Shown here piece by piece: positions 1 through 64,000 of a DNA stretch of 64,000 nt (position 1 is the first letter of the stretch; every line of letters begins with the position of its first letter). This DNA is from a virus. The position numbers and the translations under genes are program-made. The DNA lies in IMG/VR virus record IMGVR_UViG_3300014720_000019, positions 1 through 64,000 of that record. The stretch is one strand, 5' to 3'. The notes beneath the pieces were generated by a model that was not told where the DNA came from, searched no databases, and saw nothing but the letters and a program-made list of their open reading frames with translations.

Positions 1-192
1 AATAGTTAAATTAGTTCCAAGGTCATTGTTGATACTCTCAACAGTTTTTGAATGACCAATGAAGCTAATAACATCAGCATCATCTAGATAAGATAACACA
101 GTCTCTTTACTAGCATAACTAATAAAGATATCCCTATCTTCTTTGGTCCCCTGAAGAGACTTAGGAAGACTATTTAAGAATAGAATACGCAT
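1..192 (-). CDS. DUF1874 / AcrIII-1-like viral ring nuclease, partial (C-terminus off window)
   Basis: Only the first 64 codons are present; the frame stays open to the window edge. The start ATG at 192 has AGGAG nine bases upstream. The visible protein begins MRILFLNSL and contains SFIGHSKTVESI, which matches the conserved pattern of the DUF1874 (STIV B116-like) family: an N-terminal LNS strand, then IGH followed by a helix. In the characterised family member SIRV1 gp29 (AcrIII-1), His47 cleaves cyclic tetra-adenylate, the second messenger of type III CRISPR. Here the IGH histidine is also residue 47, counted from this start. It probably shares a transcript with the gene at 203-562. The family call rests on a partial sequence; the anti-CRISPR role is inferred from the family. 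Confidence 0.72.
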   Translation of the reverse strand, partial: MRILFLNSLPKSLQGTKEDRDIFISYASKETVLSYLDDADVISFIGHSKTVESINNDLGTNLTI

Positions 193-202
193 TTATTTAC
201 TC

Positions 203-562
203 CTAAAATCCAGGAACCATCATCAAGAAGTCAATCAAGTCTTCCTTAGAAGACATGTTACTGACACTTAACATGCCAGATATATCATCCATACACCAAG
301 ATGACCAACTGCCATCTTGACACAAGTACGCCTCTACTGAGTAGCCCTTGATAAAGACTACTTCAAAGACCTCTTCAATATAGGTCTCAAGCTCCTTTAA
401 AGCCAAAGGATGCTCAGCAGCAACCTCAGCTTTAATTGCATCTAGAGTCCCACTAATAACCCACTGACCAGGGCCAGCTTTAATAGGGGTTAGAGATAGA
501 GCAACAGGTGCTGCCTCACACCCTGGGATAGAACAGTTCCAATCCATTAAACAATAATACAT
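203..562 (-). CDS. Hypothetical protein, 119 aa
   Basis: No family recognised. The start at 562 is well supported by a GGAGG eight bases upstream. The protein is Cys-rich near its N-terminus (MYYCLMDWNCSIPGCE) and acidic towards the C-terminus, with no membrane segment. It lies directly upstream of the ring-nuclease-like gene, ten bases apart, and probably shares its transcript. That makes a counter-defence or early role possible, but nothing in the sequence shows it. Confidence 0.75.
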   Translation of the reverse strand: MYYCLMDWNCSIPGCEAAPVALSLTPIKAGPGQWVISGTLDAIKAEVAAEHPLALKELETYIEEVFEVVFIKGYSVEAYLCQDGSWSSWCMDDISGMLSVSNMSSKEDLIDFLMMVPGF

Positions 563-1127
563 AATTGCCTCCTACAGCAATAAACTTATTAAATTGTAAA
601 ATAAATACTTTAAGCAGTAATGTGTTAAGTATATTACAACTTAACACATTACAACATGTACCACCTGAGCCCCACTGAACCAAATCAGTTTATCCTTAAT
701 TCAATGCATGTTGTATTTCTACAACTACAAAGAGGGATCATTTATTTATTAAAAAGTCCTTTCGTTTGACTATCAGGCCCAACGGTCATAGTTGTCCCAA
801 TATTCAAACGCCGTCTCAAAGTCAATATTCTCCAACTCTAATTCGGTTTTATATAAAGTCAGATCTGTTGCCAACATACAAGTATCCCCTCTATATTTAC
901 AAACAAAACAACATCCATCACCTCTTGGCACCTCTAATGAAAAGGGCCAGCTACTACTTTGAATGTGTAGGCTGTGGGTTTAGTTGTTGTTATATAAAAA
1001 CAATGTAGACAATACATATTTATACTGTCTACATTATTGGCTTTTGTTAAGTTCAGGTGGTCCCACCCTAGCTTACACGTTACTACTTCAGCACATGTCT
1101 GTCCTACTGTCCTGTTGTAGGTGAGCT
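563..1127. other. Gene-poor stretch with hairpins
   Basis: No convincing long gene. It holds two perfect hairpins: 619-630/639-650 (12 bp) in the leader of the gene at 203-562, and 1002-1011/1026-1035 (10 bp). A GGCCCTTTT tract on the minus strand near 940, like those in the other leaders, lies just upstream of a possible 52-codon minus-strand ORF, listed separately. Confidence 0.5.
773..931 (-). CDS. Possible small Cys-rich protein, 52 aa
   Basis: A minus-strand ORF from a GTG at 931 to TGA at 773, reading MPRGDGCCFVCKYRGDTCM then an acidic C-terminal half. Four Cys residues in CCxxC and a later C could bind metal. It sits just after a GGCCCTTTT tract, as do many minus-strand genes in this region. 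The start codon is weak and no homologue is recognised, so this is a candidate only. Confidence 0.3.
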   Translation of the reverse strand: MPRGDGCCFVCKYRGDTCMLATDLTLYKTELELENIDFETAFEYWDNYDRWA

Positions 1128-1169
1128 AATATAATCCATAACATCTGACATGACATTATGGATTATATT
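1128..1169 (-). terminator. Hairpin downstream of the gene at 1176-1970
   Basis: Perfect 14-bp inverted repeat, 1128-1141 with 1156-1169, 14-nt loop, starting a few bases past the stop codon of the minus-strand gene. No long T tract follows, so it may be a terminator or a transcript 3'-end stabiliser. Confidence 0.5.
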
Positions 1170-1175
1170 GGACAA

Positions 1176-1970
1176 TTATACTACAGCCTTCTTAGAGCGT
1201 GTAGTTTTAGCTGGTTGCTCAGCGCCTGCAACACTAGCACTCATAGCACTAGTAGCAGGTGCTTGTTGTGCAGTTTGATTGTTGCGCCATTGTTGAAGAC
1301 CAGCTTCTTGCTTACGGCGATGCAAAGCAGCAGACTTAGCAAGTCTAGTCTTAAATGCTTCCGCATCAAGACCCTTGTGGGGATTTTTAGCTAGAGGGTC
1401 CCAACTTGTTTCTGAGCCTATAATCAAATGGCTTTCAATATAGAATTTGAAAGCATCTTCTTTTACAGTCTCATAGCCAGCAGGAATTGCTTCTCCTCTA
1501 ACTACAACGATCTCATGTCCATCAGCATTGACTGCCAATCTACCATTAACACCATCAAGATTCATGATAGTATCAATCTCAATCATTGGATATTTATCCT
1601 CAGATTGAAAGTAAGATTGTGGAATAAAGACACTGACCTTGAAAGCACCCATGCCCTTGCTTCTGAGTCTATTCACAGTATTGACCGATTCATAAGACCA
1701 AGCTGTGAACTCTGACTCTAGCTCCTGTGGCAAAGGGGAAGCACCATTCTCAGTACTAGCCAAACGGCAGCTAGTAAGATAGAAACCCTGAGACTGAGTG
1801 AAGGGTGCATTTCGGTTGAAGAAAACATCAAAAATGTAGCCTGGTTGAGCTAGCATCTCTTTCTGTTTAGCCAACTTAGCGGCCTTCTTTGCCTCCTTAG
1901 CCTGCTCAATAGCTGACTCCTCAGCAATCTGAGAATCAAGGTTTTGCAATGCTTGAGCGATTAGTGACAT
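1176..1970 (-). CDS. Hypothetical protein, 264 aa
   Basis: No family recognised. The first 40 residues are rich in Ala, Lys and Glu (IEQAKEAKKAAKLAKQK) and probably helical. The middle looks like a folded alpha/beta domain. The last 50 residues are low-complexity Ala/Gln/Ser ending in a basic SKKAVV tail, which resembles a flexible nucleic-acid-contacting tail. AAGGA lies nine bases before the ATG at 1970. It is the last gene of the minus-strand cluster downstream of the RNA polymerase gene, separated from it by a long leader with direct repeats. Confidence 0.8.
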   Translation of the reverse strand: MSLIAQALQNLDSQIAEESAIEQAKEAKKAAKLAKQKEMLAQPGYIFDVFFNRNAPFTQSQGFYLTSCRLASTENGASPLPQELESEFTAWSYESVNTVNRLRSKGMGAFKVSVFIPQSYFQSEDKYPMIEIDTIMNLDGVNGRLAVNADGHEIVVVRGEAIPAGYETVKEDAFKFYIESHLIIGSETSWDPLAKNPHKGLDAEAFKTRLAKSAALHRRKQEAGLQQWRNNQTAQQAPATSAMSASVAGAEQPAKTTRSKKAVV

Positions 1971-2330
1971 AGTATTTTTGTCCTTAATTAATAAACAACT
2001 TACACTTTTAGCAATAGGTTAGTATCACCTACATGCTATTAGTAATAAGTAAGTATATATTAGTTATATCTAATACATAGTTACATACTTCAGTAATAAG
2101 TAAGTATATATAAGAAAAAGAAGACAACGAAGTTGTTCAAAACTTAGGGAGGAACCTAGCATTATTGTTTACTTATATATGCTACTGGAGTTGCAATCAT
2201 ATATTAGCTATTAGTAATTATATAAGTGTTCACCTAAGCTACTTACGTTATATAACCACTAATAATTGCTAATATAAATGCAATTTTTCACTATAATGTT
2301 CAACTAAACTTGCTAGTATTAATAGCTAAT
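1971..2330. other. Long intergenic leader with direct repeats
   Basis: Very AT-rich region between the polymerase gene terminator and the gene at 1176-1970. It contains a 20-bp exact direct repeat (listed separately) and no convincing gene. A 30-codon minus-strand ORF starting with ATG near 2163 has a hydrophobic end but no ribosome-binding site. Confidence 0.5.
2041..2111. repeat. 20-bp exact direct repeat pair
   Basis: agtaataagtaagtatatat occurs at 2041-2060 and again at 2092-2111, 51 bp apart centre to centre. Both copies lie upstream of the minus-strand gene starting at 1970. They could be paired operator or promoter sites. Confidence 0.75.
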
Positions 2331-2352
2331 AAAAGGGGCCAATTAAGGCCCC
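2331..2352 (-). terminator. Terminator of the 1403-aa polymerase gene
   Basis: On the minus strand GGGGCC, a 6-nt loop, GGCCCC, then TTTTATT, nine bases past the stop codon at 2361. It belongs to the GGCCC-TTTTATT series found between the minus-strand genes. Confidence 0.8.
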
Positions 2353-2360
2353 AGTTATTA

Positions 2361-5300
2361 CTAGATAGAAGCTAATAAGACTTTATTAGCTTGCATCATA
2401 AAGTTGATGCCATTTCTATACATCTTATTCATCCAGCCATCTTGAGGAAGAAGCTTAGTATGATATTCATGCTTAGAAACAAGCTTCAAACAAGACATAT
2501 ATTCAGTGAACTCATCACCCTCTTCAACACTGATCAACTCAAGACCAGTAGAAGGATCAAAGCCTCTACCCATATGTCTAAACATACCAATCATTGCAAT
2601 TCTGCAAAGCTTAAAGTCATCCACCTTCTCAATCTGTTCAATGGTCAACTCATTCCTGTCCAACTTGCCATAACGCATTCTATAGTAGTTAAAGTCACAG
2701 ATGATCTCCATAACTTGCTGCCAATCAGAATCCTTAGTAGGCAAGTCTAATGCATCAAGCATATATTCAATAGCATCATATAGAACAACATTCTTGTCAT
2801 CCTTCACAGCAATTCTAGGAAGAATAGAACCATCTTCAGCCTTAGCATATGCATACAACGGACCGTTAGGAACCTTATCATACATAACAAGGCTAGCAGC
2901 TCTCAACACTTCAAAGAACTCAGCAGCTTTAGCACTATAGCCAGATAGACCAAGACCTTCATAGATCAAAGTCCAAATGACTAAAATAGCCTTCTCCAAT
3001 AAGTCCATTCTAGTAAAAGACTCATCATAAGACTTAACAGCAGCCCAGCAAGTAATAGCACTTGCAATACCATAGCCAGTACCAACAGAGTACATGTAGT
3101 GATTACTAGTCTTAACATGAATACCCGCTAGCCCAACATGACCATACTCAGTGTTAAATGCAAACTCCTCAACATCCTCATGAGGCAAGAAAGAAGCATA
3201 AGCAAACCCAGCAGGTCTAATCAATTTCTTCTTAGCAGGAGACTCAATAAAGTCACTGAAGGGCAGCTTAGAACTGGCATAAACAGTCTTATAACCAGTG
3301 AGACCTACAATAGACTTGTTAGCAGCAATAGCATCAGCAATAGTCAACCCTCTAATAGAACAGTTGATCAAGCCAATACCATCACCATCAGAGTCACCGC
3401 TATTACCTTGAGCCCAAATACAAGGAAGAATACCAACATGACTTGGTTCAATCTCATTAGTAATAACAAGCTTACACATAGCTGGCATAAACATAGGAAT
3501 CCGTACAGCAGCAACAATAGTACCATTAAGCAAAGAAGGATCAAAGTACTTAACCTCATAGCCTTCTGCTTTCAAGTTCTTAGTGCTAACTTCAATGCAA
3601 TGCTCGGGCATTACAAAGTTAGTCTTGTAATCATCCTTGTTGTCAAAGTACTTAGTAACAAGATACTTCTCATTCCAAGTCTTATCAGCATTCTTAGCCA
3701 ACAACTTAGCCATACCACAGTCAGGATTGACCAAAGCTTTAGGCAACCCATCAGTATCAGGAATCAAAGACAAGTTGTACACAGTTCTAACCTTGCCGTT
3801 GACAAGACACTTAGAACTTCTAGACAACTTCTTAATAATACCCTTGCTTTGTAGACCAGCAATCAACCAGCCCCTTAAGCTATTAGAAAGCTTAAGAACA
3901 GTAGCGTTAATCTTACTGTCAATACCACTAATGCCTATGGTTCTAACGGGATCAGCAAAGAATCTAATAGCGCCTACAATCTCTTGAGAGATTTGATCAG
4001 CAGTACCACCGATAAAGGTCATGGTCTTATTAACTGTAGACCAATCAATGAGCAACTTAGAGTTGTTAGATTGACCATTAGAAGTGATCATCAGACCATC
4101 AGGAAAGATCTTTGCCATAATATTACAAACTTGTCTATCGTCCTTACCGTTGAGATTAGGAATGATAGCTTGAAATGCCTTCAATTGTTCAGTGTCTTGA
4201 GCATTAAAGACATAGGTCTCATCATAGATCTCATAACTAGCCATGTCTAATAGACCTTGCAAAGCTTGTCTAATAGGTAAGGCTTCAGAGTATAAAGCCT
4301 CTACAAGCTTAGGACTAATCAATGACATACCCGCCATCATCTCAGGAGTAAGATTAGACTCGCCAACAGACTCATCAGCAGTAGAAATCTCAAAGTTCAA
4401 TGGCATATAACCAACAAGAACTTCAATGTCTTCTTCCACAACAACAGCACCCTTGCCAAGGTCTTCAACAAGCCGCCACTTAAAGTCAAATCCATTGCCA
4501 GTATTAACATCATAACCAGCAGAAATAGCAGACTCCAGAGCAAATTCATAGTGCGTTTTAGGCATAGTAACTTGCACTTTCATCTTCTCAGTAGTCTTAT
4601 TAACCCATTCAGATACAACGTTCTTGGGATTCATCAAGTCAGACTTCTTGACCTTACCATTGTTGTAAGTAATCACCATTCTACAACCATCATTATCACC
4701 TTCAACAATAGCAGTTTTGATGCTTGCATTAGAATTAGCAAACATTACAAGTTCTGCAACATTGCCCTTTCTAGTCTCATTGTTGTAAATGATATCAGCA
4801 GGATAGCCAACCTCATTACCATTAGCATCAAACCACTTGTAGTTAGGAGAAACAACCGTAGTAGCTTTGAGGCCAGCAGTTCTGAACTTAGCAAATTGGA
4901 CTTGCTTTACAGCCTTCACCTTCAATTGAATCTTGCAGTGACTAGGGCGATAACCATTCTTGCTCATCTTAGGAGGCTTAACCTTGTAACCAGTTACAAT
5001 AAAGAACTGATTATGAGTGTTGTTAGTAAACAATGGCTTGATGTTGCCACTACCATAATCAAACACAGCAATAGTCTCGCCAGGGCCAAACACCTTGTCT
5101 TGAGGAATAGCTTCCAATACATTCTCAATGTCATTCAAGAACATAAAGAAGTTAGCATGGTCTTTAGTAATACCAGAGTTGTACTTCTCCCACACTTCAC
5201 CAGTACAATCATTGAAGTTAATCAACGTAGGAATAGACTTGTCTAAGCCATAGTAAGCAGCATACTCAGGATTCATAACAGCAACACCACTGCCACTAGA

Positions 5301-6572
5301 GATGCTACCATCAGTCAATGCAATCTTGACCATCTGACCTTCCATCATACATGCCTTACCAGTAGACATGATCTTAGTGCCAAACTTAGATTCAACCCTA
5401 GTAGAAGATAGAGTACCATCAGGATTAGTCTGACACAAATCAGAGCCTTGATATTTGAAAGACTGAGTGATTCTATTCAACATCTTGGCACCAACTTCAA
5501 TGACCTTAGTCTTCTTGTTGGCTTTAGCACCAGTATCATTGATGGTAAATTGACCCTTCTGAGTCTTAGTAGATCCATCCTTGCTCTTATAAGAAACAGT
5601 ACCACCAAAGATACCACAAGCATTAGCAGCATCATCATTGTATACAGTCTTAGAACCAACCTTATCCATAAGAATAGTGTTGCCCCATTCAACTTTAGCA
5701 GTCTTGATCTTGCCGTTGGTCATAGCATAGAAGGGAAAGCCCATGATTTGTCTGCCAGGATTATACATAAACTTTACACCCTTAGCTTGGCCCTTCTTCA
5801 AGTACTTGTTGCTATCATTGGCAACAACACCATAGTTCTGCTCTTCATCCCACAAAGCAGGAATAGAGTTGATGATACCTTCACCCTTCCATAGACCATC
5901 ATGACCAAGCTTTACAATCTCAGCACCTAGCAAGAACAGGAAGCCAGAAGTACCAACAGTTATTGCATCAATGGCAACTCGCTTAGTAGCTTGTTTAGTA
6001 GTATTACCAACCGTAAATTCACCAGTTGCAAAGTCAAGTTCCAAACCACCATAGTTAGCAGCATATGTGACTTTAGTACCTTCCAACTCGATACCATAGC
6101 TCAAATAGCTAAACATCTTAGCTAGAACATCTGGAGACAGAGCAGATAGTTTAGCAGCTACTTGAGCCATAACAAAGTTAGGAAGATCATCATGCTTAAC
6201 AGCAAGAACACCTTCCAAGTCTTCAACAGACGCATCTACAAAGTAGACAAGATCATCTTCAAGGAGATCATGATAAGACATATCTTCAATAGGAAGATAA
6301 CCATCAGATGTAGTCATGCTACCAAATCCTTTAACCACACCTGAAGCTGCCATCACACAACCACAAGCATGAAGATAAGTCAACAGAGGACTTACATTAA
6401 GCTTAGAAGGACCTGAGGGTAATACATAGTTGAGTTCTTGAGTCTCAATTGCAAGGCTAATGTTTTCAGAGGCAAGGTAGTTAGCTAGATCAATGTGAAG
6501 ATCATTGTCTTCATCAACTTGGAAGTTGAGAAGGAATGATAGAGTTGCTTCAAGGCCTTTTAGATTGGACAT
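2361..6572 (-). CDS. Single-chain DxDGD RNA polymerase (QDE-1 / crAss gp66-type catalytic barrel)
   Basis: A 1403-aa protein. Residues 1060-1064 read DSDGD inside GNSGDSDGDGIGLI. Upstream lies VRIPMFMPAMCKLVI, followed by an acidic strand and PCIWAQ. This order (an R-x-P-x-x-x-P segment, then a DxDGD loop about 35 residues later) is the signature of the catalytic double-psi beta-barrel in eukaryotic RNAi polymerases (QDE-1/RDR) and related phage polymerases such as crAss-like gp66 and YonO, where the three Asp bind catalytic magnesium. It is probably a DNA-dependent RNA polymerase for phage genes. It has its own leader and terminator. The N-terminal 1000 residues are not recognised. I did not see the second barrel directly, so the family call rests on the catalytic motif and its spacing. 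Confidence 0.68.
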   Translation of the reverse strand: MSNLKGLEATLSFLLNFQVDEDNDLHIDLANYLASENISLAIETQELNYVLPSGPSKLNVSPLLTYLHACGCVMAASGVVKGFGSMTTSDGYLPIEDMSYHDLLEDDLVYFVDASVEDLEGVLAVKHDDLPNFVMAQVAAKLSALSPDVLAKMFSYLSYGIELEGTKVTYAANYGGLELDFATGEFTVGNTTKQATKRVAIDAITVGTSGFLFLLGAEIVKLGHDGLWKGEGIINSIPALWDEEQNYGVVANDSNKYLKKGQAKGVKFMYNPGRQIMGFPFYAMTNGKIKTAKVEWGNTILMDKVGSKTVYNDDAANACGIFGGTVSYKSKDGSTKTQKGQFTINDTGAKANKKTKVIEVGAKMLNRITQSFKYQGSDLCQTNPDGTLSSTRVESKFGTKIMSTGKACMMEGQMVKIALTDGSISSGSGVAVMNPEYAAYYGLDKSIPTLINFNDCTGEVWEKYNSGITKDHANFFMFLNDIENVLEAIPQDKVFGPGETIAVFDYGSGNIKPLFTNNTHNQFFIVTGYKVKPPKMSKNGYRPSHCKIQLKVKAVKQVQFAKFRTAGLKATTVVSPNYKWFDANGNEVGYPADIIYNNETRKGNVAELVMFANSNASIKTAIVEGDNDGCRMVITYNNGKVKKSDLMNPKNVVSEWVNKTTEKMKVQVTMPKTHYEFALESAISAGYDVNTGNGFDFKWRLVEDLGKGAVVVEEDIEVLVGYMPLNFEISTADESVGESNLTPEMMAGMSLISPKLVEALYSEALPIRQALQGLLDMASYEIYDETYVFNAQDTEQLKAFQAIIPNLNGKDDRQVCNIMAKIFPDGLMITSNGQSNNSKLLIDWSTVNKTMTFIGGTADQISQEIVGAIRFFADPVRTIGISGIDSKINATVLKLSNSLRGWLIAGLQSKGIIKKLSRSSKCLVNGKVRTVYNLSLIPDTDGLPKALVNPDCGMAKLLAKNADKTWNEKYLVTKYFDNKDDYKTNFVMPEHCIEVSTKNLKAEGYEVKYFDPSLLNGTIVAAVRIPMFMPAMCKLVITNEIEPSHVGILPCIWAQGNSGDSDGDGIGLINCSIRGLTIADAIAANKSIVGLTGYKTVYASSKLPFSDFIESPAKKKLIRPAGFAYASFLPHEDVEEFAFNTEYGHVGLAGIHVKTSNHYMYSVGTGYGIASAITCWAAVKSYDESFTRMDLLEKAILVIWTLIYEGLGLSGYSAKAAEFFEVLRAASLVMYDKVPNGPLYAYAKAEDGSILPRIAVKDDKNVVLYDAIEYMLDALDLPTKDSDWQQVMEIICDFNYYRMRYGKLDRNELTIEQIEKVDDFKLCRIAMIGMFRHMGRGFDPSTGLELISVEEGDEFTEYMSCLKLVSKHEYHTKLLPQDGWMNKMYRNGINFMMQANKVLLASI

Positions 6573-6624
6573 AATAGTTGATAGTGAGTTTGCTTAATGT
6601 TTATTGTACTTACATAAGTACAAT
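6573..6624 (-). promoter_or_regulatory. Leader of the polymerase gene with AACTCACT motif and hairpin
   Basis: AACTCACT (plus-strand agtgagtt at 6583-6590) ends ten bases before the ATG. A 9-bp stem with a 4-nt loop lies upstream (6603-6611/6616-6624). Here the motif is outside the stem, unlike in most sister leaders, and there is no clear Shine-Dalgarno. Confidence 0.6.
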
Positions 6625-6651
6625 AAAAGGGGCTTTATTGCCCCTTTTATT
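6622..6651 (-). terminator. Terminator of the gene at 6661-7842
   Basis: Perfect inverted repeat 6622-6633/6640-6651 with AAAAGGGGC and GCCCCTTTT arms; T tracts on both strands, so it could work in both directions. Confidence 0.85.
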
Positions 6652-6660
6652 AATCAGCTA

Positions 6661-7842
6661 CTAAACCATAGAAGACCTTCTAGGAGAAGATGCTTTAGGC
6701 TCATCAACAGTAGTCTCAACAGACTGTTGTTGTACTGTTGTCTTAGCAGTGTTAACTGCACCTGCCATACCCTTAATGTTGATAACATCATTAGTGTACT
6801 CAACATCAGAATACTTGTCTTGCATATCCATTAGATATGCCTTGCAAGTTAATAAAGACCAGCCAGGGAACTGAGTAGATTTAGCAAGCTCTTGAAGTTT
6901 AGCTTCAACAAACTTGTTCCACTTGCCAGCTTCCAGTTCAGCTTCAAATGCAGTTTTGGCATTAGCAACCGCTTTATTACCAAACTGATTCTTAGCCTCG
7001 ACCTGCTTCTTCATACCATCAACAGAACCAGTGCCATTGATCTTCTTCTGTAGATTAATAACAGAAGAAACAGAAGAAGAGAAACTGCTAACTGCAATCT
7101 CATTCTTGTACTTAGGTGTGTAGAAAACACCTTCATTCCAAGTAGCTGCAACAACAACAGTTTCAAAGAAACGACCATAGACAGGTTCACCATCTTTAGG
7201 CTTTAACACCTCAACAATATCACTGCACTTAGCAGTGCCATTAGGGTTAGCGCTGAGAACAAAGAAGATGCTCAAGCTTTTAACTTGACCAGCAAGAGTC
7301 TTAGCACCCAACTGTTGAACAAAAGACTTGTCCCAATGAGCACAGTTAAACTCAAATACAATCTCACCACCAACATTATTGTCAGCAGCAATTGCTTGCC
7401 AAGCTTCAAAGTCAATATTCTCATTGACAACAACAGACTGCATAAGAGCCTTCTTAGCAGTGTCATTCAGCATTGGCAAGCGCTGTTGCAACTCTGCCAA
7501 TTCATCATCCTCACAATCTACCAACTTGTAGACAGTAGTAGTACCTTCAGTGATGTATTTAGGCTCACCATCCTTCAAAGTGTAACCCATTGGCATGAAC
7601 TTCATGAAAGCACGATCACCTTCATTAGTAGAAGTAAAAGCACCACCAATGGTCTTCAATGCAGATTTAGGACCAAATGCAACCTTCTGAGAGAAGTTTA
7701 CATTGACAGAATAGACTTTATGACCATTCAGCACAGCTTCATAGACCTCGTCCATTGAACCAAAGTTCAAAGACTTCTTAGGCTTAGAAGTAGCCTTGGT
7801 TTCAGACGCGTTATTAGAAGCAGCCTTGTTAAATAAAGACAT
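6661..7842 (-). CDS. Hypothetical protein, 393 aa
   Basis: No family recognised. The N-terminus is a Ser/Thr/Lys-rich linker (about residues 1-25), followed by an apparently globular domain. The C-terminal 30 residues are Thr/Gln-rich and end in PRRSSMV. Start and stop are clear: CGGAG lies eight to nine bases before the ATG. It is transcribed towards, and sits just upstream of, the polymerase gene, but a terminator and a new leader separate them, so the two are probably separate units under a common signal. A polymerase-associated or DNA-binding role is possible but unsupported. Confidence 0.82.
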   Translation of the reverse strand: MSLFNKAASNNASETKATSKPKKSLNFGSMDEVYEAVLNGHKVYSVNVNFSQKVAFGPKSALKTIGGAFTSTNEGDRAFMKFMPMGYTLKDGEPKYITEGTTTVYKLVDCEDDELAELQQRLPMLNDTAKKALMQSVVVNENIDFEAWQAIAADNNVGGEIVFEFNCAHWDKSFVQQLGAKTLAGQVKSLSIFFVLSANPNGTAKCSDIVEVLKPKDGEPVYGRFFETVVVAATWNEGVFYTPKYKNEIAVSSFSSSVSSVINLQKKINGTGSVDGMKKQVEAKNQFGNKAVANAKTAFEAELEAGKWNKFVEAKLQELAKSTQFPGWSLLTCKAYLMDMQDKYSDVEYTNDVINIKGMAGAVNTAKTTVQQQSVETTVDEPKASSPRRSSMV

Positions 7843-7905
7843 AATAATATTCTCCGTTGGCCCTTTTGTTTAATAAAGTGAGTTTTGGGCCTAAATAAAA
7901 GGGCC
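7843..7905 (-). promoter_or_regulatory. Repeated leader: 5-bp stem with AACTCACT loop
   Basis: Stem GGCCC/GGGCC at 7859-7863/7887-7891 encloses AACTCACT (plus 7877-7884). CGGAG lies between the stem and the ATG. This leader is of the class with the ribosome site downstream of the stem. Confidence 0.6.
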
Positions 7906-7923
7906 AGACACGGCCCTTTTATT
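7894..7923 (-). terminator. Terminator of the gene at 8062-9498
   Basis: Perfect 12-bp inverted repeat, 7894-7905/7912-7923, arms AATAAAAGGGCC and GGCCCTTTTATT, 6-nt loop. T tracts on both strands. Confidence 0.85.
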
Positions 7924-7926
7924 ATA

Positions 7927-7967
7927 ATTGATTACTATAAACTCAGGGAGTATTTATAGTAATCAAT
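7927..7967. other. Strong 15-bp hairpin next to the terminator
   Basis: Perfect inverted repeat 7927-7941/7953-7967 with an 11-nt loop, just 5' (minus sense) of the terminator at 7894-7923 and just after the stop of the frameshifted extension of the gene at 8062-9498. Two adjacent hairpins at one 3' end are unusual here; it may protect the transcript. Confidence 0.6.
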
Positions 7968-8061
7968 AATGTATTAGTCTATTGAAGATGTTTAGGAATA
8001 ATAAGCTTATTCTGTTTACAGAAGGTATAAAGATCAACTTTATCACCATTTACTGTCCACT

Positions 8062-9498
8062 TTAAACCTTCTTCTTAAGTACAGGTTTAGCAGCAACCTT
8101 TAAGTACTTAAAGCCGTTAGGGTCATCTGCTATATAATTGATATAGGGATTATTAGCGCCCTTTCTACCCCCATAATTCCTCAAGAAGAAAATACCTTTA
8201 ACTTTAGGAAGTTTGCCCTCCTCTTCAATTAAAGTTAGACCTGCCTTTTTAGCAGCTTCTATATAGGGAGCATACTTAGTAAGACTCTCTGCTAACACCG
8301 CAGCTTGTCTCTCCTTTTCAGCTTTATTCCTAGCAGCAATGTCAGCCTTCTTCTTAGCTTCTGCTTCTTTAGCTTTCCTATTCTTATCAAGACAAGATTG
8401 AATCTCCTGTCTAATAAGATTAAGATTATAAGCATCATCTACTGGCATATAGAAATACACATTATCCCCATATTCATCCTTATAAGATGCCAAGTATTTA
8501 CCTTGAGTATACTTCCAACTATCAAAAGTAACTCCTAATGAGTTGGCCACAGAATGAGCCCAATTATCACATTGGTGTTCCATTCTGTATAGCCAAGGAA
8601 TATACTCTGTAGCTTTTGGGTTCTCAGAATTATATAGAATTATATCTTTATAATTCTCCTTAACCCAAGCATCAAGAGTATAAACACTAACAGCATATTT
8701 ATACTCTTGATTATACTGTTTATAGAAGTGATAATCATTAAAAACCTCTAACTTTAACTTGTTGATATAAGCTTCAGCCTTTTCAAGACTATCAACAATA
8801 AAAGTTGTATCTTTATTGATTACAGATCCATCTTTTAACTTCAAGACCTTCTTTTGAAAAGTCTTAATATAAGTTTCACTAAAGCTTGTAAAAGCGTCAG
8901 CAAAACCATCCCCAGATGAACCTCCATATTTTTCAGTAACTTTACAGGAGGAAGGAGTATCAATACATAATATTGCTCCACTAAAGTGCTCATCAACTAT
9001 AGCTTGATAATCCTTCCATACTTGAGGATACCAGTCTTTATCAAGCATTATCTCTTTAGCCTGAGCAATTAAAGCCGCTTTAGTATCAGCTTCATCTTTA
9101 ATAGCTTTCAACCTCAAAGCTTCAGCCTCTTCTTTGGCTTTAATAGCAGCTTGCTTCTCCTGCTCTTCTTTATATAGAGCATCAACAAGAGACTTATCTT
9201 CAACGTATGTCTGCCACACCAATTCAGACTCATGTTGAAGAAACCACTCTTCAAACCTTATATTCTCCTCATCTTCATCAAAGAAGAACCAACCATACTC
9301 ATCAGAGTCATAGGCTGTATGCTCTAAATGTGAAGGTATATTAGCATAGATGCTACCATCTTCTAGCTTATATAGAGTATAAGTACCCACATCAATCATT
9401 GTTTTGAGTGCTTTATTAGCATCTTTAACAATGATACTTGCTTGTTGCCATTCACCCTCAACAGTGATATAGCAAGTTACATTTTTGATATTAATCAT
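8062..9498 (-). CDS. Coiled-coil protein of unknown function, possibly -1 frameshifted at its 3' end
   Basis: 478 aa from the ATG at 9498, chosen because GGAG lies nine bases upstream; a longer reading from a TTG at 9552 is less likely. Two Lys/Glu/Ala-rich segments (about residues 110-150 and 375-415) look like coiled coils. The rest is aromatic-rich and probably folded. The reading frame ends at AAG AAG AAG GTT TAA. In the -1 frame it would continue for 27 codons to TAG at 7979 (KWTVNGDKVDLYTFCKQNK and on), which looks like real coding sequence. Either programmed slippage or a recent indel could explain this. It is co-transcribed with the gene upstream (9589-10956), as no terminator separates them. 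Confidence 0.72.
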   Translation of the reverse strand: MINIKNVTCYITVEGEWQQASIIVKDANKALKTMIDVGTYTLYKLEDGSIYANIPSHLEHTAYDSDEYGWFFFDEDEENIRFEEWFLQHESELVWQTYVEDKSLVDALYKEEQEKQAAIKAKEEAEALRLKAIKDEADTKAALIAQAKEIMLDKDWYPQVWKDYQAIVDEHFSGAILCIDTPSSCKVTEKYGGSSGDGFADAFTSFSETYIKTFQKKVLKLKDGSVINKDTTFIVDSLEKAEAYINKLKLEVFNDYHFYKQYNQEYKYAVSVYTLDAWVKENYKDIILYNSENPKATEYIPWLYRMEHQCDNWAHSVANSLGVTFDSWKYTQGKYLASYKDEYGDNVYFYMPVDDAYNLNLIRQEIQSCLDKNRKAKEAEAKKKADIAARNKAEKERQAAVLAESLTKYAPYIEAAKKAGLTLIEEEGKLPKVKGIFFLRNYGGRKGANNPYINYIADDPNGFKYLKVAAKPVLKKKV

Positions 9499-9588
9499 AG
9501 AATTAATCTCCATAAACTTAGGTTCTAATATAGTAGTAATACTATCTATCAAAGTACTAATAACTATACTATTATTATCTATAATCTA

Positions 9589-10956
9589 TTATGACAATTG
9601 GCCTTCAAAGTTAGAGATCTCAGTGTTAAGATCTCTAATAGCCAACATAATGTCATGGTTAGACATGCCAGAAGCTCTCTTAGCAAGAGGAGTCTTTAGC
9701 TCTTCTTTGTACTTCTTAATAGCATCTTTAAAGCCATTAATAGTACGTCTTACTTGAGCCTTCTTATCAGCCTTTACAGACTCAATGTAAGACATAACAG
9801 CTTCTAGCTCTCTCTTAAAGACAGCATAGAACTTCCTAGTAGCTCTTAAAGCCTCTTCATACTTACCAGCGTCATAGAGCGCTTGGCAGTTATCAACTAA
9901 CTGCTTGTAAGTGTTGAAGTGGGCTTTATGATTGCTATTTAAATCACCACCTTCTTGTAAGAATGCTTCCACATCTCTTACAACTTGTTTGGCATTAGCC
10001 AAGTACTTAGCAGTTTCCTGCTTAGCCTTGTTAGCCTTTGCCCTAGCTAGATCTGCTTGCTTCTTAGCCTGCTCAGCTTTATAGAGCTCAACAGCCTTAG
10101 CAGCACGTTCTGCCTTAGCCTTTGCTTCAGCCTCTTCAGCTAGTTTAGCAGCAACAATAGCTGCTTGTTTAGCTGCTTCTGCTTCAGCCTTGGCAGTTGC
10201 CAACATAGTAGTAACGTTACTACTATCAAAGGGAAGTGCTAACTCGTCTAGCACTTCTTGTAACAAGACTGGCTTAGCAGCTTCAAAGCCACTAGCCAAG
10301 TCCCTCTCATAGACTTGAACTTCTTGGTCTGCCCAAGCATTCAAGTCTTGATTTACCTGAGCCTTAATAGACTCAAACTCATCAACAACTACACTAATAG
10401 TTGCTTTGAGTTCTGCTTTATATGACTCATACTGAGCCACATAAGCAGCATGAATCTCACTCTTTCTCTCAAAGATGAGATCAGCAACAGCCCCCTTCTG
10501 TTGCTCATAGAAGGTCTTATACATAGCCTTCTTCAAAGCATCTTTCAATGCCTTATTACTATCATCAACAACAGTATTAATGATAGGATCTACAGCCTTG
10601 TTAGGCTTAGGAGCAAACTGGTCAGCTTTGGTGCCAGTATTGCCCTTAACAACAGGCTTAGTGTTAACAGAAGGAGCGACCTTCTTTGCAGCTCTAGGCT
10701 TTTGTACAAACTTTTGGGCATTATCCCAAGTTGGTTCCACCAAGTCTGTAGGGATTAAACCTACAAAGACTAAAAGTGCAATCTTCTTAGCTTGAACAGC
10801 CTTGAAGACTGACTTAGCCTTCTTAGCTTTAGCAGACTTGTTAGCAGTCTTAGCTGCTTGTTTAGCAGCTTTAGCAAGACGTGCAGCATTGGCCTTAGCC
10901 TTTTCTGCTTCAGACATACGATTTCCAACTTGACCAGCCTTCTTAATTTTAGCCAT
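9589..10956 (-). CDS. Ala/Lys-rich coiled-coil protein, possibly nucleic-acid-associated
   Basis: 455 aa from the ATG at 10956 (a TTG at 10965 is also in frame). The first 55 residues are almost entirely Ala, Lys and Asn, like the basic tails of histone H1-like or TolA-like proteins. Residues 255-325 form a long Ala/Lys/Glu helix rich in AEAKAKAERAAK-type repeats. The C-terminal 120 residues look helical. A short hydrophobic stretch (IALLVFVGLIP) at about residue 60 is too short to be a firm membrane segment. No family recognised; it could organise DNA or be a virion-internal protein. It shares a transcript with the gene at 8062-9498. Confidence 0.75.
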   Translation of the reverse strand: MAKIKKAGQVGNRMSEAEKAKANAARLAKAAKQAAKTANKSAKAKKAKSVFKAVQAKKIALLVFVGLIPTDLVEPTWDNAQKFVQKPRAAKKVAPSVNTKPVVKGNTGTKADQFAPKPNKAVDPIINTVVDDSNKALKDALKKAMYKTFYEQQKGAVADLIFERKSEIHAAYVAQYESYKAELKATISVVVDEFESIKAQVNQDLNAWADQEVQVYERDLASGFEAAKPVLLQEVLDELALPFDSSNVTTMLATAKAEAEAAKQAAIVAAKLAEEAEAKAKAERAAKAVELYKAEQAKKQADLARAKANKAKQETAKYLANAKQVVRDVEAFLQEGGDLNSNHKAHFNTYKQLVDNCQALYDAGKYEEALRATRKFYAVFKRELEAVMSYIESVKADKKAQVRRTINGFKDAIKKYKEELKTPLAKRASGMSNHDIMLAIRDLNTEISNFEGQLS

Positions 10957-11020
10957 GATACTCAAATACCCCTGTATTATATAAGTGAGTTGTTAGGGGT
11001 CTCCTAAATAAAAGGGCCAG
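10957..11020 (-). promoter_or_regulatory. Repeated leader, Shine-Dalgarno upstream of the stem
   Basis: AGGAG (plus ctcct at 11001-11005) directly abuts the 6-bp stem 10968-10973/10995-11000, whose loop holds AACTCACT (plus 10984-10991). Eleven bases separate the stem from the ATG. With the stem folded, AGGAG would stand 11 nt from the start. A weaker AGGGG in the 3' arm could also serve. Confidence 0.65.
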
Positions 11021-11113
11021 ACAAGACCCTTCTAAGTAGTTATTATTTATACTAGTTGTAACATCTCCAGCTATATTATTCAATTTGTATGTGGTAAACA
11101 ACATCTTATAAAC

Positions 11114-11354
11114 TTAACTATAAGAATGTGCAGTCTCGCAGCACACATGGTTATTGTTATTGATGATATAAGGATCAACAGCCACAGATTCAAAGTAGGT
11201 ATAACCCACATTACCTTTAAGGAAAAAGCAATATAACCCCTCTAATTGTTCTCTTCTTGAGGATGAAGGAGAGCCACATTATTGCCCTGTCATCTACTTG
11301 TGTTGGGTCTATCAGTCTCTTAGATGCATTGCACTGATCTGTCACACCATACAC
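11114..11354 (-). pseudogene. Small gene interrupted by a +1 shift
   Basis: Two abutting minus-strand frames make one plausible protein: from a GTG at 11354, MYGVTDQCNASKRLIDPT then DDRAIMWLSFILKK; then, one frame over, EQLEGLYCFFLKGNVGYTYF and VAVDPYIINNNNH, ending at TAA at 11114. Neither half alone looks complete. The join lies in an A/G-rich AAGAAGAGAA stretch. It may be a broken gene or a translational frameshift. No family recognised. Confidence 0.42.
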
Positions 11355-11557
11355 ACTAAAAGGGCCTGCTAGTTAATAGCAAGTAGTAGATGCAATAAGA
11401 GGTAACTCTCATTGTTGTAGTATTCAGTCTTCTTTATACTCATATATAGTCCTACTAGCTTCTACCAGTAACAAGCGGTTAACCTGTTAAAGTACTAATG
11501 TAGATAGCATCCATATATGGGTCCTGCCTATTATCATGTGCAGTTTATATCTTGTTA
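11355..11557. other. Intergenic stretch, possible 24-aa ORF
   Basis: No recognised gene. A 24-codon minus-strand ORF, 11369-11443, starts MSIKKTEYYNNES and has AGGA six bases upstream; its stop overlaps a small hairpin (minus GCTATTAACTAGC). I did not see a tRNA. Confidence 0.3.
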
Positions 11558-11589
11558 ATAAAAAGGGCCATAGGATAGGCCCTTTTTAT
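11558..11589 (-). terminator. Terminator of the gene at 11595-12011
   Basis: Perfect 12-bp inverted repeat 11558-11569/11578-11589 with AAAAAGGGCC / GGCCCTTTTT arms, just past the stop codon. Confidence 0.85.
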
Positions 11590-11594
11590 ATTAT

Positions 11595-12011
11595 TTAATC
11601 ATAGTCAGAGTAATCAAACTCCTCCTCTTCTTCTTCCTCAACCAAAGGAGGTGGTGAGATTTTCCATTTATTAGAGTCCTTATAAATAGACTCCATACCC
11701 AGAAGAGCCGCCCAATCTTTTCTCCTATCAGTATAGTGATCCTTTGAAAAGATATCACACTGAACAGAGAATCCAAGATTAAGTATATCTTGGATAATAC
11801 CTCTAGTTGCTCTAAAAGCAGAGAGGATAGTACTCTTGCTTGGACTGGTAGAGTCATCTTTATAATAACTCTCTTTATACTTGACACTGAGAGTCATTGT
11901 ACCCTCATTTACAATATAAACATGAAGATCTTCATGCTTATATACAGTATATACAGCTTTATAATCAAAGCTGTAAGAATTTAAAGCAGAAAGGAATTCT
12001 TGATAAGACAT
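11595..12011 (-). CDS. Hypothetical protein with acidic C-terminus, 138 aa
   Basis: No family recognised. The first 115 residues look globular with many Tyr and Lys. The last 18 are strikingly acidic (VEEEEEEEFDYSDYD), as in single-stranded-DNA-binding proteins, where an acidic tail recruits partners, and in DNA-mimic proteins. Either reading is speculation. The ATG at 12011 has only a weak TAGG nearby. It has its own terminator and a degenerate copy of the repeated leader. Confidence 0.75.
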   Translation of the reverse strand: MSYQEFLSALNSYSFDYKAVYTVYKHEDLHVYIVNEGTMTLSVKYKESYYKDDSTSPSKSTILSAFRATRGIIQDILNLGFSVQCDIFSKDHYTDRRKDWAALLGMESIYKDSNKWKISPPPLVEEEEEEEFDYSDYD

Positions 12012-12061
12012 AGTTATTTACCTAGCACTTGTGAATTTAATTTTGTGCCAAATAAAAGGGC
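12012..12061 (-). promoter_or_regulatory. Degenerate repeated leader
   Basis: Weak 4-bp stem GCAC/GTGC (12025-12028/12045-12048); the loop reads AAATTCACAA, distantly like AACTCACT. A GGCCCTTTTATT tract lies upstream and TAGGTAAAT downstream, as in the 14086-14133 leader. Confidence 0.4.
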
Positions 12062-12205
12062 CTGTCATGCCATAAAATTGTTTTAAATAAATAAACATAG
12101 GGATAGGGAGCAAAGATCTCCCTTAGATGTAAGCGGGCCCCCAGCTCTACAAATGGTGATAAATCTACTAAATAAAAGGGCCATTACTGACCCTATATAT
12201 TTAAA

Positions 12206-12274
12206 CTTCTATATCTCTTACTGGCTAGTTCATCCAGTGACTTCTATATTTTAATTGGCTCATCCATCCAATAA
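12206..12274. repeat. Tandem pair of covarying hairpins
   Basis: Two imperfect tandem copies of about 35 bp (12206-12240, 12241-12274), each starting cttctatat. Each holds a 5-bp stem with a 9-nt loop: ACTGG/CCAGT at 12220-12224/12234-12238 and ATTGG/CCAAT at 12254-12258/12268-12272. The arms differ by a compensatory C-G to T-A change. They lie in the 3' region of the minus-strand gene at 12288-12764. Confidence 0.65.
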
Positions 12275-12287
12275 CAAAGCAAAAGAA

Positions 12288-12764
12288 CTACTTAATCTTC
12301 TTGTTAGCAAGAAGTCTAGCAATTCTCTCCTTAGCAGCTTTTGCAGCCAGGTGAGAAGATAGTGCAGCATCAAGATGAGACTGTTTAGTAGCAGCCACTT
12401 GATCTGCAAGAAGACCTTCTGCTTCCATAGTAGAAACAAGAGACTCAATTGCTTGAGCCTTTTGCTCTACAAGATTAGCAGCATATGCTGCGTCTTGTGC
12501 CATGAAAGCAAAGGTTTGCACCTCAGCTTTAGCAGAGTTGTACTGGTGATTGACAACAGCCTCTGTTTCCAAAAGCTCCTGATACTCATCAGACAAACCA
12601 GCATCTTCTAACAACTGATCCTCTGCATCAGCACGTTGAGCCAATAAAGCAGATCTAGCTTCTTTAGCCTCTTGTTCTGCTTTAACCTTAGCCGCCTTTT
12701 GAGCAGCTTCAGTTTGAACAGATTGAGCAGAGATGGAAGCCAAGTATTCAGTAAATAGAGACAT
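12288..12764 (-). CDS. Ala/Glu-rich helical protein, 158 aa
   Basis: No family recognised. Almost the whole protein is predicted helical from its composition: AQKAAKVKAEQEAKEARSAL early, then a Glu-rich middle, then an Ala-rich C-terminal half ending in the basic NKKIK. It has no signal peptide or membrane segment. AAGGA lies seven bases before the ATG at 12764. It resembles its neighbour at 12851-13195 in composition (short N-terminal aromatic segment, then coiled coil), so the two could be distant relatives or partners. Its own leader and the hairpin pair downstream suggest a monocistronic message. Confidence 0.78.
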   Translation of the reverse strand: MSLFTEYLASISAQSVQTEAAQKAAKVKAEQEAKEARSALLAQRADAEDQLLEDAGLSDEYQELLETEAVVNHQYNSAKAEVQTFAFMAQDAAYAANLVEQKAQAIESLVSTMEAEGLLADQVAATKQSHLDAALSSHLAAKAAKERIARLLANKKIK

Positions 12765-12822
12765 GATAGTTTCCTTAACCTAGAACTAATTAGTGAGTTA
12801 TCTAGGATAAGTAAAAGGGCCA
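12765..12822 (-). promoter_or_regulatory. Repeated leader: 6-bp stem with AACTCACT loop
   Basis: Stem CCTAGA/TCTAGG (plus 12779-12784/12801-12806), 16-nt loop holding AACTCACT (plus 12792-12799). AAGGA (plus tcctt 12772-12776) lies between stem and ATG; no AGGAG upstream of the stem. Confidence 0.65.
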
Positions 12823-12850
12823 AATTAATGACCCAATTACTTAAAGAAGA

Positions 12851-13195
12851 TTAAGGATTATTCTTCTTGTTTTTTGCTTGTCTAGCAAGTCTTACAGCAG
12901 CAACAGCAGCTTTAGGATCTGCCATCATGCTGTTAAACACAGCAAAGTTCTTATCTGCTTCCTCAGCAAGATCCTCTGCATCAGCAAGATCTTCAGCAAT
13001 CTTAATTGCCATAGATGTTGCATCAAAAGCAGCAGCTTCAGAGTTAAGCTGTTTAATCAAAGCAACCTTTTTAGCTACTTCTTTCATACGCTCAACTTCT
13101 GAAGCTCTAGCCTTAGCTTCAGCCAACAATTGATCCTCATAAGAGACCTCAACTGTTGCTTTAGCTGCTGGGAACAACCAACTAAACCAAGACAT
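12851..13195 (-). CDS. Small Ala-rich helical protein, 114 aa
   Basis: No family recognised. It starts with an aromatic MSWFSWLFPAAK segment that could touch membrane or another protein. A long charged helix follows (AEAKARASEVERMKEVAKK; IAEDLADAEDLAEEADK), and it ends in a basic RQAKNKKNNP. AAGGA six bases before the ATG supports the start. It has the same general design as the gene at 12288-12764, immediately downstream. Confidence 0.76.
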   Translation of the reverse strand: MSWFSWLFPAAKATVEVSYEDQLLAEAKARASEVERMKEVAKKVALIKQLNSEAAAFDATSMAIKIAEDLADAEDLAEEADKNFAVFNSMMADPKAAVAAVRLARQAKNKKNNP

Positions 13196-13250
13196 AGATT
13201 ATCCTTTCCCTAGTACTGAATGACTTATACCTAGGATAAATAAAAGGGCC
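13196..13250 (-). promoter_or_regulatory. Repeated leader, divergent loop
   Basis: Stem CCTAG/CTAGG (plus 13209-13213/13231-13235), 17-nt loop with AAGTCATT in place of AACTCACT. AAGGA lies between stem and ATG. Upstream is the GGCCCTTTTATT tract. Confidence 0.55.
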
Positions 13251-13268
13251 AATAAAGGCCCTAATTAT

Positions 13269-13592
13269 TTAGTTAATATACTTCTTGTAAGGAGGTGGAT
13301 AACCCTCATTATAAGAATTGAAGACATCATTAAGTATATTAATATACTTAATATCAACAGAGTCAAAGTCTTGCTTAACTCTAATCATAATCTCTGAACG
13401 TAGCTCCATAAGAAGCACATAGAGATCATAAACTTGAGAGCTATTACAAGTCTTTCTACAGTAGTAATCCAACTGTACATCTGCCACTGCTACAGAGTGA
13501 TAGTTAAGTTGTCTAGCAACATATCTAAGTAGCTTGCTAGAATTAGCACACCACTCAGACATCTTTCTAGAACTCATATCAATAATAGCCAT
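13269..13592 (-). CDS. Hypothetical protein, 107 aa
   Basis: No family recognised. It is a mostly helical-looking protein with several Cys (EWCANSSK, DYYCRKTCNSS) and a Pro/Tyr-rich C-terminus (GYPPPYKKYIN). AAGGA seven bases before the ATG at 13592 supports the start. It is separated from its neighbours by leader and GGCCC-type sequences on both sides. Confidence 0.75.
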   Translation of the reverse strand: MAIIDMSSRKMSEWCANSSKLLRYVARQLNYHSVAVADVQLDYYCRKTCNSSQVYDLYVLLMELRSEIMIRVKQDFDSVDIKYINILNDVFNSYNEGYPPPYKKYIN

Positions 13593-13648
13593 GATATTTT
13601 CCTTTTACTACAGGCATAAAGGCATCCTATAGCTAAATAAAAGGGCCC
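13593..13648 (-). promoter_or_regulatory. Repeated leader with a wobble pair in its stem
   Basis: Minus-strand CTATAGG and CCTGTAG (plus 13626-13632/13608-13614) pair over 7 bp if one U-G wobble is allowed, with an 11-nt loop. The wobble would be a mismatch in DNA but not in RNA. AAGGA lies downstream of the stem. Confidence 0.5.
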
Positions 13649-13668
13649 AACTTAATGAGCCCTTTATA

Positions 13669-14085
13669 TTAGATTAGAGAGATAGGATCACCATCTGTAT
13701 CTCCTAAATTGGAATAGGTATCTCTATACCAATCATAAAGAAGATCTTGATAGGATTCTGGGTCAATATCCTGTAAATCCTCTTCAGAGAGACCAAGATC
13801 AGGATGTCCATTGATAGATATATATCTATCAATGAATAGATCAATAGAAGACTTTTTAAACTCTACATTAGAGTAGAGTCCTGCATCTAAAACATAATCC
13901 CAAATGCAGTTAACCTCAGAAGAAGCACCTACAAAGCAATAGTCCTTGTGGATCTCAAGACCCAACATAAAGAATATATCTTCATCATAAACATATCCTT
14001 CATGATAGCTACCATCAACAACAAACATGCTGTTGTCAATAGCAAAAGAAGTATTGTAAGAAACAACAACTGTATTAGAAGACAT
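13669..14085 (-). CDS. Acidic hypothetical protein, 138 aa
   Basis: No family recognised. It is strongly acidic overall, with many Asp, Glu and Tyr (YDEDIFFMLGLE; LGLSEEDLQDIDPESYQDLLYDW) and no membrane segment. Such composition is common in small early phage proteins that bind host factors or mimic DNA, but nothing here proves that. The ATG at 14085 has only a weak TAGG upstream. Confidence 0.76.
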   Translation of the reverse strand: MSSNTVVVSYNTSFAIDNSMFVVDGSYHEGYVYDEDIFFMLGLEIHKDYCFVGASSEVNCIWDYVLDAGLYSNVEFKKSSIDLFIDRYISINGHPDLGLSEEDLQDIDPESYQDLLYDWYRDTYSNLGDTDGDPISLI

Positions 14086-14133
14086 AACATTTACCTAGCC
14101 TGTATAAAGTAATTTAGGCCAAATAAAAGGGCC
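14086..14133 (-). promoter_or_regulatory. Degenerate repeated leader
   Basis: Short stem GCCT/AGGC (plus 14098-14101/14116-14119). The loop AAATTACTTTATAC closely matches the AACTCACTTTATAT of other leaders. The GGCCCTTTTATT tract lies upstream. Confidence 0.5.
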
Positions 14134-14159
14134 TATTACTAAGCCCCTAACAATATCAA

Positions 14160-14336
14160 TTACTTCTTCAATATATTCAAATAAAACCTTGCTTGACTAC
14201 CAGTTAAACCTTTATCATTCTTATGCTTATTAGCATATTGGTTAGTAGTCATACCTGCTCTTTTAGCCTTTGCAGACAAGGCACCAGGTCTTTTAATAGC
14301 CTTGTCAACATCCAATTTATTATTATCTTTAGCCAT
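14160..14336 (-). CDS. Small basic phage protein, 58 aa
   Basis: Reads MAKDNNKLDVDKAIKRPGAL, then SAKAKRAGMTTNQYANKHK, ending GSQARFYLNILKK. The pattern (DxDKAIKRPGALxAKAKxAGM, then QxARFYLNxLKK) is one I recognise from small conserved proteins of unknown function in many phages and plasmids. It is strongly basic. Start and stop are clear. No Shine-Dalgarno is visible; a 10-bp hairpin ends four bases before the ATG. Confidence 0.8.
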   Translation of the reverse strand: MAKDNNKLDVDKAIKRPGALSAKAKRAGMTTNQYANKHKNDKGLTGSQARFYLNILKK

Positions 14337-14395
14337 AGTATTACTGTATAAACATAGACAATATATACAGTAATATATGAGTTAATAAAAGGGCC
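14337..14395 (-). promoter_or_regulatory. Leader with a 10-bp hairpin
   Basis: Perfect stem 14341-14350/14364-14373 (TTACTGTATA and TATACAGTAA), 13-nt loop. AACTCATATAT lies between the GGCCCTTTTATT tract and the stem instead of in the loop. Confidence 0.5.
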
Positions 14396-14423
14396 AATTA
14401 AGACCCTTTTATATTAGAGATGA

Positions 14424-15062
14424 CTAGTCTCTTGGATAGTTTAATATCCAATCTTTGAAGAGCCGCCACTCTTCTTTATCTTTAGCAATCCAAAGGTCTA
14501 TACCTTCATCATGCTCATCATATTGTTCTAACGCACTAAAGCCAGTATCAACTAGTCTAATAGTGCATCCAACACCACTATCATGTCTTACCAACATGAT
14601 GTTATTGAATAACACATCATCAGACATGTTATTCTTCTTGACCATAGACGGCCTTCTAATGTCACCATGAGCCCAGCCACTAGCCCATAGTTCTTCTAGT
14701 TGAGACTCAGCCACATCAATAGCAGCTTCAATCTCATTCCTACTGAAGGCAGTAGGAAGACATGGATATAGTCTCTCCATAGCAATAATATATCCCACCT
14801 CCTCAATGTGGAAGTGATCCACATACTTCACTACTAAAGAATTAATCTTGTTAGCCCATTGCATAGCTAACAACTCTGCTGGGACAAAGCCATCCTTGTT
14901 AGTTTCCCAGCAAACTAACAATTCATTATCAAAGTCATCTTGTGACAGAGACTTAATAACAGTATGCTCACTAAGAGCATACACGGACCCAGTAAAGCCA
15001 CTGGACAGTAATTGAGCCTCTGGAAACTCAGAAGCAATAACAGTCTTAATAGAAATACCCAT
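14424..15062 (-). CDS. Protein-kinase-like protein, 212 aa
   Basis: The order of motifs is that of a compact protein kinase fold: glycine-rich loop GFTGSV (residues 22-27), VIK with Lys37, a helix-C-like Glu47, a hinge-like IIAMERLYP, then HGDIRR (132-134) as the catalytic loop, FNNIML with Asn154 and VDTG with Asp172 as the metal-binding DFG equivalent. The HGD form is typical of RIO, APH and lipopolysaccharide-type kinases. It probably phosphorylates host proteins, as T7 gp0.7 does, though a small-molecule kinase is possible. It has its own leader and terminator in the early-looking cluster. Confidence 0.65.
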   Translation of the reverse strand: MGISIKTVIASEFPEAQLLSSGFTGSVYALSEHTVIKSLSQDDFDNELLVCWETNKDGFVPAELLAMQWANKINSLVVKYVDHFHIEEVGYIIAMERLYPCLPTAFSRNEIEAAIDVAESQLEELWASGWAHGDIRRPSMVKKNNMSDDVLFNNIMLVRHDSGVGCTIRLVDTGFSALEQYDEHDEGIDLWIAKDKEEWRLFKDWILNYPRD

Positions 15063-15129
15063 GATATTAATACTGCTGCATTGGTAATATATAGTGAGTT
15101 ATATGCAGCACATCTCCTAATAAAAAGGG
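15063..15129 (-). promoter_or_regulatory. Repeated leader, Shine-Dalgarno upstream of an 8-bp stem
   Basis: AGGAG (plus ctcct 15114-15118) is followed by stem TGCTGCAT/ATGCAGCA (plus 15103-15110/15074-15081) enclosing AACTCACTATATA (AACTCACT at plus 15093-15100). No Shine-Dalgarno lies between the stem and the ATG; removing the stem-loop leaves 14 nt between AGGAG and ATG. Confidence 0.68.
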
Positions 15130-15149
15130 CCTATTACAGCCCTTTTATT
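15119..15149 (-). terminator. Terminator of the gene at 15151-16026
   Basis: Minus-strand AATAAAAGGGC, 8-nt loop, GCCCTTTTTATT, just past the stop codon at 15151. Confidence 0.8.
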
Positions 15150-15150
15150 A

Positions 15151-16026
15151 TTAGTTAATAAGATTATCCTCATCATCAACTAACACTAAACTATCTGGAT
15201 CTCCATACCAAATAGCAGGTTCCTCATTTTCATCAAGGAACTCAAGACAGCATTCAACTGCCTTTTGATAATAACCAGGTACAGACCTAGTTACTTCCCA
15301 CTGCTTAAGAAAGGAGGAGTATGTCAGAGGAAGATCCTCTTTATCAGAGGTAAAGATACCTCTGATATCATAGAAGGCAGTAGTACCTTCTGGTAAGAAA
15401 AGATCAGGTGGTCCCTCCCAATGTATTCTTACATCATCCAATTCACGAAAGAGATAACTGCCTAATACACTGGCAGTCCACCCATCAATTCTACCAGCAT
15501 TAAAGAGCCTATGAACTAAGCTCTCAAACTGATTTATCATCTCCTGAGAGTAGTTATACCTACCCTCGTTAGAGTGAGTGACCCTTCTAAAGAGTCTTAA
15601 CAAACTAGGTGGAATAATAGGTTCATTACCTCCCTCCCACCTAGTTCTTGTATAAGGTAGACCAGTATGAAGATATAGAATACCTTCATCTTGGTCTTCA
15701 TCTTGGGTGTCCTGACCCCAAGAACCAGTGAGATATATTTCAATCTCATTGGTCTCTTTGTATACCCTCCACTGAGTGTACTGATCAGGATGATACCCAA
15801 GTGCCAATCTTGGTTCATCCTTATACTCATCAGGAGTCTTACATCCTTCAAGCCATGTAGCTTGAGAGAACAGCTCCTGTGGCCAGTTGCACATGTGAGA
15901 ACACAATAGAGTGCCCTCCTCACCTGTCTCCTTGTCTCTTACCAAGACAAGGTTGTTAAATACATCTTCTGATGTATTAACATCAGAAGAAAGAATAACA
16001 AAGCGGCGAGTAGTAGAATTAGACAT
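15151..16026 (-). CDS. Hypothetical protein, 291 aa, with a short kinase-like N-terminal segment
   Basis: No family recognised for the whole. Residues 19-42 (EDVFNNLVLVRDKETGEEGTL) resemble the catalytic-loop strand of the neighbouring kinase-like protein (DDVLFNNIMLVRHDSG), so the two genes may share an ancestral segment, but HGD and a clear VDTG are absent. The rest is acidic and Trp-rich (WEGPPDLFLPEG; WYGDPDSLVLVDDED). It is the first gene of the minus-strand cluster, facing away from the plus-strand HTH gene. The start at 16026 has no adjacent Shine-Dalgarno; AGGAG lies upstream of the leader stem. Confidence 0.75.
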   Translation of the reverse strand: MSNSTTRRFVILSSDVNTSEDVFNNLVLVRDKETGEEGTLLCSHMCNWPQELFSQATWLEGCKTPDEYKDEPRLALGYHPDQYTQWRVYKETNEIEIYLTGSWGQDTQDEDQDEGILYLHTGLPYTRTRWEGGNEPIIPPSLLRLFRRVTHSNEGRYNYSQEMINQFESLVHRLFNAGRIDGWTASVLGSYLFRELDDVRIHWEGPPDLFLPEGTTAFYDIRGIFTSDKEDLPLTYSSFLKQWEVTRSVPGYYQKAVECCLEFLDENEEPAIWYGDPDSLVLVDDEDNLIN

Positions 16027-16085
16027 GACATTAACACAGGATTATATAAAGTGAGTTTTATCCTGTTCTCCTAATAAAAAGGGCC
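16027..16085 (-). promoter_or_regulatory. Repeated leader, Shine-Dalgarno upstream of a 7-bp stem
   Basis: AGGAG (plus ctcct 16068-16072), then stem ACAGGAT/ATCCTGT (plus 16060-16066/16036-16042) with a 17-nt loop holding AACTCACTTTATATA. Skipping the stem-loop leaves 10 nt from AGGAG to ATG. The GGCCCTTTTTATT tract is present although no gene upstream needs terminating, so the tract is part of the leader itself. Confidence 0.7.
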
Positions 16086-16414
16086 AATAAGCATAGCCAC
16101 AACATATAATAGTGTTAATTGTAAAAACAATTTGCACACAGGGTAGGGGGGTATACACTGCTACTATATAACCCTCACAAACCCGCAACTGTACCTTCAA
16201 AAACAAAGCTTTTCACATTTAATTAAGTATTTAATAATCATCTACATGTACATTCAAAACTAAAGCTTCTTCATATAATATTTAGTATTAATATTAGTAT
16301 TAATTATTTAATATTATTGCAATCACTATTATTGTTTGATATAATAAATACCAACCAATACTATATTTATTATTACTACTAACCCTATACAATAACTAAC
16401 TACTTATATTAACT
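16086..16414. promoter_or_regulatory. Divergent intergenic region with a direct repeat pair
   Basis: AT-rich region between the minus-strand cluster and the plus-strand HTH gene. It holds an imperfect direct repeat, gtaccttcaaaaacaaagct at 16191-16210 (homology to 16218) and gtacattcaaaactaaagct at 16248-16267 (to 16276). It also has a G-rich run (gggtaggggggt, 16141-16152). The repeats could be operators for the adjacent HTH protein. No gene seen. Confidence 0.5.
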
Positions 16415-17584
16415 GTGAAGATAAACGCCACACTCTACTTACACAATAGTTCACTAGCCCGTCTATATTATTCCATTAGAAGCATGGATAAGAGAGGGGC
16501 GGGTTGGATTATGTGTAAGCTAGATAAGCTAGTTAAAGTTAGTGGTCTCTCTACAACAAGTGTATATAGAGTATTAACACAGTTACAAGATAACAAGTGG
16601 TTGTATTCTTATGAGTTAAAGGGCAACAATAGTAATAACAAAGGCTATGTTTATATTAAGTATGTGTCTGATAGAAACATAGTTAAAGATAAGATAAACA
16701 CTAACAACTCTTTATATATTGTGGCCCCTCTTAAACTACTTAGAGACAAGAAAGCTATAAAGGCTAGATGTTACTTAGGTGAGATGAATAGGGCCCAGTC
16801 TATAGTAGAGAGCAAGCTATCATATAGCATTGGCAAGAGAAAGATAAGTGGTGAGCTACTCTCCTTATCAACTATTAAGAAGGAGAACAAACAACTAGTT
16901 AAAGGTAGAGCTAACAAGGGTAAAGTTACCCCTCTGGATAGACCTAGTTATGACATTGTTTACCCTTCTAACAATAGTAATAACAGCAGTGATATAAACC
17001 CTGTTTTATCTAATACAACTAGTACTAAACAACAACATATAAGCTACGCAATTAAAGGTCAGCGTGGTGTGAAGATTGTTAATAGTACTAAGTATAAGGT
17101 AGCAGCAATAACATCACAAACACTAGCTAAAAAGCTTTGTGTAAACAGAAGAACAGTTGACAAGTACTTACAACAGTTTAAAGCTAATAGAGTTAAGTTA
17201 TACAAGAGGGTCTCCCTATTAGAAGCCACAACAGAGGCACCTTATGTGTTGTGGGACATAGATGAAGATAGAGGCATATGTGATGCATATAGACCTCTAC
17301 CTTTTATCTATACAAAGAATGTTCTTCACACACATCAAAGAGACTTGATCAAAAGGCCTCTTATCTCATACTTAAATGATGACCAATTAGAAGTGGCAAA
17401 ACTATGTGCCATTACTAAGGGTTACTCATATGACAATGAGGGTGCTGAAACCTATTTAAAGAAGACAGGGTTATCCCGCTTTAGAAGAAATACAAACTCT
17501 ATTAGTGATAAACCTCTTAAGTACAATCCCCATTACTTATATAAAGGTCAACTAACAACAGAGCCAGAGGATGTATATTTCTAA
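16415..17584 (+). CDS. Two-HTH DNA-binding protein, cyanobacterial-type
   Basis: 389 aa from a GTG at 16415. Residues 35-60 (CKLDKLVKVSGLSTTSVYRVLTQL) form a winged-helix/HTH. A second HTH lies near residues 232-260 (ITSQTLAKKLCVNRRTVDKYLQQF). The spacer is basic and Asn/Ser-rich. This design (an N-terminal replication- or regulator-like HTH and a second, MarR/rep-like HTH) resembles proteins common in filamentous cyanobacteria and their plasmids and phages. It is probably a transcriptional regulator or replication initiator, first gene of the plus-strand unit. Direct repeats upstream could be its binding sites. An ATG start about 25 codons in would cut off the N-terminal segment. Confidence 0.62.
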   Translation: MKINATLYLHNSSLARLYYSIRSMDKRGAGWIMCKLDKLVKVSGLSTTSVYRVLTQLQDNKWLYSYELKGNNSNNKGYVYIKYVSDRNIVKDKINTNNSLYIVAPLKLLRDKKAIKARCYLGEMNRAQSIVESKLSYSIGKRKISGELLSLSTIKKENKQLVKGRANKGKVTPLDRPSYDIVYPSNNSNNSSDINPVLSNTTSTKQQHISYAIKGQRGVKIVNSTKYKVAAITSQTLAKKLCVNRRTVDKYLQQFKANRVKLYKRVSLLEATTEAPYVLWDIDEDRGICDAYRPLPFIYTKNVLHTHQRDLIKRPLISYLNDDQLEVAKLCAITKGYSYDNEGAETYLKKTGLSRFRRNTNSISDKPLKYNPHYLYKGQLTTEPEDVYF

Positions 17585-17692
17585 TAACAAGTGTTTTATT
17601 AATATAAAGGATTGACCTTTATATGGCACTAAAATAAGAAAGTAGTAATTACAGCTTTAAGCCTAAACAAACTAAATAATACTTCTAACAAC

Positions 17693-17752
17693 AACAACAA
17701 CTTGTACTGTGTAAACACCCTATAAAACACAGTACAAGTTGTTGTTTATTTT
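17693..17752 (+). terminator. Strong terminator after the HTH gene
   Basis: Perfect 20-bp inverted repeat, 17693-17712 with 17727-17746, 14-nt loop, followed by a T-rich TATTTTATT. The A-rich left flank also allows reverse termination. Confidence 0.85.
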
Positions 17753-17810
17753 ATTATTAGTGATACTATATAACTATACTAATAACAAGTAACTAACAAT
17801 AACTATAACT

Positions 17811-18230
17811 ATGGGTAAATTTTATGAGTTAACAGAGGCTAAGTTAGCAGAAGATAAAGAGTTACTAAACAGTAATAAACACGCTGATATACTAAGACAA
17901 GAGATATTATCAGATGATGAATTAGACAACTGTACTAATGATGACACTGCTAACAATCTAGCTAAAGTATTTGATGATATAAACAAGTATACAAAGTACT
18001 ACATACCCACATCATACAGTGGTAACAATAAACTATACAATGACTATGTAAGAAAGTTTCTTACTAGGCGCGCCCAACAAATATTCAATTCACCCAAGGT
18101 ACTAATATATGCTCAAGTTCCTCAGAAACTTCAAGGAGTTATGTTTGCTTTTAGCCCAAGTAAATATAGAAAGGCAATCAAAAGTCTTTTTAGTAGAGTC
18201 ACCTCATTTGATATTGACTCTCAACCCTAA
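17811..18230 (+). CDS. Hypothetical protein, 139 aa, likely extended by +1 frameshifting
   Basis: No family recognised. It is a helical, acidic N-terminal half (DDELDNCTNDDTANNLAKVF) with a basic C-terminal part. The frame ends CAA CCC TAA. A +1 shift of the P-site tRNA from CCC to CCT gives AAA GTA TTC and continues for 68 codons to 18435, making a 207-aa fusion. CCC followed by a stop is the type of +1 programmed-frameshift site described in Listeria phage PSA structural genes. The first gene after a strong terminator, it starts the unit that includes the PAAR gene. Confidence 0.72.
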   Translation: MGKFYELTEAKLAEDKELLNSNKHADILRQEILSDDELDNCTNDDTANNLAKVFDDINKYTKYYIPTSYSGNNKLYNDYVRKFLTRRAQQIFNSPKVLIYAQVPQKLQGVMFAFSPSKYRKAIKSLFSRVTSFDIDSQP

Positions 18231-18435
18231 AGTATTCTTAATAGGCTCCACTTTAGAACAGGCCCAACAAATAGAAGAACTAATAGATTTATATGGAGAT
18301 GATTGGTCTCAAGTGTATAAGGATCTAATCACTAAGAAGACATTAGAAAGCACTTATACAAAGGATGTAAAAGAAGTATGTACTAATAATATAACACCTT
18401 GTAAATGTAGGGATAAACATAATGTTTGCGGCTAG
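18208..18435 (+). CDS. Frameshift extension or separate small protein
   Basis: The coding-like sequence runs from about 18214 to 18435 (NPKVFLIGSTLEQAQQIEEL, then DLYGDDWSQVYKDLITKK and a Cys-rich end). If translated alone it would need a TTG start at 18208 or 18214, with little ribosome-binding support, or an ATG at 18109 deep inside the preceding gene. Production by +1 frameshift from the gene at 17811-18230 is the simpler reading. The Cys/Lys tail (CTNNITPCKCRDKHNVCG) could bind metal. Its end overlaps the PAAR gene by 14 nt. Confidence 0.55.
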   Translation: MILTLNPKVFLIGSTLEQAQQIEELIDLYGDDWSQVYKDLITKKTLESTYTKDVKEVCTNNITPCKCRDKHNVCG

Positions 18436-18718
18436 GATATTAGACACATGTTGTGGATTAATAGGCCCCTCTTGTGGATCATGTGGAGGGCCTTTTTCAT
18501 ATGGATGTGGCGCACCAATATGCACAGGATCATCTACATTTATAGTAGACACATTACCAGTAGCAAGACTAACAGATTTAACTTATGTTGGACCCATCAT
18601 ATCAACCACCAACACAACAGTATTAGCAGACAACTTACCAATTGCCACATTACTAGATACTACCTCATGTGGCTACATACAACAAACAACTAATACAACA
18701 TTTCTAGTACTTAGTTAA
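18422..18718 (+). CDS. PAAR-like spike-tip protein
   Basis: 98 aa. The C-terminal two thirds carry two PAAR-type repeats: GSSTFIVDTLPVARLTDLT and NTTVLADNLPIATLLDTTSC, then a final NTTFLV strand. This matches the small PAAR/DUF4280 proteins that cap the baseplate spike of contractile phages and type VI secretion systems and sharpen it with a bound metal. The N-terminus is Cys- and Gly-rich (CCGLIGPSCGSCGG). In most myoviruses it caps the gpV/gp5 spike, here probably the protein at 56679-57866, far away in this genome. Confidence 0.72.
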   Translation: MFAARILDTCCGLIGPSCGSCGGPFSYGCGAPICTGSSTFIVDTLPVARLTDLTYVGPIISTTNTTVLADNLPIATLLDTTSCGYIQQTTNTTFLVLS

Positions 18719-18747
18719 GGAATACACATACTTATATAAAGAACAAT

Positions 18748-19569
18748 ATGACCACAATATACACACCAATACCACAAACAATATCTAAATTTATTCCTGG
18801 TCTAAATAAACAACAAGTAGTATCAACTCAAACAGTTAATAATAACAAACAAATAACATATAGAAGTTTTAAAGTATACTCATTTCCTAATATTAATGCT
18901 AAGAACATAAGATTAGTAGATCTAGGTTATTACAGTCCTGTTTACAAATCATCATCTTATTATGAGATAACACAAGAGTTTATTATTGATACCTACTCAT
19001 CAACACAAGAACTAATAAACAACAAAGTACAGCCCTCATTTTACACATGGGAACAAACAACAACACATTTAAATTATATAAGACAGCTTGCTAACACAGA
19101 AGCTCTTAAAGTTACATGGACACCCCCTATAACACAAGAACAAATACAACAATTAGAAACGCCTCTTACACCACAGCAACTAGAACAATACTTACAACCA
19201 TTTAGCATACAAGTAGGAGATGTGTATGGGGTGTCAATACCGTCTAATTGTACAGTGCTTGAGCCTCTTAATTTAGATGCAAACCTACTAATAAATGTTA
19301 ACACTATAAAGATAAAACCTCTAGCTTTACAGCCTTTAATATTCTCTTTTAGAGGAGTAGAAGTTATATCATATGAGTTACCAATAAAATCCATCACTGA
19401 TAATCCTAAACTAACATATGCAAAAACACTATTAGACCCACCAAAAGTGCCTCCTAATGTTAGTGGTATATATACAGATTTCCCCTCATTAGATGAGACT
19501 CCTCTAAACAACTATAGTCAGAGAAGAAACAGAACAACCTCTATAATAGCTACACCTACAACAACATAG
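18748..19569 (+). CDS. Hypothetical protein, 273 aa
   Basis: No family recognised. It is rich in Thr, Gln, Pro and Tyr with few charged residues, like baseplate, fibre or spike-associated proteins. A Gln-rich stretch (PPITQEQIQQLETPLTPQQLE) lies mid-protein and a Pro-rich one near the C-terminus, which ends in a poly-Thr TPTTT. It follows the PAAR gene by about 30 bp, in the same unit, so a structural tail role is reasonable but inferred from position only. Confidence 0.75.
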   Translation: MTTIYTPIPQTISKFIPGLNKQQVVSTQTVNNNKQITYRSFKVYSFPNINAKNIRLVDLGYYSPVYKSSSYYEITQEFIIDTYSSTQELINNKVQPSFYTWEQTTTHLNYIRQLANTEALKVTWTPPITQEQIQQLETPLTPQQLEQYLQPFSIQVGDVYGVSIPSNCTVLEPLNLDANLLINVNTIKIKPLALQPLIFSFRGVEVISYELPIKSITDNPKLTYAKTLLDPPKVPPNVSGIYTDFPSLDETPLNNYSQRRNRTTSIIATPTTT

Positions 19570-19573
19570 TTTT

Positions 19574-20059
19574 ATGAATGAAGAGTCCTTGTTATTAAAT
19601 CCCATAGACAATGATTTTAAAGACTACAAGTATCACACAGAAACAGTAGAGCAGTTATCACTATTCCCCAACTACAAGTTTGTAGATCCTAATCCTGAGT
19701 ACATACCTCCCAAATATGATGGTAGATACAAGAGAAAGAGGAAGGTACTAGCCCTAATTAACCCTGCTATATACAGACAGATATATCACAAGAAGACATA
19801 TAGAAATGACAAGTCAATTACTATTCCTATCAACTTATACAACAATCTAATAACACTTAACCCTTACAGAAACAATCCAAGAGTAATAATATACTTTTTA
19901 TATAACTATTACATCCTATCTAAGCCCATATATTTAAAAGAGCTAAGAGATAGGATAAAGACAAGAGTAAAAGAGGGGCCAGACTTTGTATTTCTATTAG
20001 AACTAAGAAGGCTATATTATGACTTAGAACAAATATTAAAACAGACTAAATACTTATAA
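19574..20059 (+). CDS. Hypothetical basic protein, 161 aa
   Basis: No family recognised. It is Tyr/Lys/Arg-rich (YKRKRKVLALINPAIYRQIY), with a C-terminal helical half (ELRDRIKTRVKEGPDFVFLL). It starts four bases after the preceding gene's stop, indicating translational coupling in the PAAR unit. The motif AIYRQIYHKK is not one I can assign to a family. Confidence 0.75.
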   Translation: MNEESLLLNPIDNDFKDYKYHTETVEQLSLFPNYKFVDPNPEYIPPKYDGRYKRKRKVLALINPAIYRQIYHKKTYRNDKSITIPINLYNNLITLNPYRNNPRVIIYFLYNYYILSKPIYLKELRDRIKTRVKEGPDFVFLLELRRLYYDLEQILKQTKYL

Positions 20060-20098
20060 ACACAGATTAAATTAAAACATATTATACAAACTAAACAA

Positions 20099-20452
20099 AT
20101 GAGACAAGGCTATCTAATAATAGAAACACCAACGGATGAAGAAGACATATCATCCATCAAACAACTAATAGAAGATGATGAGGATTGTGATGATGTTACA
20201 ATTGAAGAGCAAGGAAACAAGTTAGTACTTTGTATTCAATATGAGGACATAGAAGAGGTAGCACAGATAGCCTCTAATATAATTTATAATTGCATCAGTA
20301 CAGGTATATACAACATACATATAAACTACTGTGGAAAAGAGACTAACACCTATACAAATAGAAATACTAAAGGAGCATATAGCAGTCTATCAAGTAACAA
20401 CGGTAGAGGCACCTCCTTTGATAGTTATATCAGAAGCTCACTCACTATATAA
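20099..20452 (+). CDS. Hypothetical acidic protein, 117 aa, frame overlap with next gene
   Basis: The first 78 residues look like a real small alpha/beta domain (MRQGYLIIETPTDEEDISS; IQYEDIEEVAQIASNII). The last 40 (Asn/Ser-rich) look like read-through of the overlapping next frame. The frame that is one base ahead starts at 20331 and looks more protein-like from that point. Either the two genes overlap by 122 nt, or a +1 shift joins them near AAA GAG (about 20335). No family recognised. Confidence 0.55.
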   Translation: MRQGYLIIETPTDEEDISSIKQLIEDDEDCDDVTIEEQGNKLVLCIQYEDIEEVAQIASNIIYNCISTGIYNIHINYCGKETNTYTNRNTKGAYSSLSSNNGRGTSFDSYIRSSLTI

Positions 20453-20636
20453 GAATAAACAATGGGGCCATATAAACTTACCCGCTAATGTAGACTTATT
20501 TGAAGTAAGAGTGACTATATACACAATACATGGAGAACATATAGAAATGGCATCAGAGATATGTAATAAGACAACAGTAAAGAACAGATTAAACTACATA
20601 CCACTTAAACTAAAGGCTCAACTAGTATCAATCTAG
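20331..20636 (+). CDS. Hypothetical protein, 101 aa (GTG start or frameshift product)
   Basis: From a GTG at 20331: MEKRLTPIQIEILKEHIAVY, then a beta-rich segment (INLPANVDLFEVRVTIYTIHG) and a basic C-terminus. Coding character is good over the whole length. It could be a separate GTG-started gene overlapping the preceding one or the 3' part of a +1 frameshifted gene. The 3' end overlaps a bidirectional terminator. No family recognised. Confidence 0.6.
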   Translation: MEKRLTPIQIEILKEHIAVYQVTTVEAPPLIVISEAHSLYKNKQWGHINLPANVDLFEVRVTIYTIHGEHIEMASEICNKTTVKNRLNYIPLKLKAQLVSI

Positions 20637-20647
20637 TTGAGCCTTTC
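20613..20647. terminator. Bidirectional terminator between convergent genes
   Basis: Perfect 14-bp inverted repeat 20613-20626/20634-20647, arms AAAGGCTCAACTAG and CTAGTTGAGCCTTT, overlapping the stop of the plus-strand gene and facing the minus-strand gene ending at 20679. Confidence 0.8.
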
Positions 20648-20678
20648 AGTATTAATAATCTTATAATTACCTACAATA

Positions 20679-20858
20679 CTACTCATAAACAACCTTGCCA
20701 ATACTATAATCAAACACCCTATATTTGCCCCTTCTATTAGTCTTTGTATTATATTTATAGAAGCCTTCAACTAACTCAATAAGACCATCTATATTGTGAT
20801 TACCAATATTATCATGTGCTAACCAATGACCCTCATATAGTTCTTGCACTTTATACAT
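20679..20858 (-). CDS. Small hypothetical protein, 59 aa
   Basis: MYKVQELYEGHWLAHDNIG to RRGKYRVFDYSIGKVVYE. I chose the ATG at 20858 because GGAGG lies 13 bases upstream; a TTG at 20876 would add six residues. The ATG overlaps the end of the giant gene by eight bases, so the pair is translationally coupled. Domain shape (YKV, then RVFDYSxGKVVYE) looks like small phage proteins of unknown function. Confidence 0.7.
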   Translation of the reverse strand: MYKVQELYEGHWLAHDNIGNHNIDGLIELVEGFYKYNTKTNRRGKYRVFDYSIGKVVYE

Positions 20859-23800
20859 AACCTTCTTGTCCTCCAACTAAATACGTCTCATTATTACCAT
20901 CCCACATCCTTTCAATGTCATTATCTGTGACCCAAACACCAATAACAATAGGAGGTATATCCAACTTATCATCAAACTCAACAAAGCCACTACCTTGTGG
21001 ATCTCTTTCAGCCTCAGCAATAGCAATACCACTATCAATCATACTACTGTTTAGACCATCAATCATCTTATTTAAGCTAGTATCACCCTGATTAAACTTA
21101 TTTCTAGCAATGCCTCCTACATTTTGAAATACACTATCCAACATGTTAGCAACAATCGCACCAACAAAGCTACCTAATATAGCACTAGTACCACTCTCCA
21201 TAATAGGAACATTATTCTTAACAAGAGGCGCTACTATATTCCTATTAAATATATCTGTTAGCTTAGGAGTGACATAACTACCAACTAATCCCATTGACAA
21301 TTCAGTGCTAACACCCTTAGCAACACTAACAGTCCAATCCTCGTTAGGATCATTATAAGCCTTACTTCTAAATATGGCCCCAGCAACATTAGCAGGTCCT
21401 TTACCATGAGGCATGTTAAAGCCCATCAAACTAATAGTACTGCCAATAATACCTGCTGGATCTAAACCCGCTTCATCCTTACTAGTACCATATATAGCAC
21501 CACCTATTAAACTCAATAAGGCAGGACCAACAATATTAAAAGCACCATCAGCAACTTTACCCTTCAACTGAGCAACAGTAGTACCATCATTACCTCTATA
21601 AACTTGTTGTGGTTTAAAGTAGTCTTTATTCTCAGTCAACCCACCTAACAAGTCATTAGTTATTATGTTATCAATAATCTCTTTTCTATCTGGCTCAGAA
21701 TATCCAACACCACTATAAGCATTTTCAATCTCAGCTCTAATCTTCTTATGTTGAATGTTAGATATGTCACCACTAGCACTCATAGCAGCAGCCACCTCAC
21801 TAATAGCTTGCAGTTTAAATCCCTGACTAGTTTTCTTAGTTTGTCTCTCAATCAAATCACCAACCTTCTCTTTATAAGACAAAGTATCCCCCAAGCCAAT
21901 CTCATGAGTAATTTCAATCTGTCTAAGATGTTTAAACATGTCACCCATCTCTCTAGCACTATCCTCATCACCGCTAAAGTTAGATAACATCTTAGCCATA
22001 GCATCAGCATTAGTCATATTAGGATCATGAACAGCTTTAAACAATCTAGTCATAACATTATTACCTTCAGTGCCCAACTTACCTTGTGCTGCCAACCTAT
22101 AAGCCGCATTAAACAAGTCACTACCTAATAAGTTAGTACCACTCTCATAAAACTTACCACTAATGTTACCCTGCATGGTTTGAGCCGCCTTATTAATATG
22201 GACAAACCTATCTAAACCATTACCATAATCACCCATTAACGTTTTAGTTTGAGTGATACTAGTATGATGAGTTAATAGTAACAGTGAAGCAGTAGTTAGA
22301 CCATTACTACCTTCTCTAACAGTGTTTAAACTGCTAACATCTATGCCTTTAATATCACCACCTAAATGATCACTTAACATGGTAGTAAAGACCCCACCAT
22401 CATTAAATCTAATCATCTCAGCAGCAAACTTATTCATCTGATCAGCTAACAACTTATTTCTATGACTGTCAGACATGTTACCCTTATCATTGAAGTGATT
22501 AACACTATCAACAACATTGAACAACTCATTAACACTTCTAACAGCAGTATTATCCTTATCTCTACCCATAGCTTGTTCTGCCAATACCAACATAGTTCCT
22601 CTAACATTGGTATCACCTAAGAAGCCATATAAGCCTTGAGCAACAACACTTTCTAAAGCTCTATTACTGACCGCCTTATTACTAACTTTTAATCTCTTAT
22701 TACCTCTATCATCCTTATCTAGTGTAATCTCACCAAAGTTCTTCTCAAAGTTAAACATGGTGGTAATACTTCTAAGACCACTAGCAACCTTATATCTAAT
22801 AAGAGCATCCTCACTACCATCTGTTAGACTCTCAGCAACAAGTCTCTCATTACTACCTTCTAATAGACCATATTCAACCGCATCACCATACTTACCAGTA
22901 CCTCTAGTAATCATCATATTTAAGTCCATTAGAGCCTTCATACCACCACCAGGACCAATACTGGAAGCCATACTGTCAATTATCTCCTTCCTCTTAACCT
23001 CATCAGCACCAACATACTCTTGACTCTTCATCTCCAAACTAGCCATAACAGACTTAGAATCACCCTTTAGCTTAATACTATCTCTAAGCATTTGTTGTAT
23101 GGCTTCATTCCAACCCTGTAACTTCTGAGCCTTATTATAAGCATTTCTCAACTTACCAACAAAGTCAGTACCTTTACCACTACCATTACTATTAATTAGA
23201 TTGCCAGTACTACCATCAACGTCAGTCATATTCATCTGTTGTTCTATCTGATCAAATTGACCCTCTAACATGTGATGTAAGCTTACAATAGGACTATCAG
23301 CAACAAAGGTGCCTAACAACGTATTATAAGTTCTACCTAGCACATCATTACCCGCTTTACCCAACGTCCTAGTAAGAACATCATAGGTGCTATCTTCAAT
23401 GCCAATGCCTAAGCCACTGCCCATAACCTTCTTCAAAGCATCATTACTCTTACTAGTAGCATCTAACTTAGCAACTAATCTACTAAAGTATGTAGTAGCA
23501 TCCACCGCATTATCACTATTATTAATACTATTACTACTATCTTGTAACTCCTCCCAAGACTTCCTCATAGCATCCTTTAAAGTGTCATTCAACTCACCCT
23601 GCAAGCTACTATCATAGGTATTACTAAGCTCTGACATGAAGAGCGCCTTATAAATGCTATCAGCGTGTTTACTATCATCCATCTTATCAATAAACTCACC
23701 AATAGACTTCTTATCAAATATAAGACCAGTAGCAGTGCCACTACCCTTTGTAACATTTAACAAGTTATCTACAGCAGTTGTCATATAACTACTAACACCT

Positions 23801-26800
23801 TGTAGACCGCCATATAAACCTCTACCTTGTTCAAGCATCACAGCCATAGAACTGATATCTATTGTCTTATCTCTAAAGCCCCCCTCACTAGCACCTACAA
23901 AGAACCTACTATCAACGCCCATATAAGAGGCCACATCTTTTGCCATCTTAGCCTGATTAGTACTACTAGTAACATCAAGTTGTAAGCCCTTTAAAGCTAA
24001 AGCATCATTTACTAGTTGCTTCTCATCCTTAGCAATAGCCTTTTGTATCTTACTATAATCATCAGTAGACATCATTCTATTAACAAGTTTATCCTTATTA
24101 ACCTTAATAGATAGCTCCATATCATTGATGCTATTCATCTTCTCAGTGATCTTATGTAACAGAGTTATATAGTTATCACCATCAAAGTCACCAAGATTAC
24201 TAGTAAGAAAGGATAGACCATTAAACATTGCTAGACTCTTACTTCTATCAACGTCAAACTTAACAATATTATTAGCCTCATCAACCTTAATATTGTCAAC
24301 CATCTTATTAAACTCATCCACACCTCTAATGCTCATCAGCGTTGCTAGATGTGGCTCCGTTGAACCAAAAGGAGCAGATCTCCAGCTTTGATTCTGCATA
24401 TTATCTAATTGACTAAACCTGTTATAGGCCATACCAACTTCCATCAAAGCATAGTGTAAGAACTGAGTACTAGTATTACCCTTATTCTTATAATCATTAA
24501 CCTGATCTCTTATACTTGTTAGATGACCAATAAGGGTGCCACTAGTATTAGTACCAACACCCAACAATTTTCTATTAAACTGTGTTAAATACTCTTCTTG
24601 TCTAGATCTTGGCTTCTTATTGTCCTTAGCAGTTGGAGCAAAGTTATCAATGAAGTCACCTAACAGATCAATCCTCTTAGTTATATACTCACTAACAAAT
24701 GAGGCCTTCTCTTCAAAGGTTGCACTAGTATCATTTAACAAGTCTCTAATGCTAGTAGTAGCTTGTTGGTATACTGTGTGCTTACCTCTCATAGCACCTT
24801 CTAATTCTTTACCATACTGATTAATAAGATCTAATCCCATGCTATAGTCTCTATTTGGTCCATTATGAATAAAGTCTCTAATCTCATGATTATTGCCAAG
24901 ATAGACCGCCTCTTGAAACTTATTTTTCTTCATCCACTTATTAATATCACCAACAACAGATGGCTTCTCAATCTTAATCTTTGCAAACTGTAAGTTAGCC
25001 AATACATAACTAGCAACGTATGCCTGATCATATGCACCAGTATTATCCAACTCCGCTCTAACTCTATCCCTAGACTCTCTAGCATTCTTAATAGCAGCGT
25101 CAATCCATTTAGTATCAATGGGCTGTCCCTTCTGTGCCCTGTTAACCAACTCATGAGCATGAGCAATAGTACCAATTCTATGTTGTAGTTCTAATGAGGC
25201 AAGATTAGACATACCTCTTACTAGCATTTGTCTTTGATAGTCTAATACAGTACCTAATGATTTAGTAAACTCACCAACTAACTTATCCTTGTTATACTTA
25301 CTAATATCACCAGTCAGCTTATCACCCATATTGACATAATTAAGATGCGCCTCAGCAGTGACATTAAACAGTTGTTGTCTAATATAAGCAACACCCTCTG
25401 GAGCCCCATATCTCTCATTAACAAATTGAGGCATAACGTTCATGTTAGCAGCTATAGACATATTAGGAATAGGAGTACTAACATAACCATCAAACTCAGT
25501 CCCATGACCCGCCATAGCCTTCTGTACTAAGGTGTCACTACTAGCTTGAATAATGCTTGTCATCAACTCATCACCTAAGTTATAAAACTTATTAAGCATT
25601 AGAGTTTCTTCTCTACTCAAATTAACATTAAACATGACACTACCATTCTGCGCCTTTTTAGCCTTACTCAGTTTAATTAGTAAATCATTCTCAGCAGTAC
25701 CAGGAGTAAAGTAGCTATACATGTTAATACTTCTACCAACGATCTCACTAACAAAGTCACCAAAGCTGCTACCAATTTGATTTAACAACTCAGCACCAGG
25801 CATAAACATATACTTACTTCTAGTACTGCTAAACACATAGTTATAATCACCAGTAGCACTATCCATCATAGGATCACCTATAACTTCAGGCATTAGTATA
25901 TTGGCAGTAGTATTACCCATTTCCATCAACATCTTTAGCTTGGGTTGAGTAATATCAGTACCCATACCTTTACTCTGTTCCAAGTTATATCTAATAGCTT
26001 CTCTCTTTAAATCTTCAACAATACTAATAGCAACATTCTTAGTTCTAACAGTATAGCTATTAGGATCATCCATCTTATTATTTAAAACCTTATCAGCATA
26101 CACCGCCTCAGCCAGTGTCATACTGCCTTCTATAAAGTATTGTTCAGCTTTACTAGCATCAAAGCCCTCTCTAATACTAGCCTTATATATCTTCTTATAT
26201 TCACTCATTAGCTGCTTACTATTACTATCAGCGCTATAGTAAACACCTAAGAACTTCTTACCATAGAAGCCACTAACAATGGTTTGATCTAAAGCATCAA
26301 CAGCATTAATACTGTCTAAGTACTCCTTACTATCGGCCATACCAACACTAATAGCACCAATATCACTAGCAGCAAATATAGTGCCTAAGACATAGGCTAA
26401 GTTACCCTTATTACCAGTTCTAGTAAACTGTTTAGTCTGAGCTTCTAATGGTGTCAATAGATGTTGTATTTCCGTCTTAGCTCTTAAGTTTTTACCTAGG
26501 GGATCTTTATTAGCAGAGGGTAAAACATTAATAGCAAGAGCAACAGCATAGTTCTGTTGTAAGTATATCCCCATCATCTCAGCCAACTTATCCTTCTCTT
26601 GATTAGACATGTTAAAGGCATTACTCTGACCACCCAAAGCAGCAGCAATTTCAACCAATGGATCATTAGTCTGTCTACCAATTAACTTGCCTTCATCATC
26701 TCTAATACCCATCTTAAATAGCCAATCAGTGACAACACTAATATCACCCTTTTGATTCTTCAATTGACCAAACATGTCAATAGCAGTTAACAGTGCTGTT

Positions 26801-29800
26801 ACACCCTTGGTATACATGTCACTACTATTAATAACATAAGCCTTATCTTTACTAGAAGAGTCATACAAGACATCACTAACATATCTTTGTAATAGCTCGT
26901 CCAAATTACCACCACCAGTTGTCAACGCCTCATTAATAGCATTAGTCAACTCACCATTATTCATAATGAACTGAGGAATTGAACCAAATATATTATCCTT
27001 AGAACCACTCTTATTACCCTTAAGAATGTTTTGCATCTCCAACATTCTCAGATATGTGCCATACTGACCACTTAAAGCTTCTCTATGATATGCTTTAACA
27101 GCCTTATCATTTCTCTGTCTAGCATCTCTATCTTCAATTCTATTACCCTTATTATCAAACATGCTTTTAGTTATGTCTAAACCAAACTGACTAACTAAAG
27201 CCATAGCTAACATCTTCTTATCCTGTCTAACTAAAACTTCAGCCACTCTTTGTTTAGCCCCATTAACTTCAACATCCCTTGTTAATAGAACACCACCATG
27301 ACCAACAAAGAAGCCACTCTTTAAGTTATTAGGATTAACAAGACCATACACATCAGACAAGCCAACATTCATCTTATTAAAACTACTAACACCAACTGTT
27401 GACTTATCAGTGCTATAACCCAATGCTTGTTTAAATGAGCTATACAACTTACTAAACTGACCACCATCTAAGAAGGCAGCAACACCCTTAAACAACAAAG
27501 CAGCAGCAGTACCTTCTTGTCTTCTACTACTACCAGCTCTAATCATATTCAAAGGAGTAACTTCAAAGACAATCTCATTAGTAGGACCACTTCCACCCTC
27601 TCTAACCTTAGCCTTTAATATATATTGAACTGAATCCTCACCAGGTCTATTACTAGTAGATCTTTGTTTAACACTAGCAACAGGCTTACCAAATAGACTA
27701 AAGTTTTCTATTTGACCTATCAAGTAATCACTAGAACCAGTACCACCAACATAGGTGTTACCAATTACTCTATTACCTCTACTATCTTCTGTGTATTGAA
27801 CAACCTTGTTATATATTCTATCATATATAAAGGTGTCTCCATCCTTAATAACAAAGCCATCACTAGCCAGTTGTTCTCCACTCAATCTAACCTCACCAAC
27901 ATACGTTCTAGTATCAAGCATACTAGCCTTAATACCAGTAGTAGTTGGACTAGGAGCCGCCGCATAATACTTAGTTCTAAAGTTAGGATTAAGATAAAAA
28001 TGATCACTGTAGCCACCATTCAACTGTAATATCATAAACTGTGGCTTATCTCTTCTACCTCCAATCATACTACCCAACTCATTAGGATTGGTCATACTTT
28101 GATTGATCATTTTTAATCTAAACATATAGTTGAGGGCCATCCTACTCTCCTCATCTAGCTCCTGATCAAACTGACTAAACAGCTCTCTTCTCTGCTCAAC
28201 AACATTATTATAAGCACTCTCACTTAACACTGATCTAACATCAGTGTCAAACATAGTACCAAGGTTTACCTCCTCAGCACTTAAATAATTCTGTATAAAC
28301 TTCTTAGCTTGGTCATCCTTATCACTATTACCTAATAAACCAACCAACCTATCAACATAGCTCTTAACAAGTCTCTGTTTATCCCTCTTAAAACTACTTA
28401 GAGTTTCACCAGTTAATAATGTATTAGCAGCCTCCTCACTAACCTCATACAACAATCTACTACCTAGTGCATTCTTAATACGCTGTGCAATCTGTGCTGG
28501 CTTATTAGGATCTAAGTTAAACAGTATGCCCTTATCATCCTCCTTCATACCAAGTTCTTGCATGATATAACCAGCATCAACATCACCAAACTTAGCCTTT
28601 AATCTTTGCTTACTTATGAGAGTACCAATACCAGTACCTTCTAATATCTCAACACTATTTCTATCAGTTGGAAACTTATTTCTAATACCAAATGTCTCTA
28701 ATTGGTATCCATCTTTACTTTGAGTTGAAACGCCCTCAGCAACACCACTTAAATAGTATCTAGGACTGCCCTCCATATCAACGCCAAAGCCACTATAGAC
28801 ATCAACATCTCTTGCAAATGTTCTAGCCCATCTAAGTATTCCCATCAACTCATTACCACTAGATTGAGCCATCTTAATCATATCAATGGCTCTATTATTA
28901 CCACTATCCAAGCTATATAGCTGATTCTTACTAGCAGCAACACCCGCTCCATAAGTAATAGCTTGGTGAAAGCCTAAGAATGGTTCTAACATCGTTCTTG
29001 ATAGCTCTCTCATCTGACTATTTAAATCATTCTCAATGTTAAAACCACTATTACTTCTAAGAACTTCTAGTGATAGATCTTCATAGCCTTGCTGACCTAA
29101 TAGACTACCTAACTGACCAATAACTCTTTCAACATCACTACCACTACTAGCACTTCTTAGAGCCTCTACTTGTTTTATTAATACTAATCTACTATAAGGA
29201 TCAATACCAGCCATAGCTCTAGTATTATCAAGATAGCTAACACCCATAGTATTAAATCTACCTTCTAACTCACTAGCTAATCTCTTGTGTTCTCCCCTTT
29301 CAAATAAGTAGTTACTATACTCACTACTATTAGTATAAGCACCACCTCTCATACTACTAAGAACATCTCTCTTAATACCTAGGATAGAAGTAGTAAAATC
29401 AAACACAAGACTAACTCTATCAGCCTCACCAACCCCAACCAATCTACTAGCTGGATTAGTAATACCTTGTCTATATGCCATCTCCCCAATCATAGTTGCA
29501 AAGATGCTAGTAGTATTATCAATGCTAGACATCTCCACTGATTGACCAGTGTTTAGTTGGCCCTTTGTAAACATCCAATCAATAGCTTGACCACTATTAT
29601 TAGTAAAGTTGCTATTGTATATCAACTTACCTTCCTTCTGGAAGAAAACAGGACCAGGTTGATTGTTAGTACCTTGTAACATGCCCAACGTATATGTCAA
29701 TCTACCAGTACTTAGATTCATACCTAACATGCCACCAACATTAATACTAACTTCCAACATTAAAGGGGTGCCAAATCTATCATACTTTCTAGTAATAGAC

Positions 29801-32622
29801 ATAGCATCACCTAAGCCTTTACTCATCTCTTTAAGGCTCGCTTCTAGTCTTAATAAATCCTTACTATTACCCTGTTTAGCCCAATATGGTAAACCCTCTA
29901 TTGATGGCATAATATCATTAGTAACTCTATTGCCATAAGTTAGTTGGTTATATGACATTATGACCGCCTTATTTAACTCTTTAGTCTCATATAACTCCTC
30001 CTCTAACAACATAGAGTTCTCATTATTTATAAATCTAATAGCATTTAAGTTATCTAAATAATCCTGATCAGCTTGATTTCTAATAGAAGAGCCAACCCTT
30101 CTACCTTCACTCTCAAATATCTCTCTATTAGTAAAGACAACACCCATCTCATCACTAACATATGGATCATTATCATTACCCATTAAATATCTACCATTTA
30201 AGCCAACACCCATGTTAGACATAGACAAGTTAGCACTACCAGTGTAGCTAGCAATTTGACTAAATCCCTTACTCTCTCTCTTATAAGCAGTAAAAGACTT
30301 ACTATGTTGTCTAGGCACATTAGCACCAGTAATATTACCACTTGCTATTGCCAATACTTGATAAGCAGTTAGATCATTACCATTACTACTATTAATACCT
30401 AACCTAGCATTCAACTTATTAACTTTATCACTTAAAGTATCAGTACTACTAGTAACACTACTAACAAAGCCCCTGATAGACCCACCGTAATCACTAACAA
30501 AGCGGCCATCTAAAGCCATATTAATATAATCCCAAGTAGGCTCAATCACTTGAGATGTAAAGTTCTTATTATCAACAACAATCTTAGTTAGACCCAATGC
30601 AACCATAGCAAAGTTCTTCTTCTGCATAGCTTTATACATATCATACTTAGCATCTTGTCTAGTTCTAAAGCCACTATCACTGTCAAAGGTATTCCTATCA
30701 AAGGTGCCCATCTCACCCCTTTCAAAGTTATTCTTATTAGGTTTATTAGGATCATCTTTATCCACGTATCCTCTATAACCTAAGTGATTAACATGTAAGA
30801 AGTAAGCTTGGTCTAACACCATATTCATTCTAAGATCACCAGTGTATTTACCCACATGATCAAATAAGGTGCCACCAACCTCATTACCAACAGTTCTATC
30901 TAAATAGTCAATAGTAGCCTTCAATGTATACATAATGTCAGTGGCATACTTAATATTAGATTGAGTGCTTCTACTTCTAAGTTGATTCTCCTCCTTCTGA
31001 GCTTCAACTACTTGGTTATACATTAATGCTGATAGATATTGTTTATAGTCATTAGCCTTTTGATCTCTTAATCTTTGAGGATCAAAGTCTTTAGACAATG
31101 TTCTAAATCTTTCTTGCTGCATAAAGAATCTACCAGCAAAACCATTATTACTATAATCTCCAAGTCTTGATCCATTTATGAAGCCCTTACTTGATTCTTC
31201 TAAATACCATCTTCTTTCTTGTATTAATTTATCATTCCTCTTAAACATGACCATCATTTCAAAGTTGGAGCCAGCTTTAAACACAGAATCACCAACAGGA
31301 CTAGTTAAGTTAATACTACCTAAAGATGCAAACTGATTAGTTAGATATACCTTCCTGTGATGAGCGGGGCCAGCATATGTAAAGTTAAAAGCAGCATTAG
31401 CAATAGCCTCAGCTTCTACTCTATCTTTATACTTATTAGTAGACACCCACTCATCTACTATCTGATCTCTTAATCTTTTTAACTTTTGTATCTCTAATAT
31501 ATTAGGACCAAAGATAGCAGCACCAGTACCATCATCACTTGGAATAGGAGTACCAACAGTCACATTAATCTTAAAATTAGTATTATTATTTACAACTAAC
31601 TCTCTATAAATCTTACTAACAACAACATCACTGATAGCCTTATTTTGATACTGAAACGTATCAATAGTAATAAAGTCTTTAGCACTCTCAAACATAGCAA
31701 CAAAGGGTAATATACCAGGTCTTGTTTGATACTTAACATCATCTAATATTGTCTCTGCTTTCTGTTTATAACTCTTTTCAATACTAACATCAATAGACTT
31801 AGTAAGACGTTTAGCTCTACTAACCCCACCACCAGTCAACTCATTAGTCATAGATCTAACTCTAACAAAGTCTAGATCAGTAATAGTTTGACCAGCACCT
31901 CTCCTTCTATTATTAAATCTATTCTGATTAAAAGCACTAATATCATCTCCTGTAGCACCATTTTTAATAGTAGGAACAAGACCTCCACCAAACAAGTCAC
32001 TATCAACTAATCTAGCTAATGTCTCTTGACCTCTAGCCTCTAACCCTTTCTTATCTTCACTAGGTCTAAGCCTATTAAAAGCAGAAGCATAGTTATAAGC
32101 TTGATTTATATAATAGTTATCAATCTTGTTAGTACTATTATTACCTAAATACATGCCTTGTTGTCTTAAAGCATCTCCAAATATATTCTCAAATACAGTT
32201 TGACTGGCATAAGCTTTAGTCTCAGTAGGATCAATTCTATAAGCCTCACCCATTAGAAACTTAAGACTATTTCTACTGTCTTTCAAGTTATTACTCATAC
32301 TAGTATCAAACTCACTAAAAGTCCTACTAGTAACCGTTTGACTAATACCATATACAAGTCTATTATCAAAAGCTATGCCTTTATTTGATTGATCAACACC
32401 ATACAGACCATTAGATATGTCATTATTCATACCTAAAGCTCTTTGCCAATCAGTATTATCTAAGGCCGCCTCATTACTAAAGCCTTCACTGTTATATAAA
32501 TTAAAACTAACAGCAGTACCTAAAGCACTTTTATTACCTTGTTGTATGTTATTGTATAAACCACTAACAGCCTCTCTTCTAGACTCTAAATGGTATTCAG
32601 TATTTGAGAAATAACTTGACAT
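20851..32622 (-). CDS. Giant 3923-aa protein with DFDGD motif, candidate virion RNA polymerase
   Basis: A single uninterrupted frame. Residues 2812-2816 read DFDGD inside LTSNLGDFDGDNYITLLHKI, like the NADFDGD metal-binding loop of multisubunit polymerase beta-prime subunits and giant phage polymerases. Just upstream, LATLMSIRGVDEFNKM and a beta-rich stretch fit a double-psi barrel. About residues 3690-3860 are Gly/Ala/Leu-rich amphipathic segments (GPALLSLIGGAIYG; ILGSFVGAIVANML), as in virion proteins that are ejected through membranes. Length and opposite orientation to the structural genes recall crAss-like gp66-68 and N4 vRNAP. It could instead be an unrelated giant virion protein; the motif alone cannot decide. 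No Shine-Dalgarno precedes the ATG. Confidence 0.58.
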   Translation of the reverse strand: MSSYFSNTEYHLESRREAVSGLYNNIQQGNKSALGTAVSFNLYNSEGFSNEAALDNTDWQRALGMNNDISNGLYGVDQSNKGIAFDNRLVYGISQTVTSRTFSEFDTSMSNNLKDSRNSLKFLMGEAYRIDPTETKAYASQTVFENIFGDALRQQGMYLGNNSTNKIDNYYINQAYNYASAFNRLRPSEDKKGLEARGQETLARLVDSDLFGGGLVPTIKNGATGDDISAFNQNRFNNRRRGAGQTITDLDFVRVRSMTNELTGGGVSRAKRLTKSIDVSIEKSYKQKAETILDDVKYQTRPGILPFVAMFESAKDFITIDTFQYQNKAISDVVVSKIYRELVVNNNTNFKINVTVGTPIPSDDGTGAAIFGPNILEIQKLKRLRDQIVDEWVSTNKYKDRVEAEAIANAAFNFTYAGPAHHRKVYLTNQFASLGSINLTSPVGDSVFKAGSNFEMMVMFKRNDKLIQERRWYLEESSKGFINGSRLGDYSNNGFAGRFFMQQERFRTLSKDFDPQRLRDQKANDYKQYLSALMYNQVVEAQKEENQLRSRSTQSNIKYATDIMYTLKATIDYLDRTVGNEVGGTLFDHVGKYTGDLRMNMVLDQAYFLHVNHLGYRGYVDKDDPNKPNKNNFERGEMGTFDRNTFDSDSGFRTRQDAKYDMYKAMQKKNFAMVALGLTKIVVDNKNFTSQVIEPTWDYINMALDGRFVSDYGGSIRGFVSSVTSSTDTLSDKVNKLNARLGINSSNGNDLTAYQVLAIASGNITGANVPRQHSKSFTAYKRESKGFSQIASYTGSANLSMSNMGVGLNGRYLMGNDNDPYVSDEMGVVFTNREIFESEGRRVGSSIRNQADQDYLDNLNAIRFINNENSMLLEEELYETKELNKAVIMSYNQLTYGNRVTNDIMPSIEGLPYWAKQGNSKDLLRLEASLKEMSKGLGDAMSITRKYDRFGTPLMLEVSINVGGMLGMNLSTGRLTYTLGMLQGTNNQPGPVFFQKEGKLIYNSNFTNNSGQAIDWMFTKGQLNTGQSVEMSSIDNTTSIFATMIGEMAYRQGITNPASRLVGVGEADRVSLVFDFTTSILGIKRDVLSSMRGGAYTNSSEYSNYLFERGEHKRLASELEGRFNTMGVSYLDNTRAMAGIDPYSRLVLIKQVEALRSASSGSDVERVIGQLGSLLGQQGYEDLSLEVLRSNSGFNIENDLNSQMRELSRTMLEPFLGFHQAITYGAGVAASKNQLYSLDSGNNRAIDMIKMAQSSGNELMGILRWARTFARDVDVYSGFGVDMEGSPRYYLSGVAEGVSTQSKDGYQLETFGIRNKFPTDRNSVEILEGTGIGTLISKQRLKAKFGDVDAGYIMQELGMKEDDKGILFNLDPNKPAQIAQRIKNALGSRLLYEVSEEAANTLLTGETLSSFKRDKQRLVKSYVDRLVGLLGNSDKDDQAKKFIQNYLSAEEVNLGTMFDTDVRSVLSESAYNNVVEQRRELFSQFDQELDEESRMALNYMFRLKMINQSMTNPNELGSMIGGRRDKPQFMILQLNGGYSDHFYLNPNFRTKYYAAAPSPTTTGIKASMLDTRTYVGEVRLSGEQLASDGFVIKDGDTFIYDRIYNKVVQYTEDSRGNRVIGNTYVGGTGSSDYLIGQIENFSLFGKPVASVKQRSTSNRPGEDSVQYILKAKVREGGSGPTNEIVFEVTPLNMIRAGSSRRQEGTAAALLFKGVAAFLDGGQFSKLYSSFKQALGYSTDKSTVGVSSFNKMNVGLSDVYGLVNPNNLKSGFFVGHGGVLLTRDVEVNGAKQRVAEVLVRQDKKMLAMALVSQFGLDITKSMFDNKGNRIEDRDARQRNDKAVKAYHREALSGQYGTYLRMLEMQNILKGNKSGSKDNIFGSIPQFIMNNGELTNAINEALTTGGGNLDELLQRYVSDVLYDSSSKDKAYVINSSDMYTKGVTALLTAIDMFGQLKNQKGDISVVTDWLFKMGIRDDEGKLIGRQTNDPLVEIAAALGGQSNAFNMSNQEKDKLAEMMGIYLQQNYAVALAINVLPSANKDPLGKNLRAKTEIQHLLTPLEAQTKQFTRTGNKGNLAYVLGTIFAASDIGAISVGMADSKEYLDSINAVDALDQTIVSGFYGKKFLGVYYSADSNSKQLMSEYKKIYKASIREGFDASKAEQYFIEGSMTLAEAVYADKVLNNKMDDPNSYTVRTKNVAISIVEDLKREAIRYNLEQSKGMGTDITQPKLKMLMEMGNTTANILMPEVIGDPMMDSATGDYNYVFSSTRSKYMFMPGAELLNQIGSSFGDFVSEIVGRSINMYSYFTPGTAENDLLIKLSKAKKAQNGSVMFNVNLSREETLMLNKFYNLGDELMTSIIQASSDTLVQKAMAGHGTEFDGYVSTPIPNMSIAANMNVMPQFVNERYGAPEGVAYIRQQLFNVTAEAHLNYVNMGDKLTGDISKYNKDKLVGEFTKSLGTVLDYQRQMLVRGMSNLASLELQHRIGTIAHAHELVNRAQKGQPIDTKWIDAAIKNARESRDRVRAELDNTGAYDQAYVASYVLANLQFAKIKIEKPSVVGDINKWMKKNKFQEAVYLGNNHEIRDFIHNGPNRDYSMGLDLINQYGKELEGAMRGKHTVYQQATTSIRDLLNDTSATFEEKASFVSEYITKRIDLLGDFIDNFAPTAKDNKKPRSRQEEYLTQFNRKLLGVGTNTSGTLIGHLTSIRDQVNDYKNKGNTSTQFLHYALMEVGMAYNRFSQLDNMQNQSWRSAPFGSTEPHLATLMSIRGVDEFNKMVDNIKVDEANNIVKFDVDRSKSLAMFNGLSFLTSNLGDFDGDNYITLLHKITEKMNSINDMELSIKVNKDKLVNRMMSTDDYSKIQKAIAKDEKQLVNDALALKGLQLDVTSSTNQAKMAKDVASYMGVDSRFFVGASEGGFRDKTIDISSMAVMLEQGRGLYGGLQGVSSYMTTAVDNLLNVTKGSGTATGLIFDKKSIGEFIDKMDDSKHADSIYKALFMSELSNTYDSSLQGELNDTLKDAMRKSWEELQDSSNSINNSDNAVDATTYFSRLVAKLDATSKSNDALKKVMGSGLGIGIEDSTYDVLTRTLGKAGNDVLGRTYNTLLGTFVADSPIVSLHHMLEGQFDQIEQQMNMTDVDGSTGNLINSNGSGKGTDFVGKLRNAYNKAQKLQGWNEAIQQMLRDSIKLKGDSKSVMASLEMKSQEYVGADEVKRKEIIDSMASSIGPGGGMKALMDLNMMITRGTGKYGDAVEYGLLEGSNERLVAESLTDGSEDALIRYKVASGLRSITTMFNFEKNFGEITLDKDDRGNKRLKVSNKAVSNRALESVVAQGLYGFLGDTNVRGTMLVLAEQAMGRDKDNTAVRSVNELFNVVDSVNHFNDKGNMSDSHRNKLLADQMNKFAAEMIRFNDGGVFTTMLSDHLGGDIKGIDVSSLNTVREGSNGLTTASLLLLTHHTSITQTKTLMGDYGNGLDRFVHINKAAQTMQGNISGKFYESGTNLLGSDLFNAAYRLAAQGKLGTEGNNVMTRLFKAVHDPNMTNADAMAKMLSNFSGDEDSAREMGDMFKHLRQIEITHEIGLGDTLSYKEKVGDLIERQTKKTSQGFKLQAISEVAAAMSASGDISNIQHKKIRAEIENAYSGVGYSEPDRKEIIDNIITNDLLGGLTENKDYFKPQQVYRGNDGTTVAQLKGKVADGAFNIVGPALLSLIGGAIYGTSKDEAGLDPAGIIGSTISLMGFNMPHGKGPANVAGAIFRSKAYNDPNEDWTVSVAKGVSTELSMGLVGSYVTPKLTDIFNRNIVAPLVKNNVPIMESGTSAILGSFVGAIVANMLDSVFQNVGGIARNKFNQGDTSLNKMIDGLNSSMIDSGIAIAEAERDPQGSGFVEFDDKLDIPPIVIGVWVTDNDIERMWDGNNETYLVGGQEGYV

Positions 32623-32757
32623 TTAGTTGCTTACTATTTATATTTGACTATTATTACTTTCAATAGTAATATGATTACAAATAACAATAAAACATAAGTA
32701 AGCACTTAACTTATATATGTTTATATAAAGTATTAACAACTAATAACAACAAATTAA

Positions 32758-33165
32758 ATGAGTACAGCATCTACCGTATTTGAGATCAAATTACCTTCTG
32801 AGACCATTATCTCTTTTAGAACACCAACATACAGAGACAGACAAGTAGCAACTAAGAGATGGAGACAACAACAAACTGAAGTAGGCTGGGCATTAGAAGA
32901 GCTATTAGCTTTCTCTATGTTACAAGCAGTTAATGGTCAGCCCATTCAAGCCGCCTTAGATCTAGATATCATTGAACAAGTATCTGACTGGTCAATGAAG
33001 GATGTATCATACTACTTAGAAGTATTCTTTGCAATTGCATTCACAGATGATGTTGCTAAGCAAAGAGCACAAGCAGAAGCAAAGGCATTACTTGAGGGAA
33101 AGTCAGTAGTGAAATCACAGGTCTCACCTACTACTTCAGCCCCTACTACTACTATAACCGCCTAA
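32758..33165 (+). CDS. Hypothetical protein, 135 aa, possibly a tail assembly chaperone
   Basis: MSTASTVFEIKLPSETIISF, then RTPTYRDRQVATKRW, a helical domain (LEELLAFSMLQAVNGQPI) and a Pro/Thr-rich C-terminus. The layout (short strands, then LxxLLAFxxLxxVNGxPI and a helix pair) is reminiscent of small tail assembly chaperones of myoviruses. It precedes a second small gene and the portal. The AT-rich leader TTATATATGTTTATATAAAG upstream may hold a promoter. The assignment is weak. Confidence 0.6.
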   Translation: MSTASTVFEIKLPSETIISFRTPTYRDRQVATKRWRQQQTEVGWALEELLAFSMLQAVNGQPIQAALDLDIIEQVSDWSMKDVSYYLEVFFAIAFTDDVAKQRAQAEAKALLEGKSVVKSQVSPTTSAPTTTITA

Positions 33166-33178
33166 CACAACATGCTAT

Positions 33179-33211
33179 ACAGTTGGCACTTTTATATAAG
33201 ATGCCAACTGT
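33179..33211 (+). other. Hairpin that covers a start codon
   Basis: Perfect 10-bp stem 33179-33188/33202-33211 (ACAGTTGGCA/TGCCAACTGT), 13-nt loop. The ATG of the next gene (33201-33203) sits at the base of the loop and 3' arm. It could hide the start until ribosomes from the previous gene arrive, or act as a weak terminator. Confidence 0.55.
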
Positions 33212-33587
33212 AATAACATATAGCCATATAATCAACTATGATATAAATCCCTCTGAAAAGTATTACAGAGATATACCACTATCAGAAGAGTTTATATATC
33301 TTAGAGAGGCCTTCTTTGAAGAGAACGCTAAGAGGTTCATAGAAGCCTATAACATAAATAACTTCATACAAATAAGTGAGGCGTGTGATATACCATATGG
33401 TAATAACTGGTTAGACTTTGATGAGATTGAGAGAAGAGCTTTTGAAATAGCAATTAACAAGCTAAACATTGAAAGACACAAAGCATCTCAAGCTGAGAAG
33501 GAAGAATTAAAGAAACAATTTGAATCCTTTAAGCCTCACAAGTCTGGCTTTAGTGACATACCAATGCCCAGTATAAGATTTAATTAA
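33201..33587 (+). CDS. Hypothetical protein, 128 aa
   Basis: MPTVITYSHIINYDINPSEK, then an acidic-aromatic helical domain (EEFIYLREAFFEENAKRFIEA) and a charged C-terminal helix (ASQAEKEELKKQFESFK). No family recognised. I chose the ATG at 33201; a TTG at 33183 is also in frame. It lies four bases before the portal gene and after the possible chaperone, so it may be a second chaperone or a head assembly factor. The hairpin over the start suggests control by translation of the gene upstream. Confidence 0.62.
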   Translation: MPTVITYSHIINYDINPSEKYYRDIPLSEEFIYLREAFFEENAKRFIEAYNINNFIQISEACDIPYGNNWLDFDEIERRAFEIAINKLNIERHKASQAEKEELKKQFESFKPHKSGFSDIPMPSIRFN

Positions 33588-33590
33588 AAC

Positions 33591-35042
33591 ATGGCACAAA
33601 CAACAAAACCAACTAATAAAGCTGGTGCCTCAACATCATTATCTCAACCAAGATCTGCTGAGATAAACATATCTAAATACAAGACAAATCCCCCATTACT
33701 AGTAGTGGGTGATAACAAGGTACGTCCTAACACATATAAGCAGTTAGGACGTGCCACATCATTTGTTAGTAATGGAGATTCATTGTATGTAAACACGGGG
33801 CCACATCCCTATCAACTAGCAGTATGGGATTACATTAGAAAGAAGGAGCCAATCATATCAGATGGGCTTGATAAGATGACCTTATCAGTACTAGCTAAGA
33901 TTGGCGCTTATAATCATAAGAATAAAGACATAAGAGCATTTGTAAAAGCCAATTTAAAGAATAAAGTTAGGGCTTGGATTGAGAATATAACCTATACAAT
34001 GTTATGGTCTGGCAAGTCAGTATCAGAGATTATATGGGAGAGAAGATATGACAAAGATGGCACCCCTCAACTATGGGTAAAAGATCTAATCAACTATCAC
34101 ACATCACAAATAATATTAAGACTGAATAACTATGGAACACTTACACATGGAGAGCAAGTATTAAACAGTCAATTCAACACTGGAGTGTGGGTACCAAGAC
34201 CAATACTAACAGAGAATAATAAAGCATATAAAGTTGATAGAAATTGCACTGGATCACATGTAAGATTGCCAAAAGACAAAGTAGTATTAGCTTCATACAA
34301 AGATGAGGGTAACAATCCACATGGAACACCCGCCTTATATGCAGCAGTAGACTTCTCCTTATACAAGGAAGCCTTTAAAGATATGTACTCAGTTGCTCTT
34401 GACAGATATGGCACCCCTCTAATGTACTTTATAGTTCCAGCAACACAAACAACTGAGGACATAGAAGACATTGATGGCACTGTTAGAAAGAAGATGTTTA
34501 GAGAGGCCTTACAAGAAGAGGTACAATCACTATCAAGTGGCTCTGTATTAATACTTGAGAGACAAGGTAATAAAGACGCACCAGAGCCTAAAGTAGAAGC
34601 ATTAACAACAGGTAATAACTTTGGTGATTCATTCATTAATGCTATGAACCTAATGGATCAGAACATGTTACATGCTTTAGGTATACCCAATCTAATCATT
34701 AGAGATGAAGGTAGAGGTCTAGGCAGTGGTGGATCATCTGAGAGACAACTAGAAATATTTGACATGGTAATAACACAGATTGCCATTAAAGTAACACAAG
34801 TGTTATTAGAACAAGTAGTAGGACCACTTATCGGATATAACTTTAGTTCTGTATTAGTACCAGACGCTGATGATTATGGTGAGTTTGCTATTAAACCTAT
34901 GAGATATGTTGATTATAAAGTAATGTCTGACAGTACTAAAGTATTAACAGAGGCAGGAGTAATACAACCAATGACTAATAAGAAGGATAAAATGTTTATT
35001 AGAAATCAACTAGGAATACCCAATGAAGACGAGGATGAATAG
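33591..35042 (+). CDS. Phage portal protein (DUF935, Mu gp29-like)
   Basis: 483 aa. Ordered features of the Mu-type portal family: KVRAWIENITYTMLWSGKSVSEIIWE (roughly residues 125-150), then an LPKDKVVLASYKDEGNNPHGTPAL turn, VALDRYGTPLMYFIVP, an RQGNKDAPEPKVEAL strand, GIPNLIIRDEGRGLGSGG, and a C-terminal EFAIKPMRYVDYKVM. The portal is the dodecameric ring at the unique head vertex through which DNA enters and leaves. Neither terminase gene is recognisable upstream, where this family is usually found, so those genes must lie elsewhere. The start at 33591 follows the previous stop by four bases. Confidence 0.85.
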   Translation: MAQTTKPTNKAGASTSLSQPRSAEINISKYKTNPPLLVVGDNKVRPNTYKQLGRATSFVSNGDSLYVNTGPHPYQLAVWDYIRKKEPIISDGLDKMTLSVLAKIGAYNHKNKDIRAFVKANLKNKVRAWIENITYTMLWSGKSVSEIIWERRYDKDGTPQLWVKDLINYHTSQIILRLNNYGTLTHGEQVLNSQFNTGVWVPRPILTENNKAYKVDRNCTGSHVRLPKDKVVLASYKDEGNNPHGTPALYAAVDFSLYKEAFKDMYSVALDRYGTPLMYFIVPATQTTEDIEDIDGTVRKKMFREALQEEVQSLSSGSVLILERQGNKDAPEPKVEALTTGNNFGDSFINAMNLMDQNMLHALGIPNLIIRDEGRGLGSGGSSERQLEIFDMVITQIAIKVTQVLLEQVVGPLIGYNFSSVLVPDADDYGEFAIKPMRYVDYKVMSDSTKVLTEAGVIQPMTNKKDKMFIRNQLGIPNEDEDE

Positions 35043-35045
35043 ATA

Positions 35046-35390
35046 ATGTCTACAACAACACATACAGTAGAAGAAATAACACAACAAATACAAGGTTTAT
35101 TCTTTATTGAAGACAATATAAGCTTTACTATTAAAGATAAAACAAAGGGCCAATTCCCTAACTTTGAAACAGACAAACTAACTCTACAACTATTTGATAT
35201 TGATGGTAATTTATATATAAATCCAATAACATCAAAGCTACTTAAAGTTAATACAAATATATGCATCTATATACCTTATGCAGATACAGTATTAACATTT
35301 AAAATAAAACATCCATATACTGATATAAACCTTTTACATGGAGAAGAAGTAGAGATTGAATCATATAACATATATCAAGGTATAGACTAA
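35046..35390 (+). CDS. Hypothetical protein, 114 aa, between portal and fibre
   Basis: MSTTTHTVEEITQQIQGLFF, then a beta-rich domain (ISFTIKDKTKGQFPNFETDKL; LTLQLFDIDGNLYINPI). The stop overlaps the fibre gene's ATG (TAATG), so the two are translationally coupled. The beta-rich character and position suggest a small virion or tail-fibre attachment protein, but no family is recognised. Confidence 0.7.
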   Translation: MSTTTHTVEEITQQIQGLFFIEDNISFTIKDKTKGQFPNFETDKLTLQLFDIDGNLYINPITSKLLKVNTNICIYIPYADTVLTFKIKHPYTDINLLHGEEVEIESYNIYQGID

Positions 35391-37765
35391 TGACAATAGC
35401 ACATAAAGACGTACAACCTACTGACAATCATCACCCTTATAGATGGGTATTTAACAATGCAACTGAGAGACTTGCACTAACATCTATTAACTCATCAGAG
35501 TTATATAAGAGGGCCTTACAGTTAGATAATGAGAAAGAGTATACACTTATATCTGTATCACCTATTAGATGGAAGGAGTATGGAACAACTAATTCAATAC
35601 CAGTAACAACTGTTGCTAGACTTAATCCAAGTCCTATTGTTACTGTTACAGCAGGTCTATCATTAGAAAACACATACTCATGTTTAAACATAACATCAAC
35701 GGCTGATGTAACACTAATATCAACGCCCAATATAAGAGCGCCACTCAACAACGCACAAGAGCTAACAATTCTTAATGTTGGTAATTATAATATAACCTTT
35801 CAATCAGAAGAAGATCTAACAGATTCATTGTTAGTACAAACGTTTACACTAACACCTACTAATAGAATTGCAAAGCTAATATATCTAAAACCTATTAACA
35901 GATGGTATAAATATACAGATGCCGTTGTTAGTTTTGTGTCTAGTTTTAACAATAGAACAGGAGCTATAACACTTAATAACAGTGATATAACAACCGCCTT
36001 ATCATATACACCCTATAATGCAGCCAATCCTAATAACTACATATCATCTAACCAAACAATAACCTTATCAGGGGCCATAACAGGTAGTGGAGCTACAGCA
36101 ATAACAACAACAATACCAGACAACTCTATAACTACAGCTAAACTAGCAGACAACTCTGTTACAACTGCAAAAATTATTGATGATTCTATAACTACAGCTA
36201 AACTAGCAGACAACTCTGTTGCTCTAACAAAACTATCAACACAGCCTAATAACACCTTTCTTGCTAATAATAGTGGTAGTAATAGCTCCCCTATAGCTAT
36301 AACAACAGCACAAGCAAAGACTCTATTAAACATAACAACATCAGATGTTACTGGACTAGGATCATTAGCCTCATTATCATCTGTTGATCTATCAACATCA
36401 AATGCCACAGGTGTATTGGCTGCTGCTAGATTTCCAGCATTAACTGGAGACATAACAACTACTGCTGGATCACTAACAACCACCTTATCTAACACTGGTG
36501 TAGCTGCTGGTTCATATACAATTGTTAATGCTACAGTAGATAGTAAAGGTAGAATAACAGCTATTAGCAATGGTAGTAATATCGTTGCTGATGATTCAAT
36601 CACTGAGGCGAAGCTTGCCAGTAATGCTGTGACAACCGCGAAGATTGCTGATGGTTCAATAACTACAGCTAAGCTAGCAGACAGCTCTATTACAACTGCC
36701 AAAATTGCTTGGAGTGAGCAGTCGCTTGGTTATCGGAATGTTGTCATCAACGGTGCGATGCAGGTACATCAAAGAGGAACATCAACGGCGAGCATCACGG
36801 GCGGCGGCTTAGGCGCATATTACACGGCTGACCGCTATTTGGCTGATGTCGTAAATGTTGGCGCTTGGACTCAAACAGTTGAGAATGATGCGCCGACAGG
36901 TTCAGGTTTCCGTAAATCGTTGAAGATGACTTGCACTACGGCTGACACATCTCTCGCCACAACCGACCGACTTATCATTCAACATAGGTTAGAGGGTCAA
37001 AACCTTCAACAGTTTCTAAAAGGTACTGCGTCCGCCAAAGCATTTTCTTTGACATTTTGGGTGAAGGGAAGCACCACTGGAACGTACATTGCGGAACTTG
37101 AAGACACTGACAACAACAGACAAGTTTCCGCTTCTTACACAATAAACGCCGCCAATACTTGGGAAAAGAAAACGATCACTTTCCCAGCCGATACGACAGG
37201 CGCATTCGACAACGACAACGCTACGTCTCTTGGATTGTATTTTTGGCTTGCTGCTGGACCATCACTTACTTCTGGCACACTGCAAACAACTTGGGGTACG
37301 ACGACCGCTAATCGTGCTGTCGGTCAAACGAACCTTGCTGGCGCGACAGACCGTGCATGGCAAATCACTGGTGTGCAGTTGGAGGCTGGGTCGGTGGCGA
37401 CACCGTTTGAGTTTGAGGACTACGGAACAACACTTGCAAAATGTCAGAGGTATTTCCTCGTCGCAGGTAATGGTTCTGTTGGCATCTTTAATGGTAGCAG
37501 TACTGCGAGATTTAATGTGCGATTCCCAACCCCGATGAGAGCCGCGCCCAGTATCACCGCTGTTGCAGCCCCGAATGCTTTAAACCCAACGGTTGCCGAA
37601 TCACAAACAGGGTCACAAACAACCGATTTTATCGCGACCGCAGCGGGTGGACTCGTTACAACTCTTGCCGCATCCAAAATCCAGCTTGGAGGTTTTTCAT
37701 CGGCAACCGACGGTCGTTCCACCAGTCTGTTGAATGATTGCCTCAACTTTTCTGCGGAATTGTGA
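35390..37765 (+). CDS. Tail fibre protein with a foreign GC-rich C-terminal module
   Basis: 791 aa. Residues 1-180 are the AT-rich, phage-typical part. They are followed by LNNSDITTALSYTPYNAANP and tandem TTAKLADNSVTTAKI repeats of the trimeric fibre-shaft type (about residues 235-290 and 400-440). From about codon 400 (near 36600) base use changes to GC-rich (many GCG, CGC, ACG codons) and the sequence becomes a receptor-binding tip with GYRNVVINGAMQVHQRG, TADRY, then VQLEAGSVATPFEFEDYGT and ECQRYF-like KCQRYF, a module widespread in marine and freshwater phage fibres. The switch marks a recombination point, and the GC-rich stretch continues into the three following genes. Confidence 0.85.
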   Translation: MTIAHKDVQPTDNHHPYRWVFNNATERLALTSINSSELYKRALQLDNEKEYTLISVSPIRWKEYGTTNSIPVTTVARLNPSPIVTVTAGLSLENTYSCLNITSTADVTLISTPNIRAPLNNAQELTILNVGNYNITFQSEEDLTDSLLVQTFTLTPTNRIAKLIYLKPINRWYKYTDAVVSFVSSFNNRTGAITLNNSDITTALSYTPYNAANPNNYISSNQTITLSGAITGSGATAITTTIPDNSITTAKLADNSVTTAKIIDDSITTAKLADNSVALTKLSTQPNNTFLANNSGSNSSPIAITTAQAKTLLNITTSDVTGLGSLASLSSVDLSTSNATGVLAAARFPALTGDITTTAGSLTTTLSNTGVAAGSYTIVNATVDSKGRITAISNGSNIVADDSITEAKLASNAVTTAKIADGSITTAKLADSSITTAKIAWSEQSLGYRNVVINGAMQVHQRGTSTASITGGGLGAYYTADRYLADVVNVGAWTQTVENDAPTGSGFRKSLKMTCTTADTSLATTDRLIIQHRLEGQNLQQFLKGTASAKAFSLTFWVKGSTTGTYIAELEDTDNNRQVSASYTINAANTWEKKTITFPADTTGAFDNDNATSLGLYFWLAAGPSLTSGTLQTTWGTTTANRAVGQTNLAGATDRAWQITGVQLEAGSVATPFEFEDYGTTLAKCQRYFLVAGNGSVGIFNGSSTARFNVRFPTPMRAAPSITAVAAPNALNPTVAESQTGSQTTDFIATAAGGLVTTLAASKIQLGGFSSATDGRSTSLLNDCLNFSAEL

Positions 37766-37768
37766 TGT

Positions 37769-37877
37769 CATTTACCAATGATAGATAATACACTGGCGCA
37801 CATTTAGGGATTGAAACATGACAACCTTTTATCATTTACCAGTGATAGATAAATACACTGGCGCACATTCAGGAATC
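37769..37877 (+). repeat. 45-bp direct duplication at the fibre-assembly gene start
   Basis: Segment 37769-37813 recurs as 37833-37877 with five differences, 64 bp apart, both containing cactggcgcacatt. The first copy ends just upstream of the ATG at 37818, the second lies in the gene's first codons. It looks like a broken copy of the gene's beginning left by a duplication or recombination event. Confidence 0.75.
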
Positions 37878-38009
37878 ATTATTGTGATGTTATCAAATAA
37901 CACGGTATGGCATATTTCACCAGACCCAGCGAACACTGATTATCAGGCGTATCTTGCTTGGGTAGCGGAAGGTAACACCGCTGAAGAATGGAACCCCGAT
38001 GCCGATTGA
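37818..38009 (+). CDS. Fibre-associated small protein A
   Basis: 63 aa, MTTFYHLPVIDKYTGAHSG, then VMLSNNTVWHISPDPANTD and a Trp/Glu-rich end. It belongs with the next two ORFs to the GC-rich cassette after the fibre. Together the three ORFs read like the parts of one larger fibre-adjacent protein seen in other phages. Its stop overlaps the next ORF's ATG. AGGGA nine bases upstream gives a plausible ribosome site. A duplicated fragment of its own start lies just upstream. Confidence 0.7.
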   Translation: MTTFYHLPVIDKYTGAHSGIIIVMLSNNTVWHISPDPANTDYQAYLAWVAEGNTAEEWNPDAD

Positions 38010-38076
38010 ACAGATTGTCGCTAAGTACGTTCCTGAAGACCGTACATTTCGTAACGCATGGGAGTATACCGAATGA
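37999..38076 (+). CDS. Fibre-associated small protein B, 25 aa
   Basis: MPIEQIVAKYVPEDRTFRNA then WEYTE, overlapping the ends of its two neighbours with ATG/TGA overlaps on both sides. Its sequence resembles the central part (VAKxVPEDRTFRNAWEY) of fibre-associated proteins in other phages, so it looks like a fragment of a larger ancestral protein now split into three overlapping ORFs. It might be a true tiny gene or a frameshift remnant. Confidence 0.55.
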   Translation: MPIEQIVAKYVPEDRTFRNAWEYTE

Positions 38077-38303
38077 TTACAATTAACCTAGACAAGGCAA
38101 AGCTTATCGCCCATGATAAGCGACGTGCTGCTCGTGCTGAAGAATTTAAGCCTTATGATGAGGCGATCGCCAAAAGGCTTCCAGACAAAGATGTGAGTGA
38201 CGCTGAGAGCGCACGGCTAGCGATTCGGGCTAAGTATGCCGCGCTTCAAATCCAAATGGATGAGGCGCAAAATGTTGATGAATTAAAGGAGTTGCTGCCA
38301 TAA
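38073..38303 (+). CDS. Fibre-associated small protein C
   Basis: 76 aa from the ATG at 38073 (GGAG eight bases upstream; an ATG at 38058 is also in frame). MITINLDKAKLIAHDKRRAA, then EEFKPYDEAIAKRLPDKD, a helical Ala/Arg segment and DEAQNVDELKELLP. The pattern MITINLDKAKxIxHDKRRAxRAEEFxPxD is familiar from small proteins coded after tail fibres in many phages, probably tail-fibre assembly factors. It ends the GC-rich cassette. Confidence 0.72.
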   Translation: MITINLDKAKLIAHDKRRAARAEEFKPYDEAIAKRLPDKDVSDAESARLAIRAKYAALQIQMDEAQNVDELKELLP

Positions 38304-38576
38304 CCATATAACCCCTATAAACGGAGGAAACCCTAATCAAGCAATACAAATAAAATCTCAAGATGTATCAAGTCAATGGACTACAGGTGGGGCTACAAAT
38401 ATTTCTGTTTTAGTAGCCCCACCTACAGGTGTATTTTCTCATTTCAGCAATAGTATCCAAAGAACTATAAACGCTACCAATATTACTGATGGGGGGTGGG
38501 GGTATTAACACTAGGTAGATTAGCTGTTTATAGGGAGCCTATAGATGATAGATTTTGTGAACTTATTGTAACTTAA
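38303..38576 (+). pseudogene. Frameshifted remnant of an AT-rich fibre C-terminus
   Basis: After the GC-rich cassette the AT-rich base use resumes with a coding-like stretch without a start: NGGNPNQAIQIKSQDVSSQ, then GGATNISVLVAPPTGVF and NSIQRTINATNITDGGWG. It is broken at a run of G's (gggggtggggg, around 38491-38502). In the -1 frame it continues LTLGRLAVYREPIDDRFCEL to TAA at 38574-38576. It probably is the original fibre tip displaced by the GC-rich cassette. Ending at a good terminator (38593-38622) supports it as an old gene end. Confidence 0.6.
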
Positions 38577-38592
38577 TAAAAAATCATAATTT

Positions 38593-38622
38593 AAAGAGGT
38601 TATATAATTATATAACCTCTTT
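38593..38622. terminator. Palindromic bidirectional terminator
   Basis: Perfect 15-bp palindrome 38593-38607/38608-38622 (AAAGAGGTTATATAA), T tract on both sides, between the convergent fibre region and the SWIM gene. Confidence 0.8.
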
Positions 38623-39024
38623 TTAATCTCTAGTCATATGTAATAAATTAACCTGCTTTCTTCTAAATCCTTGATACCAGTCTCTAAAGAGCATATGCTT
38701 ACAAGGATTAAATCTATCAGCACAACTGCAACTATTACCATTTACAAAGTATGTATCACCCTTATTATTACTAACAACAAACGTGTCATCTAATGCATTA
38801 ACCACAATATATCCCTCACTTATTAGTTGACCAGCAATAGTATTTCTAATAACATCCTGTGCATTGTCAATAGGAGGAACTTTATGTATTTTATTATTAA
38901 CCTCATAGAACAAAAAGCCTTTATCCTCCCCTTCAACTTTAATTTGTACATTCTTAATATAACCATCTCTAATAACTTTACAGATATAGTCATTAATAGC
39001 CAAGAATAACATTGGGTTTTTCAT
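38623..39024 (-). CDS. SWIM zinc-finger protein, 133 aa
   Basis: Residues 99-110 read CSCADRFNPCKH: Cys99, Cys101, Cys108 and His110 match the CxCx(n)CxH SWIM zinc finger, found in bacterial, archaeal and eukaryotic proteins that bind DNA or proteins. An N-terminal alpha/beta domain precedes it. The start overlaps the stop of the next gene upstream (TAATG), so it is the last gene of a coupled minus-strand unit. Function in the phage is unknown; a nucleic-acid-binding or regulatory role is likely. Confidence 0.75.
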   Translation of the reverse strand: MKNPMLFLAINDYICKVIRDGYIKNVQIKVEGEDKGFLFYEVNNKIHKVPPIDNAQDVIRNTIAGQLISEGYIVVNALDDTFVVSNNKGDTYFVNGNSCSCADRFNPCKHMLFRDWYQGFRRKQVNLLHMTRD

Positions 39025-39587
39025 TAAACGCCTTCTGGTATATTACTAATAAAATCATCATACAACATTAACATACTTGCTATTATGTCATTATTAAAGT
39101 CAGAGATACATATAGAATGTTCAAATACAGACTGACTACCAAACTTAATAGTAGTATAATCAGATATAACACTACGGTTCAATGCATCTTTTATAATTAC
39201 ATCATATCTAATATTATAATTTTGCATTAAAGTATTTAGATTAAAATCATAAATACCACAGTGTAGATTAACTTTGGCGATCTTTAATTTATTAAAAATC
39301 TTCTTATTAACTCTATTAGAGATATAACTATGTCTATTATTTAATGTACCTAATTTATATTTATCAATAATATTTACAATGTATGTATATATAAATATAA
39401 GACTCATATTATTAAAGGACTTTGTATTGTATTCGTCTTTAGTACTTATAATAATATTGCTAGTATCTCTGACACCATCAATCCCAAATAAATAGTATAT
39501 AAATGCTTTTGAATATAAACTATCAACAAAATTATAACAATTAATTGAAGACAAAAAATCAATTTCCCATCTATTTATATTTTCCAT
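39024..39587 (-). CDS. Hypothetical protein, 187 aa
   Basis: No family recognised. MENINRWEIDFLSSINCYNF, then a Tyr/Asn/Ile-rich helical body (IFIYTYIVNIIDKYK) and a C-terminal ICISDFNNDIIASMLMLYDDF. Its end (MLYDDFISNIPEG) resembles the end of the next gene upstream (IYDWFVDLMPNEF) in both spacing and pattern, so the pair may be divergent duplicates. The unit with the neighbours is tight (2-nt gap on one side, 1-nt overlap on the other). Confidence 0.72.
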   Translation of the reverse strand: MENINRWEIDFLSSINCYNFVDSLYSKAFIYYLFGIDGVRDTSNIIISTKDEYNTKSFNNMSLIFIYTYIVNIIDKYKLGTLNNRHSYISNRVNKKIFNKLKIAKVNLHCGIYDFNLNTLMQNYNIRYDVIIKDALNRSVISDYTTIKFGSQSVFEHSICISDFNNDIIASMLMLYDDFISNIPEGV

Positions 39588-39589
39588 AT

Positions 39590-40153
39590 CTATTCAAACT
39601 CATTAGGCATAAGATCAACAAACCAATCATATATAATGAATAAATTGCCAAGTAAATCATTAAAGTTTTCAATGTTGTATATTCTATTAAACCCACCAAC
39701 TTTAACCTTATAGTTAAAGTTAATTTTATAGGCTAATGTTTTAGACATATCACCATCAAAGATAATAAATCTTTTTATTAGTTTCTTTTGTAGGGGATTA
39801 AGTGTATATACAACCTCAAACGTTTTAATGTTAGATTTTGGTCCTCCTTTGTATAACCTATTAACATTATCAATGTTGATATGCTTACTAGGAATATTAA
39901 TTAAATGAGAGGGATTAAACAAATGTAAAAGCAAATTAGCCGTTTCAAATATAGTCAATAGAAATAAACTATCATCAATTGGAGAGTTACTATCCCAAGG
40001 AAAGAACAACTCTCTTATAAATACATACCTATAATCTCCAGTAAATATATCATCATTAACAGTCTTTGACATTAGAAAGGCTTCTTGCTTATCACTTAAC
40101 AGGTACAATTCTTTATTAGGGGTTCTACTAAGATCCATTATATGTTTACCCAT
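39590..40153 (-). CDS. Hypothetical protein, 187 aa
   Basis: No family recognised. I chose the ATG at 40153 (MGKHIMDLSRTPNKELYLLS); a TTG at 40174 lies in a poly-T stretch that is part of the terminator. The body is hydrophobic-aromatic (DDSLFLLTIFETANLLLHLF), the C-terminus INFNYKVKVGGFNRIYNIEN. It heads a three-gene minus-strand unit that ends with the SWIM gene, downstream of the Dps terminator. Confidence 0.7.
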   Translation of the reverse strand: MGKHIMDLSRTPNKELYLLSDKQEAFLMSKTVNDDIFTGDYRYVFIRELFFPWDSNSPIDDSLFLLTIFETANLLLHLFNPSHLINIPSKHINIDNVNRLYKGGPKSNIKTFEVVYTLNPLQKKLIKRFIIFDGDMSKTLAYKINFNYKVKVGGFNRIYNIENFNDLLGNLFIIYDWFVDLMPNEFE

Positions 40154-40181
40154 GTAACTAACTTTTAAATACAAAAAAAAT

Positions 40182-40207
40182 ATAAGGGGCTAACTAAAGC
40201 CCCTTAT
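40182..40207 (-). terminator. Terminator after the Dps-like gene
   Basis: Perfect 9-bp stem 40182-40190/40199-40207 (ATAAGGGGC/GCCCCTTAT), followed on the minus strand by an eight-T run. Separates the Dps-like gene from the unit downstream. Confidence 0.85.
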
Positions 40208-40236
40208 TAACTAATAAAATATTATTCACACAATGT

Positions 40237-40725
40237 CTAAATATTACTTTGATTCAAATATATTAACTTATCAATAACGGCACAATGCTCCTGTAATATG
40301 TTACTTGTTGTTTCATCCATAGAGCTAAGTTCTGTTATAACTGAGTATAAATAACTTCTAATAGTTCTTAGGCAATACAGAACAATATTCAAGTTACCAT
40401 TTAAATCATTAGTAATAGACGCTGCATCCTTTAACAACGTATTAGCAGATGCAAACTTTAGATTAGCTCTAGCAGGAGCCCCAAATGCTCTTATTCTTTC
40501 ACCCAAAGGATCAATTAAATTATTAATAGTTCCTAATGTATCATCAAAGAGCTCATGCATACTAATAAAGCCTTTACCCTCACTATTCCAATGCGCCTCT
40601 AATATTTGTCCATGAGCATCAATATAAGTTGCTATTAAAACATATAGTATAGATACAACTTTAGCCTTAACATCATCTGATAAAGGGTGTTGCTTTGTAA
40701 ATGTTATATTTAGTGTTTCTTCCAT
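40237..40725 (-). CDS. Dps-like ferritin
   Basis: 162 aa, a four-helix-bundle protein. AHWNSEGKGFISMHELFDD and DPLGERIRAFGAPA match Dps family motifs. The iron-site residues His45, His57, Asp72 and Glu76 have exactly the spacing of E. coli Dps (His51, His63, Asp78, Glu82). In Dps dodecamers these bind iron at the dimer interface and use hydrogen peroxide to oxidise it, protecting DNA. In a phage it might protect phage or host DNA from oxidative stress, or be packed in the virion. Single gene with its own terminator, divergent from the protease/scaffold gene. Confidence 0.82.
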   Translation of the reverse strand: MEETLNITFTKQHPLSDDVKAKVVSILYVLIATYIDAHGQILEAHWNSEGKGFISMHELFDDTLGTINNLIDPLGERIRAFGAPARANLKFASANTLLKDAASITNDLNGNLNIVLYCLRTIRSYLYSVITELSSMDETTSNILQEHCAVIDKLIYLNQSNI

Positions 40726-40876
40726 TGTTATTTACTACTATTATTTGTATACTGTATTAATTATATACGTATATACAAAACAATATATGTTCATATATAG
40801 TATATAAATGCCTACAAATATATATTAAATAATAATAGTATTAATCCTATAAAATGTAATACAACATATCTAAGTA
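40726..40876. promoter_or_regulatory. Divergent promoter region, Dps and head genes
   Basis: AT-rich. It holds the 14-bp palindrome TATATACGTATATA (near 40762) and TATATAAATG at about 40803-40812, a late-promoter-like tract that also appears upstream of the capsid gene (TATATAAATC). It could serve both divergent genes. Confidence 0.4.
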
Positions 40877-42133
40877 ATGCAGTATCCTGTATTAAACAAA
40901 GACTCAATTGCAGCTAACATAACAGAGACAAAAGCAAAGATACCTTTACTTATTAAGGGTAATTGGCATGTACCTGGTTTTGGCTTAATGTCTGTTACTG
41001 ATGAGTATATTGATACTTTAACTGATAACTTCAAACAAGATGTACTAGGATTTAAACCCTATGCAACATTAGGTCATCCAACTGACTCACCTGATCCAGC
41101 ATCAATTGATGGAGAGAGAAAAAGAGGAGACTTAGAAGATCTAGTTAAAGAAGGAGAGATTTTATATGGCATATACAATATTAATAAAGAGACATATGAT
41201 CTACTTAGAAATGGTGATTATGAATATAGCTCTCCTGAGATTCAACAAAACTTTAAGGATAAACAGACAGGCAAAGTAATAGGACCAACCCTCCTAAGAA
41301 CCGCTCTAACAAACGCCCCTTTTATGCCATTTGGTGATAGTAAAGCAGTACTTTTATCACAGAAGGGAAATGAGACAATTCTTCCTTCAATGTTTATAAA
41401 ATTATCAACAACTATTGATCAAGAGCAAATAGAAACTTCAGTTGAAGATACAATTAAAGAACCCATAACTGAAGCATTAGTAGAAGAAACATTAATACCC
41501 CTAACAACAATAGAAACAAAGATGACCTTACAAGAAGAAGTAAAAGCTCCTGAGAGCTCTAAAAATGAATCTACTTCTATTGACTTAGAAGCCATTCTAA
41601 ACAGAGTAGTAGAATCACAACAAAAGACGATTGCAAGCACCATTGAAGCAGTAACAACTAAGTTCAATGAAAGCTTAGAAGCTATTAACGCTAAGACCAC
41701 AGAAGCAGTAACAGCAGCTTTAACTAAAGTAGATGAGCTATCTAGTAAAGTAGAAGGACTAGCAACAAAAGCACAGGAAATTGATAAGACTAGTCAATTT
41801 ATTACTGCGTTATCTTCTAGTGAAAAGGCTAAAGAGCTAAACTACAAACTTAACTCATTATTTGAGACACAGAGAGTAAGTCCTGCTGCTATTTCATTAG
41901 CAAAGTCTATTGTTACTAGCACGGATGCTAACTCTGTTGTTAAACTATCTAGCAAAGCAGGTGATAAGGAGTTATCCTTAGAAGACTCTATCATTGAACT
42001 AGTAAAACTAAGTGCTAATATCATGCCAGAAGTTGAACAAACTGGTGCTACTGGTGAGGCCAAAAAAGAATCCTACATTAATAGTTTGATTCAGTCTAAC
42101 CTAGAAAAAGTAAAAGCAAAAGCCAGTAAATAA
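40877..42133 (+). CDS. Head protease/scaffold (Mu gpI-like)
   Basis: 418 aa. The first 160 residues match the Mu gpI family: YIDTLTDNFKQDVLGFKPYA, GHPTDSP, an LYGIYNINKETYDLL strand and DYEYSSPEI, with the SPE-type Ser and the GHP His as candidate catalytic residues, ending TALTNAPFMPFG. From residue 190 on it is a long coiled coil and Ala/Ser/Thr-rich region (TTIEAVTTKFNESLEAINA), the scaffold part that fills the procapsid and is cut at maturation. It lies directly upstream of the major capsid gene, as expected. A shorter in-frame start giving scaffold alone was not identified. Confidence 0.85.
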   Translation: MQYPVLNKDSIAANITETKAKIPLLIKGNWHVPGFGLMSVTDEYIDTLTDNFKQDVLGFKPYATLGHPTDSPDPASIDGERKRGDLEDLVKEGEILYGIYNINKETYDLLRNGDYEYSSPEIQQNFKDKQTGKVIGPTLLRTALTNAPFMPFGDSKAVLLSQKGNETILPSMFIKLSTTIDQEQIETSVEDTIKEPITEALVEETLIPLTTIETKMTLQEEVKAPESSKNESTSIDLEAILNRVVESQQKTIASTIEAVTTKFNESLEAINAKTTEAVTAALTKVDELSSKVEGLATKAQEIDKTSQFITALSSSEKAKELNYKLNSLFETQRVSPAAISLAKSIVTSTDANSVVKLSSKAGDKELSLEDSIIELVKLSANIMPEVEQTGATGEAKKESYINSLIQSNLEKVKAKASK

Positions 42134-42177
42134 TAACAAATAATATATAAATCAAATAATAAAGAGAACAAATAATA

Positions 42178-43497
42178 ATGGCATTACAACAAGTTCCATC
42201 TTTTAACATGGATGCATATGCATCCCCTTGGGAGACAGTCAGTACTAGCGAGAAGCCAGGTGTACCTTCATACCTAGAACTAGCTAAGTCTTTTCTTCCT
42301 TTGGTAGGATCAACCCCCCTTAAAGAGTTGTTTCCCGATCAAACTATTAAGCAACCAATTGTTGCTATAGAGCAGCGCTTTGAAACTAGTGGCACCTTGT
42401 TCACACCTGTCAAGTTTGGTGAGCCTGATCAACTACTTGGCATTGCACAATACACCACTCAAAGACGTTATGTTCAACCCTTATATATGAGAGGATCTCA
42501 TTATATTAGTTGGGGTGATGTTAATATGAGAATCAAAGATGACACCTTAAACGACTTTGAAGATCCACAAGCATATGTTGCTAGACAAGTTGAGAAGCTA
42601 GTAGAAGCACATAACTTGACATGGGACGTATATAGAGGTCTAACACTATTAGGTGGTATTAACTACACTGATCCTAGAAGTGGTCAAGCAGTACAAGTTA
42701 GCTCTCAAATCCCTGCTCACAACTTCTGGTCTTACAACAATGTTAGTGGCTATAGAGGTAGAAATGAGGCCAATCTATTCAGAGGATTGATTGACTATAA
42801 TACTCCTCAAGCCTCTACTAGTGGTGTTCCTTGGACTGAACCAGACGCTGCAATTGTATCCTGCATTCAGAAGTTTGTTTATTGGTTTAAAACCACTAAT
42901 AAGACCAAAGTAACCGCCATGTATATTCATCCTGATCTTAAGATGATCATCAGTGAAAACAATGAGATCAAGATGCAAACTGGGGGCCTTATTCCTAGAT
43001 TAGGCGCTAAAACAGGTGACAAGCAAGTATTGATTAATAACACTGGTGGCGGCTACCAAATTGAATCTGATGTACTAAGTGCTAATATGGTAGGTTCTAT
43101 TGGTGTCGGTCCAGAAGGTATTGTATCAATTGCTGGTATTCCTATCAGAACCGTTGAAACTTGGTATAGAGATCCAGTTGATGGTGTCAGAAAGTATCTA
43201 TGGCCTAGAAACAAGGTTGTATTTGTATCTGAAGCTGCACCTAATGGTAGCTATGAAGCACCTGGCAGAACTCAATATTGTGTATCAGAAGAAAGCGGTG
43301 GTGAGCCTGGATTGTGGATGAGAGAACAAAGAGATACTCCTATTCCTTCTGCGCCTGGTATGTATGTACAAATGGGCAATGCTGGTCTACCTTATCTCCT
43401 ATATCCTCATAGAGTTGCTCACATGAAGGTAGCTGAAATTCAAGATATTAATACTAGAATTGGGGTCCTTGGGGACTTGCAATATGGAAGTTTGTAA
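42178..43497 (+). CDS. Major capsid protein
   Basis: 439 aa. A HK97-type major capsid protein of the cap_E-like kind: an N-terminal arm (residues 1-60), then YVQPLYMRGSHYISWGDVNM, FEDPQAYVARQVEKLVEAHN (helix), ITWDVYRG-like TWDVYRGLTLLGGI, and a C-terminal domain ending LYPHRVAHMKVAEIQDINTR. It directly follows the protease/scaffold gene and is followed by a bidirectional terminator. The short, A-rich leader AACAAATAATAATG shows no Shine-Dalgarno, as in several late genes here. Confidence 0.85.
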   Translation: MALQQVPSFNMDAYASPWETVSTSEKPGVPSYLELAKSFLPLVGSTPLKELFPDQTIKQPIVAIEQRFETSGTLFTPVKFGEPDQLLGIAQYTTQRRYVQPLYMRGSHYISWGDVNMRIKDDTLNDFEDPQAYVARQVEKLVEAHNLTWDVYRGLTLLGGINYTDPRSGQAVQVSSQIPAHNFWSYNNVSGYRGRNEANLFRGLIDYNTPQASTSGVPWTEPDAAIVSCIQKFVYWFKTTNKTKVTAMYIHPDLKMIISENNEIKMQTGGLIPRLGAKTGDKQVLINNTGGGYQIESDVLSANMVGSIGVGPEGIVSIAGIPIRTVETWYRDPVDGVRKYLWPRNKVVFVSEAAPNGSYEAPGRTQYCVSEESGGEPGLWMREQRDTPIPSAPGMYVQMGNAGLPYLLYPHRVAHMKVAEIQDINTRIGVLGDLQYGSL

Positions 43498-43531
43498 GAG
43501 CACCAATTAATTAAATAAACTTTATATTAAT

Positions 43532-43565
43532 AAAAAGAGGCTAGATTATTTTCTAGCCTCTTTTT
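43532..43565. terminator. Bidirectional terminator after the capsid gene
   Basis: Perfect 14-bp stem 43532-43545/43552-43565 (AAAAAGAGGCTAGA), 6-nt loop, T tracts on both sides. It separates the capsid gene from the convergent endonuclease gene. Confidence 0.85.
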
Positions 43566-43570
43566 ATTAT

Positions 43571-44479
43571 TTATTTAATCTTAATTTTATATCCAGACCA
43601 ACCTTTATAATAAGAACCCTTTTCAATTAAATCATGAATAGATTGCTTACTTATATTATTATCTTTACAAAATGTAGTAAGATCCCTAAATATATACTCA
43701 TTACCACTATTATCTTTTATATGATACTCAAATAATCTCCCCCTTTTTGGGCCATTTTTAGCAGTCTCACTTATTATTATATCTTTATCTTTATTTATAT
43801 CAACTTTATATCCAGACCAACCTTTATAAAAAGTACCTTTATTAATCATATTACCTAAATGAGTCCTACTTAAATTGTGTAGATTACAAAACTCAGTTAA
43901 GTTATTAAATACATATTGATTACCTTCTAAGTCAGTTACATGATACTCAAACTCTATTCTTGTTCCAAGTCTTTTAATATCATGTTTAGCCTCTTTAAGA
44001 GGTATTTTTCTAACTGCTTTAGAAGGTTTATTAGTTCTACTTGTAATTAGTCTTTGTTTATCTTCGTCACTCATTTTTCTACCTTTAGCAGCCTCACTAA
44101 TTTTCTTTCTAGCCTCTTCACTATGAGTTTTACCAGACATATAATTTGTACTAGCAGAAGGATTAATATTATAACCATAGTCCCTATCCCAACTCTTATA
44201 ATAGTCCATCCAATATTGTTCTCTTGCTGTTAACAGAGCAATATTATCAGACCCATCTTCTAACTTTGGCACCACCTCTAACACTTCAAATATAAAGTCC
44301 TCTTCACCATATTTATTGAAGGCCTTCTGAAGATAATCATTATCATGTTGATTCCTTCTTAGATTTAGTAGGTGGTCCCCTTTTCTACCATTAAGATATA
44401 CTGTTTGACCAATATATCTTTTACCTGTTGTTTTATTGGTTATAGAGTATATACCAGCTACCTTATTTCTTGTTCTCAT
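43571..44479 (-). CDS. GIY-YIG homing endonuclease with NUMOD3 and two repeats
   Basis: 302 aa. GIY at residues 9-11 and YIG at 22-24, followed by RKGDHL and a downstream TAREQYWMDYY with the catalytic Glu, define a GIY-YIG nuclease. SGKTHSEEARKKISEAAKGR is a NUMOD3 DNA-binding motif. Two C-terminal repeats follow, each with a Y-H core, NxYxF strand, TFC or EFC helix and YYKGWSGYKxxI or FYKGWSGYKVDI. It is a free-standing, probably selfish element placed just after the capsid gene on the opposite strand, as such elements often are. The cut site probably lies in allelic DNA without it. Confidence 0.85.
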   Translation of the reverse strand: MRTRNKVAGIYSITNKTTGKRYIGQTVYLNGRKGDHLLNLRRNQHDNDYLQKAFNKYGEEDFIFEVLEVVPKLEDGSDNIALLTAREQYWMDYYKSWDRDYGYNINPSASTNYMSGKTHSEEARKKISEAAKGRKMSDEDKQRLITSRTNKPSKAVRKIPLKEAKHDIKRLGTRIEFEYHVTDLEGNQYVFNNLTEFCNLHNLSRTHLGNMINKGTFYKGWSGYKVDINKDKDIIISETAKNGPKRGRLFEYHIKDNSGNEYIFRDLTTFCKDNNISKQSIHDLIEKGSYYKGWSGYKIKIK

Positions 44480-44523
44480 ACATTGTTATAAGTATAAATA
44501 TAAACACTTAAACAACAGATTAA

Positions 44524-44799
44524 TCATCTCCAACTAATATTAAGACTAAACACATCTTTATATATAACTACATACCCATTTTTACTTAGCTCTTTCTCTA
44601 TATATTCAACATTAGATATAAAGGGTATAACAACATCTGTATAACCATTAGTAGCTCTTTGTCTAATCATATCAGCAACCTTTTGTAACTCTTCATCCCT
44701 ATCAACATTATTGGCCAACCTATTAGCCTCTTTAGCATTTAATAATGGCAATACAACTTGCTCTTTATTCTGTGTATTATTCTGTGGTTTAGTGTTCAT
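44524..44799 (-). CDS. Hypothetical protein, 91 aa
   Basis: MNTKPQNNTQNKEQVVLPLL, then a Leu/Asn/Arg-rich helical domain (NAKEANRLANNVDRDEELQK) and a C-terminal VIPFISNVEYIEKELSKNGY. It lies upstream of the homing endonuclease on the same strand. GGAGTTAT sits just before the ATG. No family recognised. Its leader holds a direct repeat of GTAGGC and an ATATATAATG tract. It could be a regulator or a passenger of the inserted element. Confidence 0.65.
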   Translation of the reverse strand: MNTKPQNNTQNKEQVVLPLLNAKEANRLANNVDRDEELQKVADMIRQRATNGYTDVVIPFISNVEYIEKELSKNGYVVIYKDVFSLNISWR

Positions 44800-44932
44800 A
44801 TAACTCCTATATACGTGCCTACTTTGTTATTTAAAGGCCTACATTATATATGACATTGTATTATATATTTATAGACAAAATAAGGTAAGTAGAATAACTT
44901 ACTAGACAAATAATAAGAGAGAAATAATAATA

Positions 44933-46087
44933 ATGGGATTGTATCAAGTTAATCAAGTCCTTAAAGGCGCTAGAAATAGTGGTGGTCTAAAGACTTATAA
45001 TCAAGCATCAGTAGTAGAGAAGCCAGTAGCAGCTATCTCTGGTACAACTATTACATTTACTGGAGGCAACCTTGAAGTAGAAGGTAAGTTGTATGGACTA
45101 TCCACCTTTGACTTTGCACCTTTTGCTGCATTGTTAAAAGCATCAACAACCTATGTACTAAGTGCTGTTCCTTCCTTTGTTGAACCTGCTGATAAGACAG
45201 CCGCACAAACTGCTGGTGTTAACTACACAGTTAGCCAAACTAGTCTTGGTGAGTCAGTATTAGCTTACTTCTTAAATCCTGCTGCTGAGACTCAAATTAA
45301 TGCGTTAGGTGGCTATTTAGCAGTAACTGAAAGAGTACAAGCTGGCACTGCAACTGAAGCAGATTTTAGAGCATTTTCTTTCTACTCCAGTGAAAGAGAC
45401 AAGCTAGCAGATCCTAGATACACTGGTCAAAGATTACCTATTAGTGGTTTGAAGTATGTACTAACAGAAGTAACACCACAAGATAACTCTAGTAAGGCTA
45501 ATGCTCTAGCAACCTTCACAGCTAATGACTTTGCTAAGTTTAGAGCAACCCAAGGTGACATTCCTGCTGAGTTAAAAGTACTAGCAACTGCTGCTGCTGT
45601 TACCGCATATGAGACACCTGGCAAGACATTCTTGTGTAAGAGAATCTTTGGCTATACATCATTAAACAATGCTAATGCTAATATTGGTGGTGTTGAAGTT
45701 GGCGTATATAACATTACAACTGGTGCATTGTTACCTACTCCTTTCACCAATCCAACTGACATTATTACTGGTGCAGCATTGTCTGGTTTAACACACTTTG
45801 TAGTGTATGAGTTCTACTACCCATCATACATTGAACCTGGTAATGAGGGCTTCAAAGATAGACCTTTAAATATCCTCTCTGTAAGAGAAGCAAGTGGTCT
45901 TGGTAGAATCAATCCAATCTACTTAGATAATCCTTTCAACATTCAAAGATCCGCTCTAATGCAAGCTAAAGCTAGACCATCTTTAACTCTATATAACAAC
46001 CCTTGTGATCTTGTTAAAGTTACAGTTTCTAGCTTAGGTCCAGTAGTTCTTAGCAATCTTGTTCCTGTTTATGATACACTTATCTAA
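44933..46087 (+). CDS. Structural protein, 384 aa (head or neck)
   Basis: No family recognised. It is Ala/Thr/Leu-rich with beta-character (GTTITFTGGNLEVEGKLYGL; ATAAAVTAYETPGKTFLCKR), and its low Lys/Glu content matches capsid decoration or neck proteins. It opens the plus-strand unit of neck and tail genes; the start has AAGAGAG upstream and an ATAATAATAATG context shared with the capsid gene. By position it may be a head decoration or completion protein. Confidence 0.7.
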   Translation: MGLYQVNQVLKGARNSGGLKTYNQASVVEKPVAAISGTTITFTGGNLEVEGKLYGLSTFDFAPFAALLKASTTYVLSAVPSFVEPADKTAAQTAGVNYTVSQTSLGESVLAYFLNPAAETQINALGGYLAVTERVQAGTATEADFRAFSFYSSERDKLADPRYTGQRLPISGLKYVLTEVTPQDNSSKANALATFTANDFAKFRATQGDIPAELKVLATAAAVTAYETPGKTFLCKRIFGYTSLNNANANIGGVEVGVYNITTGALLPTPFTNPTDIITGAALSGLTHFVVYEFYYPSYIEPGNEGFKDRPLNILSVREASGLGRINPIYLDNPFNIQRSALMQAKARPSLTLYNNPCDLVKVTVSSLGPVVLSNLVPVYDTLI

Positions 46088-46123
46088 TTAAGTAGATAAC
46101 TAACAAAGGTATAAAAACAAGAC

Positions 46124-46801
46124 ATGTTTGATCCAACTATTAGAGTAAGAGTTATAGCTGATTTCAAATACAAAGATATGTACTACTTAACTGCTGGTAC
46201 ATATCTTAGTTTTGATCTATATGACAGCACAAAGATTGCTGAGCTAATCAGTCTATATAACCCACAGTATGAATATAGGGAGCACATTGAGTTACCAGCA
46301 AGAGACAGTCTTCCTTATCATGTTAAGAATCAGTTAGAAGAGACCTACACCTCTAACAAACCAGCAGACGCTAATGAGTATCTACCAAAGAGTGACGTGC
46401 CATTCTATGAAGTAGGTGGTGAAACCTTCTCACCTTATGGCATATCACCATATGAAGAAGACAAGCCAGTTGTAGCCCTTGCTGATAACACATATGAGCC
46501 AGAAGTAACAGAGCCTAAGTTCCCTGAGATTCAGCCTTCAGTATTAGAGGGAAAAGTAGTAATCAAAGAAGAAGTAACTGAATCTACTGACGTTGCAAAA
46601 GACTATGAATATGTAATAGAAGAAGCACCTAAACAAGCTTACAGTGAACTAACAACCGTTATATTAAATTCAACAGAGGATGAGTTAGAGGCTAGATCAG
46701 CCTCTGACATTAAAAAGGCAGTATTAGAATTTGATCCAAGTTATGACTATACAAATAAGAAAGAAGCTATCAAGTACATCTTATCTAGAACAGAACAATA
46801 A
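46124..46801 (+). CDS. Acidic structural or connector protein, 225 aa
   Basis: MFDPTIRVRVIADFKYKDMY starts a beta-rich domain (residues 1-60); the middle is Glu/Pro-rich and looks disordered (PEVTEPKFPEIQPSVLEG); the last 50 residues are helical (TEDELEARSASDIKKAVLEF). It sits between a structural gene and the large neck gene. No family recognised; a head-tail joining role is plausible by position. Confidence 0.68.
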   Translation: MFDPTIRVRVIADFKYKDMYYLTAGTYLSFDLYDSTKIAELISLYNPQYEYREHIELPARDSLPYHVKNQLEETYTSNKPADANEYLPKSDVPFYEVGGETFSPYGISPYEEDKPVVALADNTYEPEVTEPKFPEIQPSVLEGKVVIKEEVTESTDVAKDYEYVIEEAPKQAYSELTTVILNSTEDELEARSASDIKKAVLEFDPSYDYTNKKEAIKYILSRTEQ

Positions 46802-46804
46802 CAA

Positions 46805-48727
46805 ATGAACTTTGCACAAGACATACAGAGTAGTCTTGATACAACTAATTTCATAAAGCTAGTAAGGCCTCTATGTGTGCTAACACAAGGGGCCTCCTTT
46901 ATAGCTGATACTGACATTATCTTTCAAGGGCTACAACAGTTTAATAACATAGGACTTGTATTATCTGCTGCTAAAGATAAAGATAATACACAACTATTTA
47001 AGACACCAACAACATATCAAGCGGTATTAAATCTAATAACAAACTCTGAGTATAGTAGTGGTCTTATTAATGTAGCAGCAGAGTTAACAGCAGCAAACAT
47101 CATTAGATCATTACCTCTTAATGACTCATTAAAGTTAATTGAAAGGGGTAACACATTAGAACAAAGAGCCTATTCAAATTTAGATAGAATTATATTCTTA
47201 TATACTAATAACAACAGTACTACAACTAATAGTAGTAAAACATCAAAAGAGTATTTCTTCTTTGCACCTGAATTAGACAAAACAACAATACCAGCATCAG
47301 CATTTGATGTTGGATTAGAGACTGATATTGTATCTATTGATAATGTTAAGGTTGTCCCATCTATAACAGTTGATCCTAATCATATAGCCTTTATATATTT
47401 CAACATATTAAAGTCAGAACCAGGCACACCACCTCTATTAAATGAAGGGGCCACGCAAGTATTTAATGGAGAGACAATAGAGAATATAGTATTTAGACTT
47501 ACATCTGATATAAATGCTTTATGTACTAGTGTTTATACAACTGGTACTCAAGTATATCCATATTCAAATCTAATAGCAGCACCTACTAGAACCACTGATA
47601 ATATTACAAACATAAGTCTTAAAAAGAAGGATTTATACCCTCTAACAACAACATTTAAGAATAAAACTGCTAGATTTAATACATCTCTTTACAGTGTTTA
47701 TATTGAATTTACAGCTAGAAGATTATCTACACTAATAGCAAGTGAAGCCATCATTGTTAGACCTATAACTATACATAAGGGTATTTTAATTACTGGATAT
47801 GTTGGTACTTACAATAGCAGTACAACATACATCAATAACAACGTTGTTATATATAACAATAATGCTTATAGATGTATTGTATCTAATAGTATTAACATTG
47901 ATCCAACCAATACTACTAATTGGTTATTATTAGATCTATCAACTATTACTTATACAAGTAGTAATTTAGTTAATAACAAGAATAACTATTTATATGACTA
48001 CATAAATGGATTAGTAGTAGGAGTACAAAGTACAACCTCATTACTATATCAATCCTTACAACCAAAGGGCCCTTTATCAGCCATAATTGATGTTAATAAA
48101 GGTGTCACATCAACTGCATCTTCAACCACAACAAACAAGACAATAGATCACAAGGTTGAGATAGATACATTCTACTTTGGTGTAGTTGATAGTAGTAATC
48201 CACAATGCACACAAGCTGGTAAGTTACTATTTAGAATATCAACGTTATCTAATGATGTGCCTTGGATACCTATTAACATAATAGTTGGTGATAAACCAGA
48301 AGATGTAGCATTTAAGCTAGTACAAAAGCTATTAGAGTATAGGGTAGCAGATGATACTCATGTTGTAGGAGCACAGATATACAACAATGCAGTCTATATT
48401 AATGCATATAAGATATCTAATCCAGAAGTAAAAGTAGTAGTAGATGTTAAGTTTGAAGGGGTAGGGGGTATAACTGTTGCTGCCTATTATCACTTAGAAG
48501 CACCACAATCAACAGCATATAACACCTCACCAAGATCAGTTGCAGTAACAACAATACTAAGAATTACTAACAATCCCCCATCTGACAGCAACATTAATAA
48601 AGGCGCATCAACTGTTGACATTGGTAAAAGAGGCAATAGTAAGATGAGTAAAGTTAGAGATAAGATTGGAACACTAAACGATGTAACAGGATCACAATAT
48701 GTATGGAATAGATCAAGTATGTATTAA
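46805..48727 (+). CDS. Large structural protein with a CBM5/12-like segment, 640 aa
   Basis: No whole-protein family recognised. Residues 335-375 (YVGTYNSSTTYINNNVVIYN; AYRCIVSNSINIDPTNTTNW) fit the short CBM5/12-type carbohydrate-binding fold found in some phage structural and fibre proteins. The C-terminal part (ITVAAYYHLEAPQSTAYNTS) is rich in beta-strand residues. It lies directly upstream of the gene at 48699, overlapping it by 29 nt, and just before the sheath gene, so a neck or collar role is likely. Confidence 0.68.
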   Translation: MNFAQDIQSSLDTTNFIKLVRPLCVLTQGASFIADTDIIFQGLQQFNNIGLVLSAAKDKDNTQLFKTPTTYQAVLNLITNSEYSSGLINVAAELTAANIIRSLPLNDSLKLIERGNTLEQRAYSNLDRIIFLYTNNNSTTTNSSKTSKEYFFFAPELDKTTIPASAFDVGLETDIVSIDNVKVVPSITVDPNHIAFIYFNILKSEPGTPPLLNEGATQVFNGETIENIVFRLTSDINALCTSVYTTGTQVYPYSNLIAAPTRTTDNITNISLKKKDLYPLTTTFKNKTARFNTSLYSVYIEFTARRLSTLIASEAIIVRPITIHKGILITGYVGTYNSSTTYINNNVVIYNNNAYRCIVSNSINIDPTNTTNWLLLDLSTITYTSSNLVNNKNNYLYDYINGLVVGVQSTTSLLYQSLQPKGPLSAIIDVNKGVTSTASSTTTNKTIDHKVEIDTFYFGVVDSSNPQCTQAGKLLFRISTLSNDVPWIPINIIVGDKPEDVAFKLVQKLLEYRVADDTHVVGAQIYNNAVYINAYKISNPEVKVVVDVKFEGVGGITVAAYYHLEAPQSTAYNTSPRSVAVTTILRITNNPPSDSNINKGASTVDIGKRGNSKMSKVRDKIGTLNDVTGSQYVWNRSSMY

Positions 48728-49373
48728 CGTTGCTACACAGATAGCAAGTCACCCTTTGATATTAGCCAATCTAATAACAAATCCAATAACTGGAGAGAAG
48801 GTGCCAATTACTAATTACAGATTATATGGTGGGATTGAAACATCAAGTAACACTTTAACATGCGCTGTATATCCAGCACCAATAACATCATTAACAGCAA
48901 AAGAGCCAACATCACAGACAGCCAGTGTTATATATAGACCATATACATTAGGGCAAGAACAAGATGAAGTAATGTTTATGATTCATATAAGCTTTTACTA
49001 TAACAGTGTTACTGCTGGCTCCCAATCAACACCACTAATAATTCAAAATGTGCCTACACAATTACCTATAAATAATGATGAAATACTAATAGAAAATAGT
49101 AGAACATTAGAACTATATACAGATGTGTCTATGCATATATTAAGTCAATGCATTGAACTGTTAAGACTAATAATATATGACATTAAGATAGATGATTTAA
49201 ACACAAAGATTGAAGTACTTAGATCCTCATTTGTAGGAGGTGAGTGGGAGAGATCTCCCTACTTTAAAGAGGTTGTAACAGCCTGTCTAGTAACAACATT
49301 TCCTCCTAAAGCATCAAAACTAAGCACTAACATACAAAACATACAATATACAATACAGGATAATAATCAGTGA
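48699..49373 (+). CDS. Neck/tail completion-like protein, 224 aa
   Basis: MYGIDQVCINVATQIASHPL, an NYRLYGGIETSSNTLTCAVY strand, and a helical C-terminal half (TLELYTDVSMHILSQCIELL) ending in a basic region. Stop codon TGA overlaps the sheath gene's GTG start by 4 nt (GTGA), so the two are translationally coupled. By position, next to the sheath and downstream of the neck genes, it may be a tail terminator. I cannot assign a family. Confidence 0.68.
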   Translation: MYGIDQVCINVATQIASHPLILANLITNPITGEKVPITNYRLYGGIETSSNTLTCAVYPAPITSLTAKEPTSQTASVIYRPYTLGQEQDEVMFMIHISFYYNSVTAGSQSTPLIIQNVPTQLPINNDEILIENSRTLELYTDVSMHILSQCIELLRLIIYDIKIDDLNTKIEVLRSSFVGGEWERSPYFKEVVTACLVTTFPPKASKLSTNIQNIQYTIQDNNQ

Positions 49374-52132
49374 GAATCCCAGAAGTAATATTTAATGAGA
49401 CACCATCATTAGGTGCCCCTATAAACACCTCAGCAGCTAATAGAGTTGCCATTATTGGTGAGTTTACAAAGGGCCCTTTAAACACAGTACTTCTTTCAGA
49501 CTTTAAAGACTTTGCAAGAATATATGGATATGATACAGGTGTTGCCAATCAATCCTTTCAAGCAGCATATGATCAAGGTGCTAGAGAGTTTGGTATTAAG
49601 AGAGTTATTGGTAAACCAGTAGCACCAAAGATTGATTTATTGATTGGTGGAGTTGCTACAAAGGCTAACAATCTAACAATTAATTTAAAGTTTATTGGTC
49701 AACCAGTAAGCACTGCTACTAGTTACATTGAAACGTTTATAGTATCATCTGGCAGTTATACTGGAACAGCAGATAAGAGATACTTGTTTAAAATAACACA
49801 GGGGCCAATCACTCTAAATGCTACATACAATCAAGCAACATCTGCTACTACTATTACAACATCTATTGCTAATGCTGAGAAGGTTGTAATTGGATCTAAG
49901 ATTGTAAGTACTGAGTCAGGAGTATTAACAGCACCTACAACTACAACTGTAACAGCCGTTGATCCTCTAACTGGTGTAATAACATTATCAGCACCGTTAG
50001 TAACAGTAGTTGCTGGTTATGGCAGCTTTACACTTACTAATAAAGCAACATTAAAATGGGTTGTATTACCCATAACTCAATACCCATTTGCTACTAACTT
50101 ACCTATTGTTACTTGGGGTAATGATAGTGCTGATATTCCAACATATGTTGACACTACTGGAGCAACTATAAGTGGTGCTGTCTTAGGATCAACATTAGAT
50201 CTAACAACTGATGCTGGTGTATTCAAGTCAATAGCAGAAGGTATATCTCTTAAGTTTAGTACAACTGGAGTACCCATTGAGTTATATCCTGGTGAACAGT
50301 TTACTGTTAGAGTTAACTCAACTGAGTATTCAGTACCAGTTGCACAAGGTGCTACAGCATCAGATGTTATTAACAACATACAAGACTTAGTAGGCGGTGT
50401 AACCCCTATTGGTATTATTGACAGACTGCCAAATGAACAAGGTGCAAGACTATTCTTATCAGAGGATATTATCAACCAACCAACTGAGTTTTTTGATCTA
50501 GATGAGCCTGACAGAGTAACAATTGCAAGTGGCTATAGCTTATGGGTTGACTTAGATGAGGCAGACGGCCAAGTAGTTACTACAGGTTCAGCAACATCTG
50601 GCTCCACATCATTGACCGTAGCAGATGCAACTAACATATCTATTGATTCAATTGTTACTGGTACTAGCATCAGTCAAGGCACTACTGTTATTAGTAAATC
50701 TGGCAATGTATTAACTTTAAGTGATCCAGTTGCTGCTAACATTGTTGGCGCATCTATTACATTCTCCAACCTAAATGGTATTAACTTTAGTAACTATACA
50801 AGCCTAAATAAGACTGGTTTCTCAGCAACATCAAACAATGCTAGAAATGCCTTCTTAACAACATACACTGCTGATGGGTTTCCTCTCATTAGATTCACAG
50901 CTATTAGTCCTGGTCAATGGGGTAATAACTTAGCACTTACAATTAATAGCACAGGTAATAGTAAGTTTACAGTTGTAATTGAAGATAAGAATGACAATAC
51001 AAATGATAAGCAGATTGAATCATTTAGTGTTGACTTGTCTAGAGACGTAGCAGCAGATGGATCAATCACATCAATTGCATCTAGTTATGTCATTGCTGAC
51101 TATCTACCAGTGTCAACAGGTAGTAATTTATTCCCATCACAAATTGTAACAAGAACACCACAAAGATTAGCACCAGCTAACCTATTTATTACTGATACAA
51201 ATGACATTAGACATATTAATTATGTTGGTAATTCTAAGCTTACTAACTTGTTCTTGAAGAAGGGCTATGATGGTCCCCTACCAACAGAGAATGACTATGT
51301 ATCCGCAGTGAGATCATTGGCAGAACAAAGAGTTAACTTTATTGTTGTTGCTAGTGAGTTAGGTGCTAGGACAAGTGTAAGACAAGCACAGTTAGCAGTG
51401 GCTAATAACAGTGGTGAGTTAGAAGGTAGAAAGATTGCAATCTTAACCTCTACTAGAAGCCTAACACCTGGTTTAGCAAGAGTTGAGACTGCTGGTATTA
51501 ACACTGAAAGAGGTGTATATGTAGCAGGTTGGGCAACCTATGGTGGCTCTACTAATACTGGCAGATTCAGCGTTCCATTGTCTGCATTCTATGCAGGTAA
51601 GTTGAGCTATATTCCTGAGAACATAAGCCCTGCTGCTAGAAGAAGTGCTGGCTCTATTCAAGGTGTAATTGAGACTGACTTAGATGGTTACATATCTACT
51701 AGTGCCAAGCAACAATTCATTGATGCTAAGGTTGATATGATTGCTATTGACCCCGCCTTAGATGGTTATTATGTAATACAAGGTAGAACACTAACAAATG
51801 TTACTGGTAAGGATAACATCAATCTAGTTAGAATTAATGACAGGATTAGAAGAGACTTGTATACTAACTTACAAAGCTATAAAGGTGAGACAAACTCTAG
51901 AGTTATTAGAGGACAAATAGCCTCTGCTATATCAGCTTATATGACATTACTACAAAGAAGTGGTTATATTAGTTCCTACAATCAGCCAGTAATTGATGAG
52001 ACTAATAACCCTGCTAGTGCATACTTTACTGGCACCTTAAATATAGCCTTATCATACACACCAATATATCCAATTGGCTTAATTGTGATTACATTAACCA
52101 GAGATGTATCTGGTAGCGTTCAAATAGGTTAA
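49370..52132 (+). CDS. Contractile tail sheath protein
   Basis: 920 aa, GTG start. The N-terminus RIPEVIFNETPSLGAPINTS, then AAIIGEF-like VAIIGEFTKGPLNTVLL, and a C-terminal domain with VRSLAEQRVNFIVVASELGA, IAILTSTRSL, YVAGWATYGG and INDRIRRDLYTNLQSY match the phage sheath family (gpFI/gp18-like) in order. A large insert of about 500 residues in the middle, with Thr/Val-rich beta repeats, is unusual for this family and may be surface-exposed. The sheath contracts around the tube at infection. It is followed directly by the tube-like genes. Confidence 0.85.
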   Translation: MRIPEVIFNETPSLGAPINTSAANRVAIIGEFTKGPLNTVLLSDFKDFARIYGYDTGVANQSFQAAYDQGAREFGIKRVIGKPVAPKIDLLIGGVATKANNLTINLKFIGQPVSTATSYIETFIVSSGSYTGTADKRYLFKITQGPITLNATYNQATSATTITTSIANAEKVVIGSKIVSTESGVLTAPTTTTVTAVDPLTGVITLSAPLVTVVAGYGSFTLTNKATLKWVVLPITQYPFATNLPIVTWGNDSADIPTYVDTTGATISGAVLGSTLDLTTDAGVFKSIAEGISLKFSTTGVPIELYPGEQFTVRVNSTEYSVPVAQGATASDVINNIQDLVGGVTPIGIIDRLPNEQGARLFLSEDIINQPTEFFDLDEPDRVTIASGYSLWVDLDEADGQVVTTGSATSGSTSLTVADATNISIDSIVTGTSISQGTTVISKSGNVLTLSDPVAANIVGASITFSNLNGINFSNYTSLNKTGFSATSNNARNAFLTTYTADGFPLIRFTAISPGQWGNNLALTINSTGNSKFTVVIEDKNDNTNDKQIESFSVDLSRDVAADGSITSIASSYVIADYLPVSTGSNLFPSQIVTRTPQRLAPANLFITDTNDIRHINYVGNSKLTNLFLKKGYDGPLPTENDYVSAVRSLAEQRVNFIVVASELGARTSVRQAQLAVANNSGELEGRKIAILTSTRSLTPGLARVETAGINTERGVYVAGWATYGGSTNTGRFSVPLSAFYAGKLSYIPENISPAARRSAGSIQGVIETDLDGYISTSAKQQFIDAKVDMIAIDPALDGYYVIQGRTLTNVTGKDNINLVRINDRIRRDLYTNLQSYKGETNSRVIRGQIASAISAYMTLLQRSGYISSYNQPVIDETNNPASAYFTGTLNIALSYTPIYPIGLIVITLTRDVSGSVQIG

Positions 52133-52152
52133 TAATACAGAGTAAACAATAA

Positions 52153-52968
52153 ATGTTAGACATATATAAAGCGCCAGTTAATAATGTAATATTAGATCCC
52201 ATTCAAGGCTTTGACATTGCTGCTTGGTTACAAGACTCAGCAACAGGTCAGATAGCCTTGTTTGGTGACTTTCAATCTATTACATTAACTATTAGAGATA
52301 GTACTGAAACATATTTACCATTAGGTACAAGATTCCCAGTTTATCTAAATGGTGAAGTTCAAATAGCTTTTGTTATTGAGCAAGGTCTAGTTGATATGAA
52401 CTTCATGCAAAGAACCTTTGGCGTTCAGAACATGGTAAGAGAGCAACTAGTAACAAGAGGCCCTAGATTCCAACTAACCTTTGATGCTAATGCTTATGAA
52501 CTAGCACAGAATTACATTGGACAAGGAACCACAGCCCCAGGCATTCAATATAGAGGTGGTGGAACTTCATTCAATCAGATTGTAGGTGGTTCTAATGCCA
52601 GCTTTGCAATAAACAATTTAACACTTGATCCATCAGCTACTAACGCTTCAAGTGGCATTAACAATCAAGCTTTACCAATCACACAAGGTAGATATGAGTT
52701 ACAACGCTGTAAGATTGACTCTCTATCAGTTGGTATCATGCCTGGTAGAAGGGTAATTGCACAACGTTGGGAGGGAGTAGCAGAAGGTATTAGATTTATA
52801 CCTCAGTCACTTCAAGACTTTAGAAGTCAAAATGGTGGTAGAAGTCCAGCCTTTAATGCTCCTAGTGGCACCGCTCTTAGCTCCAATTCTAATATTCCTC
52901 TAACATCTGGTGGTTTAAGACCTCAAGTATTTGGTGGAGCAGGTGGTGGACAAAGCCCAACTATCTAA
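52153..52968 (+). CDS. Tail tube-like protein, longest of three paralogues
   Basis: 271 aa. Beta-rich core; RGGGTSFNQIVGGSN in the centre, and the pair GRYELQRCK then MPGRRVIAQRWEGVAEGI near residue 180-215. It directly follows the sheath gene, as the tube gene does in contractile phages. The two next genes share GRYEL and related C-terminal motifs, so this is the parent or longest member of a family of three. The C-terminal tail (GTALSSNSNIPLTSGGLRPQ) is Gly/Ser-rich. Confidence 0.72.
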   Translation: MLDIYKAPVNNVILDPIQGFDIAAWLQDSATGQIALFGDFQSITLTIRDSTETYLPLGTRFPVYLNGEVQIAFVIEQGLVDMNFMQRTFGVQNMVREQLVTRGPRFQLTFDANAYELAQNYIGQGTTAPGIQYRGGGTSFNQIVGGSNASFAINNLTLDPSATNASSGINNQALPITQGRYELQRCKIDSLSVGIMPGRRVIAQRWEGVAEGIRFIPQSLQDFRSQNGGRSPAFNAPSGTALSSNSNIPLTSGGLRPQVFGGAGGGQSPTI

Positions 52969-53000
52969 ATAAAACAAACAAACAAACTTATAAACAAAAT

Positions 53001-53040
53001 AAAACAGTGTTATTATTAAAAGTAGTAACACTGTTTTATT
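53001..53040 (+). terminator. Terminator after the first tube-like gene
   Basis: 12-bp stem 53001-53012/53026-53037 (AAAACAGTGTTA/TAACACTGTTTT), then TATTTTG. Suggests the tube protein is made at higher level than the downstream paralogues. Confidence 0.75.
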
Positions 53041-53054
53041 TTGTTTAATTAACT

Positions 53055-53513
53055 ATGAATATTAATACAGATAGAAAGATTATTGTATATACAAATATAA
53101 ATGACAAGATTGATATTGTGGGCAGTTTTAATGTATTATCTGTAACACTAAGATCTGCTAATAAACAAGATCAATTATATTATAAAAACGATAATTATAT
53201 TCCTCTAATAGGAGAAGATATAGTTGCATTTGTATTAGAAGATGGATATTTAGATGTAGAGTATAATTATAGTTTTAAAGTAGTAAATGGAGAAATTATT
53301 AGATCACCTAGGTTTAATATAACTTTTAACTCCTCACCACTAAATCTAGCAACATTTAAACCATTAAATAATAACAAAGGTAGATATGAACTAAGAAGGT
53401 GTAAGTTCGGTAGTTTTATTAATGGTAACTTAGAAGGTGTATCTGATCATTTAAAATATATAGAAGATGAAACAGTAGAACAATTTATAGAAAGGGCCAA
53501 ATCTAATGACTGA
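53055..53513 (+). CDS. Tail tube-like paralogue, 152 aa
   Basis: Same beta-rich plan as the neighbour upstream, with NKGRYELRRCKFGSFINGN in the place of its GRYELQRCK. The MPGRRVI turn of the two other copies is missing, so a short internal loop has been lost. C-terminal helix (EDETVEQFIERAKSND). Its end overlaps the next gene by eight bases. A role as distal tube/initiator or capping protein is possible. Confidence 0.7.
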   Translation: MNINTDRKIIVYTNINDKIDIVGSFNVLSVTLRSANKQDQLYYKNDNYIPLIGEDIVAFVLEDGYLDVEYNYSFKVVNGEIIRSPRFNITFNSSPLNLATFKPLNNNKGRYELRRCKFGSFINGNLEGVSDHLKYIEDETVEQFIERAKSND

Positions 53514-53946
53514 ACAAATAAAAGATCCAAGAACAAGTTGGGAGATATATGGTTATACAACAGACCCAACAAACAATAAACAGGAGGTTGTTTTATATGG
53601 TATGGAGTTTAAGTTAGACCAACTAAATAAAACAATAACAATAGAGAGATGTTTAGTATCACAAGATATATTAAAACACTTTAAGGTTAAGAGAGAAGAC
53701 TCTGAACAAATAAGTAACCCACCATTATTTACACTTACAACTGAACAGTATTATGTAGAAGATCTTAGAGGCTCTATTATAAATGGTAGGTATGAACTAA
53801 CTAACTGTAAGATAAAGATACATAAAGTGTCTTTAATGCCTGGTAGAAGGGTTATAGCTTATGATGTTACTTGTACTTATGATGAGATGATATATTATAA
53901 AGAATCAGTTGAAACCTTTATTGATGAGATATTAGCCATTAATTAA
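53506..53946 (+). CDS. Tail tube-like paralogue, 146 aa
   Basis: NGRYELTNCKIKIHKVSLMP and GRRVIAYDVTCTYDE align with residues 180-215 of the 271-aa protein; the N-terminal half is shorter. A hairpin terminator follows it, so the three paralogues form a block between sheath and hub. A tube-end or baseplate-facing role would be analogous to tube initiators of other contractile phages; not shown. Confidence 0.7.
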   Translation: MTEQIKDPRTSWEIYGYTTDPTNNKQEVVLYGMEFKLDQLNKTITIERCLVSQDILKHFKVKREDSEQISNPPLFTLTTEQYYVEDLRGSIINGRYELTNCKIKIHKVSLMPGRRVIAYDVTCTYDEMIYYKESVETFIDEILAIN

Positions 53947-53966
53947 GCACACAATATATAACTTAT

Positions 53967-54004
53967 AAAGACTGTACTATATACTAATAAGTACAGTCTT
54001 TTTA
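53967..54004 (+). terminator. Terminator after the tube-like block
   Basis: 12-bp stem 53967-53978/53990-54001 (AAAGACTGTACT/AGTACAGTCTTT), 11-nt loop, followed by a T run (TTT at 54001-54003). Confidence 0.82.
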
Positions 54005-54036
54005 CATATAAACATATACAACTAATAGGAGAATAG

Positions 54037-56583
54037 ATGGCTAAGTATTATGAGGATGCAGCATCAACACCAGTGTTTGCAGTCACCTTTGTAAGTAATA
54101 GAGATGGCATTGTTAATAGCACAGATGGACAAGTAACAACTAGTAATAATACTAATACAAACACACAAAATAGCAATCAAGCTAAATCAATAGAAGATAT
54201 AACTAACGCAGATTATAAATTCTCTAGTGATAGCATTAAACAGGGTTACTTAGTAAAAGTTGATAGAGTAAATAGGTTTAAGTCTCAGGTTATTGATCAA
54301 TTTAAAAGACAGGGAAGAACAGTAACATCTAACTTTAAATATGTAGCAGGTCTTACACCAGAGATTGAGGAATTTCAAGGCTTTTCTTTAGATGATTTAA
54401 GAGCTGATTTATTTACATATGTTGATACTAATATGAAAGGTTATTTACCTAGTAACGTTACTGCTGCTACTGCGGTTGAACAAGATATAAAATCTAATAC
54501 AGCATCAAAGATAAAAGACACTGAATACTTAATCTACTCTAACTTACCCATTGTTAATGTTGGTGGGTCTGACTTATCACAGCAATCTAATTGGTACCTA
54601 ACAGAAGCAGAGGTAGAGCTAACTAGAGATTGGCCCATTTGTAAGGCTAAGTTAGTAGTAACTTGTAAGCTTAATGATGATGGCACTATACCCTCTATAG
54701 TAGAGGTTGAGAAGGGCTTTACATATGGTAGAGAAAACAATCAATTAACACTATTAAAGAACAATGAAGGCCGCCTCTTATCAGCAGATGATGAAGTAAG
54801 AATATATGCTGGATATAAGAGTGAACCCTGTATAAGTATGAATGACTTAGACGACTATCCTTATAGCTTTTCTACACTAAAAACAAATAAACTTGATCCA
54901 GAGAAGGACAAAGATACTATTAAAGAAGTACAATCTTTACAAAAACAAAAAGAGGCAATACAAGATGAAATAAACAAATTATATAGTATAAACTTACCCT
55001 TTATTGGAGATGCAAAAGGCAGAGAGTTATTTGGTAATAATGAAAAGTTATTAAAGGATTTAAATACTAAACTACAAGAGCTTGAGCTTCAGATTAATAA
55101 CTTACAAAGAGATAAAGGTATTCAAAAAGCAGATTATACAGCAGATAAAGACAAACTAGCTCCTATATTCTGGGGATTCATAGACACTGTTGACTTCATT
55201 GGCAGTGCTAATTCAATACAAATCATATACAACTTAAGAGATAGAAGTAGAATACTAGCTGACACTAAGCTTATAACACTACCCTATTTAAATGAGAATA
55301 AGGGTGAAAGAGGTACCTTTGAAGGGCTTAGACATAAGACATTAGAAGGTGTATATAGAGCTGCTAATGGTGGCATATATCTTGATAATAATTATAAGTC
55401 AGCATCAGGATTAGAATGGAGAAAGGGCTTTAATGTTGGAGAGGTCATAACATTATATGATAATAAGATTGACTTAAATGATCCTGATAAGAAGAGAAGG
55501 ATTAATGATCAAACTGCTACCATACAAGAGATATATACAGACGCATTAGCAGAGCAAAGAATTAAGTATGCAGCAGCAATAGAAGATCCTAGTAGATGGG
55601 TAATAGCTAATACATTCTTATCATCAACTGATATTAGTAGTAACAATTATAATGACTATGATCCTTTGTTTCATATATGGACATTAATGCCGCCCCTTGT
55701 AAGTGGTAGTGGTGCTACTAACATGCAAATAATTAATAAGAGTCCGTTTGAGATATTAGGTTATATGCAAGTAACAGAGGTTATGCCTATTGACTGCTAT
55801 GCATCACATGTTAATGGGCATTTTATATTTGGCCCAAGGATACTTGATACTAGTGGCTTAGATGATCCAGATAGAGGTAATAGAACGTACTTCTTCTTTG
55901 ACTGTTTTGACAAGTTACCAGAGTCAAGATCATTGATTAAAAACATAAGAGTACAAACAAGTACTATTGGTGTTTATAACAGATTTACAGTGGCTAGTGC
56001 TGACTTTAACAATGCTACTAACGCATCACTTGGGGACCTATTAAGTATTGTTGATATTACACCTGTTAATACTAGAAATAGAAAGGTGCCAATCAAGCAA
56101 CATATTATAACTGATCCTAAGATTGCAAAGGAGAATAATAAAGAAGGGGCAGCACAAGCCTTAGCACTAACAACAGCATCTAACATGGCTAGAGACAATA
56201 CTACAATCATATTTAAAGTGTTAGGTGATTCATCCTTCTGTCCAGGTGAAGCTGTTAGAGTGTTTAACACTGTACTTCATAGTAAGAATGTATTTACATT
56301 TAATGGTCAAACAGCAACATCATCTGCCTTCTTAAAAACCTTATACGACAAAGTAGAAGAGCTAAAGAAGAAGAATGGTGTTAAACAAGTTGATGGTAAC
56401 AAGAAGATTGCTAACTTATCTCAAGTGCTAGAGGAGATTAGAAACAATAGTGGCGCTCTTACTGATGATTTAAACAACGCATTACCAATGTATAAAGTAA
56501 GAGCCATTACACACTCATTAAAAGCAACAGGTGCTGATGCTGGCTTCATTACAAAGATAGTAGCCATTGCTGACATTATATAA
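54037..56583 (+). CDS. Baseplate hub protein (gpD/gp27-like) with coiled-coil insert
   Basis: 848 aa. Segments FTYGRENNQLTLL, then DEVRIYAGYKSEPCISMNDL, FWGFIDTVDFIGSANSIQII, PFEILGYMQVTEVMPIDCYA, SHVNGHFIFGPRIL and a C-terminal GDSSFCPGEAVRVFN and YKVRAITHSL follow the gp27/gpD hub order: a barrel surrounded by further domains that join tube to spike. A coiled coil (about residues 290-365) is inserted between the first and second barrel. AGGAGAAT precedes the ATG. Downstream is the spike gene, as expected. Confidence 0.72.
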   Translation: MAKYYEDAASTPVFAVTFVSNRDGIVNSTDGQVTTSNNTNTNTQNSNQAKSIEDITNADYKFSSDSIKQGYLVKVDRVNRFKSQVIDQFKRQGRTVTSNFKYVAGLTPEIEEFQGFSLDDLRADLFTYVDTNMKGYLPSNVTAATAVEQDIKSNTASKIKDTEYLIYSNLPIVNVGGSDLSQQSNWYLTEAEVELTRDWPICKAKLVVTCKLNDDGTIPSIVEVEKGFTYGRENNQLTLLKNNEGRLLSADDEVRIYAGYKSEPCISMNDLDDYPYSFSTLKTNKLDPEKDKDTIKEVQSLQKQKEAIQDEINKLYSINLPFIGDAKGRELFGNNEKLLKDLNTKLQELELQINNLQRDKGIQKADYTADKDKLAPIFWGFIDTVDFIGSANSIQIIYNLRDRSRILADTKLITLPYLNENKGERGTFEGLRHKTLEGVYRAANGGIYLDNNYKSASGLEWRKGFNVGEVITLYDNKIDLNDPDKKRRINDQTATIQEIYTDALAEQRIKYAAAIEDPSRWVIANTFLSSTDISSNNYNDYDPLFHIWTLMPPLVSGSGATNMQIINKSPFEILGYMQVTEVMPIDCYASHVNGHFIFGPRILDTSGLDDPDRGNRTYFFFDCFDKLPESRSLIKNIRVQTSTIGVYNRFTVASADFNNATNASLGDLLSIVDITPVNTRNRKVPIKQHIITDPKIAKENNKEGAAQALALTTASNMARDNTTIIFKVLGDSSFCPGEAVRVFNTVLHSKNVFTFNGQTATSSAFLKTLYDKVEELKKKNGVKQVDGNKKIANLSQVLEEIRNNSGALTDDLNNALPMYKVRAITHSLKATGADAGFITKIVAIADII

Positions 56584-56610
56584 AGTACAACAGTAATAAG
56601 AACAATATAA

Positions 56611-56657
56611 GTAGTATTAACACATGTTTATATATAACAACTATGTGTTAATACTAC
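56611..56657 (+). other. 15-bp intergenic hairpin without T tract
   Basis: Perfect stem 56611-56625/56643-56657 (GTAGTATTAACACAT/ATGTGTTAATACTAC), 17-nt loop, between the hub and spike genes. No T tract follows, so it may be a processing or stability element rather than a terminator. Confidence 0.6.
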
Positions 56658-56678
56658 AACAAATAATAAATAAAACAT

Positions 56679-57866
56679 ATGCTAGAAAACCCCTTATACA
56701 ATCCTGGTGGATACTTTACAAACCTACAATCATTTGCTGCCATATCTAACAATTGGACATCAATTGGAGAGATAGTTAACTTAACAGATGATGGTGAGTA
56801 TCAGAGCCACTTAATACAAAGATATGATGTGCAAGTATATAACATGGGAGGAATGATAGTTAAGGGTTGTATACCAGTAACTAATAACTTCAGTGGTAAC
56901 GGTGTAGGTGAATATGCAACTTATAAGGTGGGTGATGCGGTTATAGTCACATCACTATATGGTAGTTATGACAGCGTTGTAATATTGGGTGCTGTATCAC
57001 TTCCTGGTAACATGGATGTCTTCATGGGTAAAGACACAGAGAGATATAAGTTAAGACAACTACAAGCTGATAATACATACGCACCACAGCCTCTAATAAC
57101 ACCTGATAGAGCACAAAACCCATCAGCCAATAAGATAGCTATTACATCTACTCAGATGGATAAAGATAGTTATAAGAATACAGACTTATTAAAATCATCC
57201 AGTGATAGAGTGTCACTTGTTAGAGAACAAGGACTACCTAATGGCATTGAAGTTGATAGTGGATTAGGTGACAAGGGTACATACTTTAGAGGTGTTGAGT
57301 ATAAGTATATAAATGGTAACTACTATCAAATTGTGGTAGCTGATAAGGAGGACAAATGTGCTAAATCAACTAAGGTTGCAATGGTAGCATTAGACAAGGC
57401 TAAGAAGCTAAAAGAGTTAGGCGGTCAACCTAGAAATAGTAACAGTTTAATTGATACTAGATATAGAGCAGAACAATATCAAAGACTACATGATATAGCA
57501 TTAGAGACTGCTAAGAAATGTAATACAAAGGCAATAGCAACTAAGCAAGCAATTAATAATGTAACAACTACAAACACTCCTACAAGTGGCACCAAAGTAC
57601 CAGCTAACTACAAACCTAATGAGAGTAAGTTAGATGTTAAAACATCAGAGCCAAGATTAACACTAACTAGAGATCAAGTTATAGGGTTTGTATCTAATAA
57701 GCAATGGAATAATAGTTTACCTAAAGATCAAGAGATAGCCGCTATAAGAACTTTATATTTATACTATGGATTAAAAGATGATACAAAAGGACAAGTGACT
57801 CAACCTCTAATTGATAAGATATTAGCAGATCCTGACTATGCAACTTATAAAAAGACTAATAAATAG
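56679..57866 (+). CDS. Baseplate spike (gpV/gp5 OB-fold-like), 395 aa
   Basis: Residues 20-110 look like the OB-fold found at the start of phage spike proteins: ISNNWTSIGEIVNLTDDGEY, a DVQVYNMGGMIVKGCIPVT strand, GVGEYATYKVGDAVIVTSLY and VVILGAVSLPGN. The middle part is Lys/Arg-rich with beta character, the C-terminal part helical (TRDQVIGFVSNKQWN; QEIAAIRTLYLYYGLKDDTK). It follows the hub gene. Spike plus the PAAR tip (18422-18718) would form the membrane-piercing needle. A lysozyme domain as in T4 gp5 is absent here; separate hydrolases follow. Confidence 0.65.
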   Translation: MLENPLYNPGGYFTNLQSFAAISNNWTSIGEIVNLTDDGEYQSHLIQRYDVQVYNMGGMIVKGCIPVTNNFSGNGVGEYATYKVGDAVIVTSLYGSYDSVVILGAVSLPGNMDVFMGKDTERYKLRQLQADNTYAPQPLITPDRAQNPSANKIAITSTQMDKDSYKNTDLLKSSSDRVSLVREQGLPNGIEVDSGLGDKGTYFRGVEYKYINGNYYQIVVADKEDKCAKSTKVAMVALDKAKKLKELGGQPRNSNSLIDTRYRAEQYQRLHDIALETAKKCNTKAIATKQAINNVTTTNTPTSGTKVPANYKPNESKLDVKTSEPRLTLTRDQVIGFVSNKQWNNSLPKDQEIAAIRTLYLYYGLKDDTKGQVTQPLIDKILADPDYATYKKTNK

Positions 57867-57879
57867 AGTAACAAATAAC

Positions 57880-58293
57880 ATGTTTATAGTAGTACTACAT
57901 CAAACAACATCAAGTGCTAAAGACTTCTTACAAGCAGCACCAACAGCGCCATTCTCATATCATTTATTCATTGATATTAATGGTAATACAACATACTTAG
58001 TTGAATCATCTAGACAAGCAAAAGCCTGTGCTAATTGTCTAGTAGATGGTATAACTAATGTGGATCAACAATCATATCAGATATGTTTTGAGTCAACAGA
58101 TGGCACCTTATCAGGCCCTCAATATATGTCACTTGGTTATATATTATCTCTATTAGATATAAGACTTAATAATGTATATATACACTCAGAGATATCACCA
58201 TCTAATGACTTGAAGCTAATTGATAAGGATAAGATTATAAAGGCTTATAATAAGTTCTTACCTAACAAGACTATATATACAGGATTAGAGTAA
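57880..58293 (+). CDS. N-acetylmuramoyl-L-alanine amidase (amidase_2 family)
   Basis: 137 aa from the ATG at 57880 (an upstream ATG at 57838 lies inside the previous gene). VLHQTTSS (His7), FSYHLFIDINGNTTYLVES (His28), YQICFESTDG and YIHSEISPSNDLK (His102) match the zinc amidase_2 fold of T7 lysozyme, cutting peptidoglycan between MurNAc and L-Ala. The usual lysine or cysteine near the end is Lys112 here. The stop overlaps the next hydrolase gene by one base, so the pair acts together in cell-wall digestion, either at entry (baseplate context) or for lysis. Confidence 0.8.
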   Translation: MFIVVLHQTTSSAKDFLQAAPTAPFSYHLFIDINGNTTYLVESSRQAKACANCLVDGITNVDQQSYQICFESTDGTLSGPQYMSLGYILSLLDIRLNNVYIHSEISPSNDLKLIDKDKIIKAYNKFLPNKTIYTGLE

Positions 58294-59435
58294 TGGCTAG
58301 AACAAGAAAAGACTATGAGGCCCTATTAACTAACACCAATGTTGTTGCATACTTAAATGCTATTAGCAAAGTAGAAGCACCTACATACTATACTGCTAAT
58401 GGTGGAACAACATATGTACCAACAAGTCCTGCTCATCCAAATGTAATTATTCCACCTGGAACATCAGCAGCATTTGGTAGATATCAATTTGTGCCTGGAA
58501 CGTGGAGTGAAATACAAGCTGGATTAGGACCTTTAGATATAAGAAAACCAAGAGATCAAGATATAGCTGCATTATATAGAATGGATTCTCTTAGGGGTAC
58601 ATTAGATAATGTGATAGCTGGTAATTGCATTGCAACACTTGATAGTAACTCAGAAGAATGGGCAGCACTGCCTAACTCTTCTTCTGGCTTTGCTTATAAG
58701 GGTCAAGGTAGTCAATATGATGCTCAATCATTTTGTAAGTTAGTTGATAGTTTAAAAGGAACAACATTACCAGGAGGGCCTCTTGTTAACAACAACACAC
58801 CCACCCTATCTAACAGTAATACTAACAACAACTTAAGTAATCAAGGTAGTACCAACTTTGCAGATATAACATGTCCACCTATTAAAGAGGATGATTTATA
58901 TAGAGCTAACTTTCAAATAAGTAATCCAGGATGTAAGATAACAGGTTTAATACAACCATTAACAGGAGGATCAACTAATGGGGCCACAGTTAGAAGTAAT
59001 AGTGTAACTAATAGTGGTGTTGGCTTCTCTATTAATAAGCAAGGCTTTGGTAGTTGTACCAGTCTAAGAAGTCCATGTAACTTATCGGAGGTTGTATTTA
59101 CATCTGGTTATGGGTGGAGATGGGGTAGAATGCATAATGGAGTTGACTTAGCAGGGCCAATTGACACACCAATATATGCAGCATCTAATGGTAAGGTTAT
59201 ATTTGCTGGTTGGCAAGATGGATATGGTAATAGAATAGAGATTATGAGTCCTGAGAACATAAGAACAACATATAGCCACTTAGAAGCTTTTAAATGTGTA
59301 GAAGGACAGCAAGTACAAGTAGGACAACAGATTGGTGACATGGGTAGTACTGGCTTTTCAACTGGACCACATTTACACTTTGAAGTTGACTTAGGTGCTG
59401 GTTATATTGATCCACAAGAATGTATTAGATTCTAA
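58293..59435 (+). CDS. Two-domain cell-wall hydrolase: lambda R-like lysozyme plus M23 endopeptidase
   Basis: 380 aa. N-terminal domain: ISKVEAPTYY with Glu28 as candidate catalytic acid, GTSAAFGRYQFVPGTW, then SEEWAALPNSSSGFAYKGQ, in the order of lambda R (GH104-like lytic transglycosylase/lysozyme). A Gly/Asn/Ser-rich linker follows. The C-terminal domain is M23: HNGVD with His281 and Asp285, and HLHFE with His360 and His362, bind zinc and cut peptide cross-bridges. Placing both next to the amidase and baseplate suggests a tail-associated entry enzyme; no signal peptide or holin is seen nearby. Confidence 0.85.
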   Translation: MARTRKDYEALLTNTNVVAYLNAISKVEAPTYYTANGGTTYVPTSPAHPNVIIPPGTSAAFGRYQFVPGTWSEIQAGLGPLDIRKPRDQDIAALYRMDSLRGTLDNVIAGNCIATLDSNSEEWAALPNSSSGFAYKGQGSQYDAQSFCKLVDSLKGTTLPGGPLVNNNTPTLSNSNTNNNLSNQGSTNFADITCPPIKEDDLYRANFQISNPGCKITGLIQPLTGGSTNGATVRSNSVTNSGVGFSINKQGFGSCTSLRSPCNLSEVVFTSGYGWRWGRMHNGVDLAGPIDTPIYAASNGKVIFAGWQDGYGNRIEIMSPENIRTTYSHLEAFKCVEGQQVQVGQQIGDMGSTGFSTGPHLHFEVDLGAGYIDPQECIRF

Positions 59436-59477
59436 TAATAATTAATAATAACTAATTAATAATAACTAATAATAACA

Positions 59478-59984
59478 ATGAACTACATAGAAACAGAAGC
59501 ATATTCTAACTGTTGTACTGAGTGGCAGTTTTATTACAATAAGATATTAGGAGACGCTGGCATAACACCTCTTAAAAGAGACCTAATAACCTATCTTATA
59601 ACTCCTACATATTATAATGACAACACTGTCTATTTTGATTATAGAGGCTCTATAATCAACACTCTTATAACATCTAATATTACTAATTATAAGACTGCTT
59701 CATCTTATGTATTACAAATGAAACAAGATGAGGATAATTATATATTTAACACCTATCCAACTAAGAATGAATACTCAATATATGATGTTATATTCTTAGT
59801 TGCTAGGATTAATAACTGGTCAATAGATGGTCAACTGTTATTAGATATAAGGGCCACTCAATACAATACAAATTTAATAATAACTAATAAGTATGAAGCA
59901 TTAAAACAATTAGATATATATTTAAATACAAATATAGCTGACACTTTATTTGGCTTATATCAAAGAACATACATAATAAGATAA
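59478..59984 (+). CDS. Hypothetical protein, 168 aa
   Basis: No family recognised. MNYIETEAYSNCCTEWQFYY, a helical middle and an Asn/Ile/Tyr-rich C-terminus. The position (first after the cell-wall hydrolases, before a 341-aa unknown and a large unknown) suggests baseplate or wedge. The leader is a run of AATAATAACTAATTAAT copies. Confidence 0.65.
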   Translation: MNYIETEAYSNCCTEWQFYYNKILGDAGITPLKRDLITYLITPTYYNDNTVYFDYRGSIINTLITSNITNYKTASSYVLQMKQDEDNYIFNTYPTKNEYSIYDVIFLVARINNWSIDGQLLLDIRATQYNTNLIITNKYEALKQLDIYLNTNIADTLFGLYQRTYIIR

Positions 59985-59988
59985 CAAC

Positions 59989-61014
59989 ATGTATAAACAG
60001 ATAAACGTATTACCAATAAACATTAATAATCTAAGTAATGATCAAAAGGTTATAGTCAATGATTTAGCTATAACAATGAATCAATCATCTAATAACTTGT
60101 ATAAACTATTAACACTATTTAATGAAGCAACAACAACTATTGGTTTATACAAGCTTATATATAAGTTAGAAGAGATACTAATAACATTAAATATTATAAA
60201 TACTATTGATTCTAATACATATGATATTAGAGAACAATCAATAGGTAATAAGGAGTTACTATCTATTAAAGAGCATTCAATTAGAATGTTTAACAATGAG
60301 AGAAGTTGGATAACAAGCTATGGATCATTGGGTTATTATCTAGGTTTTATAACTACTAAGAATGCATCATACTTATCACCATCAGAGCAGTCATATTATT
60401 CTTGTCTATCACTCATTAAGTTATATTCTAATTACAATGACTTAGGACAAGCAATACAACAAGATGATAAACAGTATGATGAGTTTATATATAAATACAT
60501 ATCAACTGTCATTAATAGGCAACCAGATGTAGCCACAGTTATTAGACATTTAAAGATATTACATAATTACAACTTGTCCAAATACGGGGCCATTTATCTA
60601 CTAACTAATTTTAAACAAAGACAACATATAGACTTTATATTTCAAACAATATCTATCAACTATATGTACTTCTTAAGAGATGTATATAAAGCTATAAAAG
60701 AGGGTGAGTTAGTTATTAATGATATACCACTAGAAGAGACTTTAATAGACCCAGTAGAAAGCTTATATAAGTATAATGATGAGTTGATAGGACCAGGAGG
60801 TATTAATACTCTTACAGTCCTACTAGCATCTAGTCTAATAAGAAGGGCTCATTATTTATGTAATAGAAACTATATAGACAACATAGATAGAATAAATAAT
60901 CTAATAATAAAGGCCACATCTTTACTATTGTTTAGTCCTATAACTAAATCAATAGGAGAAGAGATAAGTCAAATAATAACAAGGGAGATACCAATATATG
61001 ACAACAACATTTAG
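59989..61014 (+). CDS. Hypothetical protein, 341 aa
   Basis: No family recognised. Mostly helical: MYKQINVLPININNLSNDQK, LYKLLTLFNEATTTIGLYKL, EHSIRMFNNERSWITSYGSL, and a C-terminal IRRAHYLCNRNYIDNIDRIN. It starts four bases after the previous gene and its end overlaps the next gene by 17 nt. A baseplate or chaperone role is possible by position only. Confidence 0.65.
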   Translation: MYKQINVLPININNLSNDQKVIVNDLAITMNQSSNNLYKLLTLFNEATTTIGLYKLIYKLEEILITLNIINTIDSNTYDIREQSIGNKELLSIKEHSIRMFNNERSWITSYGSLGYYLGFITTKNASYLSPSEQSYYSCLSLIKLYSNYNDLGQAIQQDDKQYDEFIYKYISTVINRQPDVATVIRHLKILHNYNLSKYGAIYLLTNFKQRQHIDFIFQTISINYMYFLRDVYKAIKEGELVINDIPLEETLIDPVESLYKYNDELIGPGGINTLTVLLASSLIRRAHYLCNRNYIDNIDRINNLIIKATSLLLFSPITKSIGEEISQIITREIPIYDNNI

Positions 61015-64000
61015 TGAACTAGACAAGCCAACAATACAATTAGATCAACTAGATAAAGTAACCTTTGATGGTACTGTCTACAATGAAGTTACTAAGTCTG
61101 CTGATAATATTTTAGCAACAACACAATTAAACAGTAATTTATCCTATGACAACTTCTTATTACACTCATCTAAAGAGTGGTTATCAACATTAGAAGATAT
61201 AACATCAGATCTTGTTAAAGAGACTAAAGACACATCTGATAGGATTAAACAACAAAATAAAGTAATAGATGGCATCAATAAAGCAGCCCCAGATGCAGCC
61301 CCATTTAAAGACACATCTGCTAAGCTGCAAGAAGGAGTTAAAGACTTATCAGAGAGTAGCAAAGCAATGGCACAAGTATATGATTATACAGGTGCTATTA
61401 ACTTCATATCAAGTACAAGTGTTAACACAGTTGCTGGCTCCATTGTTAGTACTAGTGACCTAGGTATGTTTAATAGAAGCCCCTCTATTACAAACATTGC
61501 TAATACAAAGGTAGATAAGATATCAACCTCCTTTCAATTTAGTGACACATCATTAACACAAGATGACAAACATATAACAATTACCAATCAAAGAACTATT
61601 AGTGCTAGTGATGACAATAAGGTTGTATCTAATACCACATCAACTACATCATCTGATAATAAGACAACTGCTGTTAACAGTCATCAAGTAGTAACTAATG
61701 AGCAAGCTTTATATAATAACACAACAACAGTAGTAGCTAAGGAGGCTGCTATATTTGGTAGTGGAGGACCAACAACAGTAATAGGACAAACAGGTATAAC
61801 AATAGCTGCTGGTCAAACAAATAAGACAACAGCATCAGGCGCATCAACAGACCCAGCACCAACTGAGATATTACCAGAATTACCACCTCCTAATATTGAA
61901 TTATTATCAATAGGAGATATAACATCAAAGGCTAATGGTAGCTGCATTACAAGTGGAGATACAATTGGTAATAACTGTAATAAGTTTGGAGTCATATCAA
62001 TTGACAACACTCAATCTTCAACAACAACAGCTATTACAAGTAAGGCTCAAACGGTAGTTACTAGTGATGCTTTAACATATAATGGCACACAAAACACTGG
62101 CATACTAGTAACACCTACTGCCATATTAGCAGGTACAGGATTAGCACCACTAATACCAATACTAGGAGAAGTATTACCACCAATTATTATTGACTTGCCA
62201 GAGTTACCAGAGTTTCCATTTGGCAGTTTAGCAGACTTCTTATCTAAGTGTTTACCATTCAATATTGCCACACCAACTACTATTAATAATAATAGTAGTA
62301 CTACTAACACAGATATAACCACAAGTGTTGGTAATGGAGAAATAATAACCAGCCCTGTTCTTAATCCTGCTGAGCCTCCACCATTAGAAGTTGCACCAGA
62401 ACCTCCATTAGTTGTATTAGAGCCGCAGTCTAGTACACAACCAACCACACCAACATTAGATGAGCCAGTTGATATATCATTAGAAGATCCATTAGTACAA
62501 CCAAGTAAGACATCTGAGCCTGCTAGCAATAAACAAGTAAAAGCTAATAAGACTGATAGAGCAGTTGATGAGGCACCAGTTCAATCTAACCAAACAAAGA
62601 ACAAACAACATAATACCAAAGGTGTAGTAATAGCTGCTTCTCAATTAGGCATATTACATCCTGTATTACAAAGACCAGAGGATGTTATTAATCCTAATAA
62701 AAACACCACACAATCTACATCTATAGTGCCTGAGATATCACCACAACTAACATATGGTGAGTCATTAAAGTCAATAACAAACTTACAACAATTTGAAGTT
62801 GTTCAGTCATTTAGTAAAGACATTAGACCTTTTATAACAGGTAATTATAGTGACTTTACAAAGGCAATTGCAATAGTAGAAACAAGTGGAATAACTATTA
62901 GTACTGACTACCCAACAACCATTAATAATATATTATCTGATAAGTCTATAGTTAATCAGATACAGACATTTATTAACACTAAAAGACCAATTGGACAGGG
63001 AGGACAACAGCCACCAAACATACAAGATGATATATCTAATCCTATATCAGATCTTAATAGTGGTGGCAATAACTTTAGAACGCCTGCTACACCTGGACAA
63101 GGCATATTAGATACTATGACAGTATTAGGTGAACCATCAACTACAACTAAAATGTCTATACTAAGAACAACTCCTGGTTGGTTTAGTAATAATGATCAAA
63201 TAGCTAACATTGATCCTAATACTGTAACTGACTTTAAGTTTGGGGATGAACTAATTGATAATGCTAACTTAGCTGGCATATCAGAGTTATTAAATAACAA
63301 GTATGTAGATACTATTAAAGGATTAATACCAGATTCTAAGATACAATCAGCCCTCTCATTAACACAAGATATAGCTGCTGGCAGAATAACAACACCACAA
63401 GAGTATGCAAGAGCTATTGCTAATGTAGCAGGAGGAGAAATAGCAACATACATAACATATGCTGAGCAAGCATTTAACATATATCAACAAGTAGAACAGG
63501 GCAACTATACAGCACTATTAGATATACCAGGAGTATCTAATGTATTAGGCAGTAAAGGCACAGCAGTAGCATCAAAGGTGTTATCTCTAATAAGTAAGAA
63601 GAACATAACTGATAAGGATATATATGATGTAGCTGGTAGTATATTCACAGCATTAACAGGCATTGGAATACCCTTATTAGATGAGCTAGCTAAACTACTA
63701 GGATGTATTGACTCATTAAAACAAACAGAGCCCTTTCTACAATCAATATCTAACCCAGACTTACAAGACATTATTGATTATCTACCTAGAATAATACAAT
63801 CAGCAAAAGATAATAATGTTGTATTAAATATAAACCCTGATAACTCTAGAATAATACAATCAGCAAAGGATAATAATGTTGTATTAAATATAAACCCTGA
63901 TAACTGTGGTCAAGTAATAGAGTTATCAGCAGAAGAAGCAACTATAACTGTAATAGAGATTGGGCCATCATATATTAAGTTCAAGTTAGATAGTAGAGAT
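60998..64000 (+). CDS. Large Thr/Ser/Asn-rich structural protein, partial (C-terminus off window)
   Basis: At least 1001 codons, ATG at 60998, overlapping the previous gene by 17 nt. The first 500 residues are low-complexity Thr/Ser/Asn/Pro-rich (TTTFSELDKPTIQLDQLDKV; PELPPPNIELLSIGDITSK; PAEPPPLEVAPEPP) without an obvious fold. The next part has helical segments (IQSALSLTQDIAAGRITTPQ; ITDKDIYDVAGSIFTALTGI). It is the best candidate in the window for a tape measure, baseplate wedge or appendage protein, since no other large tail gene follows the hub. Near the right edge it contains a 20-residue tandem duplication. Confidence 0.7.
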   Translation, partial: MTTTFSELDKPTIQLDQLDKVTFDGTVYNEVTKSADNILATTQLNSNLSYDNFLLHSSKEWLSTLEDITSDLVKETKDTSDRIKQQNKVIDGINKAAPDAAPFKDTSAKLQEGVKDLSESSKAMAQVYDYTGAINFISSTSVNTVAGSIVSTSDLGMFNRSPSITNIANTKVDKISTSFQFSDTSLTQDDKHITITNQRTISASDDNKVVSNTTSTTSSDNKTTAVNSHQVVTNEQALYNNTTTVVAKEAAIFGSGGPTTVIGQTGITIAAGQTNKTTASGASTDPAPTEILPELPPPNIELLSIGDITSKANGSCITSGDTIGNNCNKFGVISIDNTQSSTTTAITSKAQTVVTSDALTYNGTQNTGILVTPTAILAGTGLAPLIPILGEVLPPIIIDLPELPEFPFGSLADFLSKCLPFNIATPTTINNNSSTTNTDITTSVGNGEIITSPVLNPAEPPPLEVAPEPPLVVLEPQSSTQPTTPTLDEPVDISLEDPLVQPSKTSEPASNKQVKANKTDRAVDEAPVQSNQTKNKQHNTKGVVIAASQLGILHPVLQRPEDVINPNKNTTQSTSIVPEISPQLTYGESLKSITNLQQFEVVQSFSKDIRPFITGNYSDFTKAIAIVETSGITISTDYPTTINNILSDKSIVNQIQTFINTKRPIGQGGQQPPNIQDDISNPISDLNSGGNNFRTPATPGQGILDTMTVLGEPSTTTKMSILRTTPGWFSNNDQIANIDPNTVTDFKFGDELIDNANLAGISELLNNKYVDTIKGLIPDSKIQSALSLTQDIAAGRITTPQEYARAIANVAGGEIATYITYAEQAFNIYQQVEQGNYTALLDIPGVSNVLGSKGTAVASKVLSLISKKNITDKDIYDVAGSIFTALTGIGIPLLDELAKLLGCIDSLKQTEPFLQSISNPDLQDIIDYLPRIIQSAKDNNVVLNINPDNSRIIQSAKDNNVVLNINPDNCGQVIELSAEEATITVIEIGPSYIKFKLDSRD
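63786..63905 (+). repeat. Recent 60-bp tandem duplication in a structural gene
   Basis: Units 63786-63845 and 63846-63905 are identical except one synonymous A/G difference (63818 versus 63878, AAA or AAG). They encode RIIQSAKDNNVVLNINPDNS twice. Confidence 0.92.

What the first reader, a model, noticed from the sequence alone, without database searches (positions are those of the whole stretch)
6573..16085. Family of leader hairpins with variable arms and a conserved AACTCACT loop
At least six minus-strand genes (starts 16026, 15062, 12764, 10956, 7842 and 6572) have an exact AACTCACT within 35 bases of the start codon. In five of the six this lies in the loop of a stem whose arms differ between genes but always pair (ACAGGAT/ATCCTGT, TGCTGCAT/ATGCAGCA, CCTAGA/TCTAGG, ACCCCT/AGGGGT, GGCCC/GGGCC). 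More divergent leaders keep a stem (13195, 14085, 12011, 13592 with one U-G wobble). Different arms that all pair are compensatory change, which argues for a selected stem. I cannot find a matching known element, so it may be an undescribed phage leader or hairpin promoter.
Basis: partly seen in the sequence, partly recalled or inferred. Interest (0 to 1): 0.9.

Follow-up and report, generated by a model that had tools for sequence, protein, structure and literature searches.

The report
Terminator-linked hairpins at phage gene starts
In a group of viruses that infect cyanobacteria, nearly every gene in one block begins with a small RNA hairpin built from the previous gene's stop-transcription signal and the next gene's ribosome-binding site, which probably keeps leaked transcripts from being translated; the virus-wide array and the shared use of the stop signal look new, although single hairpins of this sort are known in phage T4.

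Summary
Eleven minus-strand genes (16026 to 6572) of a Ma-LMM01-like cyanophage each have an intrinsic terminator (GGCCCTTTTATT), then a stem with gene-specific arms, then ATG; six carry AACTCACT exactly 10-34 nt before ATG, five of those in the loop. Pairing is selected: a leader's own halves pair better than swapped halves (p=5e-5). The same architecture occurs in two related metagenomic phages (p=0.0015, 0.0006) and in Fukuivirus relatives (p=5e-5, not independent). One ortholog pair shows two double compensatory changes.

In Fukuiviruses the terminator tail CCUUCUAG pairs with CUAGGAGG, i.e. with the Shine-Dalgarno sequence, and an inner pair switches A-U/G-C/G-U without a break in the selected leaders.

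Best reading: RNA that reads through a terminator folds into a hairpin that closes the next ribosome-binding site, while transcripts started inside the hairpin stay open (T4 e/soc/I-TevI logic, serially arrayed). The promoter step is inferred. AACTCACT is a separate element, perhaps the phage promoter.

The parts
16036..16083 (-). Leader of gene 16026: tail CCCTTTTTATT 16083-16073, AGGAG, arms ACAGGAT 16066-16060 / ATCCTGT 16042-16036, loop with AACTCACT (16057-16050); Shine-Dalgarno-like AGGAG lies 5' of the stem
   Evidence: the terminator 5' arm is weak here
15074..15129 (-). Leader of gene 15062: arms TGCTGCAT 15110-15103 / ATGCAGCA 15081-15074, AACTCACT in loop, AGGAG 5' of stem; G006 ortholog has AACTGCAT/ATGCAGTT (two double compensatory changes)
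14339..14393 (-). Leader of gene 14336: 12-bp stem TATTACTGTATA 14375-14364 / TATACAGTAATA 14350-14339; AACTCAT lies before the 5' arm
   Evidence: (z -3.9)
14098..14131 (-). Leader of gene 14085: inner stem GCCT/AGGC, helix extends into U-tract UUUAUUUG / UAGGUAAA
13608..13645 (-). Leader of gene 13592: CTATAGG / CCTGTAG with one U-G; terminator CCUUUU also pairs with AAAAGG
13209..13248 (-). Leader of gene 13195: CCTAG / CTAGG
12779..12819 (-). Leader of gene 12764: CCTAGA / TCTAGG, AACTCACT in loop
12025..12060 (-). Leader of gene 12011: GCAC/GTGC inside a 12-bp helix UUUAUUUGGCAC / GUGCUAGGUAAA
   Evidence: (z -3.5)
10968..11016 (-). Leader of gene 10956: ACCCCT / AGGGGT, AACTCACT in loop, AGGAG 5' of stem
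7859..7903 (-). Leader of gene 7842: GGCCC / GGGCC, AACTCACT in loop
6606..6631 (-). Hairpin after the terminator upstream of the RNA polymerase gene: UUUAUUGUACUU / AAGUACAAUAAA; AACTCACT follows at 6590-6583, outside the stem
   Evidence: (z -3.3)
2328..16085 (-). Array of GGCCCTTTTATT terminator 3' halves, one per gene (16 matches with at most 1 mismatch in the window, 0.3 expected)
2361..6572 (-). RNA polymerase gene ending the block (1403 aa, GDSDGD motif; predicted fold matches RNA polymerase beta subunits); homolog of Ma-LMM01 gp064
20851..32622 (-). Giant 3923-aa protein with DFDGD; homologs in the relatives searched; candidate virion RNA polymerase (not proven)
   Evidence: the fold attempt failed

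Best explanation
Each leader is a sense-strand RNA hairpin joining the upstream gene's intrinsic terminator to the next gene's ribosome-binding site. Shown computationally: selected pairing, sense-strand bias, extension of the stem into the terminator U-tract, and inclusion of the Shine-Dalgarno sequence in many leaders. Inferred: when polymerase reads through the terminator, the tail that failed to stop it becomes the strand that closes the next ribosome-binding site, so leaked RNA is not translated; RNA begun at a promoter inside the loop (AACTCACTTTATATAAT-like in this phage, TAGTGNNCTATAAT-like in Fukuiviruses) lacks the 5' strand and is open. A minority (16026, 15062, 10956) put AGGAG 5' of the stem, which would fit a split ribosome-binding site as in T4 genes 25 and 38.
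For: Own versus swapped halves p = 5e-5 / 0.0015 / 0.0006 / 5e-5 in four phage groups. Combined sense fold z -6.3, -9.4, -3.8 against antisense -2.0, -3.8, -1.3; difference z -4.2, -5.0, -2.8. In-register extension into the U-tract, own versus swapped tails p = 0.033, 0.0044, 0.042. Fukuivirus tail::SD helix 94.6% paired over 35 leaders, inner pair AU 24 / GC 10 / GU 1 with none broken, many C-G to U-G changes; mean outward extension 4.5 bp versus 2.6 with shuffled tails. SD unpaired probability 0.14/0.29/0.31 in long RNA versus 0.41/0.48/0.41 in RNA starting 24 nt before ATG. Loops 4-10% G but 18-28% C. Precedents: T4 e, soc, 49, I-TevI (PMC3014915, PMC2988022).
Against: No transcript ends are known, so neither read-through RNA nor a promoter in the loop has been seen. 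In 6572, G006-18840 and G006-20222 the hairpin leaves the start codon region free. The AGGAG-before-stem class would be opened, not closed, by the stem. TATAAT-like loops exceed shuffles only in the Fukuivirus set, whose members are related. In Ma-LMM01 the RNA-seq early class is gp054-gp063 and does not include the hairpin genes gp064-gp067 (PMC5780444), so 'early' cannot be asserted for this block. Part of the tail::SD complementarity follows from a pyrimidine tail facing a purine SD.
Confidence: 0.5

Rival explanations
1. Translational operator: the hairpin presents a conserved loop (AACTCACT) to a phage or host RNA-binding protein that switches translation of the whole block, like the T4 gp43 operator with a conserved loop and less constrained stem.
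For: Arms vary while the loop is shared by five genes; sense-strand RNA structure; loops G-poor and open; G006 loops keep AACTCA(C/T).
Against: Loop sequence is not shared by 14336, 13592 or most G008 and Fukuivirus leaders although the stem is; AACTCAC also occurs outside stems (6572, G006 18840, 11885, 12589).
Confidence: 0.17
2. mRNA 5' or 3' end protection: tandem hairpins between genes stabilise each message or mark processing sites in a polycistronic RNA, without controlling initiation.
For: Terminator and second hairpin lie in tandem between almost all genes; in 6572, G006-18840 and G006-20222 the second hairpin does not reach the ribosome-binding site.
Against: Most stems reach into the Shine-Dalgarno sequence, and the outer strand complements it specifically in Fukuiviruses.
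Confidence: 0.15
3. DNA hairpin promoter for a virion RNA polymerase, as in phage N4.
For: The phage encodes an RNA polymerase next to the array and a giant DxDGD protein; AT-rich motif between arms; terminators leave little room for another promoter.
Against: N4 uses a template-strand hairpin with a 3-base loop (PMC4496689); here sense folding is favoured over antisense, loops are mostly 11-23 nt in the window, many stems end 2-15 nt from ATG, and the U-tract is part of the stem. The two-barrel (DxDGD) polymerase is unrelated to the N4 enzyme.
Confidence: 0.08
4. No single function: AT-rich spacer with terminators and ribosome-binding sites whose pyrimidine/purine complementarity gives helices by composition.
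For: The tail::SD complementarity is partly built in; some leaders (13195, 16026) are not below shuffles in RNA fold energy.
Against: Swap tests within genomes, ortholog compensatory pairs, and the AU/GC/GU switch; controls elsewhere in the same genomes near zero.
Confidence: 0.05

Closest known systems
T4-type inhibitory hairpins at translation starts (genes e, soc, 49, I-TevI)
   Same: Sense RNA helix over SD/AUG; 5' strand upstream; in T4 a promoter overlaps the 5' strand so that only long transcripts are closed (PMC3014915, PMC2988022)
   Different: T4 cases are single genes with late promoters; here up to a dozen or more consecutive genes, the 5' strand is the tail of an intrinsic terminator, and the internal promoter is unproven
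T4 genes 25 and 38 split ribosome-binding sites
   Same: Hairpin between SD and AUG (16026, 15062, 10956, G006-21924, G008-35282)
   Different: Effective spacing here would be about 10-17 nt, longer than the 5-11 nt in T4; not tested
Phage N4 virion RNA polymerase hairpin promoters
   Same: Variable arms that always pair upstream of phage genes; phage-encoded polymerase
   Different: Template strand, 5-7 bp stem, 3-base loop, T7-like enzyme in N4; here sense-strand RNA signature, long loops, two-barrel polymerase
Thermus phage P23-45 polymerase pair
   Same: Large DxDxD protein plus a second two-barrel RNA polymerase; block-restricted AT-rich promoter motif and terminators (PMC10770324)
   Different: No hairpins mentioned there (the term does not occur in the paper's text); no sequence-level link tested here

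Membership tests
T4-type RBS-occluding leader hairpin | SD and/or AUG lies in a sense-strand helix of the long transcript | tested here: met
   Met for most leaders by prediction; not for 6572, G006-18840, G006-25403
T4-type RBS-occluding leader hairpin | A promoter overlaps or follows the 5' strand, so short transcripts are open | tested here: inconclusive
   TATAAT-like loops above shuffle only in Fukuiviruses; no TSS data
T4-type RBS-occluding leader hairpin | Translation of long RNA is repressed by the helix | not testable with these tools
   needs reporters or ribosome profiling
N4 hairpin promoter | Structure on the template strand | tested here: not met
   sense favoured over antisense; changed pairs via G-U on the sense strand
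N4 hairpin promoter | Stem of 5-7 bp with 3-base loop | tested here: not met
   window loops 4-23 nt; only some G008 and Fukuivirus leaders have 3-nt loops, around the SD
T4 gene 25/38 split RBS | SD 5' of a hairpin, none between hairpin and AUG | tested here: met
   16026, 15062, 10956, G006-21924, G008-35282; spacing longer than in T4
Intrinsic terminator | GC-rich hairpin followed by a U-tract at gene ends | tested here: met
   33 terminator-like sites versus 11.5 +/- 4 in shuffles at 1-20000
Any Rfam family | Covariance-model match | tested here: not met
   only one sub-threshold match, unrelated
Multisubunit-type (two-barrel) RNA polymerase, gene 2361-6572 | DxDGD metal motif and polymerase fold | tested here: met
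   invariant GDxDGD in 8 homologs; the PDB matches listed are nearly all bacterial beta subunits, the rest vaccinia polymerase (E 8e-5, prob 1.00; low TM-score, model pLDDT 57)

The most novel reading that the evidence does not exclude
Terminators double as translation locks: across a family of cyanophages the pyrimidine tail of each intrinsic terminator is also the anti-Shine-Dalgarno strand for the next gene, so a polymerase that fails to stop automatically silences translation of what it transcribes next, and each gene of the block is expressed only from its own internal phage promoter.
Probability: 0.4. Interest if true: 0.78.

Novelty: new variant of a known kind. Interest (0 to 1): 0.6.

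Why it matters
RNA helices that hide ribosome-binding sites from long transcripts are known for a few T4 genes. A serial array, with the terminator tail used as the closing strand, would be a compact way to insulate adjacent genes both at transcription and at translation. It is maintained across distant phages by pairing rather than by sequence, and is directly testable in cultured Microcystis phages. It also bears on how Ma-LMM01-like phages run their programme: published work concluded that only host sigma-70 promoters are used (PMC5780444), yet these phages carry an RNA polymerase gene beside the array.

Tried and rejected
Close relatives by megablast, by peptides of the 1403- and 393-aa proteins and in GTDB contigs: none; relatives came through the capsid protein and an RNA polymerase profile. 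DNA-pattern scan for terminator plus AACTCAC gave one unrelated tRNA-rich contig. PDB and Pfam sequence searches for the polymerase: nothing; the fold search succeeded. Profile comparison between the small polymerase and the giant protein: no match; fold of the giant failed (pLDDT 37). Internal-mismatch counting on the three metagenomic phages alone is suggestive but small (G-T 4, A-C 1). Host promoters as a general explanation of the loops: TATAAT-like content not above shuffles in the window, G006 or G008. A 16-base match between the 6572 leader and the leader of Ma-LMM01 early gene gp063 was found post hoc and is left as a lead. G013 leaders have pairing arms around the terminator tail but were not analysed statistically.
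Full report
WHAT IS THERE. The window is part of a 107,115-base virus record. Its capsid protein is 43% and its tail sheath 33% identical to those of Microcystis phage Ma-LMM01 (Fukuivirus), so it is a distant myovirus relative of the freshwater cyanophages. On the minus strand from 16026 down to 6572, eleven genes repeat one layout: terminator hairpin ending in GGCCCTTTTATT, a second stem with gene-specific arms, then ATG. The terminator half is confined to this block (16 matches with at most one mismatch versus 0.3 expected, all between 2328 and 15149). AACTCACT occurs exactly in six leaders, 10-34 nt before ATG; 0.009 would be expected. In five it is in the loop. In 14336 a one-letter variant, AACTCAT, is before the 5' arm, and in 6572 the motif is after the stem, so motif and stem are separate elements.

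IS THE STEM SELECTED? The swap test avoids picking arms by eye: the 5' half of each leader is tested against the 3' half of every leader of the same genome. Own halves give longer stems: 6.0 versus 4.3 bp (p 5e-5). The same test on relatives gives 5.3 versus 4.2 (G006, p 0.0015), 4.7 versus 3.9 (G008, p 0.0006) and 4.2 versus 3.6 (57 Fukuivirus leaders, p 5e-5, not independent). G006 is a metagenomic phage with the homologous block (RNA polymerase 29-33% identical, kinase-like gene 53%). The orthologous leaders 15062 and G006-21924 share the inner six pairs, and differ at the two outer ones as T-A to A-T and G-C to A-T, both double changes that keep pairing. Control leaders elsewhere in the two genomes fold like shuffles (mean z -0.48, n=28; -0.13, n=15), the block does not (combined z -6.3 and -9.4).

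RNA OR DNA? Folding the sense strand and its complement separately against the same shuffles gives combined z of -6.3/-2.0 (window), -9.4/-3.8 (G006) and -3.8/-1.3 (G008); the sense-minus-antisense difference is -4.2, -5.0, -2.8. The asymmetry comes from G-U pairs, which a template-strand DNA hairpin would see as C-A mismatches. Loops are poor in G (4-10%) but not in C (18-28%). Many stems end 2-15 nt from ATG and include the Shine-Dalgarno sequence. Phage N4 promoters, the obvious hairpin promoters, are template-strand with a 3-base loop (PMC4496689). The hairpin-promoter reading is therefore disfavoured, though a non-template single-strand structure cannot be formally excluded.

RNA folding showed that stems run outward into the upstream terminator's U-tract: for 12011 UUUAUUUGGCAC pairs with GUGCUAGGUAAA, for G006-24879 and G008-38084 helices of 12-15 bp result. 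Extension in register is greater with a leader's own downstream tail than with swapped tails (p 0.033, 0.0044, 0.042 with no mismatch). In Fukuiviruses the terminator tail reads CCUUCUAG or CCUUCUGG and faces CUAGGAGG or CCAGGAGG: an eight-pair helix over the Shine-Dalgarno sequence. On 35 distinct leaders 94.6% of cells pair; the inner pair is A-U 24, G-C 10, G-U 1, none broken; several outer pairs change C-G to U-G. The leaders were selected for having CT[AG]G and C[CT]AG, but the association of A with U and G with C was not imposed. The sequences are related, so these counts are not independent events.

HOW IT MOST LIKELY WORKS. Because the U-tract is part of the selected structure, the RNA in which the hairpin matters contains the terminator tail, i.e. 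it is read-through RNA (inference). Predicted Shine-Dalgarno accessibility is low in that RNA and higher in RNA that starts 24 nt before ATG (0.14 to 0.41, 0.29 to 0.48, 0.31 to 0.41). This is the logic of T4 genes e, soc, 49 and I-TevI, where long transcripts fold shut and transcripts from a promoter within the 5' strand stay open (PMC3014915, PMC2988022). A promoter in or near the loop is then required; AACTCACT plus the following TATATAAT-like stretch is the candidate here and TAGTGNNCTATAAT in Fukuiviruses, but this step has no direct evidence. Five leaders (16026, 15062, 10956, G006-21924, G008-35282) have AGGAG before the stem and none after it; these resemble T4 split ribosome-binding sites, where a hairpin shortens the SD-AUG distance, and they do not fit the lock.

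CONTEXT. The block ends in a 1403-aa protein homologous to Ma-LMM01 gp064. It has an invariant GDxDGD, and its predicted fold (mean pLDDT 57) matches mainly RNA polymerase beta subunits (PDB, E 8e-5) and, after its Microcystis phage homolog, several viral RNA polymerase subunits. A 3923-aa giant with DFDGD has homologs in the relatives searched. Together they recall phage P23-45 (PMC10770324), where a virion polymerase transcribes a block that includes the second polymerase gene; that role is not shown here. In Ma-LMM01 the RNA-seq early class is gp054-gp063 (PMC5780444), so the hairpin genes gp064-gp067 are not in it, and I do not call the block early.

VERDICT. Real, selected, sense-strand RNA, conserved as an architecture across Ma-LMM01-like cyanophages, and not found in Rfam or in the papers searched. 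Function as a read-through lock is the best-supported mechanism at about even odds. It works like known T4 elements but differs in being arrayed and in using the terminator tail as the closing strand.

Noticed in passing
window 2361-6572 (-): RNA polymerase-like protein (DxDGD, beta-subunit fold match) in a phage group whose published transcriptome paper infers only host sigma-70 promoters.
   Followed up: partly
window 20851-32622 (-): 3923-aa giant protein with DFDGD, with homologs in the relatives searched (DYDGD and DWDGD variants); candidate virion RNA polymerase.
   Followed up: partly
L012:15649 (Ma-LMM01 gp063 leader) and window 6590-6573: ACTCACTATYAACTATT shared by the leader of an RNA-seq early gene of Ma-LMM01 and the polymerase leader here, although the genomes share little DNA similarity; possible early promoter.
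   Followed up: partly
L071 (G013): leaders at record positions 23337, 25010; L070: 13366, 12164: Arms that flank the terminator tail, the 5' arm lying in the terminator loop (possible H-type pseudoknots), again with different arms per gene.
   Followed up: no
L072 (G008): genes 31242-34383: Short hairpins NCCTaggAGGN that hold the Shine-Dalgarno sequence, with outer pairs that vary and still match.
   Followed up: partly
window 14424-15062 (-): Kinase-like 212-aa protein (GWAHGDIR...NN motif), 53-55% identical in G006.
   Followed up: no
window 11000-11590 (-): About 500 bases without a clear gene but with terminator halves at both ends; perhaps gene remnants or an RNA.
   Followed up: no
window 43571-44479 (-): GIY-YIG-like homing endonuclease gene directly after the capsid gene.
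   Followed up: no
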